Translations under genes and position numbers: made by a program
Notes under the pieces: generated by a model
Databases searched by the model: none
The model's input: the letters and a program-made list of their open reading frames with translations, nothing else
Told to the model about the DNA's origin: nothing
In this document: piece after piece, positions 1-64,000 of the stretch
Layout of the letters: each line of letters begins with the position of its first letter
How positions within the stretch are numbered: position 1 is the stretch's first letter
NCBI RefSeq assembly: GCF_000214355.1
Contig: NC_015577.1
Location: 3,401,389 to 3,465,388, forward strand
Direction of reading: 5' to 3'
DNA length: 64,000 nt
Source: Leadbettera azotonutricia ZAS-9
GTDB lineage: Bacteria; Spirochaetota; Spirochaetia; Treponematales; Breznakiellaceae

Positions 1-2
1 TA

Positions 3-110
3 CTGGGCAAGATGGGGCACTCGGAACGCTGCGGGGAATTTGTCCACATAAATATACCGGGAAATAAAAGACAGCGCATATTCGAGGCAGGGGTAAAGTA
101 CTTTACCTGA
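3..110 (+). CDS. C-terminal tail of an upstream gene (partial)
   Basis: An open frame enters from the left edge and ends at the TGA at 108-110. It encodes about 35 residues ending GVKYFT, with a GEFVHINIPG stretch before that. A short beta-rich tail of this kind is seen at the C-terminus of MiaB/MtaB-type tRNA methylthiotransferases (the TRAM region), but the fragment is too short to be sure. The stop overlaps the end of the convergent SDR-like gene by 8 bases, the tight convergent packing seen elsewhere in this window. The identity is a guess; that it is coding is supported mainly by the open frame and the packing. Confidence 0.4.
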   Translation: MGKMGHSERCGEFVHINIPGNKRQRIFEAGVKYFT

Positions 111-777
111 AAAAGCCAATCTTTGAATATTTGTGCCAGCGGCCCGAATTCTTCCTGTTCCCTTCATCCAAAACCTTGAAGAACCAGGCGGCGAAATCCG
201 CCTCGGTTCCGGATTCTGCGGAACTGAACCCCAGAATCTGGAAAGGCTCATTGGACGAAGTGGCAAGCAGCCCCTGTGCCATAGCGCGGAAAGATGCTGC
301 GGCGGAAGGCCCAAAAAGATCCGCAGGCGCGTCCTTTCCTCCGCCGGCGAGTATCTCGGGCACTACCAGGGCAAGGCTGCCCGATTGCCTGGAACGGAAA
401 TAGAGGGCCAGTTCGCGGACAAGGAAAAACCAGCCCTTGATCTGATCATTTACCAAATTTTCAATTTCGCCGGGAACCAGGGCTTCTGCAGGGCGGTACA
501 TAGCCGGGGGGGAACATACAAGGATTGCATCGTTTATTTGGCCCAGCCTGTTTTCCGCAGCAACCATGAGGGTGCGGGCAGAGATGGGGCTGCCGGGGCT
601 CCACTGGAGGGGGAGCTTCCCCTTGTCCTGTTCAGCAGCAGGCTGAACAGCTTCGGGGCGGGGAAAAGGACTCGGAATGGGGGCAGCAGCGTACTGCTCC
701 ACCCGCTTTACTGCTTCTGCGGCAGCTGCGGAAAAAAGGGATGATTCATTCCCGGCGATTAGGATGCCCCGTGTCAT
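103..777 (-). CDS. Degenerate short-chain dehydrogenase-like protein, function unknown
   Basis: 224 residues. The N-terminus (GILIAGNESSLFSAAAAEAV) is placed like the nucleotide-binding turn of SDR enzymes but lacks the TGxxxGxG pattern. The middle (about residues 105-140, NDQIKGWFFLVRELALYF then RSRQSGSLALVV) follows the SDR helix-strand pattern. Where SDRs carry catalytic Tyr-x-x-x-Lys, this protein has FGPSAAASFRAMAQG, so Tyr and Lys are missing. I read it as a non-catalytic or repurposed Rossmann protein. The ATG at 777 has no Shine-Dalgarno; a TAAAAT box sits exactly six bases upstream (784-789) with TTCACA 17 bases further, suggesting a leaderless transcript. It is divergent from the MFS gene and convergent with the fragment at the left edge. 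Confidence 0.6.
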   Translation of the reverse strand: MTRGILIAGNESSLFSAAAAEAVKRVEQYAAAPIPSPFPRPEAVQPAAEQDKGKLPLQWSPGSPISARTLMVAAENRLGQINDAILVCSPPAMYRPAEALVPGEIENLVNDQIKGWFFLVRELALYFRSRQSGSLALVVPEILAGGGKDAPADLFGPSAAASFRAMAQGLLATSSNEPFQILGFSSAESGTEADFAAWFFKVLDEGNRKNSGRWHKYSKIGFFR

Positions 778-783
778 GGATGG

Positions 784-835
784 ATTTTAGCCTGTCCCGG
801 GGCTCTTGTGAAGCCTACCCCAAGTTTACTATGCT
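784..835. promoter_or_regulatory. Divergent promoters sharing overlapping -35 boxes
   Basis: Minus strand: TTCACA (807-812), 17-base spacer, TAAAAT (784-789), six bases, then ATG 777. Plus strand: TTGTGA (806-811), 18-base spacer, TATGCT (830-835), six bases, then ATG 842. The two -35 boxes are the same seven bases read both ways. Neither gene has a Shine-Dalgarno sequence, so both transcripts are predicted to start at or next to the start codon. Called by eye. Confidence 0.5.
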
Positions 836-841
836 GTACCC

Positions 842-2065
842 ATGCCCGAAAAAAAATACAACCCCCTGCTTCTTGTGGTGATCTATGGGGATATTGCCCT
901 TTACGGTTTTGTAAGCAGCATGAGGGGCGTCACCTTCCCGCTCATCAAAAATGGCTTCGGCGCTTCTTATTACGAGCAGGGGCTCATGACTGCCCTCATC
1001 TCTTTTGTGGCAGTGTGTTTCTGTGTCATACCCGGCATGTTCATGAGCCGCTTCGGGCTGAAAAAAACCATCGCGTCCGGTTTCATTGTCATGAGCCTTG
1101 GCATGGCCTCCCTCTATCTTGCTTCAAGCTTTTGGATGGCAGCGGCATTGCTTCTTATCTTGCAGGCAGGGTTCGGTTTTTTTGAAATCGGCCTCAATGG
1201 CATGGGGGTCCGCATATTCACTGTGCGTTCGGGATTGATGCTGAATTTCCTCCATTTCTTTTTCGGCTTCGGCGCCATAGGAGGCCCCAGGCTGGCAGGG
1301 TTTTTGATAAACAAGCTTGGCCTGAGCTGGCAGCACGTGTACCCCATAGCCCTGATTCCGGTTTTCATCTTATTCGCTGTTTCCATGATCGCTCAATTTC
1401 CGGGGAAGATGAAAAACGAGGAGGCTGTTTCGAATCAGCCTGAGGCGCGGAAAACCGAAACAGCCCCGGACCAAATTTCAATATTCCGCGCCCTCAAAGA
1501 GCCTATGGTGTGGATATTCGGCCTCATCATGGGCTTTGTCTGTTCCATCGAAGCATGTTCAATTTCCTGGAGCGGTCTTTATCTTCAGGATGTGTTCGGC
1601 CTCGATCCTGCCACCACCGGCGCGGCTTTTGTATCCGCATTTTTCCTGCTCTATTCCCTCTCCCGCTTATTCGGCGGTTTTTTCATTGAAAAAATCGGTT
1701 ATGTAAAAGTCACTATTGCTGCGAGTTTTATCACTACAATCCTGCTTCTTGCAAGCTTCTGCCTGGGGAGGCCCGGTATCTACCTCCTTCCGGTTTCGGG
1801 CATATTCATTGCCCTGCCCTACCCCACTATACTTGCGGTGAGCATAGGCGTCTTTAAAGAAAAAGCCCAGGCCATGAGCCCCGCTATTATCTCCATAGCC
1901 TTTGTCCTGAACGGCCTTGCGCAATTCGGCTTTGGAATATCGAATCGTTTCATAGGTGCAGCCTGGGCGTACCGGAGCTGCGTACTCTATGGGATCGTGC
2001 TTATCATATTGAGCCTGAAGCTAAGGTCCATGATGAAAAATTTAAAAACCGCCGTCGCTCATTAA
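842..2065 (+). CDS. MFS transporter
   Basis: 407 residues with about twelve hydrophobic segments in two halves, split by a charged cytoplasmic loop at roughly residues 195-220 (NEEAVSNQPEARKTE). The loop between helices 2 and 3 carries the MFS signature region (SRFGLKKTIASG). The layout resembles fucose-permease/YbjJ-type carriers. The substrate cannot be told from sequence, though sugar or organic-acid transport is typical of the subgroup. The gene is followed nine bases later by a Cof-type HAD phosphatase in the same direction, so the two probably share a transcript. The start has no ribosome-binding site but has the -10/N6/ATG arrangement described at 784-835. Confidence 0.8.
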   Translation: MPEKKYNPLLLVVIYGDIALYGFVSSMRGVTFPLIKNGFGASYYEQGLMTALISFVAVCFCVIPGMFMSRFGLKKTIASGFIVMSLGMASLYLASSFWMAAALLLILQAGFGFFEIGLNGMGVRIFTVRSGLMLNFLHFFFGFGAIGGPRLAGFLINKLGLSWQHVYPIALIPVFILFAVSMIAQFPGKMKNEEAVSNQPEARKTETAPDQISIFRALKEPMVWIFGLIMGFVCSIEACSISWSGLYLQDVFGLDPATTGAAFVSAFFLLYSLSRLFGGFFIEKIGYVKVTIAASFITTILLLASFCLGRPGIYLLPVSGIFIALPYPTILAVSIGVFKEKAQAMSPAIISIAFVLNGLAQFGFGISNRFIGAAWAYRSCVLYGIVLIILSLKLRSMMKNLKTAVAH

Positions 2066-2074
2066 TGGATCATC

Positions 2075-2857
2075 ATGATGAATACACGCAAGGCAGTATT
2101 TCTTGACATTGACGGCACCCTTATAACCCATGGCAAAGGGCCTTTCAGGGAAGACCTGGATCAGATTGAAGAAGCAGCCAGGCAGGGGCACCTCTTCTTT
2201 CTTAACACCGGCAGGGCTTTGTCGAATATACCCCGATTTTTCCTGGATTATCCCTGCCTTTCGGGAATATGCGCAGGGACAGGAACCCATGTGCTCCTTG
2301 AAGGCAGGACAATTTACCATAATTGGGTTAAGGAAGAGATTCTTGCGGATATCTGTTCCTGGTATTTTAACAGTTCCCGATGCTGCATTCTTGAAGGCGA
2401 AAATAATTGCTATGCTATAAACAAGGCTTCAAGATCTTATACAGTAAACCCGCCCATACCCATAAGCGGCATAGACGATATCCGGCGCATTTGCCCCAAT
2501 GAACTCATCACCAAGCTGACCCTGGATGGCGCTGTCTCCGAAGACGAAAAGAAACTATTAGGGGATTATTTTCAGGTTCATGCTTTTTCTGATTATTCAG
2601 AGGCCATACTAAAGGGCGAAAACAAGGCAAAGGCCATGGAAGCCGTCATCGGCAGACTGGGCATAAGGCAGGAAGACACTATTGCTGTAGGGGACAGCGT
2701 CAACGACCTGGACATGATCCGCTATGCAGGATTAGGCATTGCCATGGGCAATGCCTGTGATGAGCTAAAACAGGCCGCCGACGCAGTAACCAAAGACTGC
2801 GGTTCCGGCGGCGCAGGGGAAGCGATTAAACGTTTTGCGCTTATTCTTCCAGTATGA
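2075..2857 (+). CDS. Cof-type HAD-superfamily phosphatase
   Basis: 260 residues. Motif I is DIDGTL near residue 11 (nucleophile and acid-base Asp). Motif II lies at NTGRALS, a Lys in KGENKAKAMEAV serves as motif III, and motif IV is GDSVNDLDM near residue 208. The cap between motifs II and III is the alpha/beta type of Cof/YbiV/YidA enzymes, which remove phosphate from sugar phosphates or flavin intermediates in the cytoplasm. It follows the MFS gene closely, consistent with carrier-plus-phosphatase co-expression. Two adjacent ATG codons (2075, 2078) could start it. Its last 17 bases overlap the end of the convergent ATPase gene. Confidence 0.82.
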   Translation: MMNTRKAVFLDIDGTLITHGKGPFREDLDQIEEAARQGHLFFLNTGRALSNIPRFFLDYPCLSGICAGTGTHVLLEGRTIYHNWVKEEILADICSWYFNSSRCCILEGENNCYAINKASRSYTVNPPIPISGIDDIRRICPNELITKLTLDGAVSEDEKKLLGDYFQVHAFSDYSEAILKGENKAKAMEAVIGRLGIRQEDTIAVGDSVNDLDMIRYAGLGIAMGNACDELKQAADAVTKDCGSGGAGEAIKRFALILPV

Positions 2858-3551
2858 GCAAAGTCTTGGGATCAAGGCGCAGAGCCATGTGCTCGGGATT
2901 GTATACATCCCTGTCCCGGGACACGGTAAGTTCAATATGATCCTGTTTGGGTTCAAGCACCACAATCACTTCAAAGAGATCGGCGTAGTCCTTGATCACC
3001 AACGGAATATCCCGTTTGTCATAAAGGGTTTCTGACGCACCGCCCTTGACAGTGCAGCTATACCAGACAGCAAGATTCAATTCTTTTGCAAAGGCTTTAA
3101 CCTTGGCGATGCGCTCGCTATCGGAAGAAGAAAAATCATACCCGTCAACAATAACAAATTCTGCGCCGAAGCCGCCGTCGGCAACCATGGCCTTGAGGCT
3201 GCGGATGATCTGATCCACCGTAACCCCTTCCTGGTTGAACTTCATGAGCACCCGGTTTTTGACTATGTCGTTTTTTACTTCCTGTTCGTTTTCGAGGTTC
3301 TTCTTTTTGATAAACTCATCAAAAATATCCTCATACCAGGCAAGCACATAATCGGTGTGCTGGGTAAAAGAAATGTGAATCACCTTCTTGCCCTGAATCA
3401 ATTTGTCCAGGGCTATCTGCACCAGCACCGAGGTCTTGCCAAGGCCCGAGGGGGAAGCAAGGAGCCCCAGCTCGCCGGGTTTTAAGCCCCCGTGTATGGA
3501 CTTCATGAAAACCCGCACCGGGCTGCGTTCTATTAATTCTGATATTACCAT
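2841..3551 (-). CDS. RecA/KaiC/DnaB-fold P-loop ATPase
   Basis: 236 residues, close to a single RecA-type ATPase core. The Walker A motif is SPSGLGKTS near residues 33-41, followed by VLVQIALDKL and a KVIHISF strand as in KaiC and DnaB helicases. Walker B is VIVDGYDF near residue 136, and EL...VWYSCTVKGG is a likely sensor strand. There is no primase-binding or DnaB N-terminal domain, so this is not the replicative helicase. It lies 44 bases downstream of EF-G on the same strand, and both genes carry the same hairpin-plus-AAGGAGT leader. A role in translation or stress signalling can only be guessed. Confidence 0.65.
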   Translation of the reverse strand: MVISELIERSPVRVFMKSIHGGLKPGELGLLASPSGLGKTSVLVQIALDKLIQGKKVIHISFTQHTDYVLAWYEDIFDEFIKKKNLENEQEVKNDIVKNRVLMKFNQEGVTVDQIIRSLKAMVADGGFGAEFVIVDGYDFSSSDSERIAKVKAFAKELNLAVWYSCTVKGGASETLYDKRDIPLVIKDYADLFEVIVVLEPKQDHIELTVSRDRDVYNPEHMALRLDPKTLLILEE

Positions 3552-3558
3552 TTAATCA

Positions 3559-3587
3559 CTCCTTGAACCTTCGGTGGAGGTTCCCTT
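3559..3587 (-). promoter_or_regulatory. Leader hairpin abutting the ribosome-binding site (copy A)
   Basis: On the minus strand GAACCTCCACCGAAGGTTC (3565-3583) folds as a six-pair stem (GAACCT/AGGTTC) with a seven-base loop and runs directly into AAGGAG (3559-3564), seven bases before the ATG of the KaiC-like gene. The same layout occurs upstream of EF-G, with the last pair changed from U-A to U-G. Confidence 0.6.
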
Positions 3588-3595
3588 AATACGAT

Positions 3596-5689
3596 TTAGC
3601 GGCCCTGCTCTTTGCGCCGCTTCTCCTCATATTCTTTGGTAAGGGCTTCGAAAATGCTTTGGGGAACCTTCCCGTACTTTTCAAATTCCATGGTGAATTC
3701 TGCCTTGCCCTGGGTAAGGGAACGCAGCACCGTTGAATACCCGAACATTTCGCTCAGGGGGACTTCGGCATCCACCCGGGAAAAAGTCCCGTCTTCGGTA
3801 GACGCTGAAATGATGCCCCGCCGCTGGTTGATGGAAGCGTAGATGTTGCCCTGGAATTCAGTGGGCCCCTCTACCGAAACCTTCATGATAGGTTCGAGGA
3901 TAACGGGCTTGGCTTTTCCATAGGCTTCCCTGAAGGCGCCGATGGCCGCAAGCTGGAACGCGATATCCGAAGAGTCTACCGGGTGGCTCTGGCCGTCGTT
4001 GATGACGCAGCGTATGTTTACAATGGGGAACCCGATGAGGCTGCCCCTCTTGACGGCTTCCTTAAAGCCCTTGTCGCAGCTCGGCACATATTCCGTAGGA
4101 ATGGCGCCGCCTTTCACATTGTCCACGAATTCGTAATCGCCGTCGGCGTAGGGCTCCATATAGCCTGCGACACGCCCGTACTGGCCCGAACCGCCGGTCT
4201 GCTTTTTATGGGTATAGTTGAAATCGGCCCGCTGTGAAATAGCCTCGCGGTATGCAACCTGGGGCCTCCCCGTATCAACTTCGCACTTATACTCGCGCTT
4301 CATGCGTTCGATGTACACTTCAAGGTGAAGCTCGCCCATGCCCTGCACGATGGTCTGGTTCGACTCGGCGTCCACATAGGTGCGGAAGGTAGGATCTTCT
4401 TTGGTGAAGCGGTTAAGGGCCTTTCCCAGCTGATCCGCAGACTTTTTGTCTTTGGGGGTGATGGCAAGGGAGATAACCGGTTCAGGCACGTACATGGAAG
4501 TCATGGCGTAATTGATGCTGCTGCCGCAGAAGGTATCGCCCGATGCACAGTCAACGCCGAAAAGGGCCACGATATCGCCGGGCGCCCCCTCGGTGATATC
4601 TTCCATATCATCCGAATGCATACGCACAAGACGCCCCACCTTGAAGCGCTTGCGGGCACGGGTGTTGATAAGCTCATCGCCCTTTTTGAGAGCGCCCTGA
4701 TAGATTCTGACGTATGTGAGCTGGCCGTACTGTCCGTCTTCAAGCTTGAAGCCCAAGGCTACGCAGGGACTTTTGTCATCACAGGAAAGCTCTTTCTGCT
4801 CTTCGTTGTGGTCGAGGTCAAGGGCATAGTTTTTGACTTCAGTAGGATTGGGGAGATAATTGTTGACCCCATCCAAGAGGGCCTGGATACCCTTGTTCTT
4901 GTAAGCCGAACCCACCATGACCGGGACAAACTGTTCGGCCAAAGTTCCTTTGCGGATGGCTACCCGTATCATATCCTCGGGTACAGCCTCGCCTGAGAGG
5001 TAGTGCTCTGCAAGCTCATCGGAAAAGAGGGAAACCGCATCGATAAGCTCTTCGCGGTACTTTTCGGCATCAGCCTTGAGGTGGGCGGGGATCTCCGCAT
5101 AGCGGATCTCGGTGCCCTGGTCGCCGTCAAAGTACATGGCCTTCATGGTGATAAGATCCACTACGCCCTCAAGCTTATCTTCAAGCCCTATGGGAATCTG
5201 GATGAGAACGGCGTTGAGGCCGAGCTTCTCGCGAAGCTGAATCTTTACCTTGAAAGGGTTGGCCCCTGTACGGTCGCATTTATTGATGAATGCGATACGG
5301 GGGACATGGTACCTCTTAAGCTGGCGGTCCACGGTGATTGACTGGGACTGAACCCCGCCAACAGCGCAAAGCACAAGGATTGCCCCGTCCAGAACCCGCA
5401 AAGAACGCTCGACTTCGATGGTGAAGTCCACGTGCCCGGGTGTATCGATGAGATTAATAGTGTGTTCTTTCCATTCAACCTGGGTGGCTGCGGACTGGAT
5501 AGTGATCCCCCGCTCCCGCTCAAGCTCCATGTGGTCCATGGTGGCCCCCACGCCGTCTTTGCCGCGGACTTCGTGAATGGCATGAATCTTGTCGCAATAG
5601 AACAAAATACGCTCAGAAAGGGTCGTTTTCCCCGAATCGATGTGCGCGCTAATCCCGATATTCCGCATCTTGGTGATATCGATGCCCAT
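3596..5689 (-). CDS. fusA: Elongation factor G, spirochaete/mitochondrial EF-G1 type
   Basis: 697 residues, normal length. GTPase motifs are G1 AHIDSGKTT (about 15-23), switch [10 protein letters not shown] and NKCD. The region after G1 ([19 protein letters not shown]) and [14 protein letters not shown] are the wording of mitochondrial EF-G1 and spirochaete spdEFG1, the form devoted to translocation, with a second EF-G doing ribosome recycling. Domains II to V follow without gaps ([15 protein letters not shown] in domain IV). The ATG at 5689 has AAGGAG eleven bases upstream, directly after a hairpin leader. A promoter with an extended -10 lies at 5765-5793. The KaiC-like ATPase follows. Confidence 0.95.
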
Positions 5690-5700
5690 ACTTCTATCTA

Positions 5701-5729
5701 CTCCTTGAACCCGCGGTCGAGGTTCCCTT
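5701..5729 (-). promoter_or_regulatory. Leader hairpin abutting the ribosome-binding site (copy B)
   Basis: Minus strand GAACCTCGACCGCGGGTTC (5707-5725) forms the same six-pair stem and seven-base loop as copy A. AAGGAG (5701-5706) follows with no gap. It lies in the EF-G mRNA leader, about 30 bases from the predicted transcript start. Confidence 0.6.
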
Positions 5730-5764
5730 GTCTATAAAACGCAATAGACTCCGCTAATTGTTGT

Positions 5765-5793
5765 AATATAGCAAGGTTTTCAATAACTTGCAA
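5765..5793 (-). promoter_or_regulatory. Candidate sigma-70 promoter of EF-G
   Basis: Minus strand TTGCAA (5788-5793), 17-base spacer ending in TGC, then TATATT (5765-5770), an extended -10 arrangement. The predicted start near 5758 gives a leader of roughly 70 bases containing the hairpin element. Confidence 0.5.
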
Positions 5794-5896
5794 GCCCTAC
5801 CAAGGCAGGGCATCCGCGCCTCTTGCCGGGGCCTTTTCGTCAGCAAAATTTGCCTTAAAATACTTTACCTTTATCCATGATCCCCTTGTGTAAAAA

Positions 5897-5922
5897 TTAC
5901 CCGTACCCCCTGGAACGGGTAA
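5897..5922. promoter_or_regulatory. Inverted repeat, possible enhancer site for the sigma-54 activator
   Basis: TTACCCGT (5897-5904) and ACGGGTAA (5915-5922) are perfect inverted 8-mers ten bases apart (centre to centre 18 bases). They sit about 100 bases upstream of the predicted start of the -24/-12 promoter, where NtrC-family activators normally bind. No coding sequence uses this stretch. The rest of the 335-base gap between EF-G and the kinase gene holds the EF-G promoter and leader but no convincing gene. Confidence 0.45.
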
Positions 5923-5994
5923 AATTTCCCCGCATTTTTTTAGAATTCTACCATAATATGTACCAAAAAATGTCAAAATCGCCGTATCTTGGCT

Positions 5995-6010
5995 TGGCAT
6001 GATTCTTGCT
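5995..6010 (+). promoter_or_regulatory. Candidate sigma-54 (-24/-12) promoter
   Basis: TGGCATGATTCTTGCT matches the RpoN consensus TGGCACGNNNNTTGCW at all fixed positions but one (T for C at position 6), with correct GG-to-GC spacing. Transcription would start near 6021, only a few bases before the GTG at 6025, giving an essentially leaderless histidine-kinase mRNA. The gene pair downstream encodes a sigma-54 activator, so autoregulation is likely. Confidence 0.55.
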
Positions 6011-6024
6011 ATATAAATAGAATA

Positions 6025-7356
6025 GTGAAAGTACCTATAAAAGCGTCTTCGTGGACAGCTGCAATTTTAAGCTGGATTCTCGTTTCGGCTCTCGTGGTTT
6101 TTACTATCTTCAACTTCCGGGACAGGGCCCGGCTTATACGCGACAATGACAATGAACGGCTCCTCAATATGCTGTTTACCAGCCTCAGGGATTATGATGA
6201 TTTTGGATCGGCCATTGAATCCAACCCGATCCTCAAGGAGAGAATCGCAGGATTCGCGGTTTATGGCAGCGATCTTCTCCCCCTGTACCAATGGGGAAAA
6301 ACACCTGCTGTGTTCGACGAAGGGAGCCTTGATAAAAAAATCCCGGGAAACCGGAACGGGCGCTATACCATAATCGATCCAAAAAGCCATTCAATAAAAT
6401 TTATTCTCCATACCGAACGTGAGCCCCCTATGTCCCCGTCCATCCAAAAACCATGGGAAAAGAAACCGGGCGACAACCAGGCGGGGCAGCGCTTTGCCAT
6501 GGGGCAGGGAGGCCCCTGGTTTTTTAATTTCCTGTTTTCCGGGAAGTATTACTATATTGATATTACCCACCCTGCATATTGGCGGACCAGGAGTTCCACT
6601 GCCATATTGGGGTCCCTTTTTATTGCGGCTTTTCTTGTGCTGATTATCTACATGCGTCATCTCTACATACGGAACCGTGAATACCGGGACAGGATTGAAT
6701 CCCAAAAAAACCTGGTAGTGCTCGGAACCGCCGCTTCCACCCTGGCCCATGAAATCAAAAACCCCCTTTCGTCCATACGGCTCCAGACAGGGATTTTGGA
6801 AAAGCTCTGCCCCGGGAATGGCAAAGAAGAAGTTGCCATTATCAACGAAGAAGTTGACCGCCTTTCGGCCCTTACCTATCGGGTTAACGATTATCTGCGG
6901 GAGGCAAAAGGAAACCCTGTACCGTTGAACATAGCTGAACTTGTGGCTGAAACAGGGCGCAGGCTCTGCGGGAAGGACTTGGCCTCCCCCGCTTCGGATA
7001 AAACCGCAATGATCCTTGCCGATCCCGAAAGGCTCCGCTCGGTATTTGAGAACTTGATACGCAATGCCCTCGAAAGCGGCGGACCCCGGGATATGGTGGA
7101 AACCCTGGTTGTCCATGTGGGCAATACTGTTACTGTTACTGTCAGCGACAGAGGGATTGGCATTGCCGGTGAAGATCTGGGCCGCATCTTCGATCCCTTC
7201 TTTACAAGAAAGAGCACAGGCACAGGCATCGGCCTCTCCATCAGCAAACGCTTTACCGAAGCAGCAGGCGGATCCATCGCATTGGAAAACCGTGAGGGAG
7301 GCGGCGCAGAAGCCAAAGCCGTGTTCCCTGCATTTGTAGAATCTTTAAACGAATAA
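6025..7356 (+). CDS. Sensor histidine kinase of an AtoS/NtrB-like pair
   Basis: 443 residues from the GTG at 6025; a TTG at 5989 is possible but lies inside the promoter-like sequence. A membrane helix near residues 10-27 and another near residues 195-215 bracket a periplasmic sensor domain of about 165 residues with no recognised fold. The HisKA H-box is LAHEIKNPLSSIRL. The ATPase domain has the N box NLIRNALES, DRGIGI, FDPFFTRK and GTGIGLSISK. Ten bases separate it from the response-regulator gene. Treponema pallidum has a comparable adjacent AtoS/AtoC pair. The ligand is unknown. Confidence 0.85.
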   Translation: MKVPIKASSWTAAILSWILVSALVVFTIFNFRDRARLIRDNDNERLLNMLFTSLRDYDDFGSAIESNPILKERIAGFAVYGSDLLPLYQWGKTPAVFDEGSLDKKIPGNRNGRYTIIDPKSHSIKFILHTEREPPMSPSIQKPWEKKPGDNQAGQRFAMGQGGPWFFNFLFSGKYYYIDITHPAYWRTRSSTAILGSLFIAAFLVLIIYMRHLYIRNREYRDRIESQKNLVVLGTAASTLAHEIKNPLSSIRLQTGILEKLCPGNGKEEVAIINEEVDRLSALTYRVNDYLREAKGNPVPLNIAELVAETGRRLCGKDLASPASDKTAMILADPERLRSVFENLIRNALESGGPRDMVETLVVHVGNTVTVTVSDRGIGIAGEDLGRIFDPFFTRKSTGTGIGLSISKRFTEAAGGSIALENREGGGAEAKAVFPAFVESLNE

Positions 7357-7366
7357 GGGGGAAGGC

Positions 7367-8761
7367 ATGCGGGTGCTGATTGTGGATGACGAAAAAAACA
7401 TCAGGGAATCTCTCAAAAAATACCTAAGCCTTGAAGGCATCGAATCGGAGGGGGCTGAAACAGCCGAAGCAGCCCTGGACTGCCTGGAAAAGGAAAGCTT
7501 TGACGCAGTGGTGCTGGACCTCAAGCTGCCAGGCATGAGCGGGCAGGAAGCCCTAGAAAAAATGCAGCAGCGGGGAATCCTTGCACCGGCTATCATGATT
7601 TCTGCCCACGGCCAGATAGCCGATGCAGTGGCAGCCCTCAAAACAGGGGCAAGGGATTACCTCGTAAAACCCTTTGATCCTGCGGAACTCATCATCAAGA
7701 TCCATGCCCTGGTAGAAAACAAGCGCCGCGAAAATGTCATAGAAGCCGAAAAACGCACAGCGGGGCTTGAAGAAACATTTATAGGCCAAACCCCCGCAGT
7801 AAAACGCCTCCTTGAGCAGATAGGAAAAATCGCCTCCACTGATGTAACTGTTCTAATTACCGGTGAGAGCGGCACTGGCAAAGAAGTGGCTGCCAGGGAA
7901 ATACACAACCGAAGCCCCCAGAATGGAGAGCCTTTTGTGGCAGTGAACATAGGGGGCATACACGAGGGCCTCATGGAGAGTGAACTCTTTGGCCACGAAA
8001 AAGGAAGCTTCACCGGGGCTGCGGGCCGCAAGCAGGGCCTTTTTGAACTTGCAGGCAGGGGTACCATTTTCCTTGACGAAGTCGGGGAAATGCCCATGGC
8101 GCTCCAGGTCAAGCTCTTACGGGTGCTTCAGGAAAAGAAAGTCCGCCGGCTTGGTGGCAACAGCGATATTCCCATAAATGCCAGGATTATTTCTGCTACC
8201 AACAGGGATCTGGAAGTTTTGATAAAAGAAGGGCGCTTCAGGGAAGATCTCTATTACCGATTAAATGTTTTCCGCTTAAGCCTTCCGCCCTTGCGGGAAA
8301 GAATAGAAGACATCCCCCTCCTTACGGATCATATCCTTTCCAAGCTCTGCGCCCGCATGGGCAGGGCAAAACCGGAACTGGATAAAGGCGTTATGGAAAG
8401 CCTTGCAGCATATCCTTTCCCTGGCAATGTGCGGGAACTGGAAAACATCCTTGAGCGGGCTTTGATTTACTGCGGGGGCAATAGTATAAAAACCGAAGAT
8501 ATCGACTTGCACAAGGGAAACCCGGCATCCCGGAACCAGGGAACCTGCTGCATGCAGGGGGCGGCAGAAACTTCTACCCAAACAGGGGATACATCAATGA
8601 AAGACAAGCCTCTTGCCCAGCCTGTCTCAATGGAAGATATTGAGAAGAAGGCCATCCTCGAAGCCCTTGCCCGCTGCAACGGGAACCGTACCAGGGCTGC
8701 GGAGATATTGGGACTGAGCCGCAAGACTATACTTAACAAGCTTAAATCTTACGGGCTTTGA
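7367..8761 (+). CDS. Sigma-54-dependent response regulator (NtrC/AtoC family)
   Basis: 464 residues. The receiver domain carries D7 and D8, phospho-acceptor D51 (VVLDLKLPG) and K101 (LVKPF). The AAA+ domain has Walker A GESGTGKE, the sigma-54-contact loop as GSFTGA in place of GAFTGA, Walker B IFLDEVGEMP and the arginine-finger region ERIEDIPLL. A Fis-type helix-turn-helix closes the protein (NRTRAAEILGLSRKTILNKL). All parts of a working enhancer-binding protein are present. It should activate RpoN promoters when phosphorylated by the kinase encoded just upstream, possibly including the pair's own promoter. A short space with no visible hairpin separates it from the convergent aminopeptidase gene. 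Confidence 0.93.
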   Translation: MRVLIVDDEKNIRESLKKYLSLEGIESEGAETAEAALDCLEKESFDAVVLDLKLPGMSGQEALEKMQQRGILAPAIMISAHGQIADAVAALKTGARDYLVKPFDPAELIIKIHALVENKRRENVIEAEKRTAGLEETFIGQTPAVKRLLEQIGKIASTDVTVLITGESGTGKEVAAREIHNRSPQNGEPFVAVNIGGIHEGLMESELFGHEKGSFTGAAGRKQGLFELAGRGTIFLDEVGEMPMALQVKLLRVLQEKKVRRLGGNSDIPINARIISATNRDLEVLIKEGRFREDLYYRLNVFRLSLPPLRERIEDIPLLTDHILSKLCARMGRAKPELDKGVMESLAAYPFPGNVRELENILERALIYCGGNSIKTEDIDLHKGNPASRNQGTCCMQGAAETSTQTGDTSMKDKPLAQPVSMEDIEKKAILEALARCNGNRTRAAEILGLSRKTILNKLKSYGL

Positions 8762-8813
8762 CCAGGGCCTTTTGCAGAAAAGCACACAAAACCGCACAAA
8801 GGAAAAGAGGGGC

Positions 8814-9971
8814 TTAATGGATTTCTTCTATTAATGTGCCGTCTTTTTCTATGACTGTTTCTTTTCCGTCTTTGCTGATTGCTACAATGGTCGGATTTTT
8901 TACAAGACCGTCCAAGTGTATCAATGCAGGGGCATCGTTATCGTAATTGTGGCCTATGGCAAAGTGGCAGGTGCTGAAGGCTTTTTCGTCTTCGAGCATG
9001 CGGCCCGATATTCTGGCTGCGGGGTTAAGGCCTATGCCGAGTTCACCGATGTTGCGGGAATTTTTGGCGTATAGTTTCCCTGCGCCCTGGGGTATTTGCC
9101 CAAGCCTTTCATAATCCCTGGCATTCAGCTCTGCAAGCTCAATGGTGCGCCTAAGTTCGGCTGCTTCTTCTCCGCCCTTGATGTCGGTGACAAAGCCTTT
9201 TTCGAGAGTGCAGCGTATGGGGTCATTGATCACAATATCGCCGTCGTGGAGGCTGATGGAACCGTCGAAAACAATTAAACCCTGGCAGGTTCCATTTTCC
9301 GGGGAGATGAAGGATTCGCCTGCGGGGAGATTACCGCCCCTGCCGCCGGCCGAAAAATCGCCGTCATCCGAATGGGCTTTGCGGTCTTTTAAGCCTACCA
9401 TTATATCTGTACCGCCGGGGGCTGTAACATGGACTCGAACCGCTTCGTCAAGAAAAGTTTTGATAATATAGCAGCGCTTTTTGAGGAGATCGTAATCAAT
9501 AGGAACAGTGCGGACAAACGATTCGATGGTGGTGGATGGGGACCAAAAGGCCCGGCAGTTCTTCTCTCCGTAAAGCTGGAGATGAAAAACATGATCCCAT
9601 TTGGAACCTTTATATTCATAAGGCGAGGCAAAACCTTTCGGGTCTTTGCCCAATTTTTCTGCGCTTAACGAAATGAACACCTTGGGCCTTGCGTCGAAGG
9701 CAGCTATCACCGCCGGCTCTGCAAAATCCATCTGGGTTTTCACCGGCTGGAAGATGAGGCTCGGCGAAGCTCCGGCGTCAAGGGCTGCATCGTAGAGAGC
9801 CTCGGCGATTGCCGCAACATCGGCCTCGGGGTTGGACACTATCAAAACCTGCTCATCAGGTTTTACCTTGAGGGAGACATCGATGGCGATCCTGGCGGCT
9901 TCTTTTAAACCTGAAGCTTCGGCATCGCTTCGAACTGAACTCATATTGGCAAATTTGGACATTCTACTCAT
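8814..9971 (-). CDS. M29-type (thermophilic) metallo-aminopeptidase
   Basis: 385 residues from the ATG at 9971; a longer frame to 10088 would run through the neighbouring promoter. The N-terminal Rossmann-like half has KVKPDEQVLIVSNPEADVAAIAEALYDAA in two runs typical of M29. The C-terminal metal domain has NIGELGIGLNPAA, a Glu-Asp-Glu run (MLEDEKAFSTCHFAIGHN) and DND, matching the metal-binding half of leucyl aminopeptidases of this family. It is expected to be a cytoplasmic exopeptidase. A CATACT box lies six bases before the start and no Shine-Dalgarno is visible. It is divergent from rsmE with only 45 bases between start codons. Confidence 0.8.
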   Translation of the reverse strand: MSRMSKFANMSSVRSDAEASGLKEAARIAIDVSLKVKPDEQVLIVSNPEADVAAIAEALYDAALDAGASPSLIFQPVKTQMDFAEPAVIAAFDARPKVFISLSAEKLGKDPKGFASPYEYKGSKWDHVFHLQLYGEKNCRAFWSPSTTIESFVRTVPIDYDLLKKRCYIIKTFLDEAVRVHVTAPGGTDIMVGLKDRKAHSDDGDFSAGGRGGNLPAGESFISPENGTCQGLIVFDGSISLHDGDIVINDPIRCTLEKGFVTDIKGGEEAAELRRTIELAELNARDYERLGQIPQGAGKLYAKNSRNIGELGIGLNPAARISGRMLEDEKAFSTCHFAIGHNYDNDAPALIHLDGLVKNPTIVAISKDGKETVIEKDGTLIEEIH

Positions 9972-9977
9972 AAAACG

Positions 9978-10010
9978 AGTATGCCTATTTCCCCCTTTCT
10001 GTGCTATACT
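9978..10010. promoter_or_regulatory. Compact divergent promoters of aminopeptidase and rsmE
   Basis: Plus strand: TGC followed by TATACT (10005-10010), an extended -10, then six bases and GTG 10017. Minus strand: CATACT (9978-9983), six bases, then ATG 9971. Both genes lack a Shine-Dalgarno sequence, so leaderless transcripts are predicted. The -35 match is poor on both strands. Confidence 0.4.
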
Positions 10011-10016
10011 CCCCCT

Positions 10017-10814
10017 GTGAATATCATTCTCTTTGAGCCCCACGAAATGGGAAAGCCCCTGCCCAGGCGGGATGAAAGGACTATCCACCTCCTCAAGGTG
10101 CTGCGCAAAAAAGCGGGGGATTCTTTTGACGCAGGACTCCTGGGCGGCAATGTGGGGACGGGCTTCATTGAGGATATCAAGTTCGACGGTTCTATTGTCT
10201 ACATCCTTGATCTCAAGGAAGCTCCCCCGCCCCGTTATCCCGTACGCCTTGCAGTGGGTTTTCCGCGTCCCATACAGATACGCCGCATTTTAAGGGATCT
10301 TTCCAATCTGGGGCTTGAAGCCATCGATCTCATCGGCACCGAGTTGGGAGAAAAAAGTTACCGGGATACAAAGCTCCTCACCGACGGGGGCGCCAGGGCT
10401 GCCCTTATCGAGGGGGCGGTGCAGGCACGGGACACCCGCATACCTCTGCTTTCAGCATACACGAGCCTTGATGAATGGCTGGGGGAACGGCCCTGGGACA
10501 AACCCCAGTCCCCTGAGCATACTTCGGATTTTAGCTGGAATATTTACGCAGCCGGGCTCAGCAAAAACCGGAGCCCCATTCTGATTGCGGCGGACAACGT
10601 GCGGCCCGAAGGAACCCTTGCAAACTTGAGCGCCCTGGGCCAATCCATGGTTCTGGCTGTGGGCTCCGAACGGGGCTGGTCCGACGCCGAACGGGACAAG
10701 CTTGAAGCTGCGGGTTTTTTGCGGCTTTCCATGGGAGACCGGGCCTTGCGCACCGAAACAGCCTGCACGGCTGCTGCTATCCTGGCTCTGGAAAAAACCG
10801 GCGTCCTGGGCTAA
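10017..10814 (+). CDS. rsmE: 16S rRNA m3U1498 methyltransferase RsmE
   Basis: 265 residues from GTG 10017. The short N-terminal PUA-like part (RTIHLLKVLRKKAGDSF, GFIEDI) is followed by the SPOUT-fold methyltransferase. Its knot is visible as GSERGWSDAERDKLEAAGF and LSMGDRALRTETACTAA, equivalent to the GPEGG and LG-RILR-ETA motifs of RsmE. An extra 20-25 residues (SAYTSLDEWLGERPWDKPQ) precede the knot and are not usual in the family. The enzyme methylates U1498 of 16S rRNA using S-adenosylmethionine. Nine bases later an HExxH protein follows in the same direction. Confidence 0.88.
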   Translation: MNIILFEPHEMGKPLPRRDERTIHLLKVLRKKAGDSFDAGLLGGNVGTGFIEDIKFDGSIVYILDLKEAPPPRYPVRLAVGFPRPIQIRRILRDLSNLGLEAIDLIGTELGEKSYRDTKLLTDGGARAALIEGAVQARDTRIPLLSAYTSLDEWLGERPWDKPQSPEHTSDFSWNIYAAGLSKNRSPILIAADNVRPEGTLANLSALGQSMVLAVGSERGWSDAERDKLEAAGFLRLSMGDRALRTETACTAAAILALEKTGVLG

Positions 10815-10823
10815 GATCCCTTT

Positions 10824-11621
10824 ATGAATCAGGATCACGTAAAAAAACAACTCCTCGCAATAGAAGACGCCCCTCTGGATTTTACCCTTCTCTTTTCGGG
10901 GAAGAAAAGCAAAAGAGTAAACGGCCTCTATAAACCTGACACAAGGGAAATACTCATCCATAACCGTAATTTCGATCAGGATGGGGCGGGTGACAACCTC
11001 CTCCTCTACACGGCGATCCACGAATACGCCCACCACCTCCACGCATGCGCCAGGGGCGGCACCCTTTCCGCCAAGGCCCACACTGCCGAGTTCTGGGCCA
11101 TACTCCACGATCTCCTTGAAAAGGCCGAAGCTAAAAAGATCTATAAAAATGTTTTTGACGGTTCAAAGGAACTTGCCGAACTTACCGAGACCATCAGGAA
11201 AAAATACCTCAAGGAAAACGGCAGCCTCGTAAAAGACCTGGGCATGCAGCTCCTCAAAGCCCACGATCTCTGTATCGAGGCGGGGGGCCGCTGGGAGGAT
11301 TATATCGACAGGGTGCTCCGCATTCCCAGGGCAGCGGCAAATCTTGCCATACGCATGCACCAGTACAATCTTAACCCCGAAACCGGGGCCGACAATATGC
11401 GCTTCCTTGCGGGCATCAAAAATGAGGAAAAGCGCGAGGAAGCCCAAGCCTCCCTCATCAAGGGCAAAAGTCCGGACATGGTGAAAATTGCTGCCCGGGA
11501 AAAACCAGTTGATGAAGACCCCAGAGAGCGGCTGGAAAAAGAAAAGCAGCGCCTGGAACGGACCATTGCGTCCCTCAACAAAAGGCTCAAAGAAGTGGAA
11601 GAAGAACTGGAATACACTTGA
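10824..11621 (+). CDS. HExxH-containing protein with C-terminal coiled coil, function unknown
   Basis: 265 residues. HEYAHH near residue 66 is a classic zinc-metallopeptidase helix (HExxH), inside YTAIHEYAHHLHAC, with a downstream Glu/His region (HTAEFWAILHDLLEKA) that could supply the third ligand as in SprT or minigluzincin-like proteins. The last 40 residues (ERLEKEKQRLERT and onward) form a heptad coiled coil. There is no signal peptide, so it acts in the cytoplasm. It lies nine bases after rsmE and shares its transcript. I do not recognise the family beyond the zinc motif; the coiled coil suggests dimerisation or a partner. Confidence 0.65.
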   Translation: MNQDHVKKQLLAIEDAPLDFTLLFSGKKSKRVNGLYKPDTREILIHNRNFDQDGAGDNLLLYTAIHEYAHHLHACARGGTLSAKAHTAEFWAILHDLLEKAEAKKIYKNVFDGSKELAELTETIRKKYLKENGSLVKDLGMQLLKAHDLCIEAGGRWEDYIDRVLRIPRAAANLAIRMHQYNLNPETGADNMRFLAGIKNEEKREEAQASLIKGKSPDMVKIAAREKPVDEDPRERLEKEKQRLERTIASLNKRLKEVEEELEYT

Positions 11622-11678
11622 TCCGGTTTCTGGTTCTTTCTGCTTAAAAATCTTCCGCTCATCATTTTCGCTTTTTAT

Positions 11679-11686
11679 GCCGATAA
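11679..11686 (+). promoter_or_regulatory. GCCGATAA box upstream of the 11696 gene
   Basis: GCCGATAA is the full -10 consensus of sigma-28 promoters and also contains GATAAT, a fair sigma-70 -10. It ends nine bases before the ATG at 11696. The sigma-28 -35 position reads CATCATTT, a weak match, so assignment to either sigma factor is open. Confidence 0.3.
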
Positions 11687-11695
11687 TCAAGAACC

Positions 11696-12739
11696 ATGAT
11701 CTCCTGTTCGTCAAACAAACGCCTTTTTTTAGGTTTGATTTTACTCTCAATTCTTTCCGGGGGCTTAAGCCCGGCCCTTTTCGCCCAGGGCTATACCCTG
11801 CCCCTCTCGGCAGGCGCTGAACAGGCACGGGATGCGCGGCCCCTTTTCCCCTGGGCTTTCCAGATGGATTATATTGATACACAAAACGCCAGGGAAGCTG
11901 CAAGGCCCTACTGGGTCTATACGGAAGCTGAATATGCAAGCCTGGTTGCCCGCTCTCAGGAGACAGGTTCCATGCTCCTCAACAATGATATACTGGCCTT
12001 TTACGGCCACCCCCTTTCAAAAAACATGGGGATCCTTGGCCGCTTTACCAAAGAAGAACTGAACGAAAAACTCACCGCCCTTGCTGAAGAATACCGTGCA
12101 GCCGGCGGCGGACGGGGAGTGCGCAAGGCTTTCTACATCATATTCGGAACCGTATGGCCCGAAGGCGAGATAGGCATCATACGGGAATCGATTTTAAAAG
12201 AGTACATTGAGTTCGCCCTTGAAAACGATATATTGATATTCATTGATCATCAGATAGGCCGCTACACCCCTGTGGACTCCCTCAAGAGGATGCTCCCCTG
12301 GCTCAGGTATCCCAATGTTCATTTGGCCCTGGACCCCGAATGGCGCACCACCAAGCCCATGGTAGAGATTGGCACTGTCACTGCGGATGAGGTGAACCAG
12401 GCACAGAAGGTGATGGAAGAATACATCATCGAGAACCACATTCCCGGCGAAAGGCTTTTGGTGATACACCAGTTTAATTACCGCATGATTTCGAGCAGGG
12501 AAAATGTTGACTCAGGCTTTGGAAGGGTACGTCTCGTGCACTGTGCCGATGGCTTCGGAAACCCCAACATCAAAAGGCAGGCTTATGCTTTTAACGCACA
12601 GGCATCCAACATGCCCGTAAAAGGCTTTAAGTTGTTTTACAACTTCGGTATACCCGGAGCGGGCTTTGACAGTCCCCTCCTCACGCCGAAAGAAGTATTC
12701 GCCCTTGATCCCCGGCCCTATATCGTGATGTATCAATAA
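11696..12739 (+). CDS. Secreted protein of unknown function, TIM-barrel-like
   Basis: 347 residues. A type I signal peptide is clear: short basic start, hydrophobic core FLGLILLSILSGG, and likely cleavage near ALFA-QG. The mature part has the strand pattern FYIIFGTV, ENDILIFIDHQIG, VHLALDPEW, RLLVIHQFNYRMI and VRLVHCADG, which looks like successive beta strands of a barrel. LALDPEW and IHQF are also seen in secreted hypothetical proteins of actinobacteria. Acidic residues at strand ends (FIDHQ, ALDPEW) could be catalytic. Periplasmic or outer-membrane-linked location is inferred. It has no obvious partner; the next gene is convergent. Confidence 0.6.
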   Translation: MISCSSNKRLFLGLILLSILSGGLSPALFAQGYTLPLSAGAEQARDARPLFPWAFQMDYIDTQNAREAARPYWVYTEAEYASLVARSQETGSMLLNNDILAFYGHPLSKNMGILGRFTKEELNEKLTALAEEYRAAGGGRGVRKAFYIIFGTVWPEGEIGIIRESILKEYIEFALENDILIFIDHQIGRYTPVDSLKRMLPWLRYPNVHLALDPEWRTTKPMVEIGTVTADEVNQAQKVMEEYIIENHIPGERLLVIHQFNYRMISSRENVDSGFGRVRLVHCADGFGNPNIKRQAYAFNAQASNMPVKGFKLFYNFGIPGAGFDSPLLTPKEVFALDPRPYIVMYQ

Positions 12740-12746
12740 ACAGCGG

Positions 12747-13718
12747 CTAATACCCCGCTTTTTTGTCCACCAGATGCTCGAGGGGCTGTCCTTTATTGTA
12801 CCGTTTCAAATTTTCCAAAGTTATCTCCATGGCAAAGGCCGCATAATTATTTCTGGTCCCCGCATAATGGGGAGTGATGATCACATTTTCCATATCCCAA
12901 AGAGGGGAGTCCTTTGGCAGGGGCTCCACAGAAGTAACGTCCAAAAGCGCTGCGGCAAGCCGGCCGGATTTAAGGGCTTCCATCATGGCAGCCTCATCAT
13001 TGGTGGGGCCTCGGCCCACATTCACATACACGGCTCCGCGCTTAAAGAGGTTAAATTCTTTTTTGCCCAAAATGCCTTTGGTCTCTTCGGTAAAAGGGAG
13101 TATGTTCACCACATAGTCAGCCTCGCCAAGAAGTTCGCCCAGCTTATCCATAGTTTCGATACGCACATCGGCGCCGGGATTTGCAGGATGCCTGCGTATG
13201 CCAATGACCTTCATACCAAAGGCCTTCGCCGCTATGGCAGTCTGCTCGCCTATCGCGCCATACCCAATGATAAGCATGGTCTTGCCCGCTAAAACATCAG
13301 TTTCAGAATCCTTGGGATGCACCCACTCATGCTTTTTCTGGGCTGCAAAAACTTTGGGGAAAAAGCGGTTTCTTGAGAGTATCATGCCGAAAATATGCTC
13401 GGTGAGCTGATCACGATGCATGCCCGAAGTATTGGTAATGCTCACTGCATGGTCCTTTAATTCAGGATGGGCAACAAGACCGTCCACTCCGGCGCCCCAA
13501 AGCTGAAACCAGCGCAGATTTGGCATTTTTGCCGGAAGATCCCAGGGCCCGAACCCAATGAGAATTTCGGTCTGATCCAGATATTTTTCCATTTCAGGCC
13601 TGTCCAGTGCGTGGATTATCTCCCTGCCTTCGGCCTGACTCCGCAGCGCTTCCATTTCTATACTGCCGAAACGCTCGTTAGGCAGGGTTACCAGGATTAT
13701 TCCCTTATTTTGATTCAT
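12747..13718 (-). CDS. D-isomer-specific 2-hydroxyacid dehydrogenase family protein
   Basis: 323 residues, usual for the family. The NAD-binding turn is GYGAIGEQTAIAAKAFGMKV near residue 150. The catalytic Arg lies in VNVGRGPTNDEAAM, the Glu near SVEPLPKDSPLW, and the His in ITPHYAGTRNN. The N-terminal half shows the split catalytic domain (FQLWGAGVDGLV). Such enzymes reduce 2-keto acids with NAD(P)H; the substrate is not fixed by sequence, though the set resembles glyoxylate/hydroxypyruvate reductase relatives. The start at 13718 is preceded by TATTAT exactly six bases away and lacks a Shine-Dalgarno. Confidence 0.85.
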   Translation of the reverse strand: MNQNKGIILVTLPNERFGSIEMEALRSQAEGREIIHALDRPEMEKYLDQTEILIGFGPWDLPAKMPNLRWFQLWGAGVDGLVAHPELKDHAVSITNTSGMHRDQLTEHIFGMILSRNRFFPKVFAAQKKHEWVHPKDSETDVLAGKTMLIIGYGAIGEQTAIAAKAFGMKVIGIRRHPANPGADVRIETMDKLGELLGEADYVVNILPFTEETKGILGKKEFNLFKRGAVYVNVGRGPTNDEAAMMEALKSGRLAAALLDVTSVEPLPKDSPLWDMENVIITPHYAGTRNNYAAFAMEITLENLKRYNKGQPLEHLVDKKAGY

Positions 13719-13754
13719 ACTGATATAATAAGAGAAAAGGAGCCTTTATGTCAT
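13719..13754. promoter_or_regulatory. Bidirectional promoter with one shared -10 sequence
   Basis: TATAATA at 13724-13730 gives TATAAT for the rightward GNAT gene, preceded by TGA as an extended -10, and TATTAT for the leftward dehydrogenase. The leftward promoter has ATGACA (13749-13754) 18 bases away and ATG six bases after the -10, so it is predicted leaderless. The rightward mRNA would have a leader of about twelve bases carrying AAAAGGAG. Confidence 0.5.
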
Positions 13755-14254
13755 CTGTTTCCATCACCATTAACGCCGATATCAGGCTGCGCTTTGCAGC
13801 GGAGGAAGACGTACCCCTCATCCTGGAATTCGTAAAAGCCCTGGCAGAATACGAACATCTTTTGGACAAAGTTACTGCCACCGAAGAAGGATTGCGCAAA
13901 ACACTTTTTAAGGATAGAAGGGCTGAAACCGTAATTTGCGAATACCAGGGCAAACCTGCGGGTTTCGCGCTTTTCTTCCATAATTATTCAACCTTTATGG
14001 GAAAACCAGGCATTTATATTGAAGACCTTTTTGTCAAACCCGAATTCAGGGGAAAGGGCCTGGGGAAAATCCTGCTCCTCTATATGGCAAAACTTGCAGC
14101 GGAACGGGACTGCGGAAGGCTCGAATGGGCCTGCCTCAACTGGAACGAACCTTCCATCGCCTTTTACAAAAGTCAGGGCGCCGTGCCCCTTTCAGAATGG
14201 ACTACCTACCGCGTTACCGGAGACACACTCCGGTCTTTGGCAAAATCGCTGTAA
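13748..14254 (+). CDS. GNAT N-acetyltransferase, diamine/spermidine acetyltransferase-like
   Basis: 168 residues. The N-terminal LRFAAEEDVPLILEFVKALAEYE pattern, IYIEDLFVKPEFRGKGLGKILL (acetyl-CoA binding motif A, R/Q-x-x-G-x-G/A) and LEWACLNWNEPSIAFYKSQGA (motif B with the catalytic-region Tyr) match the spermidine/thialysine acetyltransferase branch of GNAT. It would transfer acetyl from acetyl-CoA to a primary amine in the cytoplasm. AAAAGGAG lies six bases before the ATG. Its last 49 bases overlap the end of the convergent deacetylase gene, so both C-termini are coded on opposite strands of the same DNA. Confidence 0.82.
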   Translation: MSSVSITINADIRLRFAAEEDVPLILEFVKALAEYEHLLDKVTATEEGLRKTLFKDRRAETVICEYQGKPAGFALFFHNYSTFMGKPGIYIEDLFVKPEFRGKGLGKILLLYMAKLAAERDCGRLEWACLNWNEPSIAFYKSQGAVPLSEWTTYRVTGDTLRSLAKSL

Positions 14255-15246
14255 AGGTAAAAATTCAATTTCAGATCCCCTGCGGTTTTTAAGAGATATT
14301 CAAGCCGCCGGGGGCTGATACCCCAGGCTGCGCTTTCAGAAATAGTGTGGGTAGTAAGGGGCAGTACAAAACCCTTTCCTAAAAATTTAACCGTTCTCAA
14401 CATGAGGGCTATAGAGCGATCGAAATGTTCATCGCCCTTGATTACCGTGTTGTCGATGGCCCTTGAACTGATATACCTTGTGTTGATCCCTTCTTCATCG
14501 TACAGCCTGTAGGTAGTTCCGTAGCCCCGGACCAGGGCAAAATGTTCCAACAGAATTTGATGCATCCAGGGCTCAGAAAATCCAAAGGGGTATGCGAAGG
14601 AACTAAGGGGTACTCCGGCCTCACGGAAAGCGGCAATCCTGGAAACCGTCTCCTCCATAAAAATATCCCTTGTCAGCTTGCGGAGATCCTTGTGATGCAA
14701 GGTATGATAGCCCACATCATGTCCCCGCTTTAGGGCCTCAAGACAGAAGGGGCAGAATTCACCCTGCACAAAAAACGTAACCTTCGCATCATACTTGGCA
14801 AAAAGATCAAAGTACTGCTCCCAGGTTTCCATATAGTCATCATCAAAACCCAAAAGTATCCCGGCGCTCCCTGCTGACGGAATCCAGATAAAGCTGTCTT
14901 CGAGAAAGGCTTCTGTTTCTTTTTCAGTAATTTTAAAACGTACCCTTAAGTCCTCGGCTCCAAGATCATACACAATGCTGTAATCCCCTGTGGGGTCTGA
15001 AATTTCCGCCATCACCGAAATGTCCCCTTCGTCATCAAGTACAAAATACTTGGTGATTTCATCACCATTCCGCTTAACCTGCAAGGCTATGCGTTCCATT
15101 ACGGGGATGATTACTTCAGGCGGGGGAATTTCCTCAATGAGGGAATCTTCAGGAAGAGCTTCCTGCCTGATGGCGGGTCGGCCGGCGCAGGCACTTAAGA
15201 ACGCCAACAAGAGGAGAAGAGGGGTAATAATTCTTATATTTTTCAT
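14206..15246 (-). CDS. Polysaccharide-deacetylase (NodB-fold) lipoprotein
   Basis: 346 residues from ATG 15246. The lipoprotein signal is MKNIRIITPLLLLLAFLSAC with the lipobox at LSAC. After a beta-rich N-terminal part, the NodB barrel begins at ILLGFDDDYMETWEQYF, where DDD occupies the motif 1 position (TFDD). VTFFVQGEF and VGYHTLHHKDLRKL give motif 2 with the H-x(3)-H metal pair, and FAYPFGFSEPWM is motif 3. The metal site looks intact. It probably acts on a cell-envelope or imported polysaccharide, anchored in a membrane facing the periplasm. It is divergent from proA with only twelve bases between start codons. Confidence 0.8.
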   Translation of the reverse strand: MKNIRIITPLLLLLAFLSACAGRPAIRQEALPEDSLIEEIPPPEVIIPVMERIALQVKRNGDEITKYFVLDDEGDISVMAEISDPTGDYSIVYDLGAEDLRVRFKITEKETEAFLEDSFIWIPSAGSAGILLGFDDDYMETWEQYFDLFAKYDAKVTFFVQGEFCPFCLEALKRGHDVGYHTLHHKDLRKLTRDIFMEETVSRIAAFREAGVPLSSFAYPFGFSEPWMHQILLEHFALVRGYGTTYRLYDEEGINTRYISSRAIDNTVIKGDEHFDRSIALMLRTVKFLGKGFVLPLTTHTISESAAWGISPRRLEYLLKTAGDLKLNFYLYSDFAKDRSVSPVTR

Positions 15247-15258
15247 ATAGAATAAAGT

Positions 15259-16512
15259 ATGATACAACTATTTTCATCATTAAAAGAAGCCCAGGCAAAG
15301 CTGGCCCTGCAAAGCCGCAGTACCAAAGACGCTGCCCTCGGAGAAGTCAGCAAGGTTATCAATAAAAATCGCAAAGAGATACTCGCCGCCAATGCCCTTG
15401 ATGTTGAAAAGGCCCGTTCCGGCGGCATGAAAGACAGTCTCCTCGACCGGCTCTTATTGAATGAAAAACGCATAGACTCCATTATAGAAGGACTTGAAAC
15501 CGTCATTGGCCAGGAAGATCCCATAGGCAGAATCAAGGCGGGCTGGCGGACACCCAGCGGCCTCCTCATAGAACAAATGGCGGTACCCCTGGGGGTTATC
15601 GCCATCATCTACGAATCAAGGCCCAATGTTACTGCCGATGCCTTTAGCCTGGCCTATAAGGCGGGCTGTGCCATCCTGCTCCGGGGTTCTTCCGCAGCCC
15701 TGGAATCCAACAAGGCCCTGGTCAAAGCCATCAAGCAGGGCCTTGAAGCAGGCGGCGGCATTCCCGGGGCTGTAGAACTTGCCGCTTCAGGCAGCCGCGG
15801 CGAGGTGGACGAAATCCTTGCTGCACGAGGCTTGATCGACGCGGTGCTTCCACGGGGTGGAAAGGATCTGATACGCCATGTAGTGGACAATGCCAGAGTA
15901 CCGGTCATAGAAACCGGCGAAGGCAACTGCCACATCTACGTGGAACCCAGCGCGGACATTCCCAACGCTGTGGACATCATCGAAAATGCCAAACTCCAAA
16001 AGCCCGGCGCCTGCAACGCCGTAGAAACTGTCTTAGTACACCGCAGCGCATTAAGCGTCCTCATGCCCGCCCTTGCCGCGCGGCTTACAGGCAAGGCGGA
16101 ACTCCGCTGCGATGCTGGCGCCAGAGCAGCCATTGGAACGCCGCCTCAGGGCCTTATCTTAAAAGATGCAACAGAATCCGATTGGGAAACCGAATTCCTC
16201 GACTATATTCTGGCTGTCAAAACCGTGGATTCCCTGGACGAAGCCATAAACCACATTAACAAATACGGCACCCGCCACTCGGAGGCCATACTCACCAACG
16301 ACCTCAAGGCGGCGGACGAATTCTGCCACCGCGTGGACGCAGCCTGCGTGTACACCAACGCATCAACACGCTTTACCGACGGCGGGGAATTCGGCTTTGG
16401 CGCGGAGCTGGGAATCAGCACCCAAAAGTTCCACGCCCGGGGTCCCATGGGGCTTGAAGCCCTCACCACGATAAAGTACCGTATATCAGGCTCAGGCCAA
16501 ATCAGGACATAG
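15259..16512 (+). CDS. proA: Gamma-glutamyl phosphate reductase
   Basis: 417 residues, normal for ProA. The active-site region is KPGACNAVETVLVHR with the catalytic Cys. VPLGVIAIIYESRPNVTADAFSLAYKAGCAILLRGSSAALESN is the family signature, split here by position only, and INKYGTRHSEAI near the end is typical. It reduces gamma-glutamyl phosphate with NADPH to glutamate semialdehyde in proline synthesis. It leads a proA-proB-proC run, the order that completes the pathway from glutamate. A TAGAAT box ends five bases before the ATG and there is no Shine-Dalgarno. Confidence 0.95.
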   Translation: MIQLFSSLKEAQAKLALQSRSTKDAALGEVSKVINKNRKEILAANALDVEKARSGGMKDSLLDRLLLNEKRIDSIIEGLETVIGQEDPIGRIKAGWRTPSGLLIEQMAVPLGVIAIIYESRPNVTADAFSLAYKAGCAILLRGSSAALESNKALVKAIKQGLEAGGGIPGAVELAASGSRGEVDEILAARGLIDAVLPRGGKDLIRHVVDNARVPVIETGEGNCHIYVEPSADIPNAVDIIENAKLQKPGACNAVETVLVHRSALSVLMPALAARLTGKAELRCDAGARAAIGTPPQGLILKDATESDWETEFLDYILAVKTVDSLDEAINHINKYGTRHSEAILTNDLKAADEFCHRVDAACVYTNASTRFTDGGEFGFGAELGISTQKFHARGPMGLEALTTIKYRISGSGQIRT

Positions 16513-16515
16513 CAG

Positions 16516-17307
16516 ATGATACCAAAACTAATCGCAGACGCGCGGAAAATAGTCTTTAAGTTCGGTTCCAATACCCTGGCCGACAAGGAAGGTAAAATCA
16601 ACACTTTCTTCCTTGATGAATTGGCGGAACAAACAGCGGCACTGATGAAAAAGGGCAAACAGATCGTCATCGTATCTTCCGGGGCACAAGTGGCGGGCAC
16701 TTCGACCATGGGGAAGTGGGCGCGGAAACGGGACATCCACTACAGGCAGGCCCTCTGCGCCGTGGGCCAGGTTGAACTCATGGGCGCATGGAGGCGGGCC
16801 TTTGAAAAGTACAGCATTCACATTGCCCAGATACTCCTGACCCGGGACGACTTCGGCGATTCCAACCGCACCCTCAACATGAGGAACACCCTCTTTACCC
16901 TGGTGGACGAGGGCATCATCCCCATCATCAATGAGAACGACACAGTCTCTGTAGAAGAAATCAAAATCGGCGAGAACGACACCCTGGCTGCCCAGTCGGC
17001 TATACTCTGGAGCGCGGATCTCCTCATCCTTTTCAGCGACATAGATGGGCTCTACAACAAGAACCCCAAAGAATTCCCCGACGCGGAACTGGTGCCTATC
17101 GTCAATGACATTGCGGAGATACGGAAGTCCATCGCCATCGGGGGAACCAACAATTTCGGTACCGGCGGCATCGCCACCAAACTTTTGGCGGCGGAACAGG
17201 CCCTGCCCTACGGCATACCCACCATCATTGCCCACGGAGGCAAGCCCCGTATGCTCGAAGCCCTGGCCGCAGGCAAACAACAGGGAACAGCCTTTTTGGT
17301 AAGCTGA
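16516..17307 (+). CDS. proB: Glutamate 5-kinase, short form without PUA domain
   Basis: 263 residues, about 100 fewer than E. coli ProB because the C-terminal PUA domain is absent. The amino-acid-kinase core is complete: KFGSNTLADKEGKI, VSSGAQVAGTSTMG, INENDTVSVEEIKIGENDTLAAQ and FSDIDGLYNKNP. It phosphorylates glutamate for the ProA step. The gene starts three bases after proA, suggesting translational coupling. Short forms occur in several bacteria and need not lose proline feedback control. Confidence 0.94.
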   Translation: MIPKLIADARKIVFKFGSNTLADKEGKINTFFLDELAEQTAALMKKGKQIVIVSSGAQVAGTSTMGKWARKRDIHYRQALCAVGQVELMGAWRRAFEKYSIHIAQILLTRDDFGDSNRTLNMRNTLFTLVDEGIIPIINENDTVSVEEIKIGENDTLAAQSAILWSADLLILFSDIDGLYNKNPKEFPDAELVPIVNDIAEIRKSIAIGGTNNFGTGGIATKLLAAEQALPYGIPTIIAHGGKPRMLEALAAGKQQGTAFLVS

Positions 17308-17332
17308 ATCAACAACAAAAAGTGAGGAACAC

Positions 17333-18193
17333 ATGGATATAACCATTGCTTGCATAGGAAGCGGAAACATGGGCGGCGCCCTGATGAAGGGAGCTGCGGA
17401 TATTGTGGGAGCCAGAAACATCGGCTATGCGGATGCGGACAAGGCTAAGGCGGAAGCCGCAGCCAAAGCCCTGGGGGCTGGGGTCTATGCATCCAACATC
17501 ATAGCAGCCCAGAAAGGCGATTACATATTCCTGGCAGTGAAGCCCCAGGTTCTCCAGGCGGTTCTCGAAGAAATCGCCCCAATAATACAAGATCGCCTAG
17601 CCGAAAACCGCCCCCCCATAGTGGTATCCATGGCGGCAGGCTGGACCATAGCCAAAATACAGGCAGGGCTGGGACCAAAGGTTAAGGAACTGAAAGTTAA
17701 GGAACCAAAGGTTAAGGAACTGAAAGTTCCAGTGATCCGCATTATGCCCAATACGCCGGCCCTCATTTCCAAAGGGGTTATCGTCATGGCCCCCTCGCCG
17801 GAAGTACCGCCTGAAAAAACCGCCGAACTTGAAAAGATACTTGCCGCAGCAGGCATTGTGGACAGGCTGGACGAAAAATACCTCGACGCCGTAACCGGCC
17901 TTTCAGGCTCAGGCCCCGCCTTTGTCTACCTCTTTATAGAAGCCCTGGCGGACGGAGGGGTCCGCACCGGCCTCCCCAGGGACAAGGCCCTGCGTTATGC
18001 CGCACAAACCGTTTTAGGGTCGGCAGCCATGGTTCTGGAGACAGGCAGGCATCCGGGAGAATTAAAGGATATGGTGACTTCACCCGGAGGCACTACCATT
18101 GCCGGGGTTGCGGCCCTGGAAAACGGCGCCTTCAGGGGCACAGTTATGCAAGCTGTTGAAGCAGCCTGGAAGCGTTCAGCAGAACTGGGATAA
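17333..18193 (+). CDS. proC: Pyrroline-5-carboxylate reductase with an internal tandem repeat
   Basis: 286 residues. The N-terminal dinucleotide fold is IACIGSGNMGGALMKG. The conserved C-terminal part has GLSGSGPAFVYLFIEALADGGVRTGLPR and DMVTSPGGTTIAGV. It reduces pyrroline-5-carboxylate to proline, ending the proABC operon, and has AGTGAGGAAC before the ATG. Near residues 115-132 lies an insert not seen in normal ProC: Val-Lys-Glu-(Leu/Pro)-Lys repeated three times, coded by 15-base tandem repeats (17681-17725). It falls between the Rossmann domain strands at a loop, so the enzyme is probably still active. Confidence 0.93.
   Translation: MDITIACIGSGNMGGALMKGAADIVGARNIGYADADKAKAEAAAKALGAGVYASNIIAAQKGDYIFLAVKPQVLQAVLEEIAPIIQDRLAENRPPIVVSMAAGWTIAKIQAGLGPKVKELKVKEPKVKELKVPVIRIMPNTPALISKGVIVMAPSPEVPPEKTAELEKILAAAGIVDRLDEKYLDAVTGLSGSGPAFVYLFIEALADGGVRTGLPRDKALRYAAQTVLGSAAMVLETGRHPGELKDMVTSPGGTTIAGVAALENGAFRGTVMQAVEAAWKRSAELG
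17672..17728 (+). repeat. 15-base tandem repeat inside proC
   Basis: Three head-to-tail copies, GTTAAGGAACTGAAA (17681-17695), GTTAAGGAACCAAAG (17696-17710) and GTTAAGGAACTGAAA (17711-17725), with partial copies on both sides. Each unit adds five residues (V-K-E-L/P-K) and keeps frame, so copy number could vary without breaking the gene. Confidence 0.9.
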
Positions 18194-18195
18194 AC

Positions 18196-18801
18196 CTAGG
18201 CAATAGCAGCCGATTGCTGCTGCTTTTCCAAACTTACAATGGTCTCTGCAAGCTTTGATAAATCAGGAGGCTTTGCAAAAGAAGCGTCTGCAGTATCGGG
18301 AATAGAAGCGCCCGGCGTGCCCATAACGAACACAAAGGGCTTCCCAAAAACCACCTCTTCCTTGACTGTGCGGATGAGCTTGGATGGATCTACCCCAGGA
18401 AGGGCTGCGTCCAAAAGCACGAAACCCGGCTTTTCTTCTGCCAGCTGCCGCCCTGCGTCAAAACCATCAAAGGCCTGGAGTATCTCATAATTCGGAAGCA
18501 GCCCATTGATCTGCTCCTTGAGGCGGTTATTCAAAGCCTCGTCATTGGAGGCAATCAGGAGGGTATCCCAATTCGCCTGCTCCATAAGGACCTGGAGGGC
18601 TTCGCCTGAATCCCCCATACCCCGTTTATCAAGGAAGGCAGCCAGATCCTTGGCGTAAATCCGGTATTGGCCCCCGGGGGTGGTAAAGGCTTTTAGGTAG
18701 CCATTCTTAATCCAATTGATAGCCGTCTGGTTGACGACCCCACAAATATTTGCCACTTCAAGAGCAGAGAAAATTTTGACCCTACGTCCGTTCCTGGACA
18801 C
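18196..18801 (-). CDS. Helix-turn-helix (MerR/BldC-type) plus receiver-like regulator
   Basis: 201 residues from GTG 18801. Residues about 8-58 (KIFSALEVANICGVVNQTAINWIKNGYL, then FTTPGGQYRIYAKDLAAFL) form a MerR/excisionase-type winged helix. Residues about 75-195 resemble a receiver: LLIASNDEAL where the acidic pair sits, phospho-acceptor-like Asp in FVLLDAALPG, Thr in VMGTPG and Lys in FAKPP. The first acidic pocket is reduced to N-D-E. DNA binding ahead of a receiver is the reverse of usual response regulators. A hairpin-plus-AAGGAGT leader precedes it, and an inverted repeat at 18869-18895 may be its operator. Confidence 0.7.
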   Translation of the reverse strand: MSRNGRRVKIFSALEVANICGVVNQTAINWIKNGYLKAFTTPGGQYRIYAKDLAAFLDKRGMGDSGEALQVLMEQANWDTLLIASNDEALNNRLKEQINGLLPNYEILQAFDGFDAGRQLAEEKPGFVLLDAALPGVDPSKLIRTVKEEVVFGKPFVFVMGTPGASIPDTADASFAKPPDLSKLAETIVSLEKQQQSAAIA

Positions 18802-18807
18802 GATGTA

Positions 18808-18829
18808 CTCCTTGAAACTCCGTTGGAGC
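18808..18829 (-). promoter_or_regulatory. Leader hairpin before the ribosome-binding site (copy C)
   Basis: Minus strand GCTCC-AAC-GGAGT (18817-18829) forms a five-pair stem. TTC and then AAGGAG (18808-18813) follow, six bases before GTG 18801. TTTCAAGGAGT is shared with the ftsH copy and TTCAAGGAGT with all four copies, while the stem sequence differs from copies A and B. Confidence 0.45.
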
Positions 18830-18868
18830 CCCCTCTTTTTACATATGAAAAACTAATATCTTTCATTC

Positions 18869-18895
18869 GAAGGTTACTGTGTATGGATAACCTTC
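18869..18895. promoter_or_regulatory. Inverted repeat, candidate operator
   Basis: GAAGGTTA (18869-18876) and TAACCTTC (18888-18895) are perfect inverted 8-mers separated by eleven bases, so half-sites are 19 bases apart, about two helical turns. It lies 68 bases before the start of the HTH-receiver gene and may be bound by that protein. The rest of the 195-base gap to recX is AT-rich with no clear gene. Confidence 0.45.
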
Positions 18896-18996
18896 AGTAT
18901 GTCTTTTCCATACTAAGAATATATCTTAAATTGGATAAAATGCAATCAAAAATCAAAAATTCTTGAAAAAAAGCGCTATTTACGCATCATTTTTGG

Positions 18997-19629
18997 CTAT
19001 CTCTCGAAATAACGGTTAAGAACATCAGCCGAAAACCCTTCGGATTTTAACAAGCCCCGGAGCGAATACCCATCCTCTTCCAGGAGATTCTGGGGATGGT
19101 TTTTCTCCAAAAAACGCTCCAGCAGGGCAAATTCAGCTTCCTCATCCAGAACCTTTGCAAAAGCCCCTGAAATGGCATCCCTATCCACCCCCTTGCCGCT
19201 TAGGGATGCGGAAAGCTTCTTCGGCCCCGGGATCTTGCCCCCCCGTTTTGCAAGCTTGGAACGAAGCCAAAACTCGGCATACCGCCCGTCATTCACAAGA
19301 TCCAGGCCTATGAGCCGGGAAACCACAGCCTGGACACAGGCCCTTTCATGGCCCCTCTGCTCCAATTTGCGGGTTAGGCCAAGCCTGGTCTGCTCAGCAA
19401 TACCGACAAGCCTCATTCCAGCCTGTTCAGCCTTGTAGCAGGCGGCTGCAAAACGCAAAGCCTCCTCTTCGGAGGGGGAAAATTCCTTCCCTGTTTCCCA
19501 GGAAGAAGGATCTTCACAATAATCTTCCAAATAACAGGGCTTTAGGGAAAGGGCGGCGCCGTCAGAGAGCCCTATTTTATAAAAAAAATCGCCACCCTGA
19601 GCCTCTGTTCTAAGCGAAACAAGGTTCAT
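18997..19629 (-). CDS. recX: RecX regulatory protein
   Basis: 210 residues. Three-helix repeats typical of RecX are visible: GLTRKLEQRGHERACVQAVVSRLIGLDLVNDGRYAEFWLRSK, broken by position only, then GPKKLSASLSGKGVDRDAISGAF, and a third repeat ending in LLKSEGFSADVLNRYFE. RecX binds RecA filaments and limits recombination and the SOS response. An N-terminal extension of about 60 residues with two Cys and many acidic residues precedes the repeats. There is no recA beside it. No Shine-Dalgarno is visible before the ATG. It lies downstream of rpsI on the same strand, 85 bases away. Confidence 0.85.
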   Translation of the reverse strand: MNLVSLRTEAQGGDFFYKIGLSDGAALSLKPCYLEDYCEDPSSWETGKEFSPSEEEALRFAAACYKAEQAGMRLVGIAEQTRLGLTRKLEQRGHERACVQAVVSRLIGLDLVNDGRYAEFWLRSKLAKRGGKIPGPKKLSASLSGKGVDRDAISGAFAKVLDEEAEFALLERFLEKNHPQNLLEEDGYSLRGLLKSEGFSADVLNRYFER

Positions 19630-19714
19630 GGCAGCGTAAAAGACAGGAAAAAGGACAAAACTAGCGTAGATCAGCTAGCGTATGCATGAGCGGATGTTAA
19701 TCAGCCTGCGCCAA

Positions 19715-20107
19715 TTAACGCTTGGAGAACTGGAACCGTCTGCGGGCGCCAGCCTGGCCGTACTTTTTGCGTTCCACCATGCGGGGATCACGGGTTAGAT
19801 AGCCGTTGCTCCTGAGGCTTGTGTAGTTCCCCTGGTCAACCTGGCAAAGGGCCCTGGAGATGCCGTGGCGGCAGGCGCCTGCCTGGCCATTGGAACCACC
19901 GCCATACACGTTGATGAGTATATCAAACTTGTTTTCGTTGGCAGTTACCATGAGGGGCTGGCGCACCATGAGGGCATGCTCGCCCTGGGGGAAATACTGG
20001 TTCAATTCCTTGCCATTGATGACGATTTTGCCGCTTCCGTCCCGGAGATACACCCGTGCAACGGAAGTCTTTCTCCGACCGGTTCCAATACCTAAATTCT
20101 TTATCAT
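19715..20107 (-). CDS. rpsI: 30S ribosomal protein S9
   Basis: 130 residues, standard length. GTGRRKTSVARVYLRDGSGKI at the start, GGGSNGQAGACRHGISRAL in the middle and the basic tail DPRMVERKKYGQAGARRRFQFSKR (its last residues Ser-Lys-Arg contact P-site tRNA) identify it. It begins directly after rplM with no spacer, the usual rplM-rpsI operon, and GAGGTTAAGTAA provides the ribosome-binding site inside the end of rplM. Confidence 0.97.
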   Translation of the reverse strand: MIKNLGIGTGRRKTSVARVYLRDGSGKIVINGKELNQYFPQGEHALMVRQPLMVTANENKFDILINVYGGGSNGQAGACRHGISRALCQVDQGNYTSLRSNGYLTRDPRMVERKKYGQAGARRRFQFSKR

Positions 20108-20539
20108 TTACTTAACCTCAATAACCTGGGGGTTCTGGGCAGCATGGGGATGCTCGGCCCCGGGGTAGACTTTTACGTTGTTCTCAAGCTTCCTTCCCAA
20201 AGGCCCTTTGGGAAGCATGCCTTTAACCGCCAGTTCCAGGGGGGAACAGGGGTGCCTTTCCAGCAATTTTTCGTAAGTTACCGTCTTGAGGCCGCCTACA
20301 TAGCCGGAATGATGATGATAGAGCTTATCCTGGGCTTTTCGGCCTGTGATAAGGGCCTTTTCGGCGTTGATAATCACCACAAAATCGCCAGTTTCCTGAT
20401 GGGGGGCATACTCAGCCTTTTCCTTGCCCCGCACAATGGAGGCAGCCTTGGCAGCCACCCGCCCTACAGCCTTGCCTGCTGCGTCAATCACGAACCATTT
20501 CCGCTCAATCACAGCGGGTTTTACAAATATCGTCTTCAT
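20108..20539 (-). CDS. rplM: 50S ribosomal protein L13
   Basis: 143 residues from ATG 20539, with GGAAGGA seven bases upstream. A longer frame to 20614 has no ribosome-binding site and would run through the promoter. KWFVIDAAGKAVGRVAAKAA, the HHHSGYVGGLKTVTYEKLLERHP region and AVKGMLPKGPLGRKL are standard L13 landmarks. The promoter at 20585-20614 drives rplM-rpsI. Confidence 0.97.
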   Translation of the reverse strand: MKTIFVKPAVIERKWFVIDAAGKAVGRVAAKAASIVRGKEKAEYAPHQETGDFVVIINAEKALITGRKAQDKLYHHHSGYVGGLKTVTYEKLLERHPCSPLELAVKGMLPKGPLGRKLENNVKVYPGAEHPHAAQNPQVIEVK

Positions 20540-20584
20540 ATATATCCTTCCCGAATAAAGTTCCAATAGAGAGTGAGAGCTAAT

Positions 20585-20614
20585 ATAATACAAAAGAATT
20601 TCCAATTGTGTCAA
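20585..20614 (-). promoter_or_regulatory. Sigma-70 promoter of rplM-rpsI
   Basis: Minus strand TTGACA (20609-20614), 18-base spacer, TATTAT (20585-20590). Predicted start near 20578, about 40 bases before the rplM ATG. The -35 box shares three bases with the terminator stem of the preceding gene. Confidence 0.65.
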
Positions 20615-20628
20615 GCCCTTCGGGCTTG
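20612..20628 (-). terminator. Hairpin ending the small-membrane-protein transcript
   Basis: CAAGCCC-TTC-GGGCTTG is a perfect seven-pair stem with a three-base loop, immediately downstream of the 72-residue membrane protein on the minus strand. The following sequence is only moderately T-rich, so termination strength is uncertain. Confidence 0.5.
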
Positions 20629-20640
20629 GCTTCGGCTTGG

Positions 20641-20859
20641 CTATTCCTTCTTTTCGGCAGCTTCTTCCTTCCTGGCTTCCGCCCTATCCTTCATGTCGGC
20701 TATGCCTACGAAGATCGCGATGAGGCCGATGAAGGCGGCTATGAAGGGGAGGAAGCCTTTGAAGAAAACAACGACCTCGTCCCACCAGCCAAGGCCCTGG
20801 GGAATGCAGGCAGCTACGGCTGCCGCCAAAACTATCAAACCGATTATAAGAGCTTTCAT
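20641..20859 (-). CDS. Small membrane protein (72 residues), function unknown
   Basis: An N-terminal hydrophobic helix (ALIIGLIVLAAAVAACI) and a second one (FLPFIAAFIGLIAIFVGIA) are joined by GLGWWDEVVVFFKG. The C-terminus is highly charged (KDRAEARKEEAAEKKE). AAAGGGG precedes the ATG. It is paired with the 102-residue membrane protein 14 bases upstream, so the two are probably made together. I do not recognise a family. Confidence 0.65.
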   Translation of the reverse strand: MKALIIGLIVLAAAVAACIPQGLGWWDEVVVFFKGFLPFIAAFIGLIAIFVGIADMKDRAEARKEEAAEKKE

Positions 20860-20873
20860 GTTATGACCCCTTT

Positions 20874-21182
20874 TTAACGATGGCGGTACTTCCGGGCTAC
20901 CATTACCACAAAAGCGGCTATGAAAAACACCGTGGGCAGGCAGGGAAGCACAATGGAAACCAGCGGAACAGAGCCTATGGAAGGAACCGTGCCCCCTGTG
21001 ATCCCGAAAAGTTCAAGGATCGAGTAGACTGTCTCCACATAGGCTGCAATAGTGCCGATTACCATGAGCATCCAGGCTATGTCCCTGGTCTTTGACCAGA
21101 GCATAATGGCAAAGAAGGATGCCAAAGCCCCCAGCGCCAGCCGGCTTATTATATAGGTTACTTGCCCGGAATCCATACCCAT
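20874..21182 (-). CDS. Small membrane protein (102 residues), function unknown
   Basis: Three hydrophobic stretches: YIISRLALGALASFFAIMLW, MLMVIGTIAAYVETVYSIL and VSIVLPCLPTVFFIAAFVVMV, ending in a basic KYRHR tail. Two ATGs are possible (21182 and 21176); CAGGA lies close to the first, and GATACT sits six bases before the second. It is the first gene of a two-gene unit with the 72-residue protein. No function can be assigned. Confidence 0.65.
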   Translation of the reverse strand: MGMDSGQVTYIISRLALGALASFFAIMLWSKTRDIAWMLMVIGTIAAYVETVYSILELFGITGGTVPSIGSVPLVSIVLPCLPTVFFIAAFVVMVARKYRHR

Positions 21183-21254
21183 AGTATCCTGATTTAAAGC
21201 CGGAAAAGCAATACCAAAACTACCGGTATACGAAAGAAGTTTTTGGGAGGTTCC

Positions 21255-22460
21255 ATGAAAACTGAAGGAAGCGGGCTTTGCCCCAAACGCCTCAAGAATG
21301 CGGAGGCTTATTTAAAGCGCATCGTGGATCAGGGCAAGGTTGCGGGCGCCGGGGGCATGATAATCCGGCATGGGGTGGAAGGCTTTTGCGCAAGCGCGGG
21401 CTTTCAGGACAGGGAAAAAAAGACCCCCATGAAGGACGATTCAATCTACCGCATTTACTCCATGAGCAAGACCTTTACCATCGTTGCAGCCATGACCCTT
21501 TACGAAAAGGGCCTTTTCAGGCTTCACCAGCCCATAGCGGATTTCCTGCCGGCCTTCAAAGATCCTAAAGTCGCGATTCATGACGAGCGCGGCCAGGCCA
21601 CCCTGGTTCCTGCCAAAAGGCCCATCACCTTTGAACACCTTTTTACCATGACTTCGGGCATCCCCTACCCTGGGGAAAATTCTTATTCAGCCAGAATAAT
21701 GGCGGATACAAACAAGAAGAGCTTTAAGGATGCAGCCAAAGGCAAGCCCTGGAACACAGCCAAGACAGTGGACGAAGCCGCCAAAACGCCCCTCTGTTTC
21801 CATCCTGGGGATCAGTGGATGTACGGCTTTTCCCACGATATTTTAGGCAGGCTCATAGAAGTGATTTCGGGCAAAACCCTGGGGCAATACCTTAAAGAAA
21901 CAATTTTCGATCCCCTGGGGCTTAAAGATACGGCTTTTTATATCCCCAAGGAAAAGCAGCTGCGGGCGGTCAAACCCTACAGGCTGGGCCCCAAGGGCCT
22001 TGAGCTTGTGACGGATCTCGGCTCAGATCCTGCTTCCCCTACCCCTCCAGCCTTTGAAAGCGGCGGAGGCGGCCTCAATTCCACCATGGCGGACTGCGGG
22101 CGCTACGCGCAGATGCTCCTCCACGACGGCAAGTCGGGGAACGAGCGCATACTTTCCCGCAAAACCCTGGAGCTGATCAGGGCCAGCCACTGCATACCGT
22201 CAGAAATGGCCTCCGATGTTTTCCCCCACCTGATAGGCTATGGGTACGGCCTGGGGGTCCGGACCATGCTGGATACCGCCAAGGCCGGGCTTAACGGTTC
22301 CCTGGGCGAATGGGCCTGGGATGGCATGATGGGCACCTACTACTGCGTAGATCCGGCAGAGGACCTGACCGCCCTCTTCTTTATCCAGCTTATGTCGGAT
22401 ATCAACAGCGATCTCCAGCGGGGTTTTGTGCAGACTGTTTACGGGGCCATCGATGATTAA
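21255..22460 (+). CDS. Serine hydrolase of the class C beta-lactamase/esterase family
   Basis: 401 residues from ATG 21255, with GGGAGG five bases upstream. The catalytic SxxK is SMSK in YRIYSMSKTFTIVAA near residue 73. The Tyr motif is YGFSHDILGRLIEVISG, and the C-terminal strand with the third motif is in WAWDGMMGTYYCVDP. There is no signal peptide, so it acts in the cytoplasm, which argues for esterase or peptidase activity and not drug resistance. It overlaps the next, URO-D-fold gene by eight bases, so the two are translationally coupled and probably work on the same compound. Confidence 0.82.
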   Translation: MKTEGSGLCPKRLKNAEAYLKRIVDQGKVAGAGGMIIRHGVEGFCASAGFQDREKKTPMKDDSIYRIYSMSKTFTIVAAMTLYEKGLFRLHQPIADFLPAFKDPKVAIHDERGQATLVPAKRPITFEHLFTMTSGIPYPGENSYSARIMADTNKKSFKDAAKGKPWNTAKTVDEAAKTPLCFHPGDQWMYGFSHDILGRLIEVISGKTLGQYLKETIFDPLGLKDTAFYIPKEKQLRAVKPYRLGPKGLELVTDLGSDPASPTPPAFESGGGGLNSTMADCGRYAQMLLHDGKSGNERILSRKTLELIRASHCIPSEMASDVFPHLIGYGYGLGVRTMLDTAKAGLNGSLGEWAWDGMMGTYYCVDPAEDLTALFFIQLMSDINSDLQRGFVQTVYGAIDD

Positions 22461-23478
22461 CATGAGCGGAAAGCAGCATTTTAAAGAAATCGTGCAGCGA
22501 AAAGCGAGCCATTGCGGTTTTTGGCATGGATGTCCCAATCCCGCCAGTATAGAAAAGCTCTATGCCCATTATAAGGTCAAGGATGATTTTGAACTTGGCC
22601 TTAAGCTGGGAGCGGACTGCCGCTGGGTCATGCCCGATGCTTTCAATGCATGGACAAACCCCGAGTACCCCATGTTCGATGTGCTTAACGGGCAGAAACG
22701 CACTTCCCTAAGCGAAGCCGGGGTCTTTGCGGAAACAGAAGATCTGGCGGAAGTAGAAAAATTCCACTGGCCCGAAATGAAGTACATGGATTTTTCAGAA
22801 ACACTAAAAGAAATAGATCGCACTGTTGCTGCGGGCCAGGCTGTTTTGAGCGGTATGTGGAGCTGCTTCTATCATAATGCCTGCGATTTCTTCGGCATGG
22901 AAAATTACTTTATGAAGATGCACACAGACCCCGAAATAGTGGACGCCGTAACCCGCCATATCGTAGACTTTTATCTTGAAGCCAACGAAAAACTTTTTAA
23001 CCTTGCAGGGGACAAGATCGACGCATTCTTCTTCGGCAACGACTTCGGGAGCCAGCTCGATCTCCTCATCTCCCCCGAACACTTTGACCGCTTTGTCATG
23101 CCCTATTTCAGGGAGTTCACCGATCAGGCCCACCGCCACAATTACAACGTAGTGCTCCATTCCTGCGGTTCAATAGACCGGGTTATCCCCCGCCTCATCG
23201 ACGCGGGCGTAGAAGTGCTGCACCCCATTCAGGCCATGGCAAAAAATATGGACGCCGAATCCCTCGCCAAAAAATACAACGGCAAAATCGTGTTCCTCGG
23301 CGGCGTTGACACCCAGCGCCTCCTCCCCTTCGGCAATGCCGACGAAGTGCGTAAGGATGTACACCGCTTAAAGGACCTCTTCGGCCCCAACTTCCTGGTC
23401 TCCCCGAGCCACGAATCCATACTGCCCAATGTATCGCCCGAAAACATTACCGCCATGGCGGAAACAGCGGCAGAGTGA
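22453..23478 (+). CDS. URO-D-fold (MtaA/CmuA-like) protein 1
   Basis: 341 residues from ATG 22453; ATG 22462 is the alternative. The uroporphyrinogen-decarboxylase barrel is seen as FFFGNDFGSQLDLLISPEHFDRFVMPYFREF and NVVLHSCGSIDRVIPRLIDAGVEVLHPIQ, read in two runs. HSC matches the first half of the His-x-Cys zinc site of MtaA/MtbA methyltransferases, but the distal Cys is replaced in VSPSHESI. The Arg residues used by true HemE for porphyrin are absent. Reaction unknown; methyl or other C1 transfer is the family precedent. It is coupled to the serine hydrolase upstream. Confidence 0.75.
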   Translation: MINMSGKQHFKEIVQRKASHCGFWHGCPNPASIEKLYAHYKVKDDFELGLKLGADCRWVMPDAFNAWTNPEYPMFDVLNGQKRTSLSEAGVFAETEDLAEVEKFHWPEMKYMDFSETLKEIDRTVAAGQAVLSGMWSCFYHNACDFFGMENYFMKMHTDPEIVDAVTRHIVDFYLEANEKLFNLAGDKIDAFFFGNDFGSQLDLLISPEHFDRFVMPYFREFTDQAHRHNYNVVLHSCGSIDRVIPRLIDAGVEVLHPIQAMAKNMDAESLAKKYNGKIVFLGGVDTQRLLPFGNADEVRKDVHRLKDLFGPNFLVSPSHESILPNVSPENITAMAETAAE

Positions 23479-23595
23479 TGCAGACCATGGCATTGCCGGG
23501 CAACTAATTCTTAACTTCGTATACTAAGTTCTTCATCCACTCAGGTCTTATGCAGAATATTTGAGCTTTTTGGCCAATTACTTTTCACTTTTTTG

Positions 23596-23631
23596 TTGAC
23601 AGATGGCCATAACATAGTATAATTACGGTAA
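23596..23631 (+). promoter_or_regulatory. Strong sigma-70 promoter of the carbohydrate locus, with possible operator
   Basis: TTGACA (23596-23601), 16-base spacer, TATAAT (23618-23623), both full consensus. TTACGGTAA (23623-23631) overlaps the end of the -10 and the predicted start region and has inverted TTAC/GTAA arms, so it could be the operator of the regulator encoded just downstream. Confidence 0.65.
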
Positions 23632-23673
23632 CATTTTTATCAAAGTTAGTATTAGAACTTAAAGGGAAATATT

Positions 23674-24804
23674 ATTACGGCCGCGACCCGGGTTCCAAAA
23701 TATATATTCCTCAAAAAAGAGCTGATCCGGCAAATAGAATCGGGTGCATTGCCTCCCGGGTCCCGGATTCCCAGCGAGAATGAGCTTTGCAGGCTCCACG
23801 GGATCAGCATCATAACCGTGCGCAAGGCCCTTTCGGATCTGGTGCACGAGAACAGGGTGGTGCGCATTAAGGGGAAGGGGAGCTTCGTAGCCAGCCAGGA
23901 GGCAAAAGGTCCCGCACAGATTAAGCAGGAAAGCGTGGGCATTGTCTCCCTGGTGGTCATGTACTACAGGCAGCTGGACAGCCCCATTATCAGCCTTATA
24001 AAGGGCGCCCAGGGGCATTTTTCTTCCGATGGTTATTCGATGATCCTCGAATGCAGCAACAAGAATGCAAAAACCGAGGCTGAGATAATTGACAAGTGCA
24101 TACGCAACAAGGTTGATGGGGTGCTGATATATTCAGCCGATCCTGCAGCCAATGAAGAGAAGCTTGTTGAATTGGAAGCCAAAGGCATTCCTCTTGTGAT
24201 GCTGGACCGCTGGTTCGAAAATGCCCCTTGCACACTGGTGGCTTCTTATCATTCAGACGGTATTTATCAGGCTACAAGGCATCTTATTCAATATGGCCAT
24301 AGAAGAATTGCGTTTATAGGGCCTCAGCAGGTTATCTCCGAAACAGACGAAAGCGAACCCCGCTCCTGTGTTTTTGAAGAAAGGCTCAAAGGCTACAAGG
24401 CGGCGCTGAAATACGGCGGGATGGATTTTAACGAATCATTGTGCGTTGTAGGCGGAGAGCTGCAGTTTCAAACCCTTGATGATCTCATAGAAAAAAAAGG
24501 TGTTACTGCCCTTGTATGCATTAACGACAGGACAGGCATCGAAGTCTTGGCGTATTTGAAAAGACGCAATATCAGGGTGCCTGAGGATATTTCCGTAACC
24601 GGCTTCGATGACAATCAAAATGCAAAACAGGAAAACCTCACCACCATCAGGCAGCGCTTCCAGGAACTCGGGGAAATCGGCGCGCAAAAACTGCTGGAAA
24701 GGATTCGGGGGGATACGGGGAAAAGCCAGACTGTACTACCGGTAGAACTCGTTGTCAGGGGTTCTTCCGGCGTTGTCAATAACCAATTCAGGATGCGAGG
24801 GTAA
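23674..24804 (+). CDS. GntR-headed LacI-type transcriptional regulator, apparent AUU start
   Basis: 376 residues if started at ATT 23674. The winged helix reads KYIFLKKELIRQIESG, then ALPPGSRIPSENELCRLHG and ITVRKALSDLV. A LacI/periplasmic-binding-type effector domain follows (VDGVLIYSADPA, HRRIAFIGPQ, VTALVCINDRTG, VPEDISVTGFDDN), as in AraR. The frame opens after TAG 23653 and holds no ATG, GTG or TTG until TTG 23749, which is inside the DNA-binding domain. AAAGGGA (23661-23667) points to ATT 23674 (or 23671, or ACG 23677). It heads the importer genes and likely senses their sugar. Confidence 0.85.
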   Translation: MTAATRVPKYIFLKKELIRQIESGALPPGSRIPSENELCRLHGISIITVRKALSDLVHENRVVRIKGKGSFVASQEAKGPAQIKQESVGIVSLVVMYYRQLDSPIISLIKGAQGHFSSDGYSMILECSNKNAKTEAEIIDKCIRNKVDGVLIYSADPAANEEKLVELEAKGIPLVMLDRWFENAPCTLVASYHSDGIYQATRHLIQYGHRRIAFIGPQQVISETDESEPRSCVFEERLKGYKAALKYGGMDFNESLCVVGGELQFQTLDDLIEKKGVTALVCINDRTGIEVLAYLKRRNIRVPEDISVTGFDDNQNAKQENLTTIRQRFQELGEIGAQKLLERIRGDTGKSQTVLPVELVVRGSSGVVNNQFRMRG

Positions 24805-24809
24805 TTGTT

Positions 24810-25757
24810 ATGGTACCAAGAAAACATAAAGGTTTATTATACAATGTCTGGCGATGGCGCGCCTTTTTTGTGCTCATGCTGCCTGCAATAGTAGTATTAC
24901 TGATAAACAATTATATACCCATGCTGGGAGCGGTCATCGCCTTTAAAAACATCAAGTACAGTTATCCCGGTTTTATCAGGAACCTGCTTGAGAGCCCCTG
25001 GGTGGGGTTTCGCAATTTTGAATTCCTGTTCAAATCCGGGTCCTCATGGCTGATTACCCGGAATACGCTTCTCTACAATTTTACGTTTATGGTTATTGGA
25101 ACAATTCTGGCCGTTTTCTTTGCAATAATGATAAATGAGGTTACCAACAAACGGGTAGCAAAAGTATATCAGAATATTATTTTCCTTCCATACTTTATTT
25201 CGTATGTCGGGATTGCGTCCTGCGTGTATGCTTTTTTGAGCTACGATTCAGGCCTTGTAAACAGGACCATACTGCCCATGCTCGGGCTTGAACCGGTTGA
25301 TTGGTACAGCCAGCCCAAATATTGGCCCCTCATCCTCAATGTTGTATGCCAGTGGAAGTGGGCCGGATACAATTCTGTCATGTACCTTGCGGCAATCAGC
25401 GGTATTGATCAGACCTACTACGAAGCCGCAATTATTGACGGCGCCAGCCATTGGCAGCGTATACGCTACATTACCCTTCCCATGCTGAAGCCTTTTATCA
25501 TCATTATAAACCTTTTGGCCCTGGGAAGGATTTTTTATTCGGACTTCGGGCTTTTCTTCCAGACTACCATGAATTCAGGAATGCTCTATCCTTCAACAAT
25601 AGTGATCGATACCTATGTGTATAACGCCATGGCAACCACGGGAGATTTCGGAATGTCTGCGGCAGCAGGCTTATATCAGGCGCTAATCGGGTTTGTTCTT
25701 GTCTTGTCGGCGAATTCCCTGGTACGCAAGATAAGCCCCGATAATGCGATATTCTAA
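24810..25757 (+). CDS. CUT1-type ABC sugar permease, LplB family
   Basis: 315 residues with six membrane segments. It begins with RAFFVLMLPAIVVLLINNYIPMLG, broken across two runs, and carries the EAA loop YYEAAIIDGASHWQRIRYITLPML. The NYIPMLGAVIAFKNI region is characteristic of LplB/YtePE-type permeases for complex oligosaccharides. It pairs with the next permease and the binding protein. No ATPase is encoded in the cluster, so a shared MsmX-like ATPase from elsewhere is probably used. Confidence 0.9.
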   Translation: MVPRKHKGLLYNVWRWRAFFVLMLPAIVVLLINNYIPMLGAVIAFKNIKYSYPGFIRNLLESPWVGFRNFEFLFKSGSSWLITRNTLLYNFTFMVIGTILAVFFAIMINEVTNKRVAKVYQNIIFLPYFISYVGIASCVYAFLSYDSGLVNRTILPMLGLEPVDWYSQPKYWPLILNVVCQWKWAGYNSVMYLAAISGIDQTYYEAAIIDGASHWQRIRYITLPMLKPFIIIINLLALGRIFYSDFGLFFQTTMNSGMLYPSTIVIDTYVYNAMATTGDFGMSAAAGLYQALIGFVLVLSANSLVRKISPDNAIF

Positions 25758-25768
25758 AAGGAAAAACC

Positions 25769-26680
25769 ATGAAGAAAAAATATTCAGCTGCTTTAGACCG
25801 ATCTCCGCCCTGGGCGCGCAGGGTAACGCATGTGCTTTTTGCCTTTGTCTGTGTTGCCTGCCTCTTCCCTATATTATTGGTATTTGCCATAAGCATTTCC
25901 GATGAAGCGACTATTGCGCAGCATGGATACGAAATTATCCCCCGCATGCTGAGCTCGCGTTCCTATGAATACGTGCTGTCTGATTTTCAGCAGATTATGC
26001 GGGGATACATGGTGTCCATAACCATCACGGTTATAGGGACAGTTCTGGGGACCCTTATTACTGCCATGATCGCCTATCCCCTTTCGCGGACCGATTTCCC
26101 TTTCCGCAGGCATTTTACATTTTTTGTGGCCTTTACCATGCTCTTTAACGGAGGGCTGGTTCCCTGGTACCTGGTGTATGTAAAAATGCTGGGGGCCAAG
26201 AACACAATCATTCCCCTTATCATGCCCCTTCTCATAAATGGTTTTAATGTGATAATTCTGCGCACCTTCATTTCGGCAAACATCCATCCTGCGATAATTG
26301 AATCTGCCATCATTGACGGCGCAGGGGAGCTGCAAATATTTTTTAAAATGGTGCTTCCCCTGTCGGTTACGGGCCTTGCGGCCGTTGCCCTTCTTGTGAG
26401 CCTTAATTACTGGAACGACTGGTACAATGCGCTGCTCTTCATCGACACAAAGAAATTATTCCCCCTGCAATTTTTGATGTACCGGGTGAATATATCGATT
26501 CAAGTGCTTAACACTTCAAGTTTCATTCCTGACGCGGCGGCGAATGCACGGACACGCCTGCCCAACGAAACCGCCCGCATGGCCATGAGCATACTCGGCA
26601 TAGGCCCCATTGTCCTGGCATATCCGTTTCTGCAGAAGTACTTTGTGCGGGGTTTGACCCTGGGTTCAGTGAAGGGCTAA
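25769..26680 (+). CDS. CUT1-type ABC sugar permease, YtcP/LplC family
   Basis: 303 residues, six membrane segments. The EAA loop is IESAIIDGAGELQIFFKMVLPLS. FFVAFTMLFNGGLVPWYLVYVKMLG and LNYWNDWYNALLFI are typical of the YtcP/LplC subgroup, and the C-terminus FVRGLTLGSVKG is conserved in it. AAAAGGAAAAACC precedes the ATG. It forms the membrane channel with the LplB-type subunit eleven bases upstream. Confidence 0.9.
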   Translation: MKKKYSAALDRSPPWARRVTHVLFAFVCVACLFPILLVFAISISDEATIAQHGYEIIPRMLSSRSYEYVLSDFQQIMRGYMVSITITVIGTVLGTLITAMIAYPLSRTDFPFRRHFTFFVAFTMLFNGGLVPWYLVYVKMLGAKNTIIPLIMPLLINGFNVIILRTFISANIHPAIIESAIIDGAGELQIFFKMVLPLSVTGLAAVALLVSLNYWNDWYNALLFIDTKKLFPLQFLMYRVNISIQVLNTSSFIPDAAANARTRLPNETARMAMSILGIGPIVLAYPFLQKYFVRGLTLGSVKG

Positions 26681-26761
26681 GCCTTCGCTTTAGCTTGAGT
26701 AATACCGGATGAGGCCCTTGGCCGAATCTGTATTGCAATATTTTTTTTGGAGGAAAAGATT

Positions 26762-28240
26762 ATGAAACGTCTTTTTTCAATGATAAGCGTTTTGCTTATC
26801 CTGTCGGTAACCATAGCCTTTGCGGGCGGTGGTAAACAATCCGGGCAAGCTGCAAGCGGCGATACCTCAAAGCAGGTAACGGTTGACTGGTATTGGGTTG
26901 AAAATCTTGAAGAGGCTGATAACGATCTTGTCAGTTCCGAGATTAGCAAGCTCACCCAGCCAAAGATCAACACCAAGGTTCAAATGCATGTGTTTGACTG
27001 GGGCTCATACACCACAAAGATCGATCTGATGCTCGCTTCGGGCGAAAAAATCGATTTGGTCAGCACCACCGGCCTGCCCTTCCACCAGATGGTAGCCAAA
27101 GATTATTTCCTGCCTCTGGATGAACTCTATGCAAATTACGGCAAGGAAATGGCCCAGTACATGATTGATTACAACCTTGAAGGCTGCCGGGTGAATGGCA
27201 AGCTCTACGCGATTCCCACACCCAAAGAAGCCGGCGGCTGTTATGGCTATGTAATCCGCAAGGACTATGTAGACGCCACAGGAGTCGATCTTTCCAAAGT
27301 TAAAACCATGGAAGACATGACGGCGATCTGGGCAAAATTCAAGGCTTACGATCCCAATTTCTCAATCTACAATAATGCTTCTGCATACATCGACTTGATG
27401 GGCTTCCAGGTGCTTGGCGACGGCCCCGGCCGTATCTACAAAAACGAGAAGGCGGAAATTGTCAACGAATATGATCATCCCGCTTTTCAGGCCATTGCCA
27501 AATTGTGGCATGAATGGTATGTAGCGGGTTACATCAACAAAGAAACCTCCACCCCCGATTTTGCCCACACTGCGGCTCTCAGGGACAATAAAATCCAGGC
27601 CATAGGCGGCCAGTGCAAGAACGGTATTGAAGCTGAAGTAAGCTCAGGCATAGGCGGCAAATACGAATTTACGAAAGTAATCATTCAGCCGCCCATAGCG
27701 CTCACCTTTACCGGCTACGAATGCGCCTTTGCGATTCCCCGTACCAGCCCCAACCCCGAAAGGGCCATGATGTTCCTCAACCTCTTGATGTCAAATCCCG
27801 AAATTCATAACCTTGCCAACTTTGGCATTGAAGGGCGCAACTATATTACCCTGCCCGACGGCCGCATAGACTTCCCCAAGGGAGTGGACGCTGCGAATTT
27901 GACCTATATCCCGAATGCGGTTTGGGAAAACGGCAATGCCTTCATAAGCAAATGGTGGAATACCTATCCGGTGGATCATGTGGCGCGCTTAAGGGCATAC
28001 AATGCAACGGTGCAGCCTTCTGTCGCCCTGGGATTCTCCTTTGATGCTGATCCTGTAAAAGCGGAAATCGGCGCCTGCGCAAATGTAACCAACGAATTCA
28101 AACAGGCTATCCTTTCGGGCGCCCAGCCTCTGGAAAATTATCTGTCCCGTATGCAGCAGCAATACAAGGCTGCAGGAATTGACAGGGTCATAGCGGAAAA
28201 GCAAAAACAGCTTAGAGCATGGCTTGCGGCGAAGAAATAG
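26762..28240 (+). CDS. Extracellular solute-binding protein of the CUT1 importer (LplA/YtcQ-like)
   Basis: 492 residues from ATG 26762, with GGAGGAAAAG upstream. The signal peptide MKRLFSMISVLLILSVTIAF runs into AGGGKQ. There is no lipobox Cys, which is common in treponeme binding proteins, so it may be free in the periplasm. Family marks include SGEKIDLVSTTGLPFHQMV, AIPTPKEAGGCYGYVIRKDYVDATG and FAIPRTSPNPERAMMFLNLLMS. It binds an oligosaccharide for the two permeases. A nine-pair hairpin follows the stop and may set its mRNA level above that of the downstream genes. Confidence 0.9.
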   Translation: MKRLFSMISVLLILSVTIAFAGGGKQSGQAASGDTSKQVTVDWYWVENLEEADNDLVSSEISKLTQPKINTKVQMHVFDWGSYTTKIDLMLASGEKIDLVSTTGLPFHQMVAKDYFLPLDELYANYGKEMAQYMIDYNLEGCRVNGKLYAIPTPKEAGGCYGYVIRKDYVDATGVDLSKVKTMEDMTAIWAKFKAYDPNFSIYNNASAYIDLMGFQVLGDGPGRIYKNEKAEIVNEYDHPAFQAIAKLWHEWYVAGYINKETSTPDFAHTAALRDNKIQAIGGQCKNGIEAEVSSGIGGKYEFTKVIIQPPIALTFTGYECAFAIPRTSPNPERAMMFLNLLMSNPEIHNLANFGIEGRNYITLPDGRIDFPKGVDAANLTYIPNAVWENGNAFISKWWNTYPVDHVARLRAYNATVQPSVALGFSFDADPVKAEIGACANVTNEFKQAILSGAQPLENYLSRMQQQYKAAGIDRVIAEKQKQLRAWLAAKK

Positions 28241-28262
28241 TTTTATAGCATGAAGCATTTAG

Positions 28263-28290
28263 GCCGGTTCCATTGAATTTCGGAACCGGC
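28263..28290 (+). repeat. Intergenic hairpin after the binding-protein gene
   Basis: GCCGGTTCC (28263-28271) and GGAACCGGC (28282-28290) pair perfectly around a ten-base loop, 23 bases after the stop. No T-run follows, so it is more likely an mRNA-stabilising or partial read-through element than a full terminator. Confidence 0.6.
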
Positions 28291-28316
28291 TTAACTGTAA
28301 AGGTGAATATACACAC

Positions 28317-29558
28317 ATGAGCAAGAATGAAAAAGATCGCACCATCCTTAGAGAACTCGCAGCAAAAGTGGCGGAAATTGCAGCCCTTCCCGTGCAGGAG
28401 GAAAAGCGCAAACTTTGGCGCAAACTCAACAGCCTTAAGCCTGAGCGGCCCATGGTGACCATAGACCAGGTGTGCTGGAGCGAAATGAACATCGATGATA
28501 AGCTAACCTTACGTTGCGAGGACAAGGAATGCCGCGCTTACGAACAGGCCCTGCGGCGCACACTCCTCCAGTGGGAATACTTCCCTATGGACATGGTGGT
28601 GGAGCCTTTTATCAAAGTGAATAAGGCAGTGCACAATACCGCCTTCGGCATGACTGTGGAAGAACACACCCTTGCAACCTTTGAATCAAACGAGGTACTG
28701 AGCCACAAATTCGAAAATCAGTTTAACACTATTGATGACGTTATGGAAAAAATAAAAATGCCTGTTATTACCCATGACGTTGCCGAAACAAAACGCCGCA
28801 TGGAGTTCGCCTCCTCCATCTTTGACGGCGTCATACCTCTGCGTGAGGAAGGATACGATCCCTACATCTCCATTTGGGATCCCATAGCCACGTGGATGAG
28901 CGTCGAAGGCGCCCTTTACGGCCTTGTAGACAAGCCTGAAATGATGCATGCCATGTCCAAGCGTATTGCTGACGGCTATATGATCATGCTGGATCAGCTT
29001 GAGGAACAGGGTGTACTCTGCCACAGCCAGGCTTTAATTCACTGTACCGGAGCATTCACCGATGATCTTCCGGCCCCGGACTTTAATCCTGCAAAACCCC
29101 GTGCAAAGGATATCTGGATGTTTGGTCTGGCCCAGATGTTTGCCACCGTATCGCCGGCGATGTTCGAAGAATACGAAATCGACTACATGATGCCTATCTT
29201 CAAACGCTTCGGTCTGGTGTACTACGGTTGCTGCGATCCTCTGGACGGCAAAATGAAGGAAGTGAAAAAGATCCCCAATGTCCGCAAAATCTCTATGAGT
29301 CCCTGGGCAAAAAAAGAGAGGGGCGCTGAAGAAATCGGCAAGGACTTTGTCTTCTCCAACAAGCCCAATCCCGCATTTATTGCGGTAACATCCTTCGATG
29401 GAGATCATGTCAGAAAAGATCTTGAAACTACCAGAGAAATTTGCAAACGTAATGGCTGCCCTCTGGAATTCATCTTTAAGGACATCAGTACGGTCCAGAA
29501 CGAACCCATGAGGCTCAAGCAATGGGCCGACATAGCAATGGAAGTTGCCTCAAGATGA
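28317..29558 (+). CDS. URO-D-fold protein 2 (long form)
   Basis: 413 residues. An N-terminal helical extension of about 45 residues (TILRELAAKVAEIAALPVQEE) precedes PERPMVTIDQVCW. The barrel shows DPIATWMSVEGALYGLVDKPEMM, MMPIFKRFGLVYYGCCDPLDGKM and a C-terminal EICKRNGCPLEFIFKDIST. Where methyltransferase relatives have His-x-Cys, this protein has YYGCCD, so the metal site differs. I place it in the URO-D superfamily from fold pattern and neighbours, with unknown activity. The next gene overlaps it by four bases (ATGA). Confidence 0.65.
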   Translation: MSKNEKDRTILRELAAKVAEIAALPVQEEKRKLWRKLNSLKPERPMVTIDQVCWSEMNIDDKLTLRCEDKECRAYEQALRRTLLQWEYFPMDMVVEPFIKVNKAVHNTAFGMTVEEHTLATFESNEVLSHKFENQFNTIDDVMEKIKMPVITHDVAETKRRMEFASSIFDGVIPLREEGYDPYISIWDPIATWMSVEGALYGLVDKPEMMHAMSKRIADGYMIMLDQLEEQGVLCHSQALIHCTGAFTDDLPAPDFNPAKPRAKDIWMFGLAQMFATVSPAMFEEYEIDYMMPIFKRFGLVYYGCCDPLDGKMKEVKKIPNVRKISMSPWAKKERGAEEIGKDFVFSNKPNPAFIAVTSFDGDHVRKDLETTREICKRNGCPLEFIFKDISTVQNEPMRLKQWADIAMEVASR

Positions 29559-30517
29559 GCAATGCGGATTTACTCGTCAAGGCCATGACCTACCAGAACC
29601 CCGAAACTATCCCGGTGAGCATTGGCACGCTCCCGGCCCTCTGGCGCAAGCATCCCGGGGAGATGAAAGAAATCACCGCCCGCTATCCCCAGTTTTTTGG
29701 GGATATAAGCGAACAGTATAATTACGATACCTATACCCCCGCATCCTATCATGAAGGCAGCTTTGCCGATGAGTGGGGCTGCGTGTGGAGCAATATCCAG
29801 GAAGGCCAGGAATCCATAGTCACCGGCCATCCCGTAAAAACCCGCGAAGATATCCGCAGTTTGAAAATTCCCGATGACCGCACCGGGAGGCTGCCCCACG
29901 GCTTTATGTATCTGCGCCTTCTCGATCTCCGTGGTTTTGAAGAGGCCATGTTTGACTTTGCCGATGAAGCTCCTGAACTGCAGATCCTCATCGATAAGGT
30001 GCTGGAGTACAATATGATCCAGGTGGATGTTGCCATCGGAAAAAATTCAGGCCCTGTCCAGTATTTCGGTGACGACCTGGGTATGCAGAAAGGCCTGGCC
30101 ATAGGCCGCGATAAATGGGTCAAATACATGAAGCCCTGTTTTACCAAACTCTATAAAAAAGTCCACGATGCAGGAAAGCTTGTCTATATGCACACCGACG
30201 GCTGTATCTGGGAAATAATGCCTGACCTCAAAGAAGCAGGGGTAAACATGGTAAACCCCCAGTACCGGGCCAACGGCCTCGACAACCTTGTCAGGGTTTG
30301 CAAGGGCAAGATCCCCATCAACCTGGATCTGGATCGCCAGTTCCTCCCTTTTGCGACGCCTTCTTCCATCGAAGATCATGTCCGCGAATGTATAGAAGCC
30401 CTCTACCTGCCCTCTGGCGGCCTGGGCATCAGCCTGGAACTTGGCCAGGATGTAAGCCCCGAAATCATCGAGGCATCCCTTGCGGCCCTGGAGAAATACC
30501 GGCATTACAAGGGGTAA
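29555..30517 (+). CDS. URO-D-fold protein 3
   Basis: 320 residues from ATG 29555, which overlaps the stop of the gene before it. URO-D features include GPVQYFGDDLGMQKGLAIGRDKWVKYMKPCF (read in two parts) and KLVYMHTDGCIWEIMPDLKEAGVNMVNP. The metal-site position reads His-Thr-Asp-Gly-Cys. The C-terminal GGLGISLELGQDVSPEIIEA matches the end of the family barrel. It is likely made in fixed ratio with URO-D protein 2. Substrate and reaction unknown. Confidence 0.7.
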   Translation: MSNADLLVKAMTYQNPETIPVSIGTLPALWRKHPGEMKEITARYPQFFGDISEQYNYDTYTPASYHEGSFADEWGCVWSNIQEGQESIVTGHPVKTREDIRSLKIPDDRTGRLPHGFMYLRLLDLRGFEEAMFDFADEAPELQILIDKVLEYNMIQVDVAIGKNSGPVQYFGDDLGMQKGLAIGRDKWVKYMKPCFTKLYKKVHDAGKLVYMHTDGCIWEIMPDLKEAGVNMVNPQYRANGLDNLVRVCKGKIPINLDLDRQFLPFATPSSIEDHVRECIEALYLPSGGLGISLELGQDVSPEIIEASLAALEKYRHYKG

Positions 30518-30579
30518 ATTTTTAGATTTTAGGAATTCAGTGTCTAAGAATTTACTGTAAGAATTTATTGGAGAACAAT

Positions 30580-31599
30580 ATGACATCAAAAGAATTAGTT
30601 ATCAAAACACTGGAATTTAAAAATAAATCGGGCCGTGCCCCCAGGCAGCTCTGGTCTTTACCCTGGGCAGGGAACCATTACCCCGAAGAACTCGCCGCGA
30701 TAAACCGGGACTTCCCCGGGGATTTTGAGGGCTGCAATGTTACCTACAAAGAAAGGGCTATAGGCAGGGGAGATCAGTACGAAGTGGGAGAATTCACCGA
30801 TGATTGGGGTTCTCGTTTTATCAATGTTCAGAAAGGCGTCCACGGACAGGTAAAAGAACCCATAGTCCCTGAAGCAGATGAAAACTGGGATGATTTGAGC
30901 AAGGTCCACTTCCCCACAGAATGGCTCAGTTTTGATATTGAAGAGGCAAACCGCCTTTGCAAAGGCAACGATAAATTTGTCATAGCAGGCTGCTGTCCCC
31001 GGCCTTTTGAGCAGCTCCAGTTTATCAGAACCTCTGAACTGCTCTTTATTGACCTCGCCTTAAAACCTGCGGGTTTTTTAAAATTCATCAAAAAAATGCA
31101 TCAATTCTACTGCGAACTTCTTGAAAAATGGGCCAAGACCGACGTGGATGCCCTCAACATGATGGACGACTGGGGTACTCAGCGGGGCCTCCTCATTCAT
31201 CCTGATACCTGGGTAGAAATCTTTAAGCCCTTGTACAAAGACTATATCGACATAGCCCACAGGGCGGGCAAGAAAATGTTCATGCACTCAGACGGCCATA
31301 CCCTGGCTATTTATCCCCACCTCATTGAACTGGGCCTGGACGCATTTAATTCGCAGATTTTCTGCATGGGTGTTGAAAATCTTGCGCCTTTCAAGGGTAA
31401 AATAACCTTCTGGGGCGAAGTTGACCGCCAGCACCTTTTGCCTGAAGGAACTACCAAAGAAATACAGGATGCCATCAAGAAAGTTCACGATACACTCTGG
31501 CAGGACGGCGGCTGCATAGCCCAGTGCGAATTCGGCGTCGGTGCAAAACCCGAAAATGTACGGCAGGTATACGCAAGCTGGGACGAGCTTACAGGCTAG
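30580..31599 (+). CDS. URO-D-fold protein 4
   Basis: 339 residues from ATG 30580, with TTGGAG seven bases before. The pattern is close to protein 3: ALNMMDDWGTQRGLLIHPDTWVEIFKPLYKDY and KKMFMHSDGHTLAIYPHLIELGLDAFNSQ. The metal-site position reads His-Ser-Asp-Gly-His. CEFGVGAKPENVRQVYASWDEL closes the protein. It ends the run begun by the regulator and importer. Its end overlaps by four bases a small leftward frame resembling a Uma2 C-terminus. Confidence 0.7.
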   Translation: MTSKELVIKTLEFKNKSGRAPRQLWSLPWAGNHYPEELAAINRDFPGDFEGCNVTYKERAIGRGDQYEVGEFTDDWGSRFINVQKGVHGQVKEPIVPEADENWDDLSKVHFPTEWLSFDIEEANRLCKGNDKFVIAGCCPRPFEQLQFIRTSELLFIDLALKPAGFLKFIKKMHQFYCELLEKWAKTDVDALNMMDDWGTQRGLLIHPDTWVEIFKPLYKDYIDIAHRAGKKMFMHSDGHTLAIYPHLIELGLDAFNSQIFCMGVENLAPFKGKITFWGEVDRQHLLPEGTTKEIQDAIKKVHDTLWQDGGCIAQCEFGVGAKPENVRQVYASWDELTG

Positions 31600-31874
31600 G
31601 AATTTACCTGCTCCGCAAACACCTCGCTTAAATTAACAGAGAGACCTTCGATGGCAGCGGAAGGAAGGACAGCTCCGGCTTCATAGGTTTTCCAGATGCT
31701 TGCATCTTCCTGAGAGATACTTACCTGCACGGTTTTGTCGTCAGGCGATAGGGTCCAAATAATATAAGGGTCTCCATATAATTCGTCAATGTTTTGAAAA
31801 TAGTTTTGACAAAGCCCTGAAAATTCTTTATAGTAATTTGAAGTGCAACCTTTGCATAATCCCGGAGGAATCAA
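31596..31874 (-). pseudogene. Possible remnant of a Uma2-family (DUF820) endonuclease-like gene
   Basis: 92 codons on the minus strand in the gap between URO-D protein 4 and the first mannosidase. The C-terminal half (YIIWTLSPDDKTVQVSI, then AGAVLPSAAIEGLSVNLSEVFAE) follows the closing pattern of Uma2 proteins, where a DPE-TVEVY strand precedes L-S-LPGL-L-L-E-F. The catalytic N-terminal half is missing, and its place is taken by the promoter and start of the mannosidase. A decayed, transferred copy is the simplest reading. It could also be chance. Confidence 0.35.
31806..31834 (+). promoter_or_regulatory. Sigma-70 promoter of the mannosidase operon
   Basis: TTGACA (31806-31811), 17-base spacer, TATAGT (31829-31834). 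Predicted start near 31841, followed by GGAGGA before ATG 31877. It would let the mannosidases and isomerase be expressed separately from the importer genes. Confidence 0.65.
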
Positions 31875-31876
31875 AT

Positions 31877-34285
31877 ATGAAAGAAAAAATCCATCTCATC
31901 GGTAACGCACATATAGACATATTCTGGCTGTGGCGATGGGAAGAAGGCTTCCAGGAGATTCGGGCAACCTTTGCCTCAGCCCTTGACCGCATAAAAGAGC
32001 ATGACCAGTTCATTTTTACCTCAGCCTGCGCGTATTACTACAGCCTGGTTGAAAGTACCGATCCCGGGCTCTTTAGGCGCATACAGGAAGCGGTTAAAGC
32101 CGGACGCTGGCGCATAGTGGGCGGCTGGTGGCTTCAGCCCGATTGCAATGCCCCTGCAGGCGAGTCCTTCGCCCGTCAGGGTCTTTATGCCCAGCGCTAC
32201 TTTAAGGAAAAATTCGGCGTTACCGCAACGCTGGGTTATAATGTGGATTCATTTGGCCATAACGGGAATCTTCCCCAGATCCTTAAAAAATCAGGCATGG
32301 ATTCCTATGTGTTTATGCGGCCTATGGCCCATGAAAAAACCTTGCCTGCGGTTCTCTTCAACTGGGAAGGCGTGGACGGAACCAAAGTGCTGGCCCACAG
32401 GCTTATGATCAGCTATAACTCGGAAAGCAATTGGGGGGAAAAGCTGGTAAAAAAAATTGCCCAGCATACCGAGGCAGCCGCAAAGGAAGGCAAGCCCCTG
32501 ATGTGTTTCTACGGAGTAGGAAACCACGGCGGCGGGCCCACCATAGAGAATCTTAAAACCATCGATGCTCTTAAGAACGAAAGCCCTGAAATTGTTTACA
32601 GCGATCCCCAAAAATATTTTGAAGAAGCCTCCAAATTGCCCGGTATTCCTACAGTCAAGGATGAACTTCAGTATCACGCCATAGGCTGCTATTCCTCCCT
32701 CAGCAAGGTCAAGCGCGCCAATAACGCCACAGAACAGGCTCTGCTCTTTGCTGAGAAAATGCTTGCTGTTACAGGAGGCGCCGATATTTCAGAAAACAGC
32801 GCAGCTCTTACAGCGGCCTGGAAAAAAGTTTTGACCAACCAGTTCCACGATTCCCTCGGCGGCTGTTCCATTCCCGAAGCCTATCCCAAAATTTTGGCGG
32901 CTTATGCCTGGGGCCAGGAAACAGTGAACCACATGACAGCCATACTTTTCCAGCGTCTTACTTCCAGGATTGCGACTTTCAAAGACGGTTCCACAGTTAT
33001 AGTCTGGAACCCCCATCCCTGGGAAGTAAAACAAACCATTGAAGTTATAGGTCTTGCCGATGCAGTTTATGACAGCAAGGGAAATGCCCTTCCCTTTGAA
33101 ATTGTGCCCACTGCGGCGATTACTTCCGGTTTCTTTTCCCAGGCTTTGCGCTTCAATATAAATTTACCGCCTTTGGGGTATACAGCCTATAAACTGGATA
33201 AGCTCAGCAATAGCTGGGATACCAGGGCCTTTTTAAGCCTCCAATATACCCGTACTGCTTCAAACCATATACGTTCGGGCGATTGGGATGCGGAAATTGA
33301 CAGGGAAACCGGGTTCATCACTTCCCTCATCAACACTAAAACCGGCACCCAATTCCTGGGAGGGGAAGGTATAGGCCCTGTCATCATTGATGATGAATCC
33401 GATACCTGGACTCACGCCCTTTCTTCCTATAAAGGCGCAAAACGAAAGATGGCCCTGGAATCTTATACCTTGGTAAGCCAGGGATCTGTGACCACCGAGT
33501 ACGAAATTGTCTATAAGCTCTTTACCAGTGCAGTAATACTGCGCGTCATCCTTAATGGCGAGCTGGGAACTCTCGATATTAAAACAAGGGTCGTCTGGAA
33601 CGAACACCACAGGCTTCTCAAATTAAGAATTGGATCGGTTTTTAGCAGTAAAGCATTTAATTCAGAGATACCCTACGGGGCTATCGAAAGGGCAGCAGAT
33701 GGACGGGAATGGCCCCTGCAGCGCTGGGCGATCCTATCGTCGCAGGCAAATGGGCCCGGCCTTGCTGTCATCAACGATGGTATTTATTCAGGCAGTGCCG
33801 AAGAGGGCAGCCTGGATCTCACCCTTTTAAGGAGCCCGGTTTATGCCCACCATGAGACCCAGCACCCCAGGCCCGACATACAGCACCGCTATGTGGATCA
33901 GGGTGAGCAGGAATTCCTTGTCCAGCTCAGGCCCTATGCCACCCAAGCTGTTCAGGAAAATATTGCCAGCCATGCCCTTGAGCTGAACCAGCCTCCTGTT
34001 TATGTCATCGAATCCATTCACTCAGGCGAACTTCCCCTGGAGCATAGCTTCTGCAGCATAAAGGAAGGTTCATCGGCCATAATTTCCACTATCAAACGTT
34101 CAGAAGATGGAAATGCGTGGATAGTCAGGGCCGTTGAAACAGGCGGCAAAAAAAACGAGGCCTCCGTTGATTTCACATGGCTCGGCTTAAGATGCAATTT
34201 AAGCTTCAGCCCTTATGAGATCAAAACCCTAAAAATTGCGGACAAGGACAATTCAATTTCTGAAACCAATTTACTGGAATTTTAG
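31877..34285 (+). CDS. Alpha-mannosidase, glycoside hydrolase family 38 (short form)
   Basis: 802 residues from ATG 31877, with GGAGGA seven bases before. GH38 zinc and catalytic residues are visible: GNAHIDIFWLWRWEEG (His and Asp ligands), GYNVDSFGHNGNLPQILKKSG (nucleophile Asp), and TNQFHDSLGGCSIPEAY (third His). Beta-rich C-terminal domains follow from about residue 380. There is no signal peptide, so it is cytoplasmic. It would release mannose from imported alpha-mannosides, or a related sugar since family specificity varies. It is the first gene of the mannosidase-mannosidase-isomerase unit. Confidence 0.9.
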   Translation: MKEKIHLIGNAHIDIFWLWRWEEGFQEIRATFASALDRIKEHDQFIFTSACAYYYSLVESTDPGLFRRIQEAVKAGRWRIVGGWWLQPDCNAPAGESFARQGLYAQRYFKEKFGVTATLGYNVDSFGHNGNLPQILKKSGMDSYVFMRPMAHEKTLPAVLFNWEGVDGTKVLAHRLMISYNSESNWGEKLVKKIAQHTEAAAKEGKPLMCFYGVGNHGGGPTIENLKTIDALKNESPEIVYSDPQKYFEEASKLPGIPTVKDELQYHAIGCYSSLSKVKRANNATEQALLFAEKMLAVTGGADISENSAALTAAWKKVLTNQFHDSLGGCSIPEAYPKILAAYAWGQETVNHMTAILFQRLTSRIATFKDGSTVIVWNPHPWEVKQTIEVIGLADAVYDSKGNALPFEIVPTAAITSGFFSQALRFNINLPPLGYTAYKLDKLSNSWDTRAFLSLQYTRTASNHIRSGDWDAEIDRETGFITSLINTKTGTQFLGGEGIGPVIIDDESDTWTHALSSYKGAKRKMALESYTLVSQGSVTTEYEIVYKLFTSAVILRVILNGELGTLDIKTRVVWNEHHRLLKLRIGSVFSSKAFNSEIPYGAIERAADGREWPLQRWAILSSQANGPGLAVINDGIYSGSAEEGSLDLTLLRSPVYAHHETQHPRPDIQHRYVDQGEQEFLVQLRPYATQAVQENIASHALELNQPPVYVIESIHSGELPLEHSFCSIKEGSSAIISTIKRSEDGNAWIVRAVETGGKKNEASVDFTWLGLRCNLSFSPYEIKTLKIADKDNSISETNLLEF

Positions 34286-34309
34286 ATTTTCAATATAAGG
34301 AAGGAATGC

Positions 34310-37300
34310 ATGTTCAAAGATTTCATTGTCGAAAAAATAGGCCGGGAAGTCCGTTTCCTGGAACAGCTCCGGTATCAGAATGTTATGCCGGTAAAAGAAC
34401 TGCTGGCCACAGAAGAGCCAAAGGATTTTGCCTATCCCGGCTTTATAAAACCCGGAAAGGCTTCAAAGCAAATGAACATTGGCGAATTCTGGAGCGGCCG
34501 GGACCGGTATCTCTGGATACATACGGAATTTGAGGCGCCTAAAGAATGGAAAGGCAAAGATGTACTTGGCTATTTTGATTTCGGCCTCACCGGGGGCGGG
34601 CATAATTCAGGCTTTGAATCCCTGCTTTTCATAAACGGCGAGCCTTACCAGGGGGTAGATTCAAACCATAAAGAAGCTTTCTTTAAGCCCCAGACAGGAA
34701 AGAAAATGGCTTTCGACTTCAGGCTCTGGAGCGGCCTTGAGGGGGGCGGCCCAAAAAAGATAATGGATCACCAGATTAAAGCTGCCTTCTTCTGTACCCT
34801 GGAACCCTCCGTGGACGAACTTTATTACCTTTTAAAAAACATGATCCTGACAGTAAAAGAATTAAAATCTGAAGACCCTGCCCAAACGAAACTTCAAAAT
34901 ATACTCGTAGAAGGTTATAAATTCCTTGACTTTACAAATCCCGGTTCATCGCCCTTTATTGCCTCTGTGGAAAAAGCCCTTGAGTATTACCGCAAAAACC
35001 TGAAAACCGCAGGCAGACAAAAGGACGTTTCGGTTTCGTTTATCGGTCACACGCATATAGACCTTTCATGGCTCTGGCGCTACAAGCACACCAGGGAGAA
35101 AGGGGAAAGGTCGTTTTCCACAGTATTGCGCTTAATGGAAAGATACCCCGAATATATTTTCCTCCAGACCCAGGCGCAGATCTACGATTCCATCAAGGAA
35201 GATCACCCTGATCTTTACAAGGCTATCGCAAAACGGGTGGTGGAAGGCCGCTGGGAAGCTTCCGGTTCCATGTGGGTGGAAGCGGACTGCAACATTCCTT
35301 CGGGCGAATCCCTGGTACGCCAAATACTCTATGGCAAGGGTTTCTTTAAAAAAGAGTTCGGCGTGGAAAATACCTTCCTCTGGCTCCCCGATGTGTTCGG
35401 CTATAACTGGGCCCTGCCCCAGATACTCAAAAAATCCGGCATCGATACTTTTATTACTACCAAGATCAGCTGGAGCGAAATCAATCGTATGCCCCACGAC
35501 ACTTTTAAATGGACGGGCATGGACGGCAGCACAGTGATGACCCACTTTATCACCACCCCGGACACAGGGAACGCCATCTACTACACCTACAATGGCATGA
35601 TACTCCCCAGTACCGTCAAAGGCATTTGGGAAACCTACCGTGATAAGGCCATGAACCAGGATCTGCTTTTCTCTTACGGTTTCGGCGACGGTGGGGGCGG
35701 CGTTACCCGGGACATGCTCGAAAATATCAGGGCCGTTTCAAAACTCCCGGGCCTTCCGGCTGCAAAAACAGAGCGGGTGGATACCTACCTTAAACGGCTC
35801 CACAAGAAAATTTCCGAACCTGCAAACGCACGCCTCCTCCACAACTGGGACAGGGAACTCTACCTTGAATACCATAGGGGGACATACACTTCCCAGGCTT
35901 TCACCAAAAAAATGAACCGCAAGCTTGAACTCGTCTATAGAGACGCGGAAATACTGCAATCCCTGGCAGCCCTTAAAACCAAAAAATGGGATGATGCATC
36001 CCAGGCACTGCTCCACGAGGGCTGGAAGCTTATATTAAAAGCACAGTTCCACGATATAATCCCCGGTTCTTCCATTGCCGAAGTCTACGAAGACACACAG
36101 AAAGATCATGCCACTGCCATGGAAAAAGGCAATACCGCCTTCTCAAGTGCTCTAAGCATACTCACAAACAAAGACAAAGAAACTCTCACAGTAATTAACA
36201 CTGCCGGCTGGAAACGCGGCGGCCTTGTAAAGCTCCCTGCTGAATTTGCCTTGGGAAAAGGGAAAGTTCTTGCAGGCCCCAAAGGCGTGCTCCCGGTTCA
36301 GGTGTCCTCCATTGACGGAGAAAAGGCAGCTTACACCTATGTGCCGGGTATCAATCCCCTGGAAAGCGCATCCCTCAAAATTGAAAATGCGTCGCCTGAT
36401 CTGCCGGTGGTCAAATTCGGCAGGAATGCAAAATTCATAATCCGCAAAAACGGCGTGGATACTCCCTTCTATAAAATCAAGTGGAACGCCAAAGGCCAGC
36501 TCACTTCAATATGGGACAAGCAGGCCAAGCGCGAAACCCTTTCCGGTCCGGGGAACGAACTCCAAATGTTTGAAGACAGGCCCCGCTCGAGCGATGCATG
36601 GGAAATCGAAGCCACCATCGATCTTAAGCGCGAAAGTGTGGACAAGCTTGTCTCGGTCAAGATTGAAGAATCAGGCCCCCTATTTGCACGGGTACGTTTT
36701 GTCTGGGTTTACAACAAATCCAAAATCACCCAGGACTTGATTGTCTATACCGCCCATAAGAGGATAGACTTCAAGACCGAAGTAGATTGGCAAGAAAGGA
36801 GCAAACTCCTCAAGGCCAGCTTCCCTGTGGACATACGTTCGGTAAACGCCCGTTACGAAATCCAGTACGGCAGCCTTGAACGCAATGCCACCAGAAGCAC
36901 ACCCTGGGATGAAGCCCAGTTCGAGGTGGTAGGGCACCAATGGGCCGACTACAGCGAGAAGGGCTTTGGTGTTGCCCTTATGAACGATTCAAAATACGGC
37001 TATGACATTAAAGAAGGCATCATGCGCCTTTCTCTCCTTAAATCAGCGGAACACCCCGACACCCAGGCTGACAGGGGTTTGCAGCAATTCACCTACTCGC
37101 TCTATGTGCATACAGATCCATGGTACCAGTCGGATCTCATACCACTGGCATGGGACCTCAATGCGCCCCTCGTTGCTGCCCAGGGAAAGAGCAGCATTGG
37201 AGACTTAATCAGCATTAGCGGCAATGCTGCACTGGACGCAATCAAAAAGAGCGAAAACGGCAAGGACATCATCATAAGGCTCCACGAGATGCACGGCGGG

Positions 37301-37453
37301 CGATCCAAACTCAACATTGAATTTAATGTTCCCGTTTCCGGCTGGGCCGAGGCGAACCTCATGGAAGAACCCATTGGCGCTTTTAAAACTTCTGCTGCGA
37401 TTAAGAGAGAGCTCCATCCTTTCGAAATCGTAAGCTATAGGATAAAATTATGA
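34310..37453 (+). CDS. Alpha-mannosidase, glycoside hydrolase family 38 (long form)
   Basis: 1047 residues. An N-terminal domain of about 235 residues (jelly-roll type, RDRYLWIHTEFEAPKEWKG) precedes the GH38 core: GHTHIDLSWLWRYKHTREKG, FLWLPDVFGYNWALPQILKKSG (nucleophile Asp) and KAQFHDIIPGSSIAEVYED. This architecture is that of bacterial and vacuolar Ams1-type mannosidases, different from the shorter enzyme just upstream, so the two probably cut different linkages. It is cytoplasmic by lack of signal. AAGGAAGGA precedes the ATG, and its TGA overlaps the ATG of the isomerase gene. Confidence 0.92.
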   Translation: MFKDFIVEKIGREVRFLEQLRYQNVMPVKELLATEEPKDFAYPGFIKPGKASKQMNIGEFWSGRDRYLWIHTEFEAPKEWKGKDVLGYFDFGLTGGGHNSGFESLLFINGEPYQGVDSNHKEAFFKPQTGKKMAFDFRLWSGLEGGGPKKIMDHQIKAAFFCTLEPSVDELYYLLKNMILTVKELKSEDPAQTKLQNILVEGYKFLDFTNPGSSPFIASVEKALEYYRKNLKTAGRQKDVSVSFIGHTHIDLSWLWRYKHTREKGERSFSTVLRLMERYPEYIFLQTQAQIYDSIKEDHPDLYKAIAKRVVEGRWEASGSMWVEADCNIPSGESLVRQILYGKGFFKKEFGVENTFLWLPDVFGYNWALPQILKKSGIDTFITTKISWSEINRMPHDTFKWTGMDGSTVMTHFITTPDTGNAIYYTYNGMILPSTVKGIWETYRDKAMNQDLLFSYGFGDGGGGVTRDMLENIRAVSKLPGLPAAKTERVDTYLKRLHKKISEPANARLLHNWDRELYLEYHRGTYTSQAFTKKMNRKLELVYRDAEILQSLAALKTKKWDDASQALLHEGWKLILKAQFHDIIPGSSIAEVYEDTQKDHATAMEKGNTAFSSALSILTNKDKETLTVINTAGWKRGGLVKLPAEFALGKGKVLAGPKGVLPVQVSSIDGEKAAYTYVPGINPLESASLKIENASPDLPVVKFGRNAKFIIRKNGVDTPFYKIKWNAKGQLTSIWDKQAKRETLSGPGNELQMFEDRPRSSDAWEIEATIDLKRESVDKLVSVKIEESGPLFARVRFVWVYNKSKITQDLIVYTAHKRIDFKTEVDWQERSKLLKASFPVDIRSVNARYEIQYGSLERNATRSTPWDEAQFEVVGHQWADYSEKGFGVALMNDSKYGYDIKEGIMRLSLLKSAEHPDTQADRGLQQFTYSLYVHTDPWYQSDLIPLAWDLNAPLVAAQGKSSIGDLISISGNAALDAIKKSENGKDIIIRLHEMHGGRSKLNIEFNVPVSGWAEANLMEEPIGAFKTSAAIKRELHPFEIVSYRIKL

Positions 37454-38091
37454 GCGACCCCAATCATGTCATTTTCAGGAAACTATTGGAACGGTACCCC
37501 GATCTTGAAGCCTGCGCGGCGGAGATATTCGCAGCAGGGGAACTCTTAAAAAATGCTGCCGCAGGGGGAAATAAAATCCTCCTCTGCGGCAACGGAGGCA
37601 GCGCGGCGGATGCGGATCATATAACAGGGGAACTTTTAAAATCCTTCTGCAAAAAGCGGCCCATTGATAAAAAATTTAAGGAAAGGCTTAAAGATCTGGA
37701 TCAAGATGCGGGCGCCGATTTAGCGGAAAAACTGCAGGGCGGCATCCCTGCAATATCCCTCACCTTTCACAATGCCCTGTCAACAGCCTTCGGGAACGAT
37801 GTGGACCCCAACATGGCATTTGCCCAGCAAGCCTTTGTGTATGCCAAGCCGGGCGATGTTTTCTGGGGCATCTCCACTTCGGGCAATGCAAAGAATGTAT
37901 ACAATGCGGCCCTGGTTGCAAAAGCCAAAGGATTAAAAGTGCTTGGCATGACCGCAAAGGGCGGGGGCAAATTAAAACAGATCAGCGACATCTGCATTGC
38001 GGTCCCTCGCACAGAAACCTACGAAGCCCAGGAACTGCATCTCCCGGTATACCACGCCCTCTGTCTCTATGTGGAAGACGCCCTCTGGTAA
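37450..38091 (+). CDS. SIS-domain sugar-phosphate isomerase, GmhA-like
   Basis: 213 residues. LLCGNGGSAADADHITGELLKSF is the phosphosugar-binding loop of phosphoheptose isomerases, and DVFWGISTSGNAKNVYNAALVAKAKG is the second SIS motif. The C-terminal ELHLPVYHALCLYVED holds the His pair of the GmhA metal site. An insert of about 30 charged residues (KKRPIDKKFKERLKD) separates the two motifs and is longer than in standard GmhA. It starts inside the stop of the long mannosidase. In this context it may isomerise a phosphorylated mannose derivative; heptose synthesis is the textbook role but no other heptose gene is here. Confidence 0.82.
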   Translation: MSDPNHVIFRKLLERYPDLEACAAEIFAAGELLKNAAAGGNKILLCGNGGSAADADHITGELLKSFCKKRPIDKKFKERLKDLDQDAGADLAEKLQGGIPAISLTFHNALSTAFGNDVDPNMAFAQQAFVYAKPGDVFWGISTSGNAKNVYNAALVAKAKGLKVLGMTAKGGGKLKQISDICIAVPRTETYEAQELHLPVYHALCLYVEDALW

Positions 38092-38107
38092 TTAGCCATC
38101 CACAGAA

Positions 38108-39025
38108 TCACTTTGCGGACAGGCCGTTTACCGCTGCGCAAATTGCGGCGGTATCCCCCAATGATTCCCCCAATTCCGCAGGCAGCACTTTGCAGACCCC
38201 TGCGGCAAGGGGAAGGGCTTCTTCTTTAATCGCTTTTTCCACCCTGCTGCGGAAAAGGGATTCGCTGCGCGCAAAGATACTGCCTATAACGATTCTTTCA
38301 GGGTTTATAATATCAATAAAAAGGGCAAGCCCCTTGCCCAGCATGAGGGCGCTCTCTTCGATTATTGCAAGGGCCATGGCATCGCCCTTTTCGGCTCTTT
38401 TGCATACTTCGCCGCCTGAAATTCTTTCACCGTAACGGTCAAAATAAGCTTCCGAAATCCCGCCCCCCGAACACCAGCCTTCCAGGGAACCTTTTTTGCC
38501 GTAGCCCAAGGGTCCGCCTTCAGTCATCCTGATGTGGCCCACTTCCCCTGCAAGGCCATTTGCCCCCCGGTAGAGCCTTCCGTCCAGGATGAGGCCCGCG
38601 CCAAGGCCGGTGCCAAAGGTGAGGAAGATCATGTTTTTGCAACCCCTGCCTGCGCCATAGTACCATTCCGCAAGAGCGCAGGCATTGGCATCATTTTCTA
38701 TGAATACTGGAAGGCTGAATTCATCTTTCAGCATTTCTATGATATGCACATCATCCCAGCCGGGGAGGTTTGGGGGGGACTGAATAATCCCCTTGTCGCT
38801 ATCCAAAGGGCCGCCGCAGGAAATACCCATAGCGGCAATATTCTCTTTTCCATTTTGCGATATAAAAGTCTCTACTTCAGTAAATATATTTTTTAGGGCC
38901 TGTTTCAAATCCCTGTCGGTGGGAAAAGCCTTCTTGCCTAATATCCGCCCCACAGAATTGCCTGAGGATATCGCGGTTTTAGTGCCGCCTATGTCAATGC
39001 CAATATATACTTTATTCTCATTCAT
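38108..39025 (-). CDS. ROK-family sugar kinase
   Basis: 305 residues. The ATP-binding motif is YIGIDIGGTKTAI at the start. FIENDANACALAEWYYGAGRG carries the catalytic Asp, and FLTFGTGLGAGLILDGRLYRGANGLAGEVGHIRM, read in parts, is the ROK signature. The usual CxCGxxGC zinc loop is reduced to GSLEGWCSGGG, so zinc is probably absent. It phosphorylates a hexose such as glucose, mannose or an N-acyl sugar; sequence alone does not choose. It converges on the isomerase gene 16 bases away and overlaps the end of the DHS-like gene by eight bases. Confidence 0.87.
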   Translation of the reverse strand: MNENKVYIGIDIGGTKTAISSGNSVGRILGKKAFPTDRDLKQALKNIFTEVETFISQNGKENIAAMGISCGGPLDSDKGIIQSPPNLPGWDDVHIIEMLKDEFSLPVFIENDANACALAEWYYGAGRGCKNMIFLTFGTGLGAGLILDGRLYRGANGLAGEVGHIRMTEGGPLGYGKKGSLEGWCSGGGISEAYFDRYGERISGGEVCKRAEKGDAMALAIIEESALMLGKGLALFIDIINPERIVIGSIFARSESLFRSRVEKAIKEEALPLAAGVCKVLPAELGESLGDTAAICAAVNGLSAK

Positions 39026-40169
39026 TCCGGTTCTCCATTTGGCATTCCAATGACTGGCTCAGGAGGGCAAAGAAAACCCTGTTGTCTGCCGAGGTATAAT
39101 CCACCCTGCAGCCCATGCGGCTAAAGGTCTTCATGAACCTGAGGTAATACGCGGGATCATCCATAGGAGGTTCCCCCCCTGACCAATCCCAGGAAGCTTC
39201 CTGGAGATCGACCACATGGATGCCGCAGTCCTTTATCCCCTTCCCCCCATTGGCATTCCTTGCCATGGAAAGGGCTTTTTCAAAAATCATTGGGGACATG
39301 ACAGCCGAACCTACAGACAAGTACACACCGCCGTCCAGGCTTTCGATGCTTGAAACATATTCAAGAAAATCCCGCTCCGCAGTCCTGCCCACCGCAGCGC
39401 CGCAATTGGCTTTATGGGTGTAAATTATATCATGGCCAAACATGGGATGGCAGGTAAAAGGCCTCCCGCATTGCGTAGCAGCCTCAAGAAGGCTGTATTC
39501 TTTATAAAGATGGTCAACGGAAAGAAAACCAGGCCGCAGATTGAGCAACTCCATAAGTCCCAGGAGATCCAGAGCCGCAGCAGCCTTATTAGTAGTATAA
39601 GTACTAACATCAACACTATTACGCTTAATAGCAGAATTCACCGTTTCAAAAAGCCCCTCCCGGGAAGGAATATCGAGGCCGTCTTTATGTATCATTGCCC
39701 CCACAGAAGCGCCATAACCCAGACCTTCATAAGCGCCAAGCGCCAATGCCAGGTTGATATAAAGGCCTGTTTCTTCCCAGGTGCCAAATTTGCCTTTAAG
39801 GACATTCTCATGGACATCCTCGCTGCTCTTTCCCTGGAAGGCAAATTCCCAATCATGAATTACCGCAGCCCCATTGGCAGCCAGATGGGTAAACCAGCCT
39901 TTTTTAAGCAAACTGCCGAGAAGCTGCCCCAGACCGTTCTTTATGGAATGGGCGCCGAATGCGCAAACAACCGAAGCGCCCCTTTTCTTTGCCTTCGCAA
40001 TTTCCGCAGCAATACTGTCAACCCGCAGTTTAAGGGACGCGGGTATTTCTTTTGTTTTTAAATAAGCCTCAGGCTTAATGCATGCATCGGGTATGGAGAC
40101 TTTGCTAAGCCTTTCCCTGAGGGGGAAATAACTCATCCTGGCCCTGTCAAACATAAGCCTATTCGGCAT
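39018..40169 (-). CDS. Deoxyhypusine-synthase-like protein, function unknown
   Basis: 383 residues from ATG 40169; a TTG at 40193 and an ATG at 40154 are alternatives. VVCAFGAHSIKNGLGQLL, THLAANGAAVIHDWEFAFQGKSSEDV and LGYGASVGAMIH are the Rossmann-like signatures of bacterial deoxyhypusine-synthase relatives. The active-site Lys motif of true deoxyhypusine synthase (near SWGK) is not visible at the C-terminus, where DYTSADNRVFFALLSQ stands. Bacteria lack eIF5A, so another substrate is expected. It lies between the DUF4340/Gld run and the ROK kinase, overlapping both neighbours by about ten bases. Confidence 0.6.
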   Translation of the reverse strand: MPNRLMFDRARMSYFPLRERLSKVSIPDACIKPEAYLKTKEIPASLKLRVDSIAAEIAKAKKRGASVVCAFGAHSIKNGLGQLLGSLLKKGWFTHLAANGAAVIHDWEFAFQGKSSEDVHENVLKGKFGTWEETGLYINLALALGAYEGLGYGASVGAMIHKDGLDIPSREGLFETVNSAIKRNSVDVSTYTTNKAAAALDLLGLMELLNLRPGFLSVDHLYKEYSLLEAATQCGRPFTCHPMFGHDIIYTHKANCGAAVGRTAERDFLEYVSSIESLDGGVYLSVGSAVMSPMIFEKALSMARNANGGKGIKDCGIHVVDLQEASWDWSGGEPPMDDPAYYLRFMKTFSRMGCRVDYTSADNRVFFALLSQSLECQMENRNE

Positions 40170-41535
40170 AAGCCATTTTGTCCGCAGTTTCAAAAATGTT
40201 TCTCACCTGAGATCGGGAGACAACAAATTCTGTATTGCCATCCTGGGTCAGGGCATAATAATCACGATTATAGGGCCTAAGCGTGACAGACACCCTGGCA
40301 TTCTGCGGCTCTTTAAGGTTGAATTCTATGGTAACAGGCGAACCGGCGGCAGGCTCGCCAAGGGGCCCCGGATATTCAGCATCCACCAAAAGGCCAATGA
40401 CTGCCTGATAATAAGTCCGGAATTCCTTGTCAAGGGTTTTCTTTCCATTAAGCGAGAATTCGGCTTCATCCTTGGTGCCTTTTATATCTGCACGCAATGT
40501 ACGGCCTTCGCCGGAAACAGTAAAATAATCAACTATATCAATATTGAAAATAAGCGAAAACTTGTCGGCCAAATTAAACGCAGTAGTGCCGACTACAGCA
40601 TCCAGGTTAGCAACAGTGAATACCCCGTTTTTATCCGGCAGTTTGGCAAAGAGTTCCCCTTCGCCGCTCCTGCCAAAGAGCAGATCAAAAACACCGTTTC
40701 CGGCCTCGATATGAAGTTTCCCGGGTTTATCAAGGCCATAGGGCGCCAAAGAAGCGGGGTTGTCTTCCACAAATTGGTTTATTTGCAGAGCCTGCAGAGG
40801 TTCAAGAATTTCGGAAAACTTCTGGCTGTCTACGCCCCGCCTTGCTTTATAAGGGGAAATGAGCATAAATTGCGAAAAGTTTGACACTAAATATACGTCC
40901 TCCGGCCTGGGCACAATATCAATAAGCGTTCTGCCGTTATCAAGGGTAAAACGGATCACAGTGGCGGGATCAAAACCTGTATAGATACTCCTGTCCCGTA
41001 TGCTGTCCAGGCTAAAGAGGAGGCTGTCGGCAGAATAGGAAGAGACCGTATACACTTTGGGATCGCCCGAAACCATAGTATAATAAGCAGAACGCCCGGG
41101 GTTGAGGTTCCCAAAAAAGAGTTCTGCCCTTTTCCCTTCGGAATCGGCAACAATGGCATGCCCCTGAGGTTCGGCAAGCCCGTACTGGGAAAGATCCCCC
41201 GGCGCATCATCCACTACGCTTTCGGCCCAGACGCTTCCTGCATACCAGAGCTTGCCGCTTACTGCCGATTGATCAATCCGTATGCCCGTGGGGGCATTTG
41301 CCAGTTCCCAATTATCGCCGTTTTTTTCCAGGGAAAAACCCGAGCTTACAAGATCGAGCTTTACGATCTTGCCGGAATCAAATTCTGTCAGCCTGGGAGT
41401 ATCCCGCGCAGGGGCCGATGCATAGGGAGAGGCTTTGGGGTGGGCCTTGCTCCATGCTTGAGCCGCGAAATATCCGCCGCTTAAAAGAACCAAAGCCGCA
41501 AGGACAATTATGAGTGTTACTGTCTTCCGTTTCAT
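40159..41535 (-). CDS. DUF4340-domain envelope protein linked to a Gld-type ABC system
   Basis: 458 residues with one N-terminal membrane anchor (TLIIVLAALVLLSGGYFAA) and the rest outside the cytoplasm. LDLVSSGFSLEKNGDNWELA and the repeated strand pattern VIRFTLDNGRTLIDIV and LHIEAGNGVFDLLFG match DUF4340, which normally sits beside GldG-like proteins. The start is eight bases after gldG. It probably forms the periplasmic part of the same transporter. The cargo is unknown. Confidence 0.75.
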   Translation of the reverse strand: MKRKTVTLIIVLAALVLLSGGYFAAQAWSKAHPKASPYASAPARDTPRLTEFDSGKIVKLDLVSSGFSLEKNGDNWELANAPTGIRIDQSAVSGKLWYAGSVWAESVVDDAPGDLSQYGLAEPQGHAIVADSEGKRAELFFGNLNPGRSAYYTMVSGDPKVYTVSSYSADSLLFSLDSIRDRSIYTGFDPATVIRFTLDNGRTLIDIVPRPEDVYLVSNFSQFMLISPYKARRGVDSQKFSEILEPLQALQINQFVEDNPASLAPYGLDKPGKLHIEAGNGVFDLLFGRSGEGELFAKLPDKNGVFTVANLDAVVGTTAFNLADKFSLIFNIDIVDYFTVSGEGRTLRADIKGTKDEAEFSLNGKKTLDKEFRTYYQAVIGLLVDAEYPGPLGEPAAGSPVTIEFNLKEPQNARVSVTLRPYNRDYYALTQDGNTEFVVSRSQVRNIFETADKMAYAE

Positions 41536-41543
41536 AGTTCCGC

Positions 41544-42995
41544 CTAAAGGTGGCGACGCTTCAGCCAGGTGACAAGCCCGGTTATGAAGAAAGCCAGAGG
41601 GATAAGTAGCACAAACACTACGCTAAAAATTATCATCTGAAGGCCATTGAGGCGCAGGGGCAGGAGGTAGAGGCTCTTGGATCGTACTGCGAGCGCCTCG
41701 GGCCTGTCTTCAAGCCATGTAAGACTGTTCATAAAGAAATCCAGATTGCCGGGGATCTGCTGATAGGAGCTGATAGGTTCCAGGAGGGAGGCCGCAGCAA
41801 TAACTACAATGCGGGCCTGCTTTTCATTCCCCTGTATGTACTGGGGATCCATAACAGTCATGGCGATGGTTATGGGCCCCTTTATGTCCGAACCCACCCT
41901 GATATTTGCGGTCTCTTCAAGATCAGTCCTGAGCCAGGAATTCTGGGAAGACGAGAGGAGGGGGCTTAAGCCCACAGAACGCCTTTTGGCAGGAAGCTCG
42001 GAAATGCCCATGGGGAAGGGCAGCACTATAAGCGAAGATCTTTGCGACAGGGGCTTGGTAATATCATGCTCGGCCATTTCGGGGATCATGACATATGGCG
42101 CGCCTGCTGTATGGGCGGTATCATTTTCCTGCACCACCCCATAGTCAAGGCGAAGCCCATAGCTTGAGAGGGTTTCGTTCAGGATGGGAAGCTCCCTTAT
42201 CCTGTAATCTGCCAGTATTAAAAGCCTTCCGCCGTTTTCAAGGAAGGCAAGAATCTTGTCGGCTTCGCCCCGGGAAATATCTGCCCTGGGTGCATTGAGG
42301 ATGAGCCCTGAAGCGTCAGGCGGTATGCTGGACTGGACGAGGTTAATGGACTTGAGGGAGAAATTTTCCCGCTCCACAGTTTCCTTCATGCCAAGCTGGG
42401 AAAGGGCCCTTTCCTCATGGCCGGTGATTTCATAAAGCACAGGAGTTTCGCCGGTCCCGGCAAAAAGAAGGGCCGAGGTAAAGCGCCTTTCCACGGCTAC
42501 GCCGGTAATGGATTGGCGGCCGGTCTGGTTATTGGTGCTGACATCGTACATATCCTGGGGCGGGATGACCCTGAAGCCCTTGGCGCCTTCCACAATGACA
42601 CTGCCCCGGGCAATACCCTGCTTGTCCTTGTCGTACTTCACCAGGAAGCCGGGGTTCTTGTCGGGGTCCATCACCTGGAAGTGAATGTTTTTATTTCGCC
42701 CAATGTAGAGATCCACCACCTCGGTAACTTCGGAATTGTCCTCGCCGGGCCGCCAGAGGCCATAAATGTTCACCGGGGAATTTACCTTGTCCAAAACCTG
42801 GATAGACTGCTCTGAAAGGGAGAAAAGCTTGCTGTAGGTAAGATCAATCTGGGGGGTAAACTGGGCTATGATGAGGTTAACCAGAATGAGCCCGGCTATT
42901 ACTGCCAATGTGATGAGGGCCGCATAACCCCCGTACTTAACCTGTTTGGTGCGGAAAGAATCCCGCAGGTATTTAAAACCTTTAATTTCTTTCAT
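41544..42995 (-). CDS. GldG-like ABC-system periplasmic protein
   Basis: 483 residues. There is an N-terminal membrane helix (YAALITLAVIAGLILVNLIIA), a large external domain, and a C-terminal helix (MIIFSVVFVLLIPLAFFITGLV) before a basic tail. FTPQIDLTYSKLFSLSEQSIQVLDKVNSPVNIYGLW is the GldG opening, read in two runs, and LENGGRLLILADYRIRELP the later conserved segment. It belongs with the ATPase and permease upstream. In Bacteroidetes the relatives serve gliding; outside that phylum they occur in non-gliders and the role is unknown. Confidence 0.8.
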   Translation of the reverse strand: MKEIKGFKYLRDSFRTKQVKYGGYAALITLAVIAGLILVNLIIAQFTPQIDLTYSKLFSLSEQSIQVLDKVNSPVNIYGLWRPGEDNSEVTEVVDLYIGRNKNIHFQVMDPDKNPGFLVKYDKDKQGIARGSVIVEGAKGFRVIPPQDMYDVSTNNQTGRQSITGVAVERRFTSALLFAGTGETPVLYEITGHEERALSQLGMKETVERENFSLKSINLVQSSIPPDASGLILNAPRADISRGEADKILAFLENGGRLLILADYRIRELPILNETLSSYGLRLDYGVVQENDTAHTAGAPYVMIPEMAEHDITKPLSQRSSLIVLPFPMGISELPAKRRSVGLSPLLSSSQNSWLRTDLEETANIRVGSDIKGPITIAMTVMDPQYIQGNEKQARIVVIAAASLLEPISSYQQIPGNLDFFMNSLTWLEDRPEALAVRSKSLYLLPLRLNGLQMIIFSVVFVLLIPLAFFITGLVTWLKRRHL

Positions 42996-43004
42996 TATAT
43001 CCCC

Positions 43005-43868
43005 CTAGTTCCACCGGCGCTTTTCAATGAGCCTTACTGTCAGGAAAAGGAAAAGTCCGCAGAAGGTAATGTAATAAATGAGGGAATCGATTTTCAAAAG
43101 CCCCATGGTAAAATTCTGATAGCGCCTGTTAAGGGAGAACCACCCCAAAAATTTCTGGAGGAACCCGGTATACACAGCGCGCTTAAAGAACCAGAAGCCC
43201 CCTATGGCCAGGCCGAATACTATGACCGATGCCAGGGTAATAAACCAGTTCCGGGTATTCAAAAAGATGAAAGACGCCGCGAGGGCAGCCAGTACTCCCG
43301 CAGAAATAAGACCTGCCTTGAGATCCGCAGGAACCATCTGCGCGATAGAGTCGATTAGCAGTATTACTAACAATGCGAAGAATGTTACCAGCGCCGCGGT
43401 AAGCTGATTCTCCGTAGAAGCGGAAATGAGCACGCCTATGGAAATATACCCTGCCCCCAGGAAAAGAAAGCCGATATAGCTTCCAATAACCTCGGCAGTC
43501 TGCAGATCGCCAAAGATTGCGATCACCACCGCGTAGAGCAGAGTTACTGCCATGGTCATGGCATAGAGGACCAGGGCTGCGAGGAATTTCCCTAACACGA
43601 TTTCAGGAATGGAGACAGGGCTCGTGAGGAGCAGCTGATCCGTCTTCTGACGTTTTTCTTCGGAAAAAAGCCTCATGGTTAAAAGAGGGATCGCAAAAAG
43701 GTAGATAAAAAGCAGATTCCCCAGGAAGCTTGAAAACTGGGAACTCTGGGAAAAGATATTGCCAAAGGCAAAAAAGAGGCCGGTTATCAGCAGAAAAAGG
43801 CCCATATAAATAAAGCCTATGGGGGTTACAAAATAAGCTTTTACTTCGCGTTTAAAAATGGAGATCAT
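43005..43868 (-). CDS. ABC-2 type permease, GldF-like
   Basis: 287 residues with six or seven membrane segments. MISIFKREVKAYFVTPIGFIYMG at the start, RLFSEEKRQKTDQLLLTSPVSIPEIVLGKF in the first cytoplasmic loop (read in two parts) and FWFFKRAVYTGFLQKFLGWFSL near the end are characteristic of the GldF/NosY-type permeases. It overlaps the ATPase gene by four bases, so the two are made together as one exporter. Confidence 0.87.
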   Translation of the reverse strand: MISIFKREVKAYFVTPIGFIYMGLFLLITGLFFAFGNIFSQSSQFSSFLGNLLFIYLFAIPLLTMRLFSEEKRQKTDQLLLTSPVSIPEIVLGKFLAALVLYAMTMAVTLLYAVVIAIFGDLQTAEVIGSYIGFLFLGAGYISIGVLISASTENQLTAALVTFFALLVILLIDSIAQMVPADLKAGLISAGVLAALAASFIFLNTRNWFITLASVIVFGLAIGGFWFFKRAVYTGFLQKFLGWFSLNRRYQNFTMGLLKIDSLIYYITFCGLFLFLTVRLIEKRRWN

Positions 43869-44809
43869 TCTTTCGCCTCCCTGGTGGTAAGATTGAGGAA
43901 TATCTCTTCGAGGCTTAAATCCTGGGACCGCATCAAAAGTATGGGTATATTGGCTGTGCTCAAAGCATGGAAGATGTCCCGCCTTATGTCGGCTTCTTCA
44001 CCGGCTTCAGCGACGACCTCGCAGGTCCCGCTCTCCTGGGATTCTTTCCATTCCAAATTCCGTATCTGGGGGATTGTCCCCAGGGCGCTTGAGACAGCAT
44101 CCTGGCTGCCATCGAGGCGGAGGAGTATGTGGCTCCCGCCGAGTATGCGTTTTGCCAGGTTTTCGGGGGTATCGTCCGCCACAATGGCGCCCCTGTTGAT
44201 GATGAGCACCCGCTTGCACACAGCGCTCACCTCGGGAAGTATGTGGGAAGAAAGGATGATGGTGTGATCCTTCCCCAATTCAATTATGAGATCCCTGATT
44301 TCGAGGATCTGCTTGGGATCGAGGCCCGCCGTGGGTTCGTCCAGGATCAGCACCTCAGGGTCGCCTATCATGGCCTGGGCCAGGCCCACCCGCTGCTTGT
44401 AGCCCTTGGACAGGTTCTTTATGAGGCGGCCCGAAACATCGGAAATTCCCGTAATCCCCATCACCCTGTCCATGCGGCCCTTTTTCTCTTTTGCCGGGAT
44501 TTTTTTGATGTCCCCCGCGAAGGAAAGGTATTCTTTTACTGTCATGTCCGGGTAAAGAGGGGGGTTTTCGGGCAAATAGCCGATTTTCTTCTTTATTTCG
44601 GTGGGATACTCCAGAATATCCATCCCGTCCACCTTGACTGCGCCTTCGGTGGACGAAAGATACCCAGTGAGTATGTTCATGGTGGTTGATTTCCCGGCCC
44701 CGTTGGGCCCAAGGAAGCCTACGATCTCGCCTTTCTCGATCTTAAAACTCGCGTGGTCCACTGCCGTATGGGGGCCATAACGCCTAACCAGGTTCGTAAC
44801 CTCAATCAC
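43865..44809 (-). CDS. ABC transporter ATP-binding protein, GldA-like
   Basis: 314 residues from GTG 44809, with AGGAGG five bases upstream. Walker A is GPNGAGKST, the signature LSKGYKQRVGLAQA and Walker B VLILDEPTAGLD, with a switch His in ILSSHILPE. A C-terminal extension of about 90 residues is normal for the GldA/NatA group. It heads the run GldA, GldF, GldG, DUF4340, then the DHS-like and ROK genes, all on the minus strand with spacings below ten bases or overlaps. Confidence 0.93.
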   Translation of the reverse strand: MIEVTNLVRRYGPHTAVDHASFKIEKGEIVGFLGPNGAGKSTTMNILTGYLSSTEGAVKVDGMDILEYPTEIKKKIGYLPENPPLYPDMTVKEYLSFAGDIKKIPAKEKKGRMDRVMGITGISDVSGRLIKNLSKGYKQRVGLAQAMIGDPEVLILDEPTAGLDPKQILEIRDLIIELGKDHTIILSSHILPEVSAVCKRVLIINRGAIVADDTPENLAKRILGGSHILLRLDGSQDAVSSALGTIPQIRNLEWKESQESGTCEVVAEAGEEADIRRDIFHALSTANIPILLMRSQDLSLEEIFLNLTTREAKE

Positions 44810-44857
44810 GAAAACCTCCTGTGTATAAATAAAAATTTAACATTGGCTCAAGGTATG

Positions 44858-44886
44858 TTGATAAAGGGCCATAAAAAGTAGATATT
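44858..44886 (+). promoter_or_regulatory. Candidate sigma-70 promoter of ftsH
   Basis: TTGATA (44858-44863), 17-base spacer, GATATT (44881-44886). The predicted start near 44893 would put the leader element at the very 5' end of the mRNA. Confidence 0.5.
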
Positions 44887-44893
44887 AGTATAT

Positions 44894-44919
44894 GGGAACC
44901 TTTAGGAAGTTTCAAGGAG
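44894..44919 (+). promoter_or_regulatory. Leader element before the ftsH start (copy D)
   Basis: GGGAACC...GGAAGTTTC (44894-44913) runs into AAGGAG (44914-44919), five bases before ATG 44925. It shares GGGAACCT and TTCAAGGAGT with copies A and B, but its stem pairs imperfectly. It fixes the start at 44925 and not at the in-frame ATG 44892. Confidence 0.45.
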
Positions 44920-44924
44920 TGATA

Positions 44925-46886
44925 ATGGCTGAATACGGGTCCGAGGACCCTCAGGAAGATAAGCCCAAGCAAAAAAACACCGGACCTCAATTCCCCTTTG
45001 GGGGAGGAGGAGGTCCCAAGCTTCCGGACTTTAAACCCTTTGGAGGCTGGAAGTTTTCCATTATATATGTGGTCATCCTCATTATTGGACTGAGCCTCTT
45101 CAATTTTGTGTTCCTCAATAGGGTTAACCCTACCATAGATTTCTCTGAATTCAAGGCCAAAATCACCACCGGGGAGATCAAGCGGGTAGAAATAACCGAT
45201 TCCTACTTCACTGGCTATAGCTCCCTGGCGAGAAAAGAGACGAACCAGAGCCCCATGTTCCGCACCCCCTATACCCCGGTGCCGGAAGCCGTCTACCGTA
45301 CTGTCCCCATCAACGATCCTGACCTTATCAAGCTCATGGACGAAAAGAACGTGGCATACTACGCCGTCTCCCGGGAGGGGAGCACGGTTCTCAATATCAT
45401 CTTCTCATGGGTGCTGCCCATTGCTTTCTTCATATTTATTTGGCGTTTCCTCATGAAGCGCATAGGCAATATGGGGGGCAATGTGCTCTCGGTGGGCCAG
45501 AACAAGGCGATCATCGTAGCGGAAGGGGATGTCAAAACCCGCTTCATTGATGTGGCAGGCGTTGACGAGGCCAAGGAAGAGCTTGTGGAGGTGGTGGATT
45601 TCCTCAAAGCCCCCAAAAAGTACACCGACATAGGCGGCAAGATACCCAAGGGCGTCCTTCTGGTAGGCCCTCCGGGAACAGGCAAGACCCTTTTGGCAAG
45701 GGCAGTTGCGGGAGAGGCGGGGGTTTCATTCTTCCGCATCTCGGGCGCTGAATTCGTGGAAATGTTCGTGGGCGTAGGCGCGGCCAGGGTAAGGGATCTC
45801 TTCAAGCAGGCCCGGGAAAAGGGCCGCTGCATCATCTTCATAGACGAGCTTGACGCCATAGGCAAGAGCCGCATCAACAACATAGCCGGGGGCAATGACG
45901 AGCGGGAACAGACCCTGAACCAGCTCCTGGTGGAAATGGACGGCTTTGACGCCACTGCAGGCCTCATCATACTGGCGGCCACCAACAGGCCCGACGTGCT
46001 CGACCCTGCCCTGCTCAGGCCCGGCCGCTTCGACCGCCAAGTCCTTGTGGACAGGCCCGACCTCATTGGGCGGGAAGCCATACTCCGCATACATTCAAAG
46101 ACCGTAAAGCTGTCGCCTGAGGTGGATCTTGCATCCGTTGCCCGGGGCACAAGCGGCTTTGTCGGCGCGGACCTGGCGAACATCGTGAACGAAGCGGCCC
46201 TCCTCGCGGTGCGCGCAGGCCGCCAGGTCGTGATGCAGGCAGACTTTGGGGAAGCCATCGAAAAAACCGTGGCGGGCCTCCAGAAAAAAACCAGGGTAAT
46301 CAAGCCCGAAGAGCGGCGCATTGTGGCCTATCACGAAACAGGCCACGCCCTTATCGCGGCTTTTACCCCGAATTCCGATCCGGTGCAAAAAATTTCCATA
46401 GTGCCCCGGGGCTTCGGCGCCCTTGGTTATACCCTCCAGATGCCCGTAGAGGATCGCTACCTCATGACCGAGGCGGAACTCCTGGGAAAGATAGACGTGC
46501 TTCTGGGAGGCCGCGCTGCGGAGGAACTTATTTTCGGCGAGATTTCCACCGGCGCTGCCAACGATCTTACCAGGGCAACGGACATTGCCCGGAAAATGAT
46601 CACCGAATACGGCATGTCCTCGCGTTTTAAAAACGTTGCCCTTACCCAGCGGGGCACGGGCATGATGGGAAACCCGATTCAGGAGCCTTCATTCCAGAGG
46701 GAGTATTCCGAAGCAACCCAGCAGTATATTGATGAAGAAATCGCCCACAATGTAGAAAAACAATATGGGGCGGTAAAAATCAAGCTTGAGCAGAACCGGC
46801 CCCTTCTCGAAAAAGTGGCAGCGCTGCTCCTGGAAAAAGAGACTTTGGACGAGAAGGAATTCAAGGAATTGGTCAAGGGTGATTAA
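44925..46886 (+). CDS. ftsH: ATP-dependent membrane zinc protease FtsH
   Basis: 653 residues. A cytoplasmic Gly/Pro-rich leader ([19 protein letters not shown]) precedes the first membrane helix ([20 protein letters not shown]). A periplasmic domain of about 100 residues follows, then a second helix ([14 protein letters not shown], approximately). The AAA domain has Walker A GPPGTGKT, Walker [11 protein letters not shown], the pore loop FVEMFVG and [25 protein letters not shown]. The zinc motif is HETGH in [11 protein letters not shown], with the third ligand Asp in [14 protein letters not shown]. It degrades membrane and short-lived proteins as a hexamer. It ends two bases before the stop of the convergent XRE gene. 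Confidence 0.96.
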
Positions 46887-46888
46887 AA

Positions 46889-47248
46889 CTAATGAGCCTT
46901 TTTTAGCGGATCTTCCCCAAGATAACGCTGACGGTATTCAGCAACCATCCTCTGGAATGAATCGGTAATATCAGCCAGATAGAGGGAGAAAATTTCGGGC
47001 CCTGATTCGTTCCACCAGGATTCAGAAAGGAAGAACTGGTAAGGTTCAGCTTTCAGGACCAAAGCCAGTTTCGAAATGGTTTCTGCGGAAACCCACTTTT
47101 TGCCATTTTCAATATCATTGATGAAATTGTGGGTCAAACCTGCTTCGGTGGCTAGTGTCAGCTGTGAGATATTAGCCGCAGATCTAAGGCGTCTTAAGTT
47201 CTTCGAGAACAGGCGCCGGATATCTATGCTGTTTTTTTCTTCCTTCAT
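46889..47248 (-). CDS. XRE-family transcriptional regulator
   Basis: 119 residues. A helix-turn-helix of the XRE/Cro type spans about residues 17-70 (FSKNLRRLRSAANISQLTLATEAGLTHNFINDIENG, read in two parts). A 45-residue helical tail ends in KKAH. GGAAGG lies twelve bases before the ATG, and a TATAAA box ends five bases before it, so the start could be leadered or leaderless. It may regulate itself or ftsH; target unknown. Confidence 0.78.
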   Translation of the reverse strand: MKEEKNSIDIRRLFSKNLRRLRSAANISQLTLATEAGLTHNFINDIENGKKWVSAETISKLALVLKAEPYQFFLSESWWNESGPEIFSLYLADITDSFQRMVAEYRQRYLGEDPLKKAH

Positions 47249-47323
47249 GGAAATTTATAGCCTTCCCCATACTTCAGATACCTATAGTATTAGAGATAAT
47301 GAGTTTTCTCACAAATAGCCATA

Positions 47324-47340
47324 GGCGGAAATTATCCGCC
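47324..47340 (-). terminator. Hairpin after the M15 peptidase gene
   Basis: GGCGGA-AATTA-TCCGCC is a perfect six-pair stem 27 bases after the peptidase stop on the minus strand. The T-run behind it is short, so this is a weak terminator or an RNA-stabilising hairpin. Confidence 0.4.
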
Positions 47341-47367
47341 TTTAGATAGTTTATTGCGCTTTTATTG

Positions 47368-48390
47368 CTATTTTAAGGATTGCGAATTGATTAAATGCAG
47401 ATCTGCCTGGGGTACATTGCTGAGAAGGAGAATTTCGGGACGGTATTCAAAATGCATGGTGTCGTAGGTCATCCACTTGCCGCCCCAGAGAAAGCCGAGG
47501 GCTTCGAAGGCTTTTACAACTTCCATGGGAGGATGGAAGCGGCGGGTATAGGGGACTGCCCACCATTCGGGATTTTTTTCGGCTGCCCACTGCCAATAGG
47601 TTTCGAGGCCCCCCCAGGACTTGGGCAGCAAGTCTATAGCAGCCCCATAGGAATGATAGCTCCGGCTGGCAGTGGCGGCGATATTCCGCCAGCTCCAACC
47701 GTCTATGCTTTTTAGCCCGTCAATCCACTGCTTTACCGCAGCATTGGTTTTTGCTTCATTGAGTATGAATTCTTCCACAAGGCTTAATTCTTCAATTATT
47801 GAATAATGAACCATCACGGTAAGACCGAGAAAACGTATCTGTTTTACCCTTTCCCACGATTCGCCCTGGTTATGGGCCCGCCAAAGGGCATCGTAAAAAT
47901 GCTGGGAACGCTTGGCAGGGTGCTGGCGGCGGCTTGCCATCATGTTTTTCATACGCTCGGACTCCTCAATGCTGGGAGGCGTCCAGGGAGGGAGTTCGGC
48001 CGCGTAATTGTAAAAAGGCTGGGGATCATAGTCGGCGGCTTTGGCCCTGAGGCTTTCGGGGAGGAGCCTCCCGTCGGCATAGTAGAACCATTCCCCATAC
48101 ACCTGGATGGCCCAGTCGCTGTCGCGGAATTCCGCAGGCCCCGTGCGGTCCGGGTAAGCCTCCGACAAGGCCCTCATCACCTGTTCGGCCCTTGAAACCT
48201 CGGGCTGCTCCGGGGTCTGTTCGGCAGGGAGCTGCACCGGAATAGGCGCCTCATGCTGGGTATACTCTGGCATTCCTATGTCGGTTTCCTCTGCCGTGCT
48301 TGTCTGTTTCCTCTCGGCTTTACCCCCTGCAAAGGCCCGGGGCAAGGAAAGAAGAATCAAAATCAGGAAGAGAAAACAGGCTTTTCTCAT
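47368..48390 (-). CDS. Exported M15-family D-alanyl-D-alanine carboxypeptidase-like protein
   Basis: 340 residues from ATG 48390. A signal peptide MRKACFLFLILILLSLPRAF ends at AGGKAE. After a Pro/Glu-rich linker, the peptidase part has SYHSYGAAIDLLPKSWGG (His and Asp zinc ligands) and GGKWMTYDTMHFEYRPEIL (Asp and His), the M15B/VanY pattern. Acidic residues and Trp-rich stretches (WEWAAEKN-like) support a peptidoglycan role. It would trim cell-wall peptides in the periplasm. TATCAT sits exactly six bases before the ATG with TTTACA 16 bases further, so a leaderless mRNA is predicted. Confidence 0.8.
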   Translation of the reverse strand: MRKACFLFLILILLSLPRAFAGGKAERKQTSTAEETDIGMPEYTQHEAPIPVQLPAEQTPEQPEVSRAEQVMRALSEAYPDRTGPAEFRDSDWAIQVYGEWFYYADGRLLPESLRAKAADYDPQPFYNYAAELPPWTPPSIEESERMKNMMASRRQHPAKRSQHFYDALWRAHNQGESWERVKQIRFLGLTVMVHYSIIEELSLVEEFILNEAKTNAAVKQWIDGLKSIDGWSWRNIAATASRSYHSYGAAIDLLPKSWGGLETYWQWAAEKNPEWWAVPYTRRFHPPMEVVKAFEALGFLWGGKWMTYDTMHFEYRPEILLLSNVPQADLHLINSQSLK

Positions 48391-48396
48391 TTTTTT

Positions 48397-48449
48397 ATGA
48401 TACCAGAGTTTATTTTGTTGTAAAAGATCAAAACAATGAGGTATATTCT
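48397..48449. promoter_or_regulatory. Divergent promoters of the M15 peptidase and URO-D protein 5
   Basis: Minus strand: TTTACA (48419-48424), 16-base spacer, TATCAT (48397-48402), six bases, ATG 48390. Plus strand: TTGTAA (48418-48423), 18-base spacer, TATATT (48442-48447), nine bases, ATG 48457. As at 784-835, the two -35 boxes are one seven-base sequence read in both directions. Confidence 0.5.
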
Positions 48450-48456
48450 TATTCTT

Positions 48457-49473
48457 ATGAACCAAGACACAATGAATGCCGGCGAACGGGCGAGGAACCT
48501 TATCAAAGGCAAGAGCATAGACAGACTGCCGGTAGTGGAATGGGCGCCCTGGTGGGATCTCACCATAAAACGCTGGAGGCAGGAAGGCCTGCCCCAAAAC
48601 CTTGCTTCGGTTCGGGATATACAGCTCTGGTTTGGGCTGGACGCCTGCGTGCAGACTTACTTTGGGGTGCGCACCAAAGACACGCCCCAGGCGCCTTCCC
48701 ACGGCGCGGGGATCATGCGTACAGCAGAGGACTATCAAAAAATCAAAAAGACCCTGTTTTACGATCCGTCAACCTACTATACCAAAGAATACATTGACTG
48801 GCTTAAATCCACCAGGGAAGAGGGAAATACCATACATTGGTTTACAGTAGAGGGTTTTTTCTGGTATCCCAGGGAACTTTTCGGCATAGAACCCCACCTC
48901 TACAGTTTTTATGATGAACCAGATCTCCTCAAGGAAATGTGCAGCGATTATGTCCGGTGGCTAAAAAAAGTTTTTGAATATATCGGGAACACTTTTAAAT
49001 TCGACTTTATGAGTTTTGCCGAGGACATGAGCTATAACCACGGCCCCATGCTGAGCAAAGAAACCTTCGACGAATTTCTCATTCCCTTCTATAAAGAAGT
49101 CATCCCCTTTCTTAAAAAGATGGATATCCCAGCCTTCATTGACAGCGACGGAGACATTACCCTGGCTGTAGACTGGTATGCGGGGGCCGGGGCAGACGGC
49201 ATGTTCCCCCTGGAACGTCAGGCCGGTGTGGATGTGGCCCTTTACATAGAAAAACAGCCTCAAATGACCTTCCTCGGCCATTTTGATAAAATGTGCATGA
49301 AATTGGGTGAAGAAGCCATGGCCAAAGAATTTGAGCGCATCATCCCAAGCTGCCAAAAAGGCAAGGTCATGCTTTCCGTAGACCATCAAACTCCGCCTGA
49401 TGTTTCCGTAGAGAACTATAAAATTTTTGTAAAACTCTTTAAGGAATACGCAGCAAAAGTAAAGAAAAACTGA
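48457..49473 (+). CDS. URO-D-fold protein 5
   Basis: 338 residues from ATG 48457; ATG 48436 or 48472 are possible, and none has a Shine-Dalgarno. ARNLIKGKSIDRLPVVEW, FDFMSFAEDMSYNHGPMLSKETFDEFLIPFYKEV (read in two parts) and MDIPAFIDSDGDITLAVDWYAGAGADGMFPLE follow the URO-D barrel. The metal-site position reads Asp-Ser-Asp-Gly-Asp. KVMLSVDHQTPPDVSVENYKIFV ends the protein. It is well away from the 22-31 kb cluster and has its own promoter. Reaction unknown. Confidence 0.7.
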   Translation: MNQDTMNAGERARNLIKGKSIDRLPVVEWAPWWDLTIKRWRQEGLPQNLASVRDIQLWFGLDACVQTYFGVRTKDTPQAPSHGAGIMRTAEDYQKIKKTLFYDPSTYYTKEYIDWLKSTREEGNTIHWFTVEGFFWYPRELFGIEPHLYSFYDEPDLLKEMCSDYVRWLKKVFEYIGNTFKFDFMSFAEDMSYNHGPMLSKETFDEFLIPFYKEVIPFLKKMDIPAFIDSDGDITLAVDWYAGAGADGMFPLERQAGVDVALYIEKQPQMTFLGHFDKMCMKLGEEAMAKEFERIIPSCQKGKVMLSVDHQTPPDVSVENYKIFVKLFKEYAAKVKKN

Positions 49474-49487
49474 ATGATATAGTACTT

Positions 49488-50309
49488 TTACTGCTTTTCG
49501 CTAAAGTGCAGGTATGCAAAATTCTCGGGTATATGTGAATCGTAGACCCCATGTTCGTTCAGGGCCCAGCCCACGCTTTCGGTGATGGTTTTACCATGGT
49601 AGTGGAGGGCTTCGAAACGGAAGAACTGGCCCCGCAAGGTGTCGCCCTCTTTTGGTGGGAAATTTTTACCCGGATTTAAAATTTTAAAACCCTCCCAGGG
49701 AAAGGCCAGTTCAACAGTCCAGCCCTTATCCACATGGGAAGGATCGTTGATTTTGCCATCCACTTTCACAGCGCTTTTAAGACCGGGGAAATCAAAATCC
49801 ATAAAGGCCCAGCGCCTGCCCCGGGGGTGTTTCCTGAAACGGGTTGGATCCTGAAAGCCGCTCAGTACATCCACATCCCTTGAATGAAGATCAAATTGAG
49901 GAACATCAAAACGACTCCCCTTTTTGAGGGCATCCTGGTAGATAAAGAAAACTTCGTAAACCGTGCCATAAGCGTTGATCTCGAATTCGTAGTAACAGTC
50001 TTCGCCTGCAAAAAAAGTTTCTACATCATTGTCGAACCAGACGAGCGAATCCCTCTCGGTAAAGGAAGCCCTGACTGCCGGTTCCTCAACCCAGTAGGCA
50101 ACGTAGAGGGCTTCATCATCCCAAAGGGCAGCCATTTGGGTATTGAGGAAGGCCTGCTCCCCGGTAACGAGATCCACAAAACGGCGGGATTTCTCCGCGC
50201 CTTTCCAGGCGGGCTTATCAAGGTTCCCGTCAATGGAAAATTTTTGCCCCACCTTACAGCAGTTGTAATGGGCAATACGATCTTCTGCGAGTGGTTTAAA
50301 ATTATTCAT
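49488..50309 (-). CDS. Carbohydrate-binding-like (CBM9-type) protein
   Basis: 273 residues from ATG 50309. KFSIDGNLDKPAWKGAEKSRRF, ALWDDEALYVAYWVEEPAV, FDNDVETFFAGEDCYYEFEINAYGTVYEVFF (read in two parts) and GWTVELAFPWEGFK are the CBM9 fold of sugar-binding modules and of stand-alone proteins related to endoxylanase domains. There is no signal peptide, so binding happens in the cytoplasm or the start is misplaced. TATACT lies exactly six bases before the ATG and no Shine-Dalgarno is visible. It converges on URO-D protein 5, 14 bases away. Confidence 0.75.
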   Translation of the reverse strand: MNNFKPLAEDRIAHYNCCKVGQKFSIDGNLDKPAWKGAEKSRRFVDLVTGEQAFLNTQMAALWDDEALYVAYWVEEPAVRASFTERDSLVWFDNDVETFFAGEDCYYEFEINAYGTVYEVFFIYQDALKKGSRFDVPQFDLHSRDVDVLSGFQDPTRFRKHPRGRRWAFMDFDFPGLKSAVKVDGKINDPSHVDKGWTVELAFPWEGFKILNPGKNFPPKEGDTLRGQFFRFEALHYHGKTITESVGWALNEHGVYDSHIPENFAYLHFSEKQ

Positions 50310-50433
50310 GGATTTAGTATATAACAAGGCTGACGTATCTGCCAGAGGCATATAGAATTAGAGAACATACTTTCATTGGGGCTTTGCAAGCCTCTTGTCA
50401 TATTCCTGCTTTAAATAGTAATCTTGCAGTATA

Positions 50434-51141
50434 ATGATGAAGTTTTTTGTGAAACGAAAGCTCTCTTTGATATTTTTTCTGTTTTTTTTAGGTTTTTATG
50501 TCGATTCCCAGGAAATTGTTACCGCGGAACGGTATCTTGAACGGGTTTCCGAGCATTATGCCGGTGTAAAGGACTATGAAGCCCATATCGCCATCAGGTC
50601 AGGCACGACAGAAATGCAGGGAAACCTGAATTTCCTCAACCCTTCCTTCATGCGCATTGACTTTACCCGCCCTGCGGATCAGGTGATTGCCTATAACGGC
50701 GAGCTTCTCACGGTGTATCTGCCCGAATACCGGGCGGTGCTGAACCAGGAAATTTCCTCCCACAAGACTTCCACTTCTGCTGCCACCGGGGCAGGCATGG
50801 CGTCCGCCCAGGGGCTTTCCCTGCTCAGGCGCAACTATGTTCCCTCCTTTGTAATCGGCCCTGAGCCCGTACCCCTGGACGAAGGTTCCCAGGATATGGC
50901 GGTTAAGCTGAGGCTGGTGAGGCGCAATGTTTCTGAAGGCTTCAGGGAGATCATTCTCAGCATCGATCCTGTGAACCTTTTGATAAGGCGCATTGAAGGA
51001 CGGACCATCGCAGACGTCCTGGTGCGTTTTGATTTTTCAAACATACGGACTAATTTGGGGATACCCGAGGGCCGCTTCATCTACGACTCCCCGGCTTCCG
51101 CCAATGTGTATAACAACTTCCTTTTCCGCGATACCGAATAG
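50434..51141 (+). CDS. LolA-like outer-membrane lipoprotein carrier
   Basis: 235 residues. A signal peptide SLIFFLFFLGFYVDSQ ends near DSQ-EI. The mature part begins TAERYLERVSEHYAGVKDYEAHI, then GNLNFLNPSFMRIDFTRPADQVIAYNGELLTVYLP, read in parts, which is the LolA pattern (half-barrel with conserved Arg and Tyr). It would carry lipoproteins across the periplasm, relevant to a spirochaete with abundant lipoproteins. The start is uncertain: TATAAT overlaps the first ATG (50430-50435), so ATG 50434, ATG 50437 or GTG 50449 are all possible. Confidence 0.75.
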   Translation: MMKFFVKRKLSLIFFLFFLGFYVDSQEIVTAERYLERVSEHYAGVKDYEAHIAIRSGTTEMQGNLNFLNPSFMRIDFTRPADQVIAYNGELLTVYLPEYRAVLNQEISSHKTSTSAATGAGMASAQGLSLLRRNYVPSFVIGPEPVPLDEGSQDMAVKLRLVRRNVSEGFREIILSIDPVNLLIRRIEGRTIADVLVRFDFSNIRTNLGIPEGRFIYDSPASANVYNNFLFRDTE

Positions 51142-51156
51142 GTCAAGGAGAACACC

Positions 51157-52269
51157 GTGGAATCCCTGGGGAATAAACTTAAGACCGCCCGCGAAGCCAA
51201 AGGCTATACCTTCGATTATGTAAGCCGCGAAACCAATATAAGCACCCGCTATCTTGACGCCCTGGAAAAAGAGAATTTCGAAGTCTTCCCCGGAGAACCT
51301 TACCTGCTGGGCTTCTTGAAAAACTACGGCGCATACCTCGAACTCAATGTTGATGAACTCCTCTCCCTTTACCGTTCCCTAAAAATCCAGGAACAGCCTG
51401 TGCCTGTTGAACAGCTCCTCAAAGATCCCTTCCCCTGGGGGAGGCTCATTAAAATTGCCGTTATAGCGATAGCGGTGCTGGGCCTTGCAGGCGGAGGCTA
51501 CCTTATCGTGTCCCGCATGCCCAAAAAGGAAGCAACTGAGACTGCGGCTATACGTCCTGCCTCTGAATACACCATGAACACCGATTCCCTGGAGCGCCGT
51601 TTTTACCGGGGCGATACTATCTTTGTCCCTTTGGGGGGCAACACCTATAAGCTTGAACTTGCAAGCCTGGGAGATACTATTACTATTGGTACTCCTGCCG
51701 GGCCTGTGCGTCTGGATCTTGGCCAGGAAGTAACTGTGAATTTAAACAATGATGGCGCAGCAGGGTTGAGGATCACTGCGGCGGACTTTGTGAAGAACGA
51801 TCCTGCACCCGGCGCCCTGCTCCGTTTTGAACTGCAGAATCCGTTTCAATCTACCGGGGCAGCTGCAAACGCCGCCGGCGCCAGCCTGGGCCAGGAAGCC
51901 CTTAACACGGCTGCGCCTAATTCCCAGACAGTTTCAGACAGCTTTACATCCCCTTCGGCCTATCCCTTTACCCTCCAACTGACGTTTCAGGGCTACTGCC
52001 TTTTCCGCTGGGAGATACTCAATGAAAAGGACAGACAGGGCAGAAACGAGCAGTATTTCCAGCGTTCTGATCAACTCAATATCCAGGCCCAGAACACTGG
52101 CATACGCTTGGGGGTTTCCAATGCCCAGGCAGCCAAACTCCAGGTCATAGGCGGCGGCAAAACGGTCCCTCTTGAATTAGGCGGCGCTGGCGAAGTTGTA
52201 GTAGCCGATGTCCGCTGGGTAAAGAACGAAGACAATCTTTACCGCCTGGTTCTAGTCCGCCTTGAATAG
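51157..52269 (+). CDS. RodZ-like helix-turn-helix membrane protein
   Basis: 370 residues from GTG 51157, with AAGGAG seven bases before. The N-terminal HTH (LGNKLKTAREAKGYTFDYVSRETNISTRYLDALE, read in parts) and FPGEPYLLGFLKNYGAYLELN are the RodZ/YmfM pattern. One membrane helix at about residues 92-114 (IKIAVIAIAVLGLAGGGYLIV) is followed by an external Pro/Ala-rich linker and a DUF4115-like beta domain. RodZ ties MreB to the cell wall and sets rod shape. It starts 15 bases after the LolA-like gene and ends 13 bases before rimO, so the three form a probable operon. Confidence 0.85.
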   Translation: MESLGNKLKTAREAKGYTFDYVSRETNISTRYLDALEKENFEVFPGEPYLLGFLKNYGAYLELNVDELLSLYRSLKIQEQPVPVEQLLKDPFPWGRLIKIAVIAIAVLGLAGGGYLIVSRMPKKEATETAAIRPASEYTMNTDSLERRFYRGDTIFVPLGGNTYKLELASLGDTITIGTPAGPVRLDLGQEVTVNLNNDGAAGLRITAADFVKNDPAPGALLRFELQNPFQSTGAAANAAGASLGQEALNTAAPNSQTVSDSFTSPSAYPFTLQLTFQGYCLFRWEILNEKDRQGRNEQYFQRSDQLNIQAQNTGIRLGVSNAQAAKLQVIGGGKTVPLELGGAGEVVVADVRWVKNEDNLYRLVLVRLE

Positions 52270-52282
52270 ATTTAATAATTAA

Positions 52283-53638
52283 ATGCGTTACTACTTGGAT
52301 CCTTTTGGCTGTGTTAAAAACCAGGTTGATGCCGAAAATATGATGGCATCCCTCAATGCTTCGGGCTGGGAATCGGCCCCCGATGCGGACGATGCGGACA
52401 TCATCATAGTAAATTCCTGCGGCTTTATCGAAAGCGCCAAACAGGAATCCATCAATGCCGTGCTTGGCTGGCGCAGGCTCTACCCCGAAAAAAAGATTCT
52501 CCTCGCGGGCTGCCTTGCCCAGCGTTACAGCAAAGAACTTGGCGAAGCCCTCCCCGAAGCGGATCTGCTCTTCGGCAACACCGACCTTGCGGAAATTGTC
52601 AAAGCTGCGGCAAAGGCATTGGGCAAAAAGCCACGAATCAACAACCCTGCGGCTTCCGGCTCCAAGGCAGAGGGCCTTTCCGCAGCGGGGAGCCTGACCG
52701 GGGCAAGGCCCCTCCTCTCGCTGCCGGGCTCGGCCTATGTGAAAATCAGCGAGGGCTGCAATAACTGTTGCACCTTTTGTGCTATCCCCCTGATTCGCGG
52801 CGGCCTCAAAAGCCGCACAATTCCCGATATACTGGAAGAATGCAAAGCCCTCCTTAAAAGGGGCATTAAGGAGCTCTGCCTCATAGGCCAGGATCTGGGT
52901 TCTTACGGCCTGGATTTACAGAAAGATGGTCCTGAAAAGAAGTCCCAGCTTCCCCTTTTGCTGGAGAAACTGTCAAAACTAAAGGGCGAATTCTGGGTAA
53001 GGCTGCTTTATATACACCCCGATAATTTCCCCCTTCCGCTTCTCGATCTTATGGAAAAAGATGAACGTTTTCTTCCCTATTTTGATATTCCCTTTCAGCA
53101 TGGTTCAGAAAAGATGCTAAAAAACATGAACCGCCATGGAAACACAAAGGTCTACCTCAGCCTCATTAAAACCATACGTATGCGCCTTCAGGACGCAGTA
53201 ATACGCTCAACTTTTATGACAGGCTTTCCCGGTGAAACCGAAGAAGATTTCGCGGAACTCCTAAAATTCCAGGAGCTGGCAAAACTCGACTGGGTTGGCT
53301 GTTTTGCCTATTCCCGGGAAGAAGATACCCCCGCTTATAATATGAAAAACCGTGTAGCAAAAAAGACAGCGACCATGCGTAAAAGCAGTATCGAAGAAAA
53401 TCAAATCCCCATAAGCGAAAAGCAAATGGATCGTTTTGTGGGCAGGGAATTTACCTGCCTGGTTGAAGAAAAGGTCGAAGGCGAAGACAGGCTTTACCTG
53501 GGCCGCCTCCCCTGCCAGGCGCCCGACGTGGACGGCTCGACGGTTCTGTCTTCAGACAAGGAGCTTGTACCGGGAACCTTTGTGAAGGGGCGCGTCTTTG
53601 CAAGGGCGGGGATAGATCTGGAACTTAAGGTAAAATAA
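52283..53638 (+). CDS. rimO: Ribosomal protein S12 methylthiotransferase RimO
   Basis: 451 residues. The N-terminal domain starts YYLDPFGCVKNQVDAENMM with Cys ligands (GC, NSCGFIESAKQES, AGCLAQRY). The radical SAM cluster is CNNCCTFC (CxxxCxxC) in KISEGCNNCCTFCAIPLIRGGLKSR (read in parts), and a C-terminal TRAM domain closes it. RimO rather than MiaB is indicated by VNSCGFI and by FDIPFQHGSEKMLKNMNR. It adds a methylthio group to Asp88 of S12. A Ser/Gly/Ala insert (about residues 120-145) precedes the radical SAM core. TTTAAT lies six bases before the ATG, with no Shine-Dalgarno. Confidence 0.93.
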   Translation: MRYYLDPFGCVKNQVDAENMMASLNASGWESAPDADDADIIIVNSCGFIESAKQESINAVLGWRRLYPEKKILLAGCLAQRYSKELGEALPEADLLFGNTDLAEIVKAAAKALGKKPRINNPAASGSKAEGLSAAGSLTGARPLLSLPGSAYVKISEGCNNCCTFCAIPLIRGGLKSRTIPDILEECKALLKRGIKELCLIGQDLGSYGLDLQKDGPEKKSQLPLLLEKLSKLKGEFWVRLLYIHPDNFPLPLLDLMEKDERFLPYFDIPFQHGSEKMLKNMNRHGNTKVYLSLIKTIRMRLQDAVIRSTFMTGFPGETEEDFAELLKFQELAKLDWVGCFAYSREEDTPAYNMKNRVAKKTATMRKSSIEENQIPISEKQMDRFVGREFTCLVEEKVEGEDRLYLGRLPCQAPDVDGSTVLSSDKELVPGTFVKGRVFARAGIDLELKVK

Positions 53639-53645
53639 TCAATAA

Positions 53646-53713
53646 CCACGACAGACACAAAGTACGCAAAGAAATCCCGTAATTATTCCTCTTCCCCTTC
53701 GTGTCCTTCGAGG
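53646..53713. repeat. Intergenic inverted repeat of the CACGAAGG type
   Basis: The left arm (53646-53662, starting CCACGACAG) and the right arm (53697-53713, ending TCCTTCGAGG) match as inverted repeats at 13 of 17 positions. The sequence resembles the dispersed CCACGAAGGACACGAAGG family found between convergent genes in many bacteria. It fills the space between rimO and the amidohydrolase and could act as a terminator for both. Confidence 0.55.
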
Positions 53714-53716
53714 TTT

Positions 53717-55363
53717 TTAAATCTCCCAAACCGTCTCTCCCGCAAGCATGGTTCTTATCACTCTTGCCTTGTGTATCATGTCAGGGGGAATAGCAAAAAT
53801 ATCTTTGTCAATAAAAGCGAGATCTGCAAAATAGCCCGGTTTAATATACCCAAGATAATTTTCACTAAAAGCAGAATACGCTGAACCCGAAGTATAGGCG
53901 TCTACAGCAGTGCTCACGTCCACTTTTTCTGCAGCATAAAAGCCATCGCGGGGCAATCCGTTTAAAGGATCGCAGCGGTTCACTGCCCAGCTTATGCCAA
54001 GCAGGGGGTTGAGATCGCTTACCGGCGCATCAGTACCGTAACTCACAGGTATTCCAAGCTTCTCCATGGAACCCCAAGCATAAGAAGTCGAAGCAAGCTC
54101 AAGGCCAACCCGGCTTTCAAGGATATGCATATCATCGGCAAGGAAAATAGGCTGCACCAGGGCAAGGATATTGTTGCGCGCCATGCGTTCCAGGTCTTCC
54201 CGCCTGCTGACCTGGCAATGGACAACCCCGTGTCGCAGGGGGTTGTTCCCCGGTGAAGTAACGCCCTCAAAGGCTGACACTACCGCGTTTAATGCGGCAT
54301 CGCCAATGGCGTGGACGGCAATTTGCATATTGCCTTCGGAGGCTTTTCTTACAAAGCCCCTGAACAGGGCATCTTCAATTACCGCGAAGCCCGAAGTCTC
54401 GGGCTTATCGTTGTAGGGCTGCCTCATCCAGGCAGTTTGCCCCCCAAGGGTACCGTCAAGAAAAAGTTTCACCGGCCCCATTTTCAGGAGAGCCCCGGAC
54501 TCGGGAGTTTCATACAGGACCTTGCCTGTGGAAAGCCTGCGATCAATGTAGCCCGCAAGGATATCATCACTATTGGAAATCCCGCACTGCATGGTTACCC
54601 TGACACGGGGCCCGGCCCCGCTGTAAATCTCACGGTAGATGTTGGAGATTTCGTCAAAGTCAGGGCCATTCACATCGCAGCTTCCCACACTGGCAATCCC
54701 CACGGAGAGGGCTTTCTTCATCGCCAGCCGGAGCTTATCCCGGATTTCGTCTTTCTCCAAGGCCGGAACAGGCTTGCGCACCAGAGCATTGGCGTTTTCC
54801 CTCAGCACACCTGTGGGTCTGCCATTGGCATCCTTCTCAAAAGTCCCGCCCTCTACATGAGGCGCGGACTCATCGAGGCCCGCCATTTTAAGGGCCAATG
54901 AATTGCAATACACCGTATGCCCGCAATGGCGGCTTATAATGACAGGATGCACTCTTGAAATTTTATCCAGGTCGTACCGGGTAAGATCCCGCTTTTCACC
55001 GGTAAAAAGATCCGGGTTCACCCCTGCCCCCTGCACATAAGCGCCCGGCTCGGGTTTAAGGCGGACAATGAGATCCCGGCCCCGTTCCAGCACTTCTTCA
55101 ATGGACAAAGCACCTGCTGCTTCGATCATGCCTTCCCTCCGGCCAAGCCAAAGCAAATGGAGATGACTGTCATTGAAGGCAGGGATCACCAGGCATCCTT
55201 CGGCGTCGATCTTTTCGGTGCCAGCCGGGACAGATTCAAGGATCTCGGCATTCCCGCCGATTCCGGCTATCCTCCCCCCCTCGATGCGGAGGGCTTGGCT
55301 GAATTTCCCCCTCCCCTCGTAAACTTTGGCGTTATGTATCACTTTAAGATCGCGGCTTTCCAT
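53717..55363 (-). CDS. Amidohydrolase family protein, YtcJ-like
   Basis: 548 residues, usual for the YtcJ/NfdA group. The metal motif is VIPAFNDSHLHLLWLG (HLH type, with Ser-His-Leu-His). VISRHCGHTVYCNSLALKMAGLDES, MQIAVHAIGDAALNAVVSAFEGV (metal His) and VSYGTDAPVSDLNPLLGISWAV (metal Asp) are family landmarks. GYFADLAFIDKDIF near the C-terminus is the small beta domain. It hydrolyses an amide, cyclic or formyl compound in the cytoplasm; the substrate is unknown. TAGTAT lies seven bases before the ATG. It is divergent from the helicase gene. Confidence 0.85.
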   Translation of the reverse strand: MESRDLKVIHNAKVYEGRGKFSQALRIEGGRIAGIGGNAEILESVPAGTEKIDAEGCLVIPAFNDSHLHLLWLGRREGMIEAAGALSIEEVLERGRDLIVRLKPEPGAYVQGAGVNPDLFTGEKRDLTRYDLDKISRVHPVIISRHCGHTVYCNSLALKMAGLDESAPHVEGGTFEKDANGRPTGVLRENANALVRKPVPALEKDEIRDKLRLAMKKALSVGIASVGSCDVNGPDFDEISNIYREIYSGAGPRVRVTMQCGISNSDDILAGYIDRRLSTGKVLYETPESGALLKMGPVKLFLDGTLGGQTAWMRQPYNDKPETSGFAVIEDALFRGFVRKASEGNMQIAVHAIGDAALNAVVSAFEGVTSPGNNPLRHGVVHCQVSRREDLERMARNNILALVQPIFLADDMHILESRVGLELASTSYAWGSMEKLGIPVSYGTDAPVSDLNPLLGISWAVNRCDPLNGLPRDGFYAAEKVDVSTAVDAYTSGSAYSAFSENYLGYIKPGYFADLAFIDKDIFAIPPDMIHKARVIRTMLAGETVWEI

Positions 55364-55409
55364 GGAAAAGATACTATCACCAAAACGCAGGATTGGCTAA
55401 TATGTAACC

Positions 55410-57815
55410 ATGGTGAAGGCCCCGCTCCCCCAATACCTGGAAATCCTCAACCCTGAACAGCGTGAAGCAGTCCTCCATACAGGGAATTCGGAAACCCATT
55501 CCCTTCTCATACTCGCCGGAGCAGGTTCCGGAAAGACCAGGGTCATCACCACCAAAATCGCCTACCTCATCAGGGAGAAAGGCCTCGATCCCCGCTCCAT
55601 TCTGGCTGTAACCTTCACCAACAAAGCAGCCCGCGAAATGGCAGACCGGGCCAGAGCCATAGAGCCCAGGGCCGGAGACGCCATGCTCAGAACCTTCCAT
55701 TCATTCGGCGCATGGTTCCTGCGGAGAAACGGCAGTCTCGCGGCCCTCCCCCCGGGTTTTGTGATCTATGACGACGACGACATGGTTTCGCTTCTCTCCA
55801 CGATAATGGAAGGCGCCCCCAGGGCAGAAGTCAAGATCATGGCCCACGGCATTGCCCGATCAAAGGATTATTTTTTATCCCCCGATGATCCTGAGCTTGA
55901 CCTCATCGATCACCGTAAGCTTTTCCGCACAACTTATGCCAGGTATGAAGAACGGCTTGCTAAAATCGGCAATGTGGACTTTGGCGATCTCATCAAGAAA
56001 CCTGTAGAGATACTGCGGCAGAACCCCGAGGTAGCTTCCCGCTTCCGGGATCGCTTTAAGGTGATCATGGTAGACGAATACCAGGATGCCAACATAGCCC
56101 AGTTCGAACTCCTCAAGGAACTCTCAGGCACAGGAACTTATATCTGCGTAGTAGGCGATGACGATCAATCCATCTACCGTTTCCGGGGGGCCGAGGTGCG
56201 CAATATACTGGAATTTCCCGACCGCTTCCCCGGCACGGACATAATCAGGCTTGAGCGCAATTACCGCTCCACTGCCCCCATACTCCACGCTGCAGCTTCG
56301 GTGGTGAACCACAACGAAGGCCGCCTGGGAAAGGAACTCCGTTCAGAACGGGGTCCGGGGAAAAAGCCGGTCCTGGCTTTTCTTCCTGACCAGGACGAAG
56401 AGGCAAGCTTCTGTGCTGAACTTATCAGCAAAGCTGTTAAAGGATCTGACAGTAATACTGTCAAAGAAAGCGAAACTAAACGTAAAACTGCTAAAACTGA
56501 ATCAATCGAAAATTGCCGCTATTCTGACTGGGCCATACTTTACAGAACCAATGCCCAGTCCCTGGGGTTCGAAACTGAATTCCTCCGCAGGCGTATTCCC
56601 TACCGGGTTGTAGGGTCCCTCAAATTCTACGAGCGGGAAGAAATCAAAGACGCCCTTGCCCTTTTAAGCTTCCTTGTAAACCCCAGGGACGAAGTAGCCT
56701 TCCGCCGGGTTGTGAACAAGCCCAGCAGAGGAGTCGGGCCTTCCGCCATAGACAAAATCACTGAAGAAGCGGGCATCAGCATAATCGATGAACTGGACGG
56801 CTTATCAAGCCCCGGCGACCTTGCGGCAGCCTCCCGCCGCATTAGCCCGGATCTGAGCGCCAAAGCCAGATCCGGTGTAGCGGTTTTTCTTAAAGCCATA
56901 GATGCAGGACGCAAAGCCTTAAAAGAGACCGACAGCAATTTCTCCCCGGATGCCGACGATGATGAAACCGGTACTGTTGCCGCTCCATCTGCGGATATAC
57001 CAGGCACGACGAAGAAACGTCCCACCCTCAAAGGCGAAGGCCTCCAGGCCGGCGAGGGCCTCTCGGTCTGCGTAGTCCGCCTGGCCGAAGAATCCGGCAT
57101 AGCCGAGCATCACCTTACCCACGATGAGATAGCCGGCAACCAGCGCCTCAACAACCTCCAGGAATTGGCAAATGCGGCGAGCCTCTACCCCGCAACCATG
57201 CGGGGCCTTCTGGAATTCCTTGAGCACATTGAACTCGACCGTTCTATGGAAGAAAATTCCGCAGGCGCAGGGGAGGACATGGTTACCCTTATCACCCTTC
57301 ACAATACCAAGGGCCTTGAGTTCAAACGGGTAATCATGACCGGCGTGGAGCAGGGGGTCTTCCCCAGGGACGACAAGAACGGCGACGATCTTGAAGAAGA
57401 AAGGCGTCTCTTCTATGTGGGGGCAACACGGGCAATGGACGAACTCTACTTTTGCTCCTGCGGAATGCGCCGCATGTTCGGCAGAACCATGCCCATGGAA
57501 CCCTCATCCTTCCTCAGGGAAATAGACCGCGAAGGTTTACGGATAATAGGCAAAGCCCCCTACGGTTTTGCCCGCCCTTCTGGAACAGACAGCGCAGGCA
57601 GTCCCGGCAAGGCGGGCAAAATCACCCGATCCTCCGACGGTCGCTGGCAAATCGGGGACAAGGTCTTTCACGACGATCAAGGCTATGGCACAGTAGCAGA
57701 AATCAAAGAAGGCGAGGACGGGCCGATAGTAAAAGTGCATTTTGAAACAGGCCACGAAACCCGTTTCCTGAGTTTGCACCAGAGCAGCCACTTTACCAAA
57801 ATCAGCGAGGACTAG
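55410..57815 (+). CDS. UvrD/PcrA-type DNA helicase
   Basis: 801 residues. Motifs in order: Walker A AGAGSGKTR, AVTFTNKAAREMADRA, RTFHSFGAWFLRR, VDEYQDANIAQ (II), VVGDDDQSIYRFRGA (III), ERNYRSTAPIL (IV), TLHNTKGLEFKRVIM (V) and EERRLFYVGATRAMDELYF (VI). The C-terminus (WQIGDKVFHDDQGYGTVAEIKEG) is the Tudor-like domain of PcrA. Two low-complexity inserts, a Ser/Lys/Thr/Glu-rich one near residues 345-368 and an acidic/Pro one near residues 505-545, are unusual. TAATAT sits six bases before the ATG, with no Shine-Dalgarno. The next gene begins directly after the stop. Confidence 0.9.
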   Translation: MVKAPLPQYLEILNPEQREAVLHTGNSETHSLLILAGAGSGKTRVITTKIAYLIREKGLDPRSILAVTFTNKAAREMADRARAIEPRAGDAMLRTFHSFGAWFLRRNGSLAALPPGFVIYDDDDMVSLLSTIMEGAPRAEVKIMAHGIARSKDYFLSPDDPELDLIDHRKLFRTTYARYEERLAKIGNVDFGDLIKKPVEILRQNPEVASRFRDRFKVIMVDEYQDANIAQFELLKELSGTGTYICVVGDDDQSIYRFRGAEVRNILEFPDRFPGTDIIRLERNYRSTAPILHAAASVVNHNEGRLGKELRSERGPGKKPVLAFLPDQDEEASFCAELISKAVKGSDSNTVKESETKRKTAKTESIENCRYSDWAILYRTNAQSLGFETEFLRRRIPYRVVGSLKFYEREEIKDALALLSFLVNPRDEVAFRRVVNKPSRGVGPSAIDKITEEAGISIIDELDGLSSPGDLAAASRRISPDLSAKARSGVAVFLKAIDAGRKALKETDSNFSPDADDDETGTVAAPSADIPGTTKKRPTLKGEGLQAGEGLSVCVVRLAEESGIAEHHLTHDEIAGNQRLNNLQELANAASLYPATMRGLLEFLEHIELDRSMEENSAGAGEDMVTLITLHNTKGLEFKRVIMTGVEQGVFPRDDKNGDDLEEERRLFYVGATRAMDELYFCSCGMRRMFGRTMPMEPSSFLREIDREGLRIIGKAPYGFARPSGTDSAGSPGKAGKITRSSDGRWQIGDKVFHDDQGYGTVAEIKEGEDGPIVKVHFETGHETRFLSLHQSSHFTKISED

Positions 57816-58580
57816 ATGAACAATGCATCACTATTGCGCTTAATTCCTCCGGTGCTCCGCGCCAGGGATTATCACCTCTATCCTGGAACCTCAACCAGGC
57901 TGGTTGATCTCTGGCTGGACGGGGGCAAAGCCCTCCTGGGGCATAAGCCTCCCAAGGTATTAGGGGAATTAAAAAATTCAGCCGAACGAGGACTCTTCTC
58001 CCCCCTCCCCCACCCCCAGGAAAAACATTTTATAAAGGCTTTGTCCCGGCTATTCCCGAACCGCAGTTTTCGCGCTTATGCTGACGGATCTTCCCTTAAC
58101 CGCGCTTTAAGCCATGCGGCTCAAGATGTTGCGCCCCTTTTCACATGGCGCCCGTTTATGGGAAACACAGAAACACTGTCGGCATATCCCCTCATATTCC
58201 CCGTACTTCCCTGGCCTCTTGCACCCCTGGCATTGGTTTTGGACAAAGAACTGGAACCGCAATTCCCGGAAGGCGATATCATCCCGCCCGCCATCCTTGC
58301 GGCGACAACCAGGGCTGTCCACAACCTTCTGGCATCCCCTGAACGGGGAAGCCCCAAATACCCCAAAATAGAAAAAGCCCTCAAAACCCCCAGGCATCCC
58401 TGGAAGCGCGAAGGCATTTACCTGAGCTATGGCGATACTATTGATATGAATTTCTGGGAAGCGCTCTGGAAACAATTCCTCGAAGCCGGATTCCTCCTCC
58501 CCCCCACACCGGACGATCCCCTGATATTGCCAGGAACCCTCTCGCAGGGAGAAGAAACAAAATTAGCAGCGTTACTGTAA
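57816..58580 (+). CDS. Truncated class III aminotransferase-like protein, function unknown
   Basis: 254 residues, little over half an aminotransferase. PGTSTRLVDLWLDGGKALLGHKPPKVLGELKNSAERGLF, read in two runs, matches the opening of class III aminotransferases (LxDxxxGxGxxxLGHxxPxVxxAI). HPQEKHFIKALSRLFPNRSFRAYADGSS then parallels the segment leading to the S-G-(A/S)-E-A loop. The PLP Lys region and the large domain strands that follow are absent, so catalysis is unlikely. The rest (FLLPPTPDDPLILPG) resembles the C-terminal small domain. It follows the helicase without spacer, so the two are coupled. Confidence 0.55.
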   Translation: MNNASLLRLIPPVLRARDYHLYPGTSTRLVDLWLDGGKALLGHKPPKVLGELKNSAERGLFSPLPHPQEKHFIKALSRLFPNRSFRAYADGSSLNRALSHAAQDVAPLFTWRPFMGNTETLSAYPLIFPVLPWPLAPLALVLDKELEPQFPEGDIIPPAILAATTRAVHNLLASPERGSPKYPKIEKALKTPRHPWKREGIYLSYGDTIDMNFWEALWKQFLEAGFLLPPTPDDPLILPGTLSQGEETKLAALL

Positions 58581-58585
58581 AGTAC

Positions 58586-59071
58586 CTACCCGCGAATATC
58601 CACCCTGCTTGTGGTCACCGGATTGGTGAAGCCTGATCTTTTTTGCGTATAAGGATTGGCACGGAGAGACTTTATTTCTGAACGGAGTTCCGCCATGCGT
58701 TTGGAGAGGAGATCCTTGTTGCGGCCCGAGCGGGAGATTGCTTCGGTTTTAAGGCCCTCCAGGGCGGATCTGAGGCTGGGCACATCCTCGCTGCTTGCGG
58801 ATTTGGGCGCCTCCAGCCTCTGGTACATTGCTTCCAGGGGATCGATGACCTTCTGGATGGAGTAGATGTCGGCGACGATCTTTTCTTCGAGTTCAACATG
58901 GCGGAGCAGATCTTCCGCGGTCCCGCCTTCGATGACTTCACGGGATTTATCCAGAACATCAAGGTATGCCTGAAACCTGTCACGCTGGGCCTTGAGGAGT
59001 TCTTTGAAACGTTTGAGCACTGCCACCCGCTGGCTTATCTCTTTTTGCGAAAGCGCCAAAGCTGCCGCCAT
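58586..59071 (-). CDS. flgN: FlgN-like flagellar chaperone
   Basis: 161 residues, almost wholly helical: RVAVLKRFKELLKAQRDRFQAYLDVL, then HVELEEKIVADIYSIQKVIDPLEAMYQRL in heptad form, and a short polar tail (RSGFTNPVTTSRVDIRG) as in FlgN proteins that bind the hook-filament junction subunits. AAGGGG lies five bases before the ATG. It follows fliS by nine bases, supporting a flagellar export-chaperone pair, which fits a periplasmic-flagellum spirochaete. Confidence 0.75.
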   Translation of the reverse strand: MAAALALSQKEISQRVAVLKRFKELLKAQRDRFQAYLDVLDKSREVIEGGTAEDLLRHVELEEKIVADIYSIQKVIDPLEAMYQRLEAPKSASSEDVPSLRSALEGLKTEAISRSGRNKDLLSKRMAELRSEIKSLRANPYTQKRSGFTNPVTTSRVDIRG

Positions 59072-59080
59072 TTTTACCCC

Positions 59081-59527
59081 TTATCCCGCAATGTTGATGC
59101 CGCTTACAGCCTTGCCGGCCGCCTCAGCAGGGTTTTTGGAAGCAATTTCGCTCCAGGCGCCCCGAAGCTCGCTGAGCATGTTGCGGATCACCGTAATCCT
59201 GCGCAGATCCTGCTTGATATTGGCTTCAAGCAATTCCTGGTTGAACCAAGTATAAAGGGAAAAGAGATTCTTGGCGATATCCCCCCCTTGCTCAAAATCC
59301 AGGGACACCATCAGCTCTGTGATGATCTCCTGGGCTTTCAAAATCGATTTGTTTACCTGCTCGATCTTTCCGGGATCTTTCTTTGCCGCTTCATTCATAC
59401 CCAGGAGTTCAAGCCCCCTGTCCAGATGTTTTACCGCTTCGTCATAGAGCATGATGATTAACTGCCCCTGACTTGCGGTCTTAACCCTGGTTTCCCGGTA
59501 AGCGGATAGCGCATTGGTATAGGCCAA
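59081..59527 (-). CDS. fliS: Flagellar export chaperone FliS
   Basis: 148 residues from TTG 59527, which has AGGGGG seven bases upstream; a TTG at 59548 would lack that spacing. YRETRVKTASQGQLIIMLYDEAVKHLDRGLEL is the FliS signature (TAS-x-x-x-L-I-x-M-L-Y-D), and LMVSLDFEQGGDIAKNLFSLYTWFNQEL (read in parts) its second half. FliS caps flagellin monomers before export. A GCCGATAA sigma-28 -10 box with a fair -35 lies upstream (59597-59623). Confidence 0.92.
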   Translation of the reverse strand: MAYTNALSAYRETRVKTASQGQLIIMLYDEAVKHLDRGLELLGMNEAAKKDPGKIEQVNKSILKAQEIITELMVSLDFEQGGDIAKNLFSLYTWFNQELLEANIKQDLRRITVIRNMLSELRGAWSEIASKNPAEAAGKAVSGINIAG

Positions 59528-59596
59528 AATTTTGCCCCCTAAAGCCAAAAATTAAGCCGCCCGGGCCTTAGGCCCATTTATAGACGTCCGTTTCAA

Positions 59597-59623
59597 TTAT
59601 CGGCGCCCTAAATTTGAACTTAA
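59597..59623 (-). promoter_or_regulatory. Candidate sigma-28 (FliA) promoter of fliS-flgN
   Basis: Minus strand TTAAGTTC (59616-59623), eleven-base spacer, GCCGATAA (59597-59604), against consensus TAAAGTTT-N11-GCCGATAA: six of eight and eight of eight matches. It lies 70 bases before the FliS start and reads towards it. Confidence 0.6.
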
Positions 59624-59657
59624 GCATTTCCGCAAAATACTTCAACTTTTTGTAGAT

Positions 59658-59686
59658 TTGACATCCCCGCAAAATCCGGGCATACT
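59658..59686 (+). promoter_or_regulatory. Candidate sigma-70 promoter of the tautomerase gene
   Basis: TTGACA (59658-59663), 17-base spacer, CATACT (59681-59686). Predicted start near 59693, giving a 26-base leader with AAGGAAGG. Confidence 0.5.
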
Positions 59687-59718
59687 ATAAGAAGAATTCT
59701 ATATTAAGGAAGGTGAAT

Positions 59719-60060
59719 ATGCCCTATATCGCGGTAAATACTGTCCAAAAGCTGAGCCCGGCCATAAAAGAGAAGCTCAAGGCCGAGCTGGGCCGCCTCA
59801 TCGCCATTATCCCCACCAAGGATGAAAAAGGCCTCATGGTCGATTTTTCAGACAGCCACACCATCTACAAGGCCGGCAAAGAAGTTGACGGGGCTTTCAT
59901 CGATTTGCGGCTCTACAATAAATCCGAGCTGGAATTCAAGAAAAAGTTCACCCAGGAGGTCTTCAAGCTCCTCCAGAATGAGCTGGGCATAAAACCGGAA
60001 GCCGTGTACCTCAACATCGCCGAACTTGAAACCTGGGGCGGCGGCGGCGATCTTCATTAA
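59719..60060 (+). CDS. Tautomerase-superfamily protein (MIF/4-OT-like)
   Basis: 113 residues from ATG 59719, with AAGGAAGG five bases upstream. After Met removal the protein begins Pro-Tyr-Ile-Ala-Val, placing Pro at position 1 as the catalytic base of 4-oxalocrotonate tautomerase and MIF relatives. AIKEKLKAELGRLIAIIPTKDEKGLMVDFSDSHTIYKAG, read in parts, and FKLLQNELGIKPEAVYLNIAE match two beta-alpha-beta units in one chain. The frame could be opened at GTG 59713, but that would bury Pro-1. Substrate unknown. Confidence 0.75.
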   Translation: MPYIAVNTVQKLSPAIKEKLKAELGRLIAIIPTKDEKGLMVDFSDSHTIYKAGKEVDGAFIDLRLYNKSELEFKKKFTQEVFKLLQNELGIKPEAVYLNIAELETWGGGGDLH

Positions 60061-60062
60061 GC

Positions 60063-60084
60063 CATACTTGCTTTAGCAAGTATG
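60063..60084. terminator. Bidirectional hairpin between tautomerase and galK
   Basis: CATACTTGCT-TT-AGCAAGTATG, a perfect ten-pair stem with a two-base loop, lies three bases past the tautomerase stop and six bases before the end of the convergent galK. Flanks are only moderately T-rich. Confidence 0.65.
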
Positions 60085-60089
60085 TTCAT

Positions 60090-61448
60090 TCAAAGAAACA
60101 GAAGTTCAGCGGCCCCAATAGGACGTATCCTCAAAACCGTTACCGACTTGGGGCCGAAGAAAGTCTCAATACGCCTGCGGTAGTCTTCCAGAGCGTCCAG
60201 GGGCAGATAAACCTGTATGGTTCCCGCAAAACCGCCCCCATGGACACGGCAGGCCCCGCTTCCCTTGCAGCTTCTTTCGAGAAAATCCCTGGTCAAGGCC
60301 AGGGCAAGGCTCACTCCCTGCTCGCCGGGATTCTTGGGAGAATAGACATTCTGCAGTAATTCCCATGAGGAATCCCCGGATTTATTCACCAGATTGAGGA
60401 AGGTCTCAAGAGCCGACTTTTTGGCGTTTCCGTCAGAGGCAGCCTTCATCCCTTCCAAAGCCTGAAGCATGGCGTCCACCTTGCGGTTCTCGCTGTAAAA
60501 ATGAAGCGCCCTGAGAAGCGCCCTGTCGCCTGCAGCCTTGCGTATCTCCGACGCATGGGCAAGCACCGTTTCCTCATCAACTTCCCGCAGTACGGCCTTG
60601 CCAAAATGGGCAGCCACAGCTTTCATCTCCCCAGGGATGGCAGCGTAGTCAGGAGTCAGGTCCGCATGGTTCCCGTGGGTGTCCACTACGCAGAGGGCAA
60701 AGCCCTCCGCAGCCAGGTCAAAATCAATCTGCCGTACCAGGGGATTTTTCGGATCTCCAAAATCGATGGCCACAGCCCCGCCGGAAGCGCAGGCAGTCTG
60801 ATCCATGAGACCGCAGGGCTTGCCAAAATAGCTGTTCTCAGCCTTCTGCCCAATTTGGGCAATCTCCAGAGCCGTGCGTTTCCCGGATGCGTAAAGGCAG
60901 TCAAAGATACGCCCAAAGAGCACCTCCACCGAAGCGCTCGACGACAGGCCCGAACCGGGCAGCACCGTAGAAGCGGCGTTCACCGTGAAGCCCCCAACCG
61001 GCGTCCCCCTGGCTGTTAATTCCGCCGCTATGCCACGAACCAGGGCCTCGGTAGTGCCCTTCTCTTTTTCATTCAACGAAAGATCGCTTAAATCAACGAT
61101 CACATCGGGGTAACCTGTGGATCGGAAGAATACCTTCTTGTCCTTCCTGGGCGCGACAATAGCAACAGAATCCAGCTGTATGGAAGCAGCCAGCACCTTT
61201 CCGCGGTTGTGGTCGGTGTGGTTCCCCCCAAGCTCGGTACGCCCCGCCGCAGTAAAGATCCTGAGTTCCCCACCGACCTCGGGGAACCCAGCCCTGGGGA
61301 ACCAGTCAGGCTTATCCTTTAATATCCCTTCGATGAGAGAGGCATAGCGCTGTTTGGCACTTTCCACTCCGGCGCTGCCGTAAAGTTTGGTAAATAGTTC
61401 AGCAGCCTTTGTTGAATCAAGGCCGGCCAAGAGTTCTTTTCCTGTCAT
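60090..61448 (-). CDS. galK: Galactokinase
   Basis: 452 residues, longer than E. coli GalK by about 70. GRTELGGNHTDHNRGKVLAASI is the galactokinase signature in which Asn-His-Thr-Asp-His binds the sugar. VLPGSGLSSSASVEVL is the GHMP ATP loop, and CRVHGGGFAGTIQVYLP the third GHMP motif. The extra length is at the N-terminus (about 60 residues) and before motif 2. It phosphorylates galactose at C1. No galT or galE is adjacent. GGAG lies eight bases before the ATG. Confidence 0.92.
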   Translation of the reverse strand: MTGKELLAGLDSTKAAELFTKLYGSAGVESAKQRYASLIEGILKDKPDWFPRAGFPEVGGELRIFTAAGRTELGGNHTDHNRGKVLAASIQLDSVAIVAPRKDKKVFFRSTGYPDVIVDLSDLSLNEKEKGTTEALVRGIAAELTARGTPVGGFTVNAASTVLPGSGLSSSASVEVLFGRIFDCLYASGKRTALEIAQIGQKAENSYFGKPCGLMDQTACASGGAVAIDFGDPKNPLVRQIDFDLAAEGFALCVVDTHGNHADLTPDYAAIPGEMKAVAAHFGKAVLREVDEETVLAHASEIRKAAGDRALLRALHFYSENRKVDAMLQALEGMKAASDGNAKKSALETFLNLVNKSGDSSWELLQNVYSPKNPGEQGVSLALALTRDFLERSCKGSGACRVHGGGFAGTIQVYLPLDALEDYRRRIETFFGPKSVTVLRIRPIGAAELLFL

Positions 61449-61466
61449 CTCATAATCTCCAATTTA

Positions 61467-61482
61467 AACGGCGTTAGCCGTT
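61467..61482 (-). repeat. Hairpin between the DUF4143 ATPase and galK
   Basis: AACGGC-TAAC-GCCGTT on the minus strand, a perfect six-pair stem between the ATPase stop and the galK ribosome-binding site. It may end the upstream message or shape the galK leader; no T-run follows. Confidence 0.4.
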
Positions 61483-61490
61483 GATATAAA

Positions 61491-62708
61491 TTAAACTTTC
61501 CCGAGCAGCCAATCAAGAGCATAAAGCTGTCGTATGCCATTGTGGGAAACTTCGGGATCATCGTCAAGGGTTAAAAGGTATTTCGGATTATGATCCTTCG
61601 CCTTGCCAAAAGGTTCAAGTTCACGAGCCAGCACATCGGCGCTTCTCACGGAAAGAGAAACCTGATAATACTCGGTTCCGCCCCCGGGGATATCGGTAAT
61701 AAAATCGATCTCCTGTACGCCCGCCTTCCCCACATAGATCCTCTTTCCCCGGCGTATCAATTCAAGGTAAATGATATTTTCCAACATGCTTCCAAGGTTG
61801 GCGTTTTTTGTCCCCAGGAGAAAATAACGCAGACCCATATCAGCTGTGTAGTATTTATCGCCTGATTGTAAATACTGTTTCCCCTTTATATCATACCGCC
61901 CCACACGATACAGAATGTAACTATCCCTGAGAAGGGCGAGATAACTTTCTACCGTGTGTACCGATATACTCCTCCCCTGAGATTTCATGGTATTTGCAAT
62001 ATTGGTAGTAGAAGTAAGATTCCCGATATTGAAGAACATAAACCGCAGCACGCTCTCAAGCATGAGGGGATCGGCGACCTTTTTTCTGGCAATCACGTCT
62101 TTATTGAGGATAGTATTATAAATACCCTCAAGATATTCATTGATCCTTTTGCGGTCTCCGTTTAATTCAAGGGCATAGGGAAAAGAACTCTCCGTAAGGT
62201 AACGGTTATACAGCCGTGGCAGGGATTCGTTCCCGCCCGAAGCAGATACAAATTCCTTAAATGAAAGGGGCAGCATCTGTACCTCAATATACCTTCCCGA
62301 AAGCAGGGTAGCGATTTCTCCCGAAAGCATATACGCGTTGGAACCGGTCAGGTAGAGATCGACATTTTTCTTTATATAAAGGCCGTCTGCCGCCTTCTGG
62401 TACTCGGGAACGCTTTGAATCTCATCCAGAAACACATAATTCATCTTTCCGGGGATGAGCCGTTTTTTTATATGATTGTAGAGCTTCTTCCAGTCCCGCA
62501 GTTCCTCAAAATCGGGGTTCTCAAAATTGATGGCGATAATCTGCCCTCGGGCCCCATGCCTGCGAAGATAATCCTGATACAGTTCAAAGAGCGTGGACTT
62601 CCCGCAGCGCCGTATGCCGGTAACAATCTTAATCAGCCTCTTATCCCTGAAGCCTATAAGAACGTCCAGATACTCACGCCTTTGAATTAAAGGGACCTTG
62701 TTTGCCAT
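61491..62708 (-). CDS. AAA-type ATPase of the DUF4143 family
   Basis: 405 residues. Walker A is TGIRRCGKSTLFEL, Walker B MNYVFLDEIQSV, then LYLTGSNAYMLSGEIATLLSGRY (sensor) and the DUF4143 C-terminal nuclease-like part (LENIIYLELIRRGKRIYVGK, EIDFITDI, YYQVSLSV). These proteins are scattered, often mobile or strain-specific, with unknown function. TTGACA, 17 bases and TATGAT end exactly six bases before the ATG, with no Shine-Dalgarno: a strong leaderless candidate. A 54-base inverted repeat lies just upstream of the -35. Confidence 0.85.
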   Translation of the reverse strand: MANKVPLIQRREYLDVLIGFRDKRLIKIVTGIRRCGKSTLFELYQDYLRRHGARGQIIAINFENPDFEELRDWKKLYNHIKKRLIPGKMNYVFLDEIQSVPEYQKAADGLYIKKNVDLYLTGSNAYMLSGEIATLLSGRYIEVQMLPLSFKEFVSASGGNESLPRLYNRYLTESSFPYALELNGDRKRINEYLEGIYNTILNKDVIARKKVADPLMLESVLRFMFFNIGNLTSTTNIANTMKSQGRSISVHTVESYLALLRDSYILYRVGRYDIKGKQYLQSGDKYYTADMGLRYFLLGTKNANLGSMLENIIYLELIRRGKRIYVGKAGVQEIDFITDIPGGGTEYYQVSLSVRSADVLARELEPFGKAKDHNPKYLLTLDDDPEVSHNGIRQLYALDWLLGKV

Positions 62709-62714
62709 ATCTCT

Positions 62715-62743
62715 ATCATAGCGGAGAAAAGACCTCCTGTCAA
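62715..62743 (-). promoter_or_regulatory. Sigma-70 promoter of the DUF4143 gene, predicted leaderless
   Basis: Minus strand TTGACA (62738-62743), 17-base spacer, TATGAT (62715-62720), then six bases to ATG 62708. The expected start site is the A of the ATG. This is the clearest case of the -10/N6/start pattern in the window. Confidence 0.65.
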
Positions 62744-62750
62744 CACTTTA

Positions 62751-62804
62751 TGCATCCAACTGCACAAAACTGATAAAAATGACAAGTTTGTGCAGTCAGA
62801 TGCA
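62751..62804. repeat. Imperfect 21-base inverted repeat upstream of the DUF4143 promoter
   Basis: Arms 62751-62771 and 62784-62804 match at 17 of 21 positions around a 12-base AT-rich spacer. The motif TGCACAAA occurs three times (twice direct, once inverted) between 62761 and 62808. It starts seven bases upstream of the -35, so it could bind an activator, or it could be the end hairpin of the reductase gene that stops twelve bases away. Confidence 0.6.
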
Positions 62805-62815
62805 CAAACTTAAAT

Positions 62816-63310
62816 TCAGCTGAAATTCACCCTGTCCAAAAAACCGTCGATCACTTTGCCTGTTTGCTCAAGATACTCCGCCTCAAGTTCCGTGAACCTT
62901 GCAAGACGGGGGCTGTCCAGATCCAGCACTCCAAAGATCTCCCCTCCTCTGAAAAGGGGAATCACCAGCTCCGAGGCAGAGGCCGAATCGCAGGCAATGT
63001 GGCCGGGGAACTTATGAACATCCTCCACGAGCACCGGCTTTTTGTCCATTACCGCCTTGCCACAGACCCCCTTACCCTCTGCTATGCGAGCGCAGGCGGG
63101 CAGTCCCTGGAAGGGGCCAAGAACCAGATCCTTTCCTTTGAGGAGATAGAAGCCCGACCAGTTGATGTCGTTCAGGTAAAACTTCAGCGCCGCCGACGCA
63201 TTGGCAAGGCCCGCGACAAGATCGGTCTCCCCTTCCAGTATTGCCCGGACAGACTCAACCATGAGGGCGAGGTTCGCTTCGGGGTTTGTTTCTTTTTTCG
63301 CTTCAAACAT
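62816..63310 (-). CDS. GAF-fold free methionine-(R)-sulfoxide reductase
   Basis: 164 residues from ATG 63310. INWSGFYLLKGKDLVLGPFQGLPACARIAEGKGVCGKAV (read in two parts) and FPGHIACDSASASELVIPL are the fRMsr family marks, with Cys at the three redox positions (PAC, GVCG, IACD). It reduces free methionine-R-sulfoxide in the cytoplasm, an oxidative-stress repair role useful to an anaerobe. TATACT sits exactly six bases before the ATG, with no Shine-Dalgarno. Confidence 0.9.
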   Translation of the reverse strand: MFEAKKETNPEANLALMVESVRAILEGETDLVAGLANASAALKFYLNDINWSGFYLLKGKDLVLGPFQGLPACARIAEGKGVCGKAVMDKKPVLVEDVHKFPGHIACDSASASELVIPLFRGGEIFGVLDLDSPRLARFTELEAEYLEQTGKVIDGFLDRVNFS

Positions 63311-63448
63311 AGGGGAAGTATACAGCAGGATTGCGCCGCTGGTTAAGGCAAAAGGGAAGATGCAGGGGATATTGATTATCCGCAAAATGCCTGTTGGAAA
63401 ATCCCTATAGGGCAGACAAATTGATTGCCTAGGTGCGTGAGCAGCAAT

Positions 63449-63733
63449 TCAGGTTACGATACTACCCAGCTTTTCCTCAGCCTCACGCAGCAGGGAACAG
63501 GCTTTTTTAATGATATCATCAGCTTGGCTTTTCCGGGGATTTTTTCCCGCCACAAGGTACTCGACAGTAACACCCAAAGCTTGAGCGATCTTGTAGGCAT
63601 CAACAGCAATGGGGATTATGCCCTTGTACATCCACCCGCGCATAGTGTTGTACGACAAACCGGAGGCTTTTGCGGCTTCTTTCTGAGTCATCCCGTTCTT
63701 TTCAATGAGCCGCTTTACGCGGCCCCAAAACAT
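63449..63733 (-). CDS. XRE-family regulator (leftward member of a pair)
   Basis: 94 residues from ATG 63733; starts at 63751 and 63799 would add a non-homologous head. FWGRVKRLIEKNGMTQKEAAKASGLSYNTMRGWMYKGIIP (read in two parts) is a complete XRE helix-turn-helix, and AYKIAQALGVTVEYLVAGKNP is its conserved end. A helical tail follows. The neighbouring rightward frame encodes a close relative, so the two genes stand back to back. Confidence 0.8.
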   Translation of the reverse strand: MFWGRVKRLIEKNGMTQKEAAKASGLSYNTMRGWMYKGIIPIAVDAYKIAQALGVTVEYLVAGKNPRKSQADDIIKKACSLLREAEEKLGSIVT

Positions 63734-64000
63734 TTCGGCAAACAATAGCATGCTGGTTAAAGAAATGGCCGCCAGGTCGGGCTTAAGCAAGCGAACCATC
63801 GATAATTATTTGAGAGAAAACGGTTCTATCCCCAGCGCCGAAGCTGCGGTTAAAATTGCCAAAGTTCTGGGCGTAACCGTTGAATACCTGGTTACAGGCA
63901 GGGATCCCAAAACGGGCAAAAGCCGCCCTCCCCTTCCCCCTCATCTCCGCTCACTTATGGATACTGTAGAAAAGCTCTCCCCAAAGGGCCAGCGCCTTGC
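63705..64000 (+). CDS. XRE-family regulator (rightward, cut by window edge)
   Basis: This frame has no stop before the window ends. From 63732 it reads ISANN, then MLVKEMAARSGLSKRTIDNYL, then SAEAAVKIAKVLGVTVEYLVTGRDP, clearly an XRE helix-turn-helix and 13 of 14 identical to the leftward protein over its best stretch (IA-x-LGVTVEYLV-G). Upstream of 63732 the frame (MSRFTRPQN) is simply the antisense of the leftward gene's first helix, so the true start may be ATG 63750 and the N-terminal helix may be lost. Function and target unknown. Confidence 0.6.
   Translation, partial: MSRFTRPQNISANNSMLVKEMAARSGLSKRTIDNYLRENGSIPSAEAAVKIAKVLGVTVEYLVTGRDPKTGKSRPPLPPHLRSLMDTVEKLSPKGQRL

Follow-up and report, generated by a model that had tools for sequence, protein, structure and literature searches.

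The deoxyhypusine synthase (DHS) fold has been associated with reactions of amines such as spermidine and ornithine. The closest described systems for the protein analyzed here are DHS itself, the cyclodeaminase domain of ArgZ/AgrE together with the archaeal TIGR00300 proteins, and, by its neighboring genes, the ADP/GDP-heptose trio. In an excerpt of a report on Pyrococcus DHS (PMC7432094), Thr101, Ala102, Gly103 and Glu107 are among the contacts with NAD and Lys307 is the catalytic residue. An excerpt of a Geobacter sulfurreducens study (PMC5585712) gives electrode fitness values of -3.1, -3.2 and -3.7 for mutants of hldE (GSU2085), GSU2086 and gmhA (GSU2087). The similar impairment of the three mutants fits one pathway, without proving one. 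Literature searches returned no paper that we recognized as dealing with the function of the GSU2086 family.

We analyzed a window of 64,000 nucleotides from Leadbettera azotonutricia ZAS-9, in which a member of this family lies among genes for sugar utilization. The features are as follows.

39018..40169, minus strand: DHS-fold protein, GSU2086 family (NF052581), 383 aa; alternative start possible at about 40154
38108..39025, minus strand: ROK-family sugar kinase, 305 aa; PF00480, 197 bits; nearest solved structures are glucokinases and N-acetylmannosamine kinases
37450..38091, plus strand: SIS-domain isomerase, GmhA-related, convergent with the ROK gene; PF13580; TIGR00441 131 bits, below the cut-off of 209
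34310..37453, plus strand: GH38 alpha-mannosidase-like glycoside hydrolase; PF01074, 289 bits; shares 4 bases with the SIS gene
31838..34285, plus strand: second GH38 glycoside hydrolase; PF01074, 202 bits
23749..28240, plus strand: GntR plus periplasmic-binding-like regulator (sugar-type), two ABC permease genes and a solute-binding protein

The frame of the DHS-fold gene is open throughout 39018-40193 on the minus strand, with an ATG at 40169. Homologue alignments begin at residue 6-7, and translation may therefore start further in, at an ATG near 40154; with the start at 40169 the gene overlaps the upstream DUF4340 gene (40159-41535) by 11 bases. Its end shares 8 bases (39018-39025) with the start of the ROK kinase gene, an overlap that the initial annotation had correctly noticed. 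A scan of genome_contigs gave 388 candidate stretches encoding a relative, and a chance open reading frame was ruled out by this result. The best 80 of these 388 relatives are 49-69% identical to the protein, and their record titles name Spirochaetota, Bacteroidota, Planctomycetota, Verrucomicrobiota/Lentisphaerae, Hydrogenedentota and other phyla.

The protein matched NF052581 ("GSU2086 family protein") over its full length with 302.1 bits against a cut-off of 250, and both copies in the genome scored over this cut-off; the namesake GSU2086 was placed in the family by the NCBIfam name alone. PF01916 (DHS) had no match in the genome, nor was it listed for the protein by hmmscan up to E 10, and eIF5A (TIGR00037) was not found in the genome either. 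The absence of both ruled out a genuine DHS, in line with the role other than hypusine formation that had been proposed for the gene. A bacterial DHS homologue, however, is not in itself the oddity that it had been taken for, since PF01916 matched in 7 of 120 Spirochaetota genomes, 6 of them over the cut-off. The sole Pfam lead was a sub-threshold match to the ArgZ-like C-terminal domain (PF21570, 20.2 bits against 27). The TIGR00300 score, 22.7 bits, was below the cut-off of 410.8, and sequence similarity to ornithine cyclodeaminases covers about 70 residues only. Other origins were also rejected: the paralogue had no phage match, PADLOC had no match for the DHS-fold protein, the ROK kinase or the PfkB-HAD protein as defense genes, and spread by plasmid was discounted with relatives in only 2 of 72,556 records.

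The structure was predicted by AlphaFold2 from a 59-sequence alignment (pLDDT 94.2, pTM 0.92) and compared by Foldseek and VIA-align, with differences in Z of less than 1 treated as ties. VIA aligned the model with ArgZ 6juy_C (Z 18.6, rmsd 3.5, 214 residues), the LOR/SDH protein 3c2q_A (Z 17.8, rmsd 3.8, 222 residues), Pyrococcus DHS 7cmc_A (Z 17.5, rmsd 4.2, 259 residues) and human DHS 1dhs (Z 17.0, rmsd 4.0, 256 residues). AgrE/ArgZ and the archaeal and eukaryotic DHS thus rank together, with no row clearly on top. As modeled, the protein has the DHS/ornithine-cyclodeaminase fold. The label "deoxyhypusine-synthase-like" therefore holds at the level of the predicted fold, but not as an assignment to DHS. 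The initial annotation had also left room for a named, unrelated family; a named family was found in NF052581, but one that shares the DHS fold in the model.

Conserved residues were counted on 81 sequences: 74 of group A, which includes the window protein, 3 of group B and 4 of group C. Eleven rows with an in-frame stop in the extension had been removed from an initial 99, as had L085, a short copy, and six rows that duplicated other loci (L098, L099, L100, L102, L103 and L110). The motif N-G-A-x3-H-D-x-E (N99-G100-A101...H105-D106-x-E108) has its N, G, A, H, D and E in 81 of 81, and R20, H74, E117, D247, D267, K298, N305 and D321 are likewise invariant (81/81); position 77 is K or R in the family. 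Ornithine-cyclodeaminase relatives carry G-N-A-x3-H-D-[IL]-E in four cases of four, which resembles the family motif with the order of G and N swapped, and all six bacterial DHS sequences carry [AS]-T-G-A. The NAD-binding signatures that were said to remain resemble the cyclodeaminase form rather than that of DHS. In an alignment made by eye, Asn, Gly, Ala and His of the window protein stand opposite Thr101, Ala102, Gly103 and Glu107 of Pyrococcus DHS, and the apparent His in place of the NAD contact Glu107 counts against the reading favored below, an NAD-dependent phosphosugar enzyme. We also observed two Spirochaetota DHS homologues (L120 and L121) with ATGANMYHD, a form intermediate between the common DHS motif and the GSU2086-family one.

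The DHS motif SWGK/WGK has no direct counterpart in the window protein, and to this extent the reported lack of the active-site Lys motif was borne out. With R344 and K347 close to the expected place, the Lys itself may or may not have been lost. R344 is present in 74 of 74 group A and 3 of 3 group B sequences and is invariant in a 12-row alignment; all four group C sequences have a Tyr-Arg pair there, shifted by one column. K347 is invariant in groups A (74/74) and B (3/3), and is Asn in all four of group C. With the 12-, 59- and 81-row alignments, hhalign put the C-terminal segment differently or nowhere, so that the equivalent of human Lys329 was not located by sequence. The six DHS frames of this profile comparison had been chosen by [SA]WGK, and the presence of the motif in all six reflects that selection.

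The neighbors of the homologues were identified by gene calls and clustering, then by Pfam and NCBIfam, then by seeded tblastn within 6 kb of 80 named homologue loci. HAD proteins were found at 59 of these loci, PfkB at 57, SIS at 37, ROK at 30, a LacI-type regulator at 25, GlcNAc-2-epimerase-like proteins at 13 and GH38 at 6. This conserved gene module around the DHS-fold protein is the firm result, and the sugar-linked substrate proposed from a single overlap with a ROK gene gained far stronger support from these neighbors than from the overlap. Of the 80 loci, 57 have 2.5 kb or more of sequence on each side; among them PfkB was present at 46, HAD at 45 (all 45 with PfkB), SIS at 29 and ROK at 26. 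A point against the favored reading is that 11 of these 57 loci, a Treponema relative (L011) among them, have neither PfkB nor HAD nearby. PfkB and HAD are frequently fused into one protein of about 630 residues, and in many cases the DHS-fold gene comes directly after the fused gene. At one locus (L014) the best NCBIfam match of the PfkB part was TIGR02198, the kinase domain of HldE, with 121 bits against a cut-off of 345; for the SIS protein it was GmhA, with 146 bits against 209. Three of the GlcNAc-2-epimerase-like neighbors scored best against cellobiose 2-epimerase, not GlcNAc 2-epimerase. In a Pfam tally of 85 of the 149 operon-mates, transporters, GFO/IDH/MocA oxidoreductases and TIM-barrel isomerases recurred, each at most 6 times in 85.

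Two further contexts were found on plasmids. In Solidesulfovibrio, a relative lies in a nonulosonate-type cluster between an HldE-like adenylyltransferase plus kinase-domain protein and a SIS gene. On a Chloroflexota plasmid, a HAD gene and an HldE-kinase-like gene flank the relative; SIS comes after the latter, and an ABC transporter adjoins. The short group C relatives of other Spirochaetota (L093-L096 and L111-L114) had unrelated genes as neighbors, such as a PurD-like or a helicase-like one. Given these group C contexts, which weaken the favored reading, more than one role is possible for the GSU2086 family.

Within the window, no module PfkB or HAD gene was found. The matches of the genome to these two lie at C1:1443544-1444539 and 1446185-1446982. 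They belong to a paralogue operon, a second and complete copy of the module, in which a single strand carries HAD, the DHS-fold paralogue, SIS, PfkB and ROK (L110:6541-10992; C1 about 1,442,500-1,447,000). Next to this operon are a sugar ABC transporter and one gene whose translation resembles Gfo/Idh/MocA oxidoreductases. The PDB relatives of the window SIS protein are the phosphoheptose isomerases 2xbl and 2x3y. The heptose route was not found at equivalog level in the genome, where GmhA scored 131 bits against 209, the HldE kinase 76.8 against 345, and the adenylyltransferase (rfaE_dom_II) 47 against 181.5; no adenylyltransferase in the genome exceeded the rfaE_dom_II cut-off, another point against the favored reading.

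Several other features of the window were observed. Three consecutive genes at 28317-31599 precede the GH38 genes, two of them of the URO-D family, and a similar-looking gene lies at 22426-23478; these genes possibly encode methyl-transfer enzymes in a sugar locus. The URO-D-like genes are on the plus strand. The second ABC permease (25769-26680) was called from translation only. Directly upstream of the DHS-fold gene, genes for an ABC ATPase, a permease, an auxiliary protein and DUF4340 occupy 40159-44809 on the minus strand, with a similar order in L011; we take this set to resemble a gliding-type ABC operon. The ROK kinase (38108-39025) has GYGKKGS where the glucokinase 3vov has CGCGLEGC, and has apparently lost the cysteine cluster that usually forms a zinc site.

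In Spirochaetota, the GSU2086 family was found over its cut-off in 14 of 296 genomes. The module HAD (E 1e-8 or better) was found in 8 of the 296, all of them inside the 14, so that 6 of the 14 have the family without the HAD. In 7 of the 8, the HAD and the DHS-fold gene are no more than about 1.2 kb apart; in the eighth (G144) the HAD is on a separate contig. The chance of such an overlap is 2.3e-12 when genomes are treated as independent, a figure that shared ancestry weakens. The window-type SIS is common (112/296) and is thus not specific to the module.

From the fold and the genomic context, the DHS-fold protein is, on balance, probably an NAD-dependent phosphosugar enzyme of some kind. 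The single most likely reaction, though a doubtful one when taken by itself, would be a redox-neutral epimerization of a C6 or C7 sugar phosphate. We infer the NAD binding, substrate and mechanism as follows. The substrate of the enzyme would be a phosphorylated sugar, and its partners a GmhA-like SIS protein, an HldE-like PfkB, a HAD phosphatase and a ROK kinase. If the enzyme worked as DHS and ArgZ/AgrE do, a carbon of the sugar phosphate would be transiently oxidized by bound NAD+; epimerization or elimination would follow in the activated intermediate, which NADH would then reduce again, with a net redox change of zero. The basic residues R20, H74, K298, the K/R at 77 and an Arg near 344 would suit an anionic phosphosugar more than a polyamine. 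The window copy lies in a mannoside-type utilization locus (ABC transporter, two GH38, SIS and ROK), and the matching PfkB and HAD are encoded in the paralogue operon elsewhere on the chromosome.

Three other explanations were weighed. A DHS-like or homospermidine-synthase-like polyamine enzyme merely traveling with sugar genes, with K347 as the imine-forming Lys, would agree with the fold of the model, with an hhalign probability of 97.4 for the 12-row alignment against six bacterial DHS (global), and with ATGANMYHD in two of these six, which is close to the NGA...HD of the family. The 81-row alignment, however, scored only 57-59 against the same six and the 59-row one gave no usable alignment; with PF01916 unmatched, K347 replaced by Asn throughout group C, and sugar kinases, phosphatases and isomerases as neighbors, we consider this explanation very improbable. 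An ArgZ/AgrE-like cyclodeaminase or deaminase acting on an amino sugar phosphate is somewhat less remote, but still unlikely. ArgZ/AgrE are the best structural and sequence leads, both have H-D-x-E in common with the family, and GlcNAc-2-epimerase-like proteins are near at 13 of the 80 loci, but the similarity extends over about 70 residues and stays under the cut-offs (PF21570 20/27 bits, TIGR00300 23/411), and the three epimerase-like neighbors point to cellobiose 2-epimerase.

The protein could also be a non-catalytic partner of the PfkB-HAD protein that senses NAD or a sugar phosphate. Such a partner would explain why the module HAD was never found without the family in the 296 genomes while 6 of 14 have the family without the HAD, and why the DHS-fold gene often directly follows the fused kinase-phosphatase gene; the invariant polar residues are, however, typical of an active site and many members have no PfkB or HAD nearby, and we give this explanation a similarly low probability. 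We tentatively propose, as a possibility short of probable, that a DHS-superfamily enzyme moved from amines to sugar phosphates and became an NAD-dependent, redox-neutral epimerase or lyase. Spirochaetota, Bacteroidota, Planctomycetota, Verrucomicrobiota and others would have in it an unrecognized fourth member of a GmhA/HldE/HAD-like sugar-phosphate branch. The enzyme would handle manno-configured sugars from outside in some and serve surface-sugar synthesis in others, such as Geobacter. If the tie to sugar phosphates is true, the chemistry of the DHS fold would extend to carbohydrates through a widespread branch, the curated family NF052581 would gain a function, and an unrecognized sugar pathway would be indicated, for which the excerpted Geobacter study (PMC5585712) has a fitness phenotype at hand.

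Compared with DHS (PF01916), the window protein is alike in fold (Z 17.0 to 1dhs) and differs in having no Pfam match, no WGK motif, another motif in the NAD region and a genome without eIF5A. With the ArgZ/AgrE cyclodeaminase domain and the archaeal TIGR00300 proteins it shares the fold (Z 18.6) and the HD-x-E motif, but it stays below the curated cut-offs, the similarity is weak and local, and the context is sugar rather than arginine. Within NF052581, about 50 residues of the window copy (near 165-218) have no counterpart in groups B and C. The neighbor families of the module resemble the ADP/GDP-heptose trio of GmhA, HldE kinase domain and GmhB-type HAD, but they score below the equivalog cut-offs and many loci are in uptake or hydrolase contexts; to our knowledge, the known ADP/GDP-heptose route has no DHS-fold protein.
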